From positions 3,111,298 through 3,143,185 of the forward strand of contig KN832554.1 of NCBI GenBank assembly GCA_000827205.1: 31,888 nucleotides of DNA, read 5' to 3'. This DNA comes from Plicaturopsis crispa FD-325 SS-3. Its lineage: Eukaryota > Basidiomycota > Agaricomycetes > Amylocorticiales > Amylocorticiaceae. Below are positions 1 through 31,888 of this stretch, in pieces. Below the pieces are notes generated by a model, which saw nothing but the letters and a program-made list of their open reading frames with translations, did no database searches and was not told the DNA's origin. A program made the position numbers and the translations under genes. The stretch's first letter is position 1. Each line of letters starts with the position of its first letter.

Positions 1-347
1 CGGTTTCGAGCACGGATTTTGGGAGGCGGCGCAGCGGCATGCTTTAGGATATCCTGCGAGGATAACATCGTATTTTTAGTGTAGATAACTTATGGTAAAA
101 AAGAGTGAATTGGGGGTAGTAATTAACCCATGTCAGCTTAGGCTATAAGATTGTCAAGACGAGATAAATAGAAGACTGAGGCTTGGACTTGGAACTGGGT
201 GCGCGTTGACTGCAGCATCGCACATTCGGTACTTTGCAGATTCACGTGCACGATACAGGGCAGGTCAGTTTGCGAAATAGGCCACGAAAGGGAATTTTTC
301 GTTCCCTGCCAAATTCGAACCCAGATCGACAGGTCTCTCTATCGACA

Positions 348-450
348 AGCTCGCCTTTCTAATAGAGAGACCGGTTACAGGTCTAGTCGTAGTCTAGACT
401 GGAGCTCGCCTTTCTAATAGAGAGACCGGTTACAGGTCTAGTCGTAGTCT
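348..450. repeat. 48-bp direct tandem duplication
   Basis: Bases 348-395 and 403-450 are identical 48-mers separated by 7 bp (period 55). Each copy contains GGTTACAG followed by GTCTAG, so a possible 3' splice site just upstream of the coiled-coil gene has been duplicated (at 373-380 and 428-435). Exact identity suggests a recent duplication. Confidence 0.9.
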
Positions 451-1075
451 CGGAGGCCACCTCTCTCCCACTTGAACGCGAGCCCCAACCCTTCAAATAC
501 ACCCACCTAGCTGTCCTAACAGCTTTGATTCTCCCGTTAACCCTCATTCCATACGTCTCTACGCGACGTCAACTCTGGTCCCTTCGGGCTAGGCTACACC
601 ATGCCGAAGCGAATTCTGCGATGCTCAAGCGTCAGCTGGGGACGACGCTAACGGCAATCTCAGCCCGGAAGGAAGAAGACCTGAAGATCAGGTCGATGCT
701 GATTGAGCTGAAGCAGGATGTGGAGAAGCTGCGTCAAGAGGGCGAGCAGAGGGATAGGACGCGCGCCCTCGCGGAGCATTCTATCCGTGGTGACCTCCGC
801 CTTCTTTCGGAAGACAAGCATCGGTAAGCACCCCCAATCTCTCTAGCCATGTCTCCACTAATATATGGTTTTCCCGCAGTATTTCTGCGCACCAAGATAT
901 CTTACGCGATCTGGGCACTTCGTTGGCAGATATCGCTGCGTTCAAGCATAAAATCGAGTTGCAACAAGGCATCGCACCATCCTCTAAGGCTGGTGCTGAT
1001 TCTACCGACCGTCTGCGGTCCATAGCGCTACGTATGCAAGGTCTCCGTGGCCCTGACGGTCGTACGCAGTCCTAA
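436..1075 (+). CDS. Small membrane-anchored coiled-coil protein, 5' end unresolved
   Basis: Two exons are visible: one ending at 823, then an intron 824-879 (GTAAGC...CGCAG), then 880-1075 ending in TAA. The frame is open upstream to 393 without an ATG, so the start lies in an earlier exon I could not place; 436 is only the nearest plausible splice acceptor (GGTTACAG). An in-frame ATG at 621 would drop the membrane segment. The protein reads from a hydrophobic stretch (around 505-555, LAVLTALILPLTLIPY) followed by TRR, into a charged alpha-helical coiled coil rich in K, E, R and L, and then a conserved-looking LGTSLADIAAFKHKIELQQG segment. From memory this layout matches an unnamed small Agaricomycete protein family with an N-terminal membrane helix. 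Function unknown. The region before it (1-347) shows no gene I can support. Confidence 0.6.
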
Positions 1076-1517
1076 ACGTCTCATGTACGCTTAAACGGAC
1101 CAATTGCATACTACCATTCCTAATCTGAGCCTTAACAGGTGCTGTATTATAAAGGTGACAGACGGCTAGGATTTTGTCCCGTAACAAGCACCTTGTACAA
1201 GACATATGCCTCCGCGGGCCACAGTGTAGTCGGGAGTAGCGGTGTATTTCCAGATGTACGTATATGACTAGTGTAACAAGAACGGGCATGTAAATACAGA
1301 TAGCATGAGGAAGAAGGTGTATTGATATCCCTCGTAGACCTCAGTAGAAGTACATGGAAAGCAACGATAAGTATGGAAATAACAAAAAAGCAGTCAGACA
1401 TACGTGAGTAGTAAGTATACAACAGGCCTCGGAGCACAAGCCATGGAAGAGCAGAGAAATCAAACTCTAGTAAATCCAACCGATGAAATGAACGCCGTCA
1501 TAAATGGGGTCAAGCAG
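1076..1517. other. Convergent intergenic region
   Basis: This holds the 3' flanks of the coiled-coil gene (+) and the Trp/Gly-rich gene (-). Open frames here are short and lack splice or family support. No other feature is visible. Confidence 0.5.
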
Positions 1518-3737
1518 CTACCACCTGATGTTGAGCTTCCACCATTTCTTCTTCTTCTTGGGTGCCGGGGGTGATGCAGGCGGTTTGGACATTCGACGAT
1601 GGTCGTTGGGTAGTCTGTCCGCAAAGAAGCATAGTGCCGGTCAGGTCCACTCAAACAACTCTGACGAGAAACGGATACGCACTCGTCAACCATGCATACA
1701 TAATCCTTCTTCAGCGTCTTCATTGTCTGCGTGATCTCCGCAATATATGCGAGCCGTATGTTATTTGGCACCGCGAGTTTTCGCCGCCAGACTGCCATGC
1801 TCCGCCCACTCGCCGAGGGCAGGAACACGAACACAACAACCGTCGTAGCTGGATCATACGTCGACACCGATTCCTGCAGAATCCGGTCTCGCGTAGGCTG
1901 CAGCTGGTCGAAAGTGAGCCAGTCAAATGCAGGCTGAGCCGGATCTTCTGGGGACACATAGTCCGCATTCGCGAACAGCGCCCCGCGTTCACGCGACTGC
2001 AGAAATTTGTGGAGCTGAATATGCGAAGGGGTCAATTAACGCCGGTGTGAGAGGAGGAGACATAACGCACACCAAAGGCGGCAAGCCCGTGCGCTACGGC
2101 TTGGATCCAAGACAAAAGCATCTCGACGCGCTCATCCTGGTCCGGAGGGAATGCCCAGTGCATACGATCTTTCGCCCGCCGTGCGCGACGGCCGTACAAG
2201 GCCTCGTGTACGGGGGCAAGCGCCGCGCCATGGGATTCGTTGAACCTTACGTCGGCATAATCCTGCATGCCGTTCCGTGCGTACGCACCACTCAGCTGCG
2301 TAGGGCGCGCGTCGCCCTTGTATGCATGCGCCAGCGTCTTGGAGGGCATATTATATGACGCGCCCATCGTAGCACCGAGAGGTGGCGCCGATTGCATGCG
2401 ATTATGCCCACGGGTGAGCTTCGCTGGCGGCTGCGGGGCGGAGGGCTGTACAAAATCGAAGCGCACCGACTTGGGCGGATAGTCGTCCGCGCCGCCATCG
2501 TCGTAATCGTCCTCCTCGTCCTCCTCGTCGCCCCACCCGTCGTTGCCCGAGTCACCCCATCCGTCAGCGGCCCCTCCTCCCGCACCCCAGCCATCTGCGG
2601 CCCCGTACCCACCGTCCGCACCCCACGCACTCTCCCCCCACGACTGCTGTGACTGCCCCGACGCCTGGCGTTGCTGCTGCGGAGGCGGCGCGTACGACTG
2701 CTGCTTCATAGCCGGCTTAGCCGCATGCGATTGCTTCGCGCCTTGCTGGTGCCATCCACTCGCGTACGCATAGGCATTGCTCTGTGTCGGCGGACTCTGG
2801 TTGTTCTGATTTAGCAAAGAATTCAGGATTTGGGACCGCTGCTCTGGGGACATGCCGTTTCGCGTCCCCACTCCATGCGCCCGCTGAGTTGTATTATTAG
2901 TAGTCACCTTGGGGGCCGCAGCTGGTGTGGATACGGTTCTTGCTCTCGATGCATCCTGGCCCCAGCTCATCCATGCCGGGCCTTGGGCAGGTGCATGGCT
3001 GTGTCTGTGAGGAGGCATCGCGGGCGGAGGAAGTCCCCAATCATCGTCTTCCTCTTCATCGTCTTCATCTCCCCAGCCATCCTGTCCGCCGCCTTGAGGC
3101 GCGCCCCAGCCCCCATTCCCCGTCGCCCAGTCGTTAGTGGCAGGTGCTTCCGCGAATTGGGGTGCGAATTGGGATGGTGGGCCATATTGGCTTACGTTGC
3201 CTTTAGCGCCCTTGCTAGGCGTTTTCATTCCATGAGCGACGGCGGGTACGGGCGCTCGATTCTGGAAATGTGCGTGTTTGGGCGCCATGGCAGGAGCAGA
3301 TGGGGGCGCTTGCGCGAGCGGAGGCGCAGCGAGAGGTGCGGGCGATGGAATAGGAGCGGCGTGGGCAGGCGCAGGTGAGGGGGCAGCACTCCACCCCGTC
3401 TGAGAGTTGCCGTTCCAAGTAGCTGTATCAGTCCTTGGGGACGCTCTTGATTCGGGCCATGCGCCTAAATCGGTCGGATTGGGCTGTGCATCGCCTCCCA
3501 GCTGGCCTTGGTTTCCGCCTTCTCCACCCCAGCCGCTATCGGGGTAACCATCATCTACGACGACAGCAGCTACATATACACACAGATAGATGCCGAGTGA
3601 TGAGTCCGAGTCACGGAATCAGATAGTGAAAGTTAGGTTCACGCACCTGGCATATCTGAATACTTTTCCTCGGGGGGCTCCTGGACCTCCTGGATGGGCG
3701 GCTCGGCCTTGCCCTTCCCCTTGGCCTTTTTCGCCAT
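1518..3737 (-). CDS. Trp/Gly-rich protein with conserved fungal C-terminal domain (CcmS-related type)
   Basis: Four exons on the minus strand: 3737-3647, 3554-2071, 2014-1683 and 1614-1518. Introns are 92, 56 and 68 bp, all GT-AG and frame-consistent, giving 667 aa. The start MAKKAKGKGKAEPP (ATG at 3737) was chosen because it splices in frame into the long second exon. Residues 30 to about 480 are low complexity: Pro/Ala-rich, with many DGWG and GWGA motifs, two acidic runs (DEDDEEEDDDWG and DEEDEEDDYDD), and Gln-rich parts; this is probably disordered. The C-terminal 150 residues are ordered and conserved: WAFPPDQDERVEMLLSW, then LHKFLQSRERGALFANADY, FDWLTFDQL, VVFVFLPSASGRSMAVWRRK and a final KKKKKWWKLNIRW. 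I recall this block as a domain annotated 'CcmS-related' in many Agaricomycete hypothetical proteins. No biochemical role is known to me. Confidence 0.85.
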
Positions 3738-4193
3738 TGAACGAGACGTCGGGGAAGGTTATGGAAAGGATTGGTGACGCCGTGTGTGCGAGCGCCCGAG
3801 TTTGGTCGCGTTGAAACTGTCGATGTGCGCTGGCCAGTTCGCGATAAGTTGAACAGGAATCCTTAAGAGCCTACTAGATAGAGATAGAGTTCAGCTGAGT
3901 CCTTATGTCGCGTTTCAAGACTTTCCGACCGACACGATGAAATGAACACGACGATCGAGAGGATGAGAATAAACACTGGCGCCAACGAACATGAGGCGCG
4001 ACTTAAGCCCCGCGGAGTCCGGACGCGACGGGCCCGGTCCACTTCGGTTGTTCTTGATTCAAACTTGCGTTGGTTCAGCTTTTCTCTGTACTGTACGAAT
4101 CACTACCATGCGTCGATATTGTAGTTGAAAATTGCCATTAACTCTTAGTCGGGGCGCTACAATGTGTCCAGTCAAGCAGCATTCTCTTCAACG
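3738..4193. promoter_or_regulatory. Upstream region of the Trp/Gly-rich gene and 3' flank of family copy A
   Basis: 455 bp with no supported gene. It must contain the promoter of the minus-strand gene starting at 3737 and the terminator of copy A, which ends at 4194 on the same strand. No clear TATA box is seen. Confidence 0.4.
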
Positions 4194-5006
4194 TTACCAC
4201 CCATTCCATCCTCTTCCCCACGCTGAGCCGCCCTTCCCCTCCTCCTTTTCCGCCGCTAGCTGGAACGGATTGACGCGATATTCATGGTCCCAGAGCGAGA
4301 TGAGGTCCTCCCGAACCTCTTCGGTTATATCCTTCCATGGCTCCGAGTCCAAAGCCGCGAGCGTAACAACATCCAGTCGGTCCCCCGCCCAAACCCCGCG
4401 CGTAAGTCGTTCAGAATCGCGCTTGTCCATGCTGCACGACGGGTCCGACGACCAGCAGATGCGCGACAGGATAACGTCGCCGATGTGCGCGCCGGCGTCG
4501 GAGAACTCCAGCTGCACCTCGTCCTCGGGGAGTCCATCATCGGCACGGTCTTGCTCGGATTTGAACGCTGCGACGCGCACGTACACACGCTTCGTCAGGT
4601 TGCGCAGCACCCACGCTGCAGCGGGGAACGCGTTGCGTGTCTTCCGCGTGGATCCGCGTATGCTGCTCTGCTCCTCGTACGCGTATTCCGCGACCTGATA
4701 TAGGGTCTCGAACGAGTCGGACACGGCGCCGTATTTCTCGAGCCACTTCACGTCCTGGTGGTCCATTATGCTCTCAGGGTAGTCCCTGGCGTAGTCCCCG
4801 ATGCACACGATCTGGTCGCCTGCCCAGCACCCGGGTTCGCTCTCTTCGAAATCGTTGTCGGCTGGGAGCGGCTCCAGGGGAAGGAGAGGCACGGCGAAGA
4901 ACCAGATGAGCCTGTCTGCGCTCTTCCCTATGATATATTCACCAAGCTTCCCGATGTTTTTTCGAGTGCGTTTGTCGAGATCGAGGAGGAGCCAGTCTTG
5001 TCCCAT
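4194..5006 (-). CDS. MGQYW-family protein, copy A (270 aa)
   Basis: Intronless 270-aa coding region. ATG at 5006 is chosen over an upstream in-frame ATG at 5069 because all copies begin MGQ.W..L.LDKR and because 5069 lies inside the predicted leader intron. Shared blocks, in order: GKLGEYIIG, WAGDQIVCIGDYARDYP, DHQDVKWLEKYG, AWVLRNLTKRVYVR, LPEDEVQL, GDVILSRICWSSDPSCSM, RGVWAGDRLDVV and ITEEVREDLISLWDHE. The tail after residue 250 is Gly/Trp-rich. There is no signal peptide or membrane segment. I know this pattern only as a large basidiomycete family of unknown function; some relatives, from memory, carry an F-box insert, absent here. Copy A pairs most closely with copy F in both protein (SDAGA, VTLAALDS, R.NPF) and promoter. 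Confidence 0.85.
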   Translation of the reverse strand: MGQDWLLLDLDKRTRKNIGKLGEYIIGKSADRLIWFFAVPLLPLEPLPADNDFEESEPGCWAGDQIVCIGDYARDYPESIMDHQDVKWLEKYGAVSDSFETLYQVAEYAYEEQSSIRGSTRKTRNAFPAAAWVLRNLTKRVYVRVAAFKSEQDRADDGLPEDEVQLEFSDAGAHIGDVILSRICWSSDPSCSMDKRDSERLTRGVWAGDRLDVVTLAALDSEPWKDITEEVREDLISLWDHEYRVNPFQLAAEKEEGKGGSAWGRGWNGW

Positions 5007-5021
5007 AGTGTCTCTGTAATG

Positions 5022-5197
5022 CTGCCGGGATCTGTGAGTCCGGATTTCATCCTGCATGATGCTGAGCACTCACTGCTATGAACGTTCAATTCTAGGAAAT
5101 TGTGGTGGCGGTGAAGATCCTACGAAGGGAAAACTGGGAGAAAGAGTCAATTCGAAATCAAAAGCGATTTATAGGATGGCATTGGGAGGACAATGGC
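5022..5197 (-). promoter_or_regulatory. Copy A promoter and leader intron
   Basis: On the minus strand the motif GCCATTGTCCTCCCA (5197-5183) is followed 9 bp later by TATAAAT (5173-5167), then a likely 5'UTR intron (5073-5022, GTGAGT...GGCAG, 52 bp) and the ATG at 5006. The same motif, TATA box, intron and spacing occur in front of copy F. The TATA-to-ATG distance is about 165 bp in both. Confidence 0.7.
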
Positions 5198-5401
5198 AGG
5201 ATCTCACGCATGCGGTGGCCACCTTTCAAAAGTTATCGCCGGGTGGCGCCCCCATTGTGTCTGCCATTGTCCACCCATTGGCAGGCGTATCACATAAAAT
5301 GTCGCATCCTGAAACCAAAAACGACACAGCGTTGAAGGAGAGCGCGTCCCGGAGTACTGACATGGCATTGTTCTTGAGAAGACACACAACGTTTTCGACA
5401 T

Positions 5402-6928
5402 TCAATCCTGAACCTCCTCCCCTGACGACGCAAACGGGTCCCTTCCCCTATCAAGTACCCAGAGCGAGCGGATTTCTTCACGAACTTCGTCGCTTATGTC
5501 CTTCCACTGCTCAAAATCCGGGAGAGCCTCGAGGGTTTCCATGATCACCACGTCCAAGCGATCCCCTGCCCAAGCCCCGCGAGTGAGTCGCTCGGAAACC
5601 TCGTCTGGCAGCTTGGAAACATCGTCTGGCAGCTTGGAAACATCGCCCGGCATGGCGCATGAAAGGTCAGACGTCCAGCATATACGCGAGAGAATGACGT
5701 CGTCGAGAAAATCGCAGGCGCGCAAGTCCACCTCGTCGTCGGGGAGCCCTAGAGAGTCCGAGTCGTCGCGGTGGGTCTTGAAGCACGCAGCACGGACATA
5801 TACACGCTTCGTGAGGTTGCGCAGAACCTACGCGGCAGCGGGGAACGCGTTGCTCGTCGGTGCGGACACGCTGCACTGGTCTTCGTACGCGTATTCCGCG
5901 AGCTGATACAGGTTCTCGATCCCCGTTGAGTCAGACATGGCACCGTATTTCTCAAGCCACTTCACGTCCTGGTGGTCCGCCATGCAATCTGGGTAGTCTT
6001 TGGAATTCGAATAGTCCCCAATGCACACGATGCGGTCGCCCGCCCAGCACCCGGGCTCGCCCTTGTCGGCGTCGTCCGAGGGCAGGAGCGGCACGGTGAA
6101 GAGCCATGTAAACCTGCCAGCACCCTTCCCTACCAAACAGTCGCCGAGTCTCCCAATCTTGATTCGCACGCGTTTGTCGAGATTGAGGAGGAGCCAGTGT
6201 TGCCCCATAGCGTCCTCCGCCGCTGGGGGGAAGGGATCCGGTTTGTCTTCGGTTATCCAGAGCGAGCGGATCTCCTGACGGGCCTCGTCGCTAATGTCCT
6301 TCCACTCCTCTTTATCCGTCAGAGCGTCGAGGCTCGCAATGAGCACGATGTCGAGCCGGTCCCCAGCCCAAACTCCGCGACCTAGCCGGTCGGACTGCAT
6401 GTTGCAGAAATTGTCCGAGGACCAGCTTATACGCGACAGGATGAGGTCGCCGAGAAATACGCATGCGGGCGAGCGCGCCAGATCCACCTCGTCTTCGGGC
6501 AGGCCGAGGCGGCGGTCAGGCCTGGATTTGAAGCACGCGACACGGACGTAGACGCGTTTCGTGAGATTGCGTAGAATCCACGCGCCAGTGGGGAATGCGC
6601 TGCTGCTGCACGCCGGTTTGTACTTGTTATTACGACGCGGTAACTGTGCATACGAAGACGCGAGGTGATACAGGTTTTGGGCGTCGGGATCGCCCGCAAG
6701 TAGCTTCACCTCTGGGTGGTCCTTGAGGCTCTGAGGGTAGTCGCAAGAGTAGTCACCGGTGCAGATGGTGTGATCTCCTGCCCAGTGCCCGATCTCTTCT
6801 GCTGGCTCCTGTGGAATAGCGAACATCCACACGAGCCATCTGTTCCCACCAACCAGGTTTTCACCGAGTTTCCCGATTGAAATTCCGGCGCGTTTGTCGA
6901 GGTTGAGTATGCGCCAATATTGGCCCAT
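5402..6928 (-). pseudogene. MGQYW-family two-domain fusion, copies B and C, with internal TAG
   Basis: One continuous frame holds two complete family domains. Copy B (6928-6209, 240 aa, starts MGQYWRILNLDKR) runs without a stop directly into the start codon of copy C (ATG 6208-6206, MGQHWLLLNLDKR), so B's stop and C's promoter have been lost. Copy C has a TAG at 5830-5828 where the family has Trp (FPAAAW -> FPAAA stop); the frame after it is intact for about 140 more codons to 5402. The translatable product is therefore 366 aa (all of B plus the first 126 residues of C). B is closest to copy D, and C to copy A. C also carries a 21-bp internal tandem duplication (DDVSKLP twice). It may still make a B-type protein with an extra half domain. 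The TAG could be a sequencing error, a true null, or read through; I favour a degenerate second domain. Confidence 0.8.
5603..5644. repeat. 21-bp tandem duplication inside copy C
   Basis: Two exact 21-bp units (5603-5623 and 5624-5644) duplicate the residues DDVSKLP in the variable segment between the CWTSD and RGAWAGD blocks. It keeps the reading frame. Confidence 0.9.
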
Positions 6929-7470
6929 GAGTTATCGCGGTGCTATAGGTACGAGTCTTCAGTCGAATTGAAACCGCATCAATATTCAGAACTTACTGAA
7001 GAATGAGAAACTGTAGAATGATATTGGCGATATCTGCTGGATTCAAGTAGAAATTTGGAAGAGGATCGACAAGTCGTTGCGTTGAACAAAGTAAAGAGAC
7101 GTCGACGATGCCGCACCGATGCGTGCAAGCATTGGAAGCAACGTGTCGTCGACTTGCCGTCACGCGCCAGCAATACGCGGTCACGTGTCGTAATTGTGTT
7201 GCGCGTGCGTACACGGTATTACAGGACTTACCGGTACTTACTAGTACTGTCAGTGTACATGTCAGACGTAAAACTACTAATCATGGTCCACGCAGTTCAT
7301 GCCGCGATCGACGGCGGACGCGTATCCCATAGAACTTGGGTGCATTTTTGCGAAATGAAGATAGTACGAAACCAAGTCAAACTGGAAGCGACGGTAGCGT
7401 GCGCCGGAGTGAGTATTCGGAGTACAGACACACAATCGTTGAACGTTAAACAGTGTATGCTATACGACAT
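6929..7470 (-). promoter_or_regulatory. Copy B promoter region with leader intron
   Basis: The 5'UTR carries a likely 54-bp intron (6996-6943, GTAAGTTCTG...CCTATAG) followed by CACCGC and then the ATG at 6928. The intron's ends and the CACCGC after it match those of copies D and E. The rest of this 540-bp gap up to the stop of copy D holds no supported gene. Confidence 0.6.
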
Positions 7471-8232
7471 TCATTGCTGAGGAGCTACCTCCTTTACAGG
7501 TTTGAAAGGGTCCCTTGCGCCTTCGGTTATCCAGAGCTTACGAATCTCCTTACGAGCCTCCTTGCTTATGTCCTTCCACTCCTCTTTATCCGGAAGCGTG
7601 TCGAGGCTCGCCATGAGCACGATGTCGAGCCGGTCGCCCGCCCAAACTCCCTGACCCATTCCCTCGGACTCCATGTTGCAGAAATTGTCCGTGGACCAGC
7701 TGATCCGCGACAGGATCAGGTCGCCGAGAAATACGCACGCGGGCGAGCGCGCTAGGTCCACCTCGTCCTCAGGGAGTCCCAGGCGGACGTCTTTCCGCGA
7801 CTTGAAGCACGCGATACGGACGTAGACGCGTTTCGTGAGATTGCGCAGGATCCACGCGCCAGTGGGGAATGCGCTGCCGCGCGTGGGTTTATACTCGTGG
7901 TCAAGCTCGAGAGATTCGTACTCATCCGCGAGGTCATGCAGGTTTTTGTAGTCGGGGTTTTGCACAAGCCGCTTCACCTCTGGGTAGTCTTTGAGGCTCT
8001 GCGGGTAGTTGCGACCGTAGTCGCCTGCGCAGATGATGTGATCTCCTGCCCAGTCCCAGACCGCGTCAGACTCTGCGTCGTCGGCTGCTTGGTCCTGTGG
8101 CACTGCTTGATCCTGTGGTACAGCGAACATCCACACGAGCCATCTGTTCCCACCAACCAGGTTCTCCCCGAGTTTCCCGATAAAAATTTCAGAGCGTTTG
8201 TCGAGGTTGATTATGCGCCAATATTGACCCAT
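7471..8232 (-). CDS. MGQYW-family protein, copy D (253 aa)
   Basis: Intronless and intact, starting MGQYWRIINLDKR (ATG 8232). It shares long blocks with copy B, including GKLGENLVGGNRWLVWMFA, AFPTGAWILRNLTKRVYVR, LARSPACVFLGDLILSRIS and RGVWAGDRLDIV-type segments, so B and D are recent duplicates. In the variable N-terminal third an 18-bp near-duplication (8086-8103 and 8104-8121, 2 mismatches) repeats AVPQDQ. The variable region between the CGDY block and the FPTGAW block differs most among copies. Function unknown; no membrane segments or secretion signal. Confidence 0.87.
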   Translation of the reverse strand: MGQYWRIINLDKRSEIFIGKLGENLVGGNRWLVWMFAVPQDQAVPQDQAADDAESDAVWDWAGDHIICAGDYGRNYPQSLKDYPEVKRLVQNPDYKNLHDLADEYESLELDHEYKPTRGSAFPTGAWILRNLTKRVYVRIACFKSRKDVRLGLPEDEVDLARSPACVFLGDLILSRISWSTDNFCNMESEGMGQGVWAGDRLDIVLMASLDTLPDKEEWKDISKEARKEIRKLWITEGARDPFKPVKEVAPQQ

Positions 8233-8248
8233 GATGGTTATTGCGGTG

Positions 8249-8304
8249 CTATCGACAGTACTTGTTAGCCCAATTAGAATATGATGAATGTTCAGACCAC
8301 TTAC
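8249..8304 (-). promoter_or_regulatory. Copy D leader intron
   Basis: A 56-bp 5'UTR intron is predicted from GTAAGTGGTCTG (donor at 8304) to GATAG (acceptor at 8249), followed by CACCGC and the ATG 17 nt downstream. It is equivalent in place and sequence ends to those of copies B and E. Confidence 0.65.
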
Positions 8305-9367
8305 TTGCTAGATGGTCGCTCGCAGTTGAAGTGGGAAGGACTTGGAGGTCGTTGGGGAGAATAAAAGAGACAGCGAGAGACCAGGACGCCACGGTCAATT
8401 TCCTGCCGCCTCACCTGAAAGGCGCGTCGCGACCACGTGGGCGCGGTAGTCGGGAACTTCTGAGCCGATTCTTGAAGTTGTCGCCACAAATTGACATGTC
8501 TTGACTCTTGCCAACTGCACGCTGGGCAGCGACTCCAAACGAACATTGCAATCGCGTCTCTCTTGCGCTTAGCCTGCCATTTTTACTGTCTGTTATAACC
8601 CCAATGCTCCAAGTCCTGCTAGATAATGTTCGTGAGCGTTGACTTGCACTTATCAAGAAAACAGTATACTGACCGCTACATAGCTCGCAGATGCTAGAGT
8701 ACCCATAAGCGCGTCTTTATACAATGCCCAACTACAGGTTTCTTGGACTGGTGTCAGCGAATAACCAATGAGGACAGCTCAAGAGTCACTTGATGCCAGC
8801 CTTCAGGCAATGGCAGGTCGCCTGGAGGGCTGAGCGCTGAGTCTTGAGGTGCCCAACGACGCCAAGTTGACGACGCCCTTCCTTCCAGGCAGTCCCTTCA
8901 AATCTTCATTATGCATCGGTTATAAAACTCTCCGCCTGCCTAGCCTGCTCCAAGTTGGGCCAGACTCTGCGGCGTGAGTGCATACTTCCTGTCGTCGAGG
9001 TAACTCGTTCGCTTTGTTGGCGACTCCACACAGAAGGCCAGTCGGCAAGACTGGTCGACGATTTGAAAGCACCGTCAACGCGCGCCAAAAATCAAACTCT
9101 CCGTGTCGTCGGTTGCGAACCTCCTTCAAGACAGCGGCAGAAGAAAGAAGCGCTGTAAGGGCTGCACGGTTGTATGAAAGAACTCGCCGCCTCTCCATTT
9201 ATGTCATTCTTGCAGCTTCCCCGTTCGCTCGGACGCCGTTGCTACTCTTCATCATAGTACTTATATAGGTGAGCACGTCCAGCTATCTGAGCGTTGTGTT
9301 GTTTTCTCTGTCGCAGCTAGTCTGCTATTCTTTTTCTTTTCTTTTCTCTTTTCTTTCTTTGAACACA
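8305..9367. promoter_or_regulatory. Divergent promoter region between copy D and the NCS1 permease
   Basis: About 1 kb lies between two divergently transcribed genes. TATAAAA at 8921-8927 is a candidate permease TATA box. A predicted 5'UTR intron (9269-9316, GTGAGC...TCGCAG, 48 bp) precedes a CT-rich leader (about 9317-9360) and the permease ATG. The leader contains short upstream open frames. The region from 8560 to 8900 shows nothing further. Confidence 0.5.
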
Positions 9368-11527
9368 ATGCCAGTCGCTCCGGGAGTGTCCTTCCCCTCG
9401 TTCCCTTCTCTCAGCCGCGCTAGCTCGCGCTCCTCTTTTGATTCCCTCGAGAAACCGGCAGGCCCGCAGACCTTCAACCTTAACAATTCTTTGAATGGAC
9501 TCATCAGGTCAACGCCCGCACCCACATCCGCATTCCAAAAGTTTGTCCAGCGATTGGAGGTACCGATCGACGACAATGTAGCCTGTATGTGTTTCTCCAT
9601 CTTCGTCATTCACCGCGCTCACAACGAGTACGCGCAGACCAAAACGACGCATACTGCAACCGCGACCTGATCCCCATCCCGCCCGAGCGGCGCACCTGGA
9701 CCTGGGTATCGTTCGCGATGTACTGGGTCACCTCCGGCATATCGCTCTCCGCGTACAGCGTCGGCTCCTCGCTCCTGATGCTCGGTCTCAGCGTGCAGCA
9801 CGCCATTATCCTTGCAGTCGTCGGCGGGTTCATGAGCTCCACTCTCGCGGTTGCGGTAGGGCAGATCGGTGAGGCGCACCGGATTTCGTTTGGGGTGGCC
9901 ACGAGATATAGCTGGGGCATGAAGTTGTTCTGTGCGTGGGTTTCTCTCGGTTTCTAGAAGAAAAATCGAACGGCTTTGCAGATGCCCCGTTGGTTCTGAG
10001 CATCCTACCGTCCATCGTCGGATTTGGAACGCAGGCATATATGGGCGGCCAAGCAGTCCGCGTCACCCTCGGGGCTCGTAAGCTCTTTTTTCACATCAGC
10101 AGCCCATCCAGCAGAATAAAAACTCTCGGTTTTAGTCTTTCCAGCATTCGCGCATATGAAAAATACGATTCCCCTGTCCTCCAACATCGCCACGAACGAC
10201 CTCATCGGGATCCTCATCTGGTTCATGGTCTACATCCCCTTCGTCCTCATCCCGCCCGAGAAATACACGCGCCCCTTCATGGTCACTGGCGCCATGTTCG
10301 CCGTAACGCTCATCGGGATGCTCATCTGGTCCGTCCAGCACGCGGGCAGCATCGGGCCATTGTTCCACCAGCCCCCGACGACGCCGCAGCTCGGGTGGGC
10401 GGTGATGTTTGGCATGAATAGCGTGTCGGGGCTGGTTACGGGTGCGACTGCGCAGATGAACTGGACTAGGTATTCTGCGAGGCCTGGGGCGCAGATGGTG
10501 AGCCAGCTGGTGGCGGCTCCGGTGGTGATCACCTTCGCGTCTGTGTACGTTCTTCGCAGTCGTATCTCAATTCGCGAGTGCGTTCTAACCGCTGTGTGTG
10601 AGCAGGATCGGCATTGTCGTGACTAGCGCCTGCTCGCAAATACTGGGCCAACTTTACTGGTCGCCCGTCCAGCTTCTCGGGGTGCTTCAAGAGCATTTCA
10701 ATTCCAGCCCCCACGCGCGAGCGGGTGTGTTCTTCGCTGGCCTAGGCTGCTTTGCGTCGACCGTGTCCCTCAACACGTTGAACTCCATCACCACCGGGAT
10801 GGATATAGCTGCGCTGTGCCCACGCTTCATCAACAACAGGAGGGGCGCATATTTGCTTGCTGCGGGTATGTTGCATTGTCTTAGCGGTGTAAATCATGTT
10901 TAATGGGTGATGTGAAGCGGGCATCGCATCGTGCCCATGGCAGATCCTCGCCACCGCTAAAAGTTTCCTCGGAGCACTGGGCGGAGCTGGCGTCTTCCTC
11001 GCACCTGTACGTATCCACCCTTCCAACGTCTCAAGATGCCCCGCTGACCCACGGAGGGACAGATAACCGCAATAATGATCTCCGACTACATGGGCACGCG
11101 CCAAAAGACCATCTCCGTCCCAGACCTCTACATCGACGGGCCCGAGTCGATCTACTGGTACAAAAACGGCTGCAACTGGCGCGCCCCTTTGGCATGGGTC
11201 ATCGGCACGCTGCCCGCCTTCCCCGGGTTCGTCATGTCCGTCATGGACCCCGCGGCGAGCAACTTCTGGATCAAGCTCTACAGCCTCGAGGGCTTCGTCG
11301 GCCCGCTGTCTACGGTAATGGCGGTGACGGTGATCGCCAAGCTGAGCCCGCCGCCGTATATTGGACTCGGGACGCGTGCGCTGGACGATGCGGTGATGTT
11401 TAGCAATGACCGCAGCCTGGGGGCGAAATATGGTCTTGGGGAGAACTATACGGGAGAGGAGGGTGCGGGGAAGACGGCGAGTTGGAGCGAGGAGAGTTTG
11501 GCTAAGTATAAGGGTGGGTATGTTTAG
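9368..11527 (+). CDS. NCS1-family transporter (uracil/allantoin/thiamine permease-like)
   Basis: Seven exons: 9368-9584, 9638-9931, 9982-10077, 10145-10544, 10606-10865, 10918-11006 and 11063-11527. Introns are 50-67 bp, all GT-AG with matching phases, giving 606 aa. The family is shown by RDLIPIPPERRTWTWVSF before the first membrane helix, GQIGEAHRISFGVATRYSWG, GFGTQAYMGGQAVR, NHxS-free helices ending in LNSITTGMDIAALCPRFIN, RRGAYLLAAAGIASCPWQIL, FLAPITAIMISDYMGTRQKT and the SVPDLYIDGPESIYWYKNG loop after it. About 12 membrane segments are expected. NCS1 proteins import nucleobases or related compounds with protons or Na+. The RTWTW signature and the PDLY loop resemble the FUR branch (uracil, allantoin, thiamine, nicotinamide riboside) more than the FCY branch; the substrate cannot be read from sequence. 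The N-terminal 65 residues are Ser/Pro-rich and cytosolic. Confidence 0.9.
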
Positions 11528-11784
11528 AGTTGAGACAGGGTAAGGTGTACAAGTATCGTCTGTAACTGTATTATCACTTGGTTAGAATTGCGTAGCACTA
11601 GAGGGCAGAGAATAACACCCACTTTCCTTCATCGCTACGCAACTGAAGTGAGACAAGGATGTTCGAGGAAGGACGCTGTCGAAGGTTGTTAGTGGGTCAC
11701 ACGAATATCACATCGTTCCCTCAGTGTGCAGCTCTAGCAGACTAGATTCAGAATGCATAGTATGTAGTGGGTACCTAGTCCTGA

Positions 11785-12606
11785 GGCTATCGCGCCCAGT
11801 GTATAGGCGGTCACCGTTATTACGTAATCCGCCTTTTATATCCTGGCCCCTATTCACGCTCAAACGCGCGCAGGACGCGCCTGACGCCGCGCAATCGTCT
11901 CTTGAAACCATATCTCCTAGCAATACGAGCTGTCTGCTTCATTCGGTTTACATAGCTCCTGTTTTGAATGCTTCCCGACTGCAGATCACAGTCTGATCTT
12001 GTGTTCAAACCAAAATCTGCTCCTTTTTACTGCTATAGCAATGCTGTAAATCCACTCACGACGCCGGTAGGCTTCTCTGTGCAATTGCAGACTTTACGAG
12101 GGGCATGAAACCCTTAGGTATTACCTGTACGGCTCTTGCGCTACATCGTGCAAGCCGGTTCTCTTTGACAGCAGTACGGTCATCAAGGGTCAGCAGTACA
12201 CCTACAAATGCCTGACACGCTAGAACTGTCCATTGTACTTAAGATCACATCGGGGATACCTCCGTCAATGTATCCAGTCCCTTTTCATACGGTGATTTCT
12301 TTGACTCCAGGAGTCCTAGCGTTTTAGCAGCTCGTGCTCTCGGCTGGTGCCCAGCTTACCCAATTACTATACTTTGCACTACCAAAACCTTCCATTTCAG
12401 CCCAGAAATTGGGTGTAACTGAGTATCCCTATAATAATTGTGACTATATAGCTCAAAAGCGTAGAGTTTGCATCCCTAGCGCGTCTCCGGTGGGGAGACG
12501 ATGCCAAAAGACGCGATGCGGCAGGACGCGACGACGCGTTTGCGCGCGTCCCAAAAAGGAGCATTACGTAATAACCGGGACCGCCTATACACTGGGCGCG
12601 ATAGCC
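11785..12606. mobile_element. Foldback or MITE-like element with 44-bp inverted ends
   Basis: Bases 11785-11828 and 12563-12606 are inverted repeats with 42 of 44 positions identical (starts GGCTATCGCGCCCAGT, ends GTTATTACGTAAT). Weaker inverted similarity continues inward for about 80 bp. The interior of about 730 bp has no coding potential. An 11-bp direct repeat TAGTGGGTACC lies just outside (11765-11775 and 12656-12666), but it does not abut the ends, so it is only a weak candidate for a target duplication. It sits between the 3' ends of the permease and LYS12. No transposase is present, so it would be non-autonomous. Confidence 0.6.
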
Positions 12607-12743
12607 AACAGACTACAGAAGGAGGTACGACTGTTGGTGTCTGTCTAGGAGAGACTAGTGGGTACCAGGCTATCATCATCTAATGAAATCCACATATACT
12701 CATGAACATCCGCCGTAGATCGCACACCACACCACACCACCAC

Positions 12744-14386
<1,643 letters not shown>

Positions 14387-14778
14387 TTTGTATGAACGCC
14401 GACGAGTGTTTTATGAGGGAAAGTCAAAACATGAAAAGTTTCTGTAAAGCGTTCAGTAGCCCATGACGTCTTTCGGCCGAAACTTTCCGACCGCTGCGCG
14501 CGTCCTACCGATAAGTTGGCACGCGTACTCAACGCGTTTGGACTTTACACGTCAGACAAGGATATCCGAGCCTGCGAGGTTCAAGGAATTGTCTACTACC
14601 TGCCTTTGGGAGACTACTTTACACCGCTCAAACGTTCGCTTTCCTTCCACTTGGGCATCCTCAAGCTTCAAGCCTTGCTACAATCGTCCTGCACTTGTTC
14701 ATCCTCCAGTAAGTAGTCTGGAATTGATCAGGATAACACCTGGACTGAGAAGACCATCCATAGCACCGCGACAGGATC
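14387..14778. promoter_or_regulatory. Divergent LYS12 / copy E promoter with copy E leader intron
   Basis: 392 bp separate the two start codons. On the plus strand a 55-bp 5'UTR intron is predicted (14709-14763, GTAAGTAGTCTG...CATAG) followed by CACCGC and the ATG 16 nt later, as in copies B and D. No clear TATA box was seen for either gene. Confidence 0.6.
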
Positions 14779-15600
14779 ATGGGCCAATATTGGTGTATAC
14801 TCAACCTCGACAAGCGCCGTCTACTGGGAATGGGGAAACTAGGAGAAAACCTGCCTAGGGGCGACAAAACGCTTATGTGGCTGATAGCCGTCCCTGTCCC
14901 AGCACAGGAGGACACTGACGACTCGCCACCTGCCGAATACGGCGAACCTGCTGAGCGCCCGCCTGGGCGTTGGGCAGGCGATCAGATTATATGCGTCGGA
15001 GACGGTGGCCATGACTGGCCAGAGAGCATCCAAGACCACCCCGATGTACGGTGGCTTGCGGAGAACGTCGACCCCGACCCCGACCCCCAGGCCTACTACG
15101 ACCCCAACACGGTCGACAACCTGTACAAGCTCGCATATGAGGATTACGGCGGACAGCGGCGGCCCAGCGAGTGCGGGCCAAAGCGCAGCAAGGTGTTCCC
15201 TCCTGGGCCGTGGGTCCTACGCAACCTGACGAAGCGCGTGTACGTCCGTGCTGCCTGCCTCAAATCCCAGCGGGACGAGCTCCCGGACGACGAGGTGGAC
15301 CTGGAGCATTCGCATGCGAGCACGTTCCTCGGCGAGGTCGTGCTGTCGCGTGTATGCTGGTCGTCGGACTATTCCTGCAGCATGAATCGTGCCATCGGTG
15401 ACCGGATTGCGCGCGGGGTTTGGGCTGGGGACCGCTTCGACATCGTGAATATGACGAGCCTCGACGCTCTTCCGGATGTTGAGCAGTGGAAGGACATAAG
15501 CGACGAAGTTCGCGAGGAAATTCGCTCGATGTGGGTAATCGAACGCGGACAGGACCCGTTTCAGCCTGCGGAGGCGACGGAGGCTGAGGCTGAGGATTGA
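14779..15600 (+). CDS. MGQYW-family protein, copy E (273 aa)
   Basis: Intronless and intact, starting MGQYWCILNLDKR. It has every family block: GKLGENL, RWAGDQIICVGDGGHDWPESI, DHPDVRWLAE, PWVLRNLTKRVYVRAACLK, LPDDEVDLEHSH, GEVVLSRVCWSSDYSCSM, RGVWAGDRFDIV and WKDISDEVREEIRSMW, with an acidic C-terminus. A variable insert of DP repeats (DPDPDP) lies before the central block. Unlike copies A-D it is on the plus strand, divergent from LYS12. The leader intron places it with B and D. Function unknown. Confidence 0.87.
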   Translation: MGQYWCILNLDKRRLLGMGKLGENLPRGDKTLMWLIAVPVPAQEDTDDSPPAEYGEPAERPPGRWAGDQIICVGDGGHDWPESIQDHPDVRWLAENVDPDPDPQAYYDPNTVDNLYKLAYEDYGGQRRPSECGPKRSKVFPPGPWVLRNLTKRVYVRAACLKSQRDELPDDEVDLEHSHASTFLGEVVLSRVCWSSDYSCSMNRAIGDRIARGVWAGDRFDIVNMTSLDALPDVEQWKDISDEVREEIRSMWVIERGQDPFQPAEATEAEAED

Positions 15601-15810
15601 GTCTTGACTTGCGCTGTGTGTTTTGTCGCAGCAAAAACCTGTTTTGTCACCAACAACTTTATGTCAGTTCTTCGAACATTATTGACGTTCTCAGCCGTCC
15701 AAGGTGTCGTAAATCTGCATTCCAACTGGACACGAAGTTCCACAGGTGCAAGCGTCGAAACAATGGGATCCGGGATGTGGCCACCGCACGCGCAGACCAA
15801 TTCTGAAGTC

Positions 15811-15984
15811 GCCATTGTTCTCCCATCCTATTACTATAAATCGCCTTTGACTTCAACTGATGCTACTGACCTCTTTCTTCGTCCCTAGCCTTCCCCGCCA
15901 CCACCACTTCGTCAATCCTGTACGCTCCAAACGGTGAGTCGCCTCATCTCTGTGTAGGACGTTCGCTCACAAGAACTTTGACAG
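15811..15984 (+). promoter_or_regulatory. Copy F promoter and leader intron
   Basis: GCCATTGTTCTCCCA (15811-15825), 9 bp, TATAAA (15835-15840), then a 51-bp predicted 5'UTR intron (15934-15984, GTGAGT...GACAG), then the ATG at 16000. This matches the copy A promoter in sequence, order and spacing. Similarity starts further upstream at GTGGCCACCGCA(C/T)GCG. The rest of the copy E-F gap (15601-15775) shows no gene. Confidence 0.7.
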
Positions 15985-15999
15985 CATCACCACAGCATC

Positions 16000-16747
16000 A
16001 TGGGGCAATACTGGCGCATACTCAACCTAGACAAACGCGTCGCAATCAAAACCTATAAGCTCGGCGAATATCTGCTTACGCACGAGACGAACAAGCTTTT
16101 CTACCTCTTCGCCGTTCCGCCCCTTACGCAGGAGCAAGACTCATCCGGAGTGAGTCCATTCGGGCGGTGGGCCGGCGACCAGATCATCTGCATCGGGGAC
16201 TATGCCAGGGACTACCCAGACAGCATCAAGGACCACCGGGGTCGTGTCCGGCGCGACGGGGTTCGACGACTTGTACGAGTTCGCAACTTACAGATACGAG
16301 CACCAGCGCGGAGCGCCCCAATCGACGGATGGAGCGGCGGACGCATTCCCCGTCGGCGCGTGGGTGCTGCGCAACCTCACGAAGCGCGTGTACGTCCTCG
16401 CTGCGCGCTTGAAGACCCCGTGGGACCGCGAGCAGGGACTCCCCGACGACGAGGTGGATCTGGGGTCCTCGGACGCTGGCGCGTTTCTCGGCAATGTTAT
16501 CCTGTCGCGTGTCTGCTGGTCGTCGGACCCATCGTGTAGCCTGCACGAGGAAGATTCTAAGCGAATCTACCGCGGGGTTTGGGCGGGGGACCGGTTCGAT
16601 ATCGTTACGCTCGCGGCCTTGGACTCGCTCCCGGACGCCGAACTTTGGGAGGATATAAGCGAGGAAATTCGTGAAGAGGTCGGGTTACTTTGGAAGCATG
16701 ACCGCGGCGTCAATCCGTTCGAGCCGGCGGAGGACGCTCAGCATTGA
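16000..16747 (+). pseudogene. MGQYW-family copy F, with internal deletion and frameshift
   Basis: The N-terminal part is intact (MGQYWRILNLDKR, KLGEYLL, RWAGDQIICIGDYARDYPDS). At about 16235, just after IKDH, the frame changes: the remainder of the family sequence (GFDDLYEFA, AWVLRNLTKRVYVLAA, LPDDEVDLG, GNVILSRVCWSSDPSCS, RGVWAGDRFDIV) continues in another frame to the TGA at 16747. The segment equivalent to DVKWLEKYG in copy A is missing, so a deletion not divisible by three is the simplest reading. Left as is, translation from 16000 gives 179 aa with an unrelated tail ending at 16539. No GT-AG pair nearby would remove the problem without losing conserved residues. Closest to copy A. Confidence 0.75.
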
Positions 16748-16814
16748 AGATGAAGTTTGTAGACAGATCGTGTGTTCGCGTTTCAACATGGGCTCTATAT
16801 CATCGTATCACACC

Positions 16815-17334
16815 TTACCGTTCAAAATGAGCTCGGCACTTCGTGAGGGATGGTATATACGATATCGAGATTTCTTCGCCACTCTGGTTGCGTATAGCGA
16901 GAGGGTAAACGGGCGTAGATCCCAGTCGTAGTTTGCGTTCGGACTGCAGCTGATGATCGCATAGTATTATCAGTGGCTGGCTCCTAGCGATCCAAACTTC
17001 CAAAGGCTGGTGCTCACCTATGGTTGCACTGGGAGATCTTCAAAAAGACGCCGGATGCAAGTTTACTTGCCTCCGGCGATCCAGGTGGTACGTGTAGCTT
17101 GATGCCAACGCCGTTCGTGCGCGCGATACCCTCTTCGCGCCCGCACATCTCGGGCGGTTTGCAGTTCACCAGGTCGTACAGCTCCGTGCGCTCGGGCTCC
17201 TCAACACGGTCGAACACCATACGAAAAATTTCCTCGCGGATATCCGGCGGGAGAAAACTCATGACCGGGATAAAGACGATGGGATATTCGACGACGATGA
17301 CGGCGCCGTGCAAGATCTTCCGAGTCACAAGCAT
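16815..17334 (-). pseudogene. SET-domain (SMYD-like) protein remnant
   Basis: On the minus strand, KGEGMLVTRKILHGAVIVVE (the start of a SET domain, around 17346-17280) leads to LVNCKPPEMCGREEGIARTN and VFLKISQCNH; a 68-bp intron (17017-16950) then joins to SCSPNANYDWDLRPF. This gives the SET hallmark NHSCSPNA. The last SET motif, GEEISISYIPSL, follows in a different frame, ending at 16815, so there is a frame change within about 30 nt after NYDWD. A stop lies in frame shortly upstream of the domain and no promoter exon was found; downstream the gene runs into the 3' end of copy F. SET proteins methylate lysines. Small SET proteins of this kind are numerous in Agaricomycetes. I treat it as a broken fragment, although an unseen 5' exon cannot be excluded. 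Confidence 0.6.
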
Positions 17335-17610
17335 CCCTTCGCCTTTTAGGACGCGAGGACATACGAGTCACCGGTAGACCTACTAAGCCTCGAGTGTAAG
17401 CGACGAGAAAAAGTGCGGATCGGCATTCAATGATTTTTTAGGGTACAATTTTGTGGAATGCAAAACTGGGTTTGGTCAATCTTCCTTGTCTGACCCTACT
17501 GGGCCCCGGCGATTGTCAGAGAGGTCGCAAAGCATAGAAATAACTACACACCTATCCTTGAGACGACAACATACAGCATAATGCATCCAAGGGCCACCCT
17601 GCACGACTGC
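17335..17610. other. Intergenic, nothing recognised
   Basis: Between the SET remnant and the 70-aa gene. No open frame, repeat or RNA gene that I can support. Confidence 0.4.
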
Positions 17611-17880
17611 TCAATCCGTGTACCCCGCGCGCTTTTCTTCTAGGGCCACCTTTCGAACCTCAGCATTGGCGCGTATCCACGCAGTCCAATCCCGGAACGC
17701 TCGTTCTCGCTGTGCAATTCGTGACTCGGATTGATACATGTGCAAAAGGGAGAGGTCCTGGCCCGTCATGGTCTGAAGGAACCGGGGGAAAGACTGAAGA
17801 ACTGTAAGAATATCAGCGATTGGTAGTCCCAGAATTGGTAACACTAATGGATACGCACATTCATTATCTATGTGATCCAT
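17611..17880 (-). CDS. Small conserved-looking protein (70 aa)
   Basis: Two exons, 17880-17859 and 17801-17611, with a 57-bp GT-AG intron (17858-17802) and a branch-like CTGAT (around 17816) near its 3' end. The 22-nt first exon encodes MDHIDNE. The spliced product starts MDHIDNEFLQSFPRFLQTM and ends ALEEKRAGYTD; the C-terminal half is highly charged and helical (SRIAQRERAFRDWTAWIRA). No membrane segment, no cysteine motif. The unspliced reading would insert an unrelated hydrophobic stretch, which argues for the intron. I do not recognise the family. It may be a small mitochondrial or assembly-factor type protein, but nothing in the sequence proves it. Confidence 0.65.
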   Translation of the reverse strand: MDHIDNECAYPLVLPILGLPIADILTVLQSFPRFLQTMTGQDLSLLHMYQSESRIAQRERAFRDWTAWIRANAEVRKVALEEKRAGYTD

Positions 17881-18253
17881 AGCGGGAGAGCGGGTGGTTG
17901 ATGGGTGGGAGTAGTTAGCGCACCCAAATGACGGATCCCATCCAATAAGTATGCGTGGAAACGCAAGCTTTTTTTCCTAACGAGAAAGATCGGTTAGGTT
18001 TCACGATGGTCATGTGTGTAGTTTTGGCTTGCAGGCATCGATGTCGAAACTTCCTAGTTGCTGCGCAGGACCTGTAAGGCAAGGGCTTTGCGTCTCGCAT
18101 TCCTCGAATGAAGACGAAACTCGACCCTAGACCGGATGAGGCTAAGATGCTGGTTATCGATTGGCTGGAGTTTAAAAAGGAGACACAAGTAGATAGCCTG
18201 AGATACGCCGGCGACGAAAGATTGTAGAATGTAGCAGAATGAATGGCCGATCT
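17881..18253. other. Intergenic region between same-strand genes
   Basis: About 370 bp containing the promoter of the 70-aa gene and the 3' flank of the WKF-domain gene. No further feature seen. Confidence 0.4.
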
Positions 18254-19266
18254 TCAGGCACTATCCGACGAAAGAGCATCCATGACGGCACGCGCTCGCA
18301 GCTGCTTGACATCAGGAGGCGGCGCGGCACTTGGACTGGTTTCCACAGGAGGTGCGGCAGGCTCTGACGGCTGGGCAGGCTTCGGCGGGTCAAGTGCGGC
18401 CTCGCAAGCTTTGGTCAGTTTCTGGGAACACGTCAGGATGCTGGAAATTGGACGGTAAAAAAGAAGAGAATACCTCTCGCACACCACCTTGCACGTTAGT
18501 CAAATATCGTATGGTGAGCGGTACGTGTGTCTCGGGTATCTGCAGTTGGAACATCAGCAAGATGCTCATGAAATATACGTTGGCGCACTGACAGCTTGTT
18601 CTGACCAGATATTCCTGATCAGCCAATTTTGACGTGCTTTATTGAATTTCCAGCTCGACGGGTCAGAGAACTGCGCGTATGCGTATACGAGAGCTACATC
18701 GAGACGCCAGTCAGTCGATCGTACGGTGCATTCGAGGTATTCCGTAGGATCATACCTTTGCGAGCCTGATCAGAGAGGGACTCGTCGTCGTTTGGATCAG
18801 GCAGGTCCGTTTTCCGCCGTTTGCTCTTTTTCTTTGGCTCGCCGGAGCGATCCTCTCCATCTGCCAGGTCCTTTTCCTTCTTGCGTTTCTTCTTCTTCTT
18901 CTCGCCCTCAGCCACAGGGTCCATCATAGTCTGTGAGACGCCAGACGCGGTAACGTCTCCCCCCTCGTCCGTTTTCCGACGCTTGGATGATTTCGGTGCT
19001 GGGCTCTCCGGCATCCTCTCTTCCTCTTCCTCCCCTTCGGCGATCCTCTGCTCCTTTTCTCTACGTCTTTTCTCCTTTCTTTGCCGTTTCAGCTCGGCCT
19101 CCGTGTCCTCGGTCACATCGTTTGTAATATCTGCACTGTCTTTTTCCTTTCGTCGTTTCTTCTTGCGTTCGGGCGCAGGAGTGTCTGCGGCGACGTCTTG
19201 TGCTTTCGATTTCTTCGAGCGTTTGGAGGGCCTCTCCGGAAGCTCTGCAATAGGTTCGACAGCCAT
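18254..19266 (-). CDS. WKF-domain protein (C7orf50 / DUF2373 homologue), nucleolar type
   Basis: Four exons: 19266-18756, 18693-18593, 18539-18474 and 18421-18254; introns 62, 53 and 52 bp, in phase; 281 aa. Residues 1-170 are a highly charged, disordered tail with repeated Lys/Arg clusters (KKKRRKEKD, KRQRKEKRRREKE, EKKKKKRKKEKD, KKKSKRRK), typical of nucleolar proteins. Residues about 171-235 form the WKF domain: YAYAQFSDPSSWKFNKARQN, WLIRNIWSEQ, IRYLTNVQGGVRE. The C-terminus is Pro/Ala-rich. WKF-domain proteins are linked with the nucleolus and ribosome or RNA processing; the exact role is not established to my knowledge. It is divergent from ARL1, with 197 bp between start codons. Confidence 0.88.
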
Positions 19267-19463
19267 TAATCCTGCTGTCCAGTGAAGACAAAGTGAGGGG
19301 AAGGGTATAGAAACGGGTATGAAGATGGCCAAACGTGAATCAAGAATGCAGAATACCACTATTACATCCGAGGTAAATGAATTTTGAAAGACCGCGACGC
19401 GTCTCCGCTGCTCGCCACCTCAGCCAACGCTCACCTCAGCCACTTCCGCCACCTCTTCTTACC
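19267..19463. promoter_or_regulatory. Bidirectional promoter, WKF gene / ARL1
   Basis: Only 197 bp separate the two divergent ATGs, so both promoters and 5'UTRs share it. The ARL1 side has a CT-rich pyrimidine stretch before ACCATGG, a good start context. No TATA box. Confidence 0.6.
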
Positions 19464-20401
19464 ATGGGCCTGTCGATATCCACCCTGTTCAGCTCGTTAA
19501 CGTCTCTGGTGCGGTGGAGCAAGGACCAGGATGTCCGTATACTAATGCTCGGTCTGGATTCTGCTGGAAAAGTGAGCACTTGCGAGCCCATTGGACCAAA
19601 TCCCCGCGTTACTGATCATGGGTCTGTACCCGCAGACAACTATCCTGTATAGGCTTCAGGTATTTTTGCCGTGTCCTTTCTAGTGTATAGGTGCTCTCAA
19701 TAAATGACACGGACGAACCCAGATTGGAGAAGTTGTATCGACAATTCCGAGTACGGTTTCCTTTCCCACTCCCCACATTCAGGCTTTTGATGCTGATTGC
19801 GCCGCTCGTACAGCCATTGGATTTAATGTCGAGACCGTGCAGGTACGCCCCCCATACATCCCCAACTCATGCGGTCGTCGCGTCTAACAGTCCACAGTAC
19901 AAAAACATCAAATTCCAAGTGTGGGATCTCGGAGGACAGTCGAGTATCCGGTACGTGCCCCCTCTCCGCATTCCCTCTTTACAACCCCGCTATATCAAGT
20001 TATCAACCGTCTACAGACCATACTGGCGATGCTACTTCCCGAACACCTCCGCCATCATCTACGTCATCGACTCGTCCGACCACGACCGCCTCCCGACCTC
20101 GCGCACGGAGCTGCTGACGATGCTCTCGGAGGACGAGCTCACGGGCGTGCCGCTGCTCGTGTTCTGCAACAAGCAGGACGTCGGCGGCGCGCTGAAGCCG
20201 GAAGATATCAGCGAGCAGCTGGGCCTCGCGGGTGGGGAGAAGACACGGCCGTGGAGCGTGCGCGGGAGCTGTGCGACTAAGGGAGAGGGCTTGGAGGATG
20301 GCTTGGATTGGTGCGTTGTGGTCTACGTTTTTGATACGAAGCGTGCGAAGATGGTTAACCGTTGGTTGGGCAGGCTGGTCAACGCGATACAGAAGAAATA
20401 G
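19464..20401 (+). CDS. ARL1: ADP-ribosylation factor-like GTPase ARL1
   Basis: A Golgi small GTPase that recruits GRIP-domain golgins. Seven exons: 19464-19571, 19636-19659, 19723-19750, 19814-19842, 19898-19950, 20017-20310 and 20374-20401; 187 aa. Gly2 and Ser6 (MGLSIS) fit N-myristoylation. P-loop GLDSAGKTT (30-38), switch I IPTIGFNVETVQ, switch II VWDLGGQSSIRPYWRCYF (Q77), NKQD (132-135) and SCATK for base binding. WDLGGQSSIRPYWRCY separates ARL1 from ARF (which has VWDVGGQDKIRPLWRHY). Exon 2 is only 24 nt. The last intron (20311-20373) is in frame and without a stop, so a retained-intron form would add 21 residues before the LVNAIQKK end; homology supports splicing to GLDWLVNAIQKK. Confidence 0.95.
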
Positions 20402-20623
20402 CGCCACTTGCGTGGCGTTTTGCTGCTCTTCATATCGTACTATATACCTCGCACATTGGACACTTGCTATCGCATTTTCGCTTGTATCCGTACATCCCAG
20501 GCTAATTCACCCTTTGGAACCAAATCTTGGGCTGCATGCAACAGTCTTTGCACCGATTATGATAATACATCCGCGTACTTACTCTTATACAGGTGAAAAC
20601 ATCCATACCAACAACGACCTCCC

Positions 20624-22401
20624 TCACTCGCCCACAGACCAACTCCACTCCCACCCCGCCTCCTCCGGATCACGCACACACGTCCGATACCGCTCGACAT
20701 CAGGCCTCCACACGCGCACGGTGCCATCGTCCGCACACGTCGCCAGCACCCCATCCGCCGCCCAATCCACCGCGCCCACCTCACCGCTCTGTCCCCTCAA
20801 TTCCACTCCACTACCCCTACTCCCAGCTGTACCTGCACCTGAACCCGCACGCACCCTTCCCGCATTCCCCACATCCCACAAAAACGCGCTCCCCCTCGGC
20901 TGCGCGCACCCGCTCGCAAGCCAGCGCCCGCACGGCGACGCCGCGACGTGCACGTAAAAGGAGGAGGTCGTCTGCATCCGTGCGTCTGCGTAGGTGTCGT
21001 TGAGGGGCTGGAGGGAGGGGAGGTGGTAGGTGTGGATGCGCGCGTCGGCGCTGAGCGCGAAGAGGAGTCCCGTGGTTGAACCTGAGCCGCGGGTGAAGCT
21101 GGTTATCCCGCGCGGGCGGCGGGTGTCGGTCAGAGTGGGGTCGGTGGGGGAGGTGTTTACGAGGGCGTGCTTTGCTTTTCCGGGGGTTCGTTTGCCGGTG
21201 GTGGGGAGGCGGATGTCCCAGTGGCGGAGGATGCTGAAAACACCGTTGGAATGAGGCACGGATTTAGAAAGTGTCGAGAAAACATACCCGTCAAAGGACC
21301 CACTGCTGACGATACCGCATGGCACGGTCTCAAGATACAGCACATTAGTAACACTCCTTGCCTTCGGCGCCGACTTCGGCCTCCTCCCCCTCCTCGGCGT
21401 CACATCCTCATGCGCCCCCTTAATAGCCAGCACCGCGCCCCCCTTCCTCCCCTCCTTCATCGCGACGCGCAAATCCCATATGCGCAATTCGCCGTCGCGC
21501 CCGCCCGTGCACAGCAGGTCCGCGTGCTGCGGGTCCCACTCGACGCACTTGACGGTGCCGGCGTGTCCAAGGAGGAGGGCGAGGGGGCGCGCGGTGGCGG
21601 CGCAGGAGACGCGCGCGGAGTGGTCGCCGGAGGCGGTGGCGAGGCGCGTGGAGGCGGCGTCCCATTTGACGGCGAACACGCCGTTGTGGTGCGGTTGGAG
21701 CGTGGTGCGTGGGGGTTCTGTGGTAAGTGTGTGTTAGGTTAAGCGTGTGAAGGTGGGTGGGGGGGAGAGGGGGGCTTACCGGGGTCCCAGTCCTGACGGC
21801 GCGAGGTGTTGAGGATGTGGACGGAGCCCTGCTCGGTCGCGACTGCGAGGAGGGGGGTTCCACCGCGCTTGGCGTCTGCGAATCAAGTCAGGCGTACTGT
21901 ACTTGGGTGTTTGATGGCCGCACGTACCATTGGAGAATGCACACGCGTATGGAGGTGACAGGTAGGAATCTGCGTCGACGGAGGTGCATTTGTACACGTC
22001 GGCTTTGTGGGACGAGACGAGGGACTGCAATATTGGCCGCGTTGATATCTCTAAGCATGCATATATGAGCGCACACACATAATTCAACGTGTGGAACACT
22101 CACCCCATGGTGGTTTGAACGCGAGTGGGCGGCCGATATTCGCTATGCCCAACATATTTCCTCTCCTCCTGCTCCTAACGGCAGCGACCGCCTCCATGTC
22201 TACATCGCTGTCGCTCTCATAATTCTCTTCGGAGTCGCTACTGCTTTCGTCGGTATCGATTTTTGCACGCTTCCGCGCCGCTGTCGTCGAGTGCTTGTAG
22301 GGCCTCTTCTGGCCGGACGCTGACCATGGATTGCGGTCGAGCTCGCTGTTTGTGCAGTTGATTAGAGCAGGCCTTGGGGATGTTGGTGGGCTCGAGTCCA
22401 T
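20624..22401 (-). CDS. WD40-repeat protein, Cdt2/DTL-like
   Basis: Five exons: 22401-22104, 22050-21928, 21875-21780, 21717-21288 and 21233-20624; introns 53, 52, 62 and 54 bp; 518 aa. The N-terminal 95 residues are disordered, with a basic patch (AARKRAKID) and an acid-serine run (DESSSDSEENYESDSDVD). Then come WD40 repeats: HNGVFAVKWDAASTRLATAS, LLGHAGTVKCVEWDP, LLCTGGRDGELRIWDLR, a linker with basic RRGRRPKSAPKARSVTN, SSGSFDGILRHWDIRLP, HVAASPCGRWLASGC, SGEVGAVDWAADGVLATC and DDGTVRVWRPD. The order and the CTGGRDGELRIWD plus SSGSFDG.LRHWDIR pair match Cdt2, the substrate receptor of CRL4 ubiquitin ligase that destroys Cdt1 during replication. The second exon acceptor (22051) is the least certain junction. 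It is convergent with ARL1 (222 bp between stops). Confidence 0.85.
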
Positions 22402-22637
22402 GGTGCGGGATGTCGTGGTTTGTGGATTGAAGCAGAGTCGTCGCGATGCTGCCTTGCAACAATAAACCAAACGCGATCACGTGGACACGCGCGTCAATTT
22501 ACGCGCGAACGGATTGACTCCCTCCTCATGTTGACGTCTGTTATTTTCACGCTGCCCTCGTCAATTCTGGGTCATTTTCAGTTTAGGGCCGGAATGTGTT
22601 AAGTATGGTTCCTGCGCATGTATCTAGTTTTTGTAAT

Positions 22638-22678
22638 GCTGCGCGGCGAGCCCTCGCAAGGAGGGCCCACCGCGCAGC
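22638..22678. repeat. Imperfect 18-bp-arm hairpin
   Basis: Left arm 22638-22655 (GCTGCGCGGCGAGCCCTC), 5-nt loop GCAAG, right arm 22661-22678; 16 of 18 positions pair. It lies 237 bp upstream of the Cdt2-like gene. It could be a structured RNA element or the start of the hairpin-rich zone that follows. Confidence 0.7.
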
Positions 22679-23298
22679 GTGTCTCGTGTCTACTGTCCTA
22701 CTCCCATCCATCCATCAACATCCCAACTCTTCAGTCTATCTATGCAAATGATTGATTGCAAAGGCCTGCAGTCAAGTAGAAGTCAGTGTTGTGTCCTCCC
22801 CAGTGTAAGGACAAGCTTACCGTGATAGTTACAAGTCCGAGTCGTCGCATTTCCCTTGGAAATATGGTTAGCTTCAAATCCGAGACTCAGGTGCAAGACA
22901 ACGAGGCTCACCCAATAAAACGAGCCGTGCAGCAAGAACGTCTCCGCGCCGTTGAGTCGTTTCGAACCGAAAACTACACGAGGCTGTCTCTTAACCGGGT
23001 ATCCTACGCGCTGATGCCGAATGGTCGCATCTGTACGAGAATAAACATTAGTGTCATCCAGAACAAAGTGAACACGTCGAAAACTTACCGTGTAATGTCT
23101 TTGAGAAGGGGACGAGGAATCTGCTGGGAGCAGACTCGCGCGGCGTTGTATCTGTGAATGTGAATGAGTATCAGCGTCGCCGTGAAAAAATAAGGCGTCG
23201 AGAACTTACCGTGCATGCATACAGCTGCTCTGCGAGCTCCAAAGAGACAAGGAGGCTGCTCGCCGAGAAGGCGCCGTCAACGGCGCACTCGGAAATGT

Positions 23299-23330
23299 CT
23301 CTCGCGTGCGGACCACGCCGCACGCGAGAG
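23299..23330. repeat. Perfect 13-bp-arm hairpin
   Basis: CTCTCGCGTGCGG (23299-23311), 6-nt loop, exact reverse complement at 23318-23330. It lies at the left edge of the hairpin minisatellite and has a similar CG-rich character but a different stem. Confidence 0.85.
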
Positions 23331-23420
23331 GACGGGACAGCGGCGCGGCGACGAATCGGCTTGATGAGGGCCGTGCGTCGAATTCGAAAGTCGGCGCGAA
23401 GGACAGCGGGAGGGAGGAGC

Positions 23421-24730
23421 CGCGAGCACCACGCACTCGCTCGCCGGAAGGCGATCCGTATAGTCTTCGTCGTCCTGCGCAGATTGCGAGCATTGAGGCC
23501 GAGGGATAGCCGAGACTCCAACAGCAGGAGGGGGCGCGAGCGCTACGCGCCCGCTCGCCGGATTTCGATCCACATATACATGGCCATCCTGTCCGAAGGT
23601 GGAGACCAGAAGGTTGGGGCGGGAAACCGGTGACAGCGGGATGGAACACCAACGGCAGGGAGGAGCGGCGAGCGCTACGCGCCGGCTCCGAGTCTCCGAA
23701 GTTCGAGCCATATAAACGTCGTCGTCCGGGATGGGGTTTGAGTTTCGAGGCCAAGGATTGGCAGGCACAAATGGCAAAAGGGAAACGCGAGCGCTACGCG
23801 CCCGCTCGCGGGAAGTGCGGGCGTGCGGACGAGGAGGGGAACGACAACGAGGCAGAAGGAGGGCGCGAGCGGTGCAGCCCAAAATACCAAGACGGCGACC
23901 GGAGGTGAAGGGGAACGGCGGAGGCAGGATGAGGGCGCGAGCGCTACGCGCCCGCTCGCGGGACGTCGATCCATATATACTTCGTCATGCAGAGTGAGGT
24001 GTGAGCTTCGAGGCAAAGAGATGGGCGGGAAATCGGCGGGATGACGAAGGCGCGAGCGCTGCGCGCTCGCTCGCGGGATCTCGATCCATATATACATTGT
24101 CGTCCAGCGAGACCTGCGAGACTGTAGATCAAAGGAGTGGGCGGGATGGCGAAGGCAGGGGGACAGGCGAGCGCTACGCGCTCGCTCGCGGGAATGTGAT
24201 CCATATACACTTTGTTGTCCGGGGGAGGATGCGAGCGCGAGGGCTGCGGCGGTAGGAAAGAGCCGCGAGCGCCACGCGCCCGCTCGCGGGATGTCGATCC
24301 ATATAGTCTTTGTCGTCCGGTATGGAGTGGAAGCGTGAAGACCACAAAAGACGGCGGCGGAAACAGAAAGATGGAGGGAAGCGCGGACGCTACGCGTCCG
24401 CTCGCGGGGCGCAGTTCTATATATACTTTGTCATACGGGACACCTGAGAAAGACGGTCAGCACTGTACATACATACAAAGGGGATGCAGACCGATGTACT
24501 GCGGCGCTGAAGGACGCGCGAGCGCTGCGCGCTCGATCGCGGGATTCATTTCTATATATACTTCGTGATCCTGACCACCTGCGATCGACGGTCAGCGCCA
24601 CCGACACAGACGAAGGGGATGCCGCACGACGTACCAGCACATCGAGATCAATTGAGCGAGCTGCTGCGCCAGGGGATGCGCGAGCGCTGCGCGCTCGCTC
24701 GCTCGACTCATTTCTATATATATATACTTT
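23421..24730. repeat. Minisatellite of about 11 hairpin units
   Basis: Diverged units start near 23421, 23536, 23668, 23787, 23937, 24052, 24167, 24265, 24383, 24518 and 24680 (spacing 98-162 bp). Each has a GC hairpin of the form GCGAGCGC-TAC-GCGCTCGC followed by GGGA..TCGATCCATATATAC and often TT(T/C)GTCGTCC. Stems are perfect at 24052-24070, 24167-24185 and 24680-24698. At 24383-24401 the stem is GCGGACGC-TAC-GCGTCCGC, changed on both arms but still perfectly paired. Others carry one extra base (CGCGCCCGC) in the right arm. Spacers share weaker similarity (GAG.TTCGAGGC.AA). Unit length is not a multiple of three, so a repeated protein is unlikely, though long open frames result from the low stop content. 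Confidence 0.85.
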
Positions 24731-25635
24731 ACCGTCCGGACAACGAGAAAATTAGCCGAGCGAAAACGCCAACGGAAGAAAAGCAAGACTTACATCTTCG
24801 CCACTCGGAAACACGAGCTGTATCCTCACAGCTGGATGCGAACGGGCTCGTTCCTCGCCCGCCCGCTGGCCACAATTCTGCGCAGCAGAATGTATCCCTG
24901 CTCGAAAATTAGCCGAGCGAGCTGTACAGAAAAGCTTAGGACACTTACGGTGGAATCCGATGCGCGCATTCGCATGGAAGTGAGTATTGGATGAAGTGTT
25001 GATGCTGATGTTGCTGCTGCTGGCGTCAATAGCCGTCGATTTCGGGCTCGCAGAACGCGTGGTGCGGTTCTCGGATTTCCGCGAGTTGGCCACCTCGCGG
25101 CTCGCGATGCATCAACGCATTTAGGTCCGTAGAGAAGAGCGGCGGCGTAGTTGGGACAACGCGAAAATTCTGCGTCGCGCGGGCAGTTCGAAATTTCAAC
25201 GAAAGCTGCAGAGAACGCAGCATCAGCTTCCAGCTACATTCAAAAACATGCCCGAAAAAATAACACGTACCTATTTATTTCCAGTGTGCAAGCTTCCAGC
25301 ACCATTCTAGTATTAGTAACCGACTCTCCTCTTTCGCGTAGCCGCGTTCAACATTGTCGACGTTGTCGGCAAGAGAAAGAAGTCCGCGAGAGGAATTGCT
25401 GAATGTGGCGGAGACGCCGCGGAGCGTCGGGCGGTAATCGGAGATGGAATCTCCTGTGGCGTTCATCGCGATAACTTGCGCCTCGTCCTCCTGCACCAAC
25501 GACCGTCAGCACGACCGTAAAACAGATGTGAAAAAATCAAATAAAGCGGACTCACTGGAGATACTGTCCAGGTGAATGACTTCCGAGTGCTCCAGTTGTG
25601 GTGCAGATACATCAGGAAAATCAAACTGGTTCCAA

Positions 25636-25675
25636 AGTTGCTATAAGTTGCTCTAGATTGCTCTAAGTTGCTATA
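25636..25675. repeat. Four 10-bp tandem units
   Basis: AGTTGCTATA, AGTTGCTCTA, GATTGCTCTA, AGTTGCTATA in direct succession, in a TA-rich stretch between the candidate transcription unit and the transposase 3' end. The stretch 25676-25879 holds no gene. Confidence 0.85.
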
Positions 25676-25879
25676 TAGCTCACATAGTTCACATACATCA
25701 GCAAAACTGAACTTCTCTTAGGTATCTTAAAGCGTCTTATGTCGTCTTTGTCTTAGCAAAATCACGCGTTGTCTTGCGGGTGTATGGCCAAGCTCGAATA
25801 AGACATCTAAGAGCTAGCAAAGAAAGATAATGTCTGGCCCACGGAATGATAGTGAACAAACATTAAGAATAATATACTG

Positions 25880-28511
25880 TCAGAAGGCAATCTCGTGGGC
25901 GTGATGGTCCGCAAATTTGCTAACATAGTATGCCTCAAACGAGTCGTATGTATCACGAAAATGAAAATCGCGGGGAAGGTGAGCACTGCCGTAGACGGGC
26001 AAAAGATGAGCGAGGCGCATGATGCTGTCCAGATGAATGACTGAAGTGGCACGGATGCCGTTCGCATCTCGATCCGGCTCGACCACCCACATCCCAGTAT
26101 CCTCGCAGGGATGTGCGTTGACAATGTTGAACCATTCAACGAGGGCACACGGATAAATCGAATCATTGTGCTTGATGGAGAACAGAAGCCGTACGCGGAC
26201 AGTGTGCATGCCCTGCACCCCGTCGATGTCCGCGTCTTTTTCGGCGAACACGCAGTCATAGCGAGGACCGGTGTTGCGCCAGGAATGAGTCGCGCGGATC
26301 AGCTCGCGGTGCATGCCATTGGTGCCAGAGATGTCGCTTGGCGCATAATACACGGCAGCCGCCGAGGGATAAGCAGTGACCTTTCCGTAAAAGAGGGGAC
26401 AGCCGTCGAGGGGGGTATCGGGTAAGGCGTCCGGGTAGAGCTGGTCCTGTAGAAAGCGACGGATATGATCAAGTAGATGTGGCTCGTTAATGCATTCGCC
26501 GAGTGCATCTACATCGCGCGGGTACATTCCCCTGGGAGAAGGACGTCGTGCGAGGGTTACGTGGGAAAGAACAATGGGACCATCTAAAATGGGGTTATCT
26601 GCATCATCATCTGGCGGCGGCGCGGGGGGAATGGCCTTGTTGGAGAGAAGGCCTTTTGCTGTGAGGTCCGCGCGGAACGCGGTAAGCTTGTCGAGCCGTT
26701 GATTGGTGAGTAGCATCTGTCCCAGCGCTTCGAAATGGCTGGAACGGCGCCACGGCTCCTTTACTGCCTTGATATGTTTCGATTCGGTGATAGACGAGCA
26801 CAGGCCGTTGGGCGCGCCAAAAAGTTCGATGTGCACACGATAGTGGACGAGGGAGTGTTGTCGGGGGAGGGAGAAGTCGTTGCGCACACCGGTGGCAAGA
26901 AAAATCTCGCGGTCCCGATGGAAACGCATGAGCGCACTATCGATGGCGTCGAGAGTGGTCTCGTCAATGACATCGCGGCGGACAAGGTAACAGAAGTCGA
27001 GAAATGCGCTGATAGCGCGAACCATCTCAGAAGGGACGTGGCCGGCAATTGCTGGGAGGAAGACTTTCATAAGCGCTTTCGAATCGTCCCCAGTCCACTG
27101 TTTGAAACCGCGGCCCTCCTTGAATCGACGCAATCCGGGGAAAGGCGGAGCGGCGGCAATGCTTGATTCGGACAACATCCATGAGTACGAAGCATTGCAA
27201 AAGCAAAAACTAACATACCGACGATCAATATCTGCCATAATGACCGCTGCACGAGTTGGGCCGTGCTCCAGGGTCAAATACTCTTCAACCCATGTCACGA
27301 GGTGGTCCTTGAAAGTCCCCTTGATGAGCTGATGGAGGAGATCGGGCGAGAGAAGCTGGTGGATATCTGCTCGGGGGAACGAGGCTGTAAAGGGCTAGAA
27401 TGCAGTGGTCAGCTATACGATGCAGTGCGGTTTATTTCTAACAGGACCGTACAATTATTTTGCCTGCAATTCCATAGTCGCGCCACAATACATCGAGGTC
27501 AAAAGCATCAAGAAGGGCGGCGGTATGCTCGTGGGAACGTCTCCCCGACGGGCCATCGAGATTGTCAGGAGGTGCTGTGCATCTTAAAGTCAAATAATAA
27601 CGAGTCAGCAGGACAAACTGGATGAGACGCGAGGAACTAGACTTACTTCGGACACCATCCGTTGACTACAGATGATAGCAGAACCTGTTCCGGATAATCG
27701 GCGATGTACGGCCCCAGCCCGTAAATCACACGGCGGTAATGGCCATCTGGGCACATTGTAACCTCTGGTGCCGTCATGGCAGGGCGAAGAGGCTCCATTA
27801 TGATGCGCAGGGACGTGTGGAATAATTGTCGCGTGAAATCCCGGAATGCCTGGTCATTAGCATACTCGCGAGATGCTAGGAACGATACCAAGGATCAGAA
27901 TAAGGCCGCGCATGCAAAAGGTTGACACACAGACCTTTGGGAATTGCGAGGAATGCAACAAGGGACACGGCATCACGATGCGCCCGGCGGACATTATTGT
28001 GAACCACCCCGTTGGACACATATAGCGGATAGTAGTCGTTTTGGCCTGTTGCAACAGAGACTGTCGTTTTGTCACTCCCCAAGATCACAGGGACGAACAT
28101 TCCGCCGTGAGTGTCCTCATCCTCCGCGATAGCATCCTATAGCAGAGTTAATGTCTATCTGAAGCATGAGAACGAGTGACTTACCGCCTGCTGATACGCC
28201 CAATTACCGGACATGAAGTTTTGATACCGTCGCTTGTTGTTCGAGTCAAATTCTCGGAATGGTGCAGCATCAAACCCGCTTGCGCCAGCGTTTGGATTGG
28301 CTAATTGGTTGCGAAGAACAGTCCGGGGATTTCGGTACCAGACCTCGTACTCTGTGACCATCCACGGAGGCACATTTTCGAGCGGGCGCGGTCCAGTGTA
28401 CGAGATGGAGAATGAGCTCCATACAGTCTCCCCTTGCTCGATGGAGTCAATCGTGGTGTAGAGCTCGCTGTGATCAGCAAACGGCGGAGAGGTGTCGGGA
28501 TACAGCCATTG
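25880..28511 (-). mobile_element. Plavaka-type DNA transposase, 5'-truncated
   Basis: Six exons on the minus strand: 28511-28185, 28136-27935, 27875-27647, 27582-27453, 27394-27219 and 27161-25880. All five introns (48-64 bp) are GT-AG and in phase, giving 781 codons with no stop. Family blocks: PPFADHSELYTTIDS, NVPPWMVTEYEVWYRNPRT, DFMSGNWAYQQA-type, FVPVILGSDKTTVSVATGQN, YPLYVSNGVVHNNVRRAHRD, GHYRRVIYGLGPYIADYPEQ, RADIHQLLSPDLLHQLIKGT, FKQWTGDDSKALMKVFLPAI, LPRQHSLVHY, FGAPNGLCSSITESKHIKAV and the C-terminal SVIHLDSIMRLAHLLPVYG and SKFADHHAHEIAF. Full-length relatives have roughly 150-250 more N-terminal residues, missing here; the match starts abruptly at 28511. Plavaka elements are cut-and-paste transposons of the CACTA-related (CMC) group. 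No terminal inverted repeats were found, so the element is probably immobile. Confidence 0.85.
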
Positions 28512-29249
28512 CTGTAAGTAATTTACACAGGAACCTGCGATGAGCCGGTGGCCGCGATGCAAAGCAACGCGCAGACCAGATCTCCTGCCAACCGGATCTG
28601 ATTTGTCAGCATATCAGCAGATCGGACTTGGAAAATCTTGAAACCAAATCCCGGCGCGTTTTTCGGCTTCCGAAAACGGCTGTACAGCCCCTAAGCATGC
28701 CAGGACTCTATCCGCGCACCCTCGGGCATACCTCGGGCATCTGTCTTGGAATTATTGGCCCCTAAATCGAGTTGAATGTTTGCGCGCTCGCAGCCCGTGC
28801 TCGGGCTCACCTCGGGCATTCGGTATACATGTGATTTCCGACAAGACACAAACATAGCGTACAGTACCCTATGTGCTGTGAATATATTTCGATTTTTTGT
28901 GTTTTTTTTCAATGTTTTTTTATCGTTTCATTCATCGGGCTGTGATACTTATTGGCAGAGAGGGCTGGTAGTGAATTATAAAACGAATTTATTGATGTGG
29001 TATGTACTGCAGAGACTACGCGACGGCGGCGGCAGCAGCGCCGACACCTTCGGCGCGCGCGCGACGGCCGGGAAGAGGACGGTAGCGGCGGTGAGACGCT
29101 GCGCGACAAACGACGCACAGAGCGCGCGGACTACTGCCGCTGCGCTGTGCTCGCCGCCGTCGCGCGCTTCGCTGTCGTGCTCTTCCCTACCGCGTCGCAT
29201 CCCGCTGTCGTCAGGCGGCACCTCCGCGCTCGTGTCGCCTGCGCACCCC

Positions 29250-29282
29250 ACCCCTCATTCCCGTTGCACCCCTCATTCCCGT
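29250..29282. repeat. 15-bp direct repeat
   Basis: ACCCCTCATTCCCGT occurs at 29250-29264 and 29268-29282 (period 18). Short and GC-rich. Confidence 0.85.
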
Positions 29283-29296
29283 CGCTCCCTCGTGGA

Positions 29297-29944
29297 TCAT
29301 CGCTCCATGCTGCTGTACCCCTGAGCTGACGCGCCGGGGATTGCGTCGCTACGGGGGGCGTGGGTGGTGTTGTTGTGCGCTGGCGCCGTGTCCTGGCGGC
29401 GTGCCGCGCTGACGGAGACTCGCGTGGCGAGCCGATGCTGTAACCCGTCACGGGGAGCGAGCTGGCATGAGCGGCGTGCTCTCGCGTCGGGTGGTCGTTG
29501 CGAGCCGGCGCCGTTGCTGGGGCTGCCAGTGAATGCACTTGCACGGCAGTGACGCGGGTGGGGCCGTGGCGTCGCGGAACCTGCGCCAAAATGCGCGTCG
29601 GGCGTCTGCAGTGGGCAGTTGGGGTGGGGGCTCGGCGACGGGGACATCGGGGCTGCGCAGGTGGGATGGTCGTCAACGTCGTGAGCTGGCGATAAAAATG
29701 CGTATTAGCACGTTAAACAACGGTTAAAAAGGAAAGAAAAAGACTTACAAAGAAAAGAAAAGGATGAAGGGTACCCCCTGCAAAGTTGCAGGGGGTGGGC
29801 TGTCGTGGTTGCCTTGAACGTCTTGGGCGACGTGTGCGACGACGAAGAAGGCCAAAACCAACAGCGACGACGCGCTGGTTTGGGTTTCAAACTCCGCCGG
29901 CGTCGCCCGAGGGCTGGCTCAAGAGCGTCGCATCCTTTCCTCAC
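29297..29944 (-). CDS. Possible two-exon gene, low confidence
   Basis: Exon 1 29944-29749 (starts MRKGCDALEPALGRRRRSLK), a 63-bp intron 29748-29686 with strong donor GTAAGT, a branch-like GCTAATAC and acceptor CGCCAG, then exon 2 29685-29297. The join is in frame and gives 194 aa, basic and rich in Ala, Pro and Arg. The composition may simply reflect the GC content, and no domain is recognised. The intron is the best evidence; the protein is doubtful and the transcript could be non-coding. Confidence 0.28.
29773..29796. repeat. Perfect 11-bp palindrome
   Basis: ACCCCCTGCAA, 2-nt loop AG, exact reverse complement TTGCAGGGGGT. It falls in exon 1 of the possible minus-strand gene. Confidence 0.85.
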
Positions 29945-30201
29945 ACTTCATAAGGGATCCGTTTGACGAGAAAAAAAAATATTCGAGCTCGTAGATAGTC
30001 TTTCTTTGTGTGTGCAAAGTTGTAAATTTTTTGGACGGCGAAAAACGAGCCAGTAAATCAAAAGACGTCGAATCTGTCTATTCAGCGTGCTTTTGGGTAC
30101 GATTTCGAGCTCTGCCGTTTTCCCTCGCGTCCTTTTAATCCCAAAAAATCATATTCATGCTGAGAGGGACTTATTGCATTGTACTTTCATGTACTGGAAG
30201 A

Positions 30202-30339
30202 ATCCGTGGAGTGTGTCCAGTGCAAGACGCAAAATCGCGCTCGCAAGCACGAAGATCGAGCATTCCAGATAATCGGAATGCCCGATCTTTGTGCTCTCGA
30301 GCGCGATTTCGCGTCCTGCACCGGCCACACTTTACGGAT
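30202..30339. repeat. Long inverted repeat, 65-bp arms, 8-nt loop
   Basis: Left arm 30202-30266 and right arm 30275-30339 are reverse complements at about 55 of 65 positions, around the loop AGATAATC. It would form a long single hairpin in RNA of either strand. Most mismatches are A/G differences between arms. It lies in the unassigned region with no gene immediately around it. Candidates: a foldback mini-element or a hairpin small-RNA precursor. Confidence 0.8.
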
Positions 30340-31284
30340 ACGAACTGTAAGCTGGGGGATCATGAAAACATGTCCCCCGAGTACGAATATATTTTTTTCC
30401 AGCCAAAATATCTAGCAGAACAAGAACGCAAAGCGAATTCATCGCAAAACCATTGTGGGTTTGCGATAATTTGCGATAATTTTCGACTATTTTGCATCAG
30501 ACTCATTCCTCACCCGACGAAAAAAATTGAAACTTTGTACAGTCTATCTATAGGTATGTTCGAGTACCAAACCAAATTTTATTTGTAGAAAAACACTCCC
30601 ATGAGCGTTGAGGAAAGAGAGTCGGCGTTGTCGGAGGCAGCGCCACCGCGCGGCGAAGTCCGAGAAACATTCCCACGGTTTGTTTTCGAGTCTCGTCGTC
30701 GTCGTCGTTGTCTGCGACTCTGAACCTCTTGCACACATCCTCTCGCTGCCTCACCACCCTCGTTCCTTTTCACCGCCGTCTCGCCGTCCCGACACTCCCT
30801 CCCTGCGCGGCGCTCTCTCCACAGACGCTGGCCGACTGCGCCCGCATATCCTTCTGCAGTGGGGAATGCCACGTCGCCGTCGAGCGCGTGCGCTTAGGGT
30901 ACAGGTAAGCACCTCTGCCCTTTTTTAACTCTTCTCATTTTCTCTCTTCCTTCCCCAATGCTGCGTGCGAGTATGAAAGCTCGACCCTGGGCAGCAGAAA
31001 GCTCGCAGCAGGGCATTTTCTTTTTTTCTTCTTCATTTTTCTCGTTTTTCTCTTTATCACTGACCAGTGGTGCACAAGCGCCAGCGTGCACTTACCACAG
31101 AGCATGAGCGTTAGCTGGTCCACCTCGGTGGCTGTCAGCATCCAGCCATTTCCAGCAGCGCGGCATGACGACAGCCGCCACGTCACGCAACACCACCACC
31201 CACGCCGCACTCCAGCACCACGTCTGCGACGACGCTGCCGGCGCCACTGCCATGTTACGCTGCAGCACCACCATTCACGACGTT

Positions 31285-31407
31285 GTGCAGTCGCACGACG
31301 CGCGGCTTCCAGCGCTCCACCACCCACACCATCACGATGTCGTGCAGCCGCACAACATGCGGACGCCAGCGCATCGCCGCCGCCACCAGGTTGTGCAGCT
31401 GCACGAC
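31285..31407. repeat. Imperfect tandem repeats, CAC/CAG-rich
   Basis: The core GTGCAG(T/C)(C/T)GCAC(G/A)AC recurs at 31285, 31342 and 31393, with a weaker fourth copy near 31453; spacing is 51-60 bp. The surrounding 31190-31530 is CAC- and CAG-rich low complexity that keeps open frames on both strands, so those frames are not good evidence for protein. Confidence 0.55.
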
Positions 31408-31757
31408 GCACGATGCCCGGCCGCCAGCACAACAGCACCACCACCCCGAGTCGTGCTGCAGTGCGACGCCAGCGGCGGCCAGCACACCGCCACCATGTCG
31501 GCAGTAGGAAGCCAGCGCCACCCGAGCCGTCCGACAGCGTGGCACCCAGCTCCCCCACCCCGTTGTGCTGGAGGACGGATACCAGCCGTGACAGCGCGCT
31601 CTGCACGCTGTCATGGTTGTGTATATTTTTTTATTGCACAACGAGCACGCTCAAGCGCCCTCACCGTCCCTCCCCATCGTGACCCAACCGGGCCCTGCTC
31701 CCGGTCTCCGTGGTCACAACCGGGAGGACGAGCTCGAGGGATTTGAGCGTGCCTGGC

Positions 31758-31791
31758 CCCGCATCCACCGTAATTGTACGGTGGATGCGGG
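31758..31791. repeat. Perfect 15-bp-arm hairpin before a T-run
   Basis: CCCGCATCCACCGTA (31758-31772), loop ATTG, exact reverse complement 31777-31791, followed shortly by a run of T. It looks like an intrinsic-terminator shape, but such terminators are not used for fungal mRNAs; it may be an element end or a structured RNA. Confidence 0.85.
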
Positions 31792-31888
31792 ACTATTTTT
31801 TTATCCTCGTTTTTTGTAGTAGGCAATATGTAGTATCAATATAAATAGTTTTTTCCTAGATTTTCCGAGTGCGAACAGTACGCGCCGC

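Follow-up and report, generated by a model that had tools for sequence, protein, structure and literature searches.

What is the gene family that surrounds a permease gene and a LYS12-like gene in Plicaturopsis crispa, and where does it come from? The window, i.e. the whole stretch of DNA analysed, comprises 31,888 nucleotides. The best explanation, to which a probability of roughly 0.55 is assigned, is that the locus carries a local set of paralogues whose protein, probably soluble and built of a single domain, forms a diverged eukaryotic branch of the MGQYY family of phages and plasmids. At the level of sequence profiles, the N-terminal ~145 residues are significantly similar to this phage and plasmid family.

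The array consists of two arms, each directed outward, with copies A to D on the minus strand and copies E and F on the plus strand:

4194..5006, minus strand: copy A, an open, intronless coding frame of 270 amino acids that starts with MGQDW
5402..6208, minus strand: copy B, interrupted by a TAG at 5828-5830; the 5' half resembles A and the 3' half the C/D/E class
6209..6928, minus strand: copy C, without a stop of its own; a 366-residue frame (5828-6928) reaches the TAG of copy B
7471..8232, minus strand: copy D, open, 253 amino acids; nearest to C (75% at the amino acid level, dS 0.40)
14779..15600, plus strand: copy E, open, 273 amino acids
16000..16747, plus strand: copy F, broken; the frame is lost between about 16234 and 16262

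The coding frames of C, D and E are intronless like that of A. Six related stretches in outward-facing arms agree with the mirrored six-copy family of the initial annotation; given the in-frame stop in B and the frameshift in F, at most four of the six copies are whole. The TAG in copy B replaces a core Trp codon, and the frame of copy C passes into the MGQHW start of B before it terminates there. In copy F, sequence that is found in the other copies is missing at about 16234-16262. An intron behind this frameshift was considered and rejected, because sequence is missing at this position and none is added. Either defect, the B stop or the F frameshift, may be an assembly error. The motifs described as common to all six copies hold as a family-wide similarity and not letter for letter: B, without the core Trp, reads GAWAGDRLD and LSRICWTSD, and F carries the variant WVLRNLTKRVYVL. 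A genome search with the proteins of D, E and A returned at least 8, at least 7 and at least 7 places, respectively, every one at this locus. As far as these three queries show, the family is restricted to a single genomic locus.

Two genes are located between the arms:

9673..11302, plus strand: NCS1-type (Transp_cyt_pur) permease gene, matched exons only
12759..13509, minus strand: Iso_dh gene, homoisocitrate-dehydrogenase-like (LYS12), matched exons within this range

The Iso_dh match consists of the pieces 12759-12971 and 13333-13509, and the best solved match of the first piece is homoisocitrate dehydrogenase 3ty3. With a Transp_cyt_pur match on the plus strand and an Iso_dh match on the minus strand, the permease-LYS12 pair is flanked by both arms, as had been proposed.

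Standard collections offer no name for the family. No credible match was obtained for A, C, D and E in Pfam, PHROGs, NCBIfam or PADLOC, the last of which covers prokaryotic defence systems; the best PHROG hit (E 0.11) belongs to a family other than phrog_3156, to which the fungal copies had no match. In NCBIfam, copy A drew two weak hits, to VanY (E 0.0059) and AB5 (E 0.22), which fall far short of the cut-offs and were dismissed as chance. Copy D, the only protein searched against PDB sequences, found no match. Scans with the fungal alignment confirmed relatives in none of 129 stretches from viral contigs and none of 15 from genome contigs, tblastn of copy E against phages confirmed none, and the GVWAGDR pattern occurred in no stretch of the viral contigs. 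In the opposite direction, the phrog_3156 and phrog_35050 models did not detect the fungal locus in the genome, and none of 36 candidates was confirmed in a genome-contig scan with a phage protein. Titles and abstract openings of the literature on MGQYW, MGQYY or WAGDYAD proteins or phrog_3156 held nothing relevant.

The phrog_3156/phrog_35050 family is found in phages, including mycobacteriophages of the genus Bixzunavirus, in mycobacterial plasmids and in the Ruminococcus albus plasmid pRUMAL01. Its members share with the fungal copies a common order of features: the MGQ start with an aromatic amino acid as the fifth residue, K-L-x-E, a stretch rich in W and G that runs into (I/V)x-x-GDY, and N-x-TK(K/R)..(Y/F)V. 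The fungal copies differ in their MGQxW start (MGQYW in four of six, namely C, D, E and F; A has MGQDW and B has MGQHW), in Cys-x-GDY where the phage proteins have Trp-Ala-GDY, and in a longer C-terminal tail (WKDIS.E.R) of their own. Of the phage motif KLMEHS, K-L-x-E alone is retained in A, C, D, E and F, and B reads RLGD. The HPLPLLTCEGNGRGGGD motif of the phage proteins is absent from the fungal copies, and the family profile finds none of them. Two members from mycobacterial plasmids, L038 and L039, have a reduced form of this motif. The distance from GDY to LRN/N is 59-73 residues in the fungal and 33-73 in the phage proteins, and that from KLGE/KLME to the next W segment is 29-45 versus 23-29.

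Profile comparison carries the case for kinship. hhalign of four fungal against 46 phage proteins gave a score of 54.0, a probability of 93.4 and, for this single comparison, an E-value of 2.5e-7, with the match spanning columns 1-145 of the fungal profile. Column-shuffle nulls (100 per side) reached maxima of 26.8 and 25.1 and the reversed profile 22.2; the best of 69 unrelated phage-neighbour proteins, run as single sequences, scored 20.8. When the first 13 columns of the fungal profile and the first 14 of the phage profile were removed, a score of 44.5 and a probability of 84.7 remained. An hmmsearch whose profile was built from 50 prokaryotic sequences placed three of the four fungal proteins above all 2000 shuffled decoys, with copy E absent from the best 8 matches listed. 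BLASTP of C against the phage protein L032 gave E 0.003 for that single comparison. Individually, phage sequences score 14.9-47.6, and with a median of 23.0 against the control maximum of 20.8 many of them lie near control level; four named mycobacteriophage or plasmid members score 16.1-21.8. Whole profiles in global mode gave a probability of 43.7. In global mode on pieces, none of 60 shuffles reached the score of the N-terminal piece and 2 to 5 of 60 reached those of the other pieces, but these piecewise runs were set aside as unstable in three of four cuts, where null maxima exceeded 120.

The fungal family could also have arisen independently, with convergence or chance behind the MGQY/WAGD/NLTKR likeness. 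Taken by itself, the C-terminal half, where the fungal GVWAGDR.DIV occupies the place of the phage G.WARD.IS, is not significant (1 and 2 of 60 shuffles reach the observed score in two cuts); the models of this PHROG family have no match, and the pairing with the phage proteins started from a motif and not from a blind search. An independent origin is nevertheless judged quite unlikely: two non-overlapping segments, WAGD-to-LRN and the one preceding it, follow each other in the same order and in local mode each lie above every one of the 60 shuffles; the score of the full comparison is double the maximum from 200 shuffles and 2.6 times the best of the 69 single-sequence controls.

The phage and plasmid side is itself an orphan. 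Against PDB, the profile of the 46 phage proteins hit nothing beyond P450 entries at chance level (best E 0.68), Pfam returned 8 families, each matched by just one or two of these proteins (best E 0.0097), and PADLOC gave a chance-level row (E 0.028) for one phage member. A comparison with known folds had been proposed, and a housekeeping fold was not found; it was confined to the phage relative, because the model built from fungal sequence only failed (pLDDT 39.0). The phage relative was modelled confidently (pLDDT 87.7) and had no counterpart among solved structures, which makes a first experimental structure of it worthwhile. A diverged eukaryotic branch of the MGQYY family would join an orphan fungal family to an orphan phage and plasmid family, and a structure or assay from either kingdom would then inform the other.

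Copies A to E share 47-75% amino acid identity, and their dN/dS ratios of 0.28-0.40 indicate purifying selection on the family on average. C and D stem from a more recent tandem duplication, with a dS of 0.40 as against 0.92-1.41 in the other nine pairs. The conserved core with a variable middle noted initially is borne out, with a ratio of 0.18 in the segment containing LTKRVYVR and 0.62 in the middle segment (10 pairs); the acidic spacer shows 0.58 (3 of 10 pairs). In pairwise ratios between paralogues within this genome, no segment tested exceeds 1 and positive selection is not seen.

Fungal multigene arrays under birth-and-death evolution typically comprise clustered paralogues, tandem duplicates, pseudogenes and exchange between copies. 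The present locus is likewise clustered, with tandem duplicates, broken copies and exchange, and birth-and-death evolution, as suggested in the initial annotation, finds support inside this genome in the younger C/D pair, the broken B and F and the mosaic B. These features, together with the variable middle, would also fit a family for recognition, allorecognition or defence in which the middle diversifies to track changing targets; that annotation had likened the array to recognition or defence families. Some phage relatives lie close to DUF932, GP88, ParB-like and helicase genes, a neighbourhood in which counter-defence genes are common. Such a role is unlikely, since every segment ratio stays below 1 and loop relaxation accounts equally well for the middle; unlike known recognition families, copies A, C, D and E have no Pfam recognition domain, and they match no PADLOC model.

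For the preferred branch of the MGQYY family, a tentative guess can be made at the mechanism, and it is rather doubtful. The conserved MGQ, KLGE, WAGD..GDY and RNLTKR motifs would form a single intracellular core that binds a ligand or partner, and the two length-variable stretches, one N-terminal to WAGD and one N-terminal to RNLTKR, would be exposed loops that tune the specificity of each copy. Very doubtful is a bolder proposal, in which a phage or plasmid protein, with a fold unseen in the solved structures found, was taken up by a fungus and turned into a self-recombining array directed against invading elements within the cell.

The upstream regions give clues to the history of the array:

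5015..5384, minus strand: region upstream of A, resembling that of F, with a shared CTATAAATCGC (TATA-like) stretch
15640..15991, plus strand: region upstream of F, resembling that of A
14709..14763, plus strand: probable 5'-UTR intron of E, GTAAGT...TAG 5' of the start codon, identified by eye

Two 5' classes can be distinguished, A and F with a common promoter and C, D and E with another common 5' leader. The A and F upstream regions align with a local score of 120 (maximum 35 in 100 shuffles) although synonymous sites have strongly diverged (pS 0.44-0.55). This retained similarity, the dN/dS of 0.28-0.40 and the still open A, D, E and part of C speak against a decaying relict array without present function, which is highly improbable even with B and F broken and the stop of C lost.

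Copy B combines sequence from both classes (mosaic test, 0 of 5000 permutations). Its 5' part falls with A and F (split ABF|CDE, support 96) and its 3' part with C, D and E (split AF|BCDE, support 100). A split placing E and C/D apart from B in the 3' part has a support of only 56. As B groups here with the C/D/E class and not securely with E, exchange across the arms is no more probable than a donor within the same arm, either C or an ancestor of it.

The fungal lineage may have acquired the family from a prokaryote or phage, perhaps by horizontal transfer. A mirror-image duplication of a pair, one A-type and one C-type gene, would then have placed such a pair on either side of the permease and LYS12 genes, with the C/D tandem duplication following later. 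Exchange between the A-type and C-type classes would have produced the mosaic B, and B and F would have decayed.

A mosaic origin of F was considered and is not significant (2796 and 961 of 5000 permutations). Two further mosaic tests on copy E gave 119 and 364 of 5000. By eye, GTAAGT...TAG stretches are also present 5' of C and D, and GTGAGT...CAG stretches 5' of A and F.

Two outward-pointing arms of related stretches (n=6) flank the genes for an NCS1-type permease and a homoisocitrate-dehydrogenase-like (LYS12-like) protein:

Copies of the uncharacterised gene family
4194-5006, minus strand: copy A, left arm
5402-6208, minus strand: copy B, left arm, interrupted by TAG
6209-6928, minus strand: copy C, left arm, without a stop of its own
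7471-8232, minus strand: copy D, left arm
14779-15600, plus strand: copy E, right arm
16000-16747, plus strand: copy F, right arm, frame lost

The initial annotation of a six-copy mirrored family is right for the most part: the six stretches and the two outward arms around the permease and LYS12-like genes stand, but B and F are broken and C lacks a stop. In B, a TAG occupies the position of the Trp in W(V/I)LRNLTKR of the other copies, and F loses its reading frame between about 16234 and 16262, where sequence is missing. The frame of C continues directly into the start of B, so that one frame of 366 residues comprises C and the first half of B. Uninterrupted coding frames are found in A, D and E, and in C as far as B. 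Pairwise amino acid identity among A-E is 47-75%. A GT(A/G)AGT...(T/C)AG stretch upstream of every copy except B resembles, as read by eye, a 5'-UTR intron. Protein queries D, E and A matched at least 8, 7 and 7 places in the 33.2 Mb assembly (lower bounds; genes match exon by exon), every one at the array locus. In the permease-LYS12-like interval, an inverted repeat (11776-11837 / 12554-12615) has 62 nt arms, 87% complementary, with 716 nt between them.

Searches of Pfam, NCBIfam, PHROGs and PADLOC gave no credible match for copies A, C, D and E, and PDB gave none for D. There are prokaryotic proteins that start with MGQYY and carry WAGDYAD, and a pattern scan based on them returned four stretches in viral contigs. 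Two of the proteins from these stretches match phrog_3156 and phrog_35050, both without assigned function; in a later set of 46 phage proteins, the two profiles match 46/46 and 45/46. Further scans of this MGQYY family yielded 11 loci and later 252 relatives; the 80 top-ranking ones were retained. By tblastn, 187 of 50,697 phage records match (185 of them named Mycobacterium), as do 4 of 72,556 plasmid records, or 17 when a mycobacterial plasmid protein is the query. Among 14 control genomes, phrog_35050 matches one (Bacteroides ihuae) and phrog_3156 none. The GNGRGGGD motif is reduced in the mycobacterial plasmid members L038 and L039, likewise in the fungal copies.

The new element of the analysis is a remote link between the fungal family and this phage/plasmid family. 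Profile-profile comparison of fungal (n=4) and phage (n=46) proteins gave a score of 54.0 over fungal columns 1-145 (probability 93.4; single-comparison E 2.5e-7), and with the prokaryotic side reduced to 12 proteins the score was 50.6. Column shuffles (100 per side) peaked at 26.8 and 25.1, and the reversed profile reached 22.2. Without the N-terminal 13 or 14 columns the score was 44.5; in global mode the probability was only 43.7. As single sequences, the 46 phage proteins scored 14.9-47.6 (median 23.0), four named mycobacteriophage and plasmid proteins 16.1-21.8, and 69 unrelated phage-gene neighbour proteins at best 20.8. In local mode, the pieces before WAGD and from WAGD to LRN each exceeded all 60 shuffles; the piece from LRNLTKR onward was not above the null (reached by 1/60 shuffles, or 2/60 with a slightly later cut). 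When a profile built from 50 prokaryotic sequences was run in hmmsearch, three of the four fungal proteins outranked 2000 decoys; E was not among the best 8 rows. The curated phrog_3156 and phrog_35050 profiles failed to detect the fungal copies, both in a protein scan of A, C, D and E and in a genome search. The copies are therefore called a remote branch of the MGQYY family, not members; judged by the piece-wise tests, the link is good for the N-terminal half and purely positional for the remainder.

That the prokaryotic family is broad, that the fungal coding frames lack introns and that the copies sit at one locus in the genome suggests acquisition from a prokaryote or phage. For 829 fungal genomes surveyed, 20,093 genes derived from prokaryotes are reported, and 750 of the genomes carry them (PMC11708051).

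Around the 46 phage genes, 69 of 168 frames were scanned (130 of the 168 listed). Pfam families include DUF932 (6/69), GP88 (4), L5 gp82 (4) and DnaB_C (3) among the 25 listed of 34; PHROGs include ParB-like, primase/helicase and UvsX-like proteins (2-3 members each) among the 25 listed of 62. This is an accessory/replication setting, which does not amount to a function. Frames of about 1.1 kb lie closely downstream of the phage gene in three contigs (L081:2757-3836, L082:2745-3833, L085:2617-3690).

Across the ten pairs of A-E, dN/dS (Nei-Gojobori) is 0.28-0.40, with dS of 0.92-1.41 in nine pairs and 0.40 in C/D. The segment that holds LTKRVYVR has a ratio of 0.18, the remaining conserved segments 0.25-0.36, the middle segment 0.62 and the acidic spacer 0.58 (from 3/10 pairs); the core is thus constrained and the middle less so. 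No tested segment shows a sign of positive selection between paralogues. With all ratios below 1 and no Pfam or PADLOC match for A, C, D and E, the recognition or defence role suggested at first is not supported. The preferred reading of the fungal protein, held with low confidence, is a module that binds a ligand or partner inside the cell, its core constrained and two of its loops variable.

About 370 upstream bases are common to A and F (score 120, against a maximum of 35 in 100 shuffles). C/D, C/E and D/E have a different leader in common (48, 64 and 48 against shuffle maxima of 30, 42 and 35), and none of the remaining six copy pairs rises above shuffles. The tree of the 5' part splits ABF|CDE (support 96) and that of the 3' part AF|BCDE (support 100), with a consistent position of F. 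Upstream regions and splits together place the outermost A and F in one class and C, D and E, nearer the centre, in another. This is the arrangement expected if a unit of two genes was duplicated in mirror orientation long ago. B changes class along its length, from A-like in 5' to C/D/E-like in 3', and the break falls inside the NLTKR core. With A set against E, B is A-like at 91/113 informative sites on the 5' side and 29/90 on the 3' side; with A set against C, the values are 86/109 and 29/81 (0/5000 permutations each). Since the donor within the C/D/E class could be any copy, exchange between the two arms may have taken part in making B. Inside this single genome, the birth-and-death history proposed earlier is supported.

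Other features lie to the right of the array:
19691-20398, plus strand: ARF-family GTPase (Pfam), neighbouring gene
20627-21679, minus strand: WD40 protein, neighbouring gene; the top Pfam row, THOC3 propeller, is under its cut-off
25880-27298, minus strand: 472-residue frame, no Pfam match
28158-28562, minus strand: Plavaka transposase fragment (PF18759, E 2.1e-25)

A Plavaka transposase is compatible with an agaricomycete, and the 472-residue frame may be part of the element. At about 23150-24600, similar phrases recur in translated frames on both strands, which by eye resembles a degenerate repeat array.
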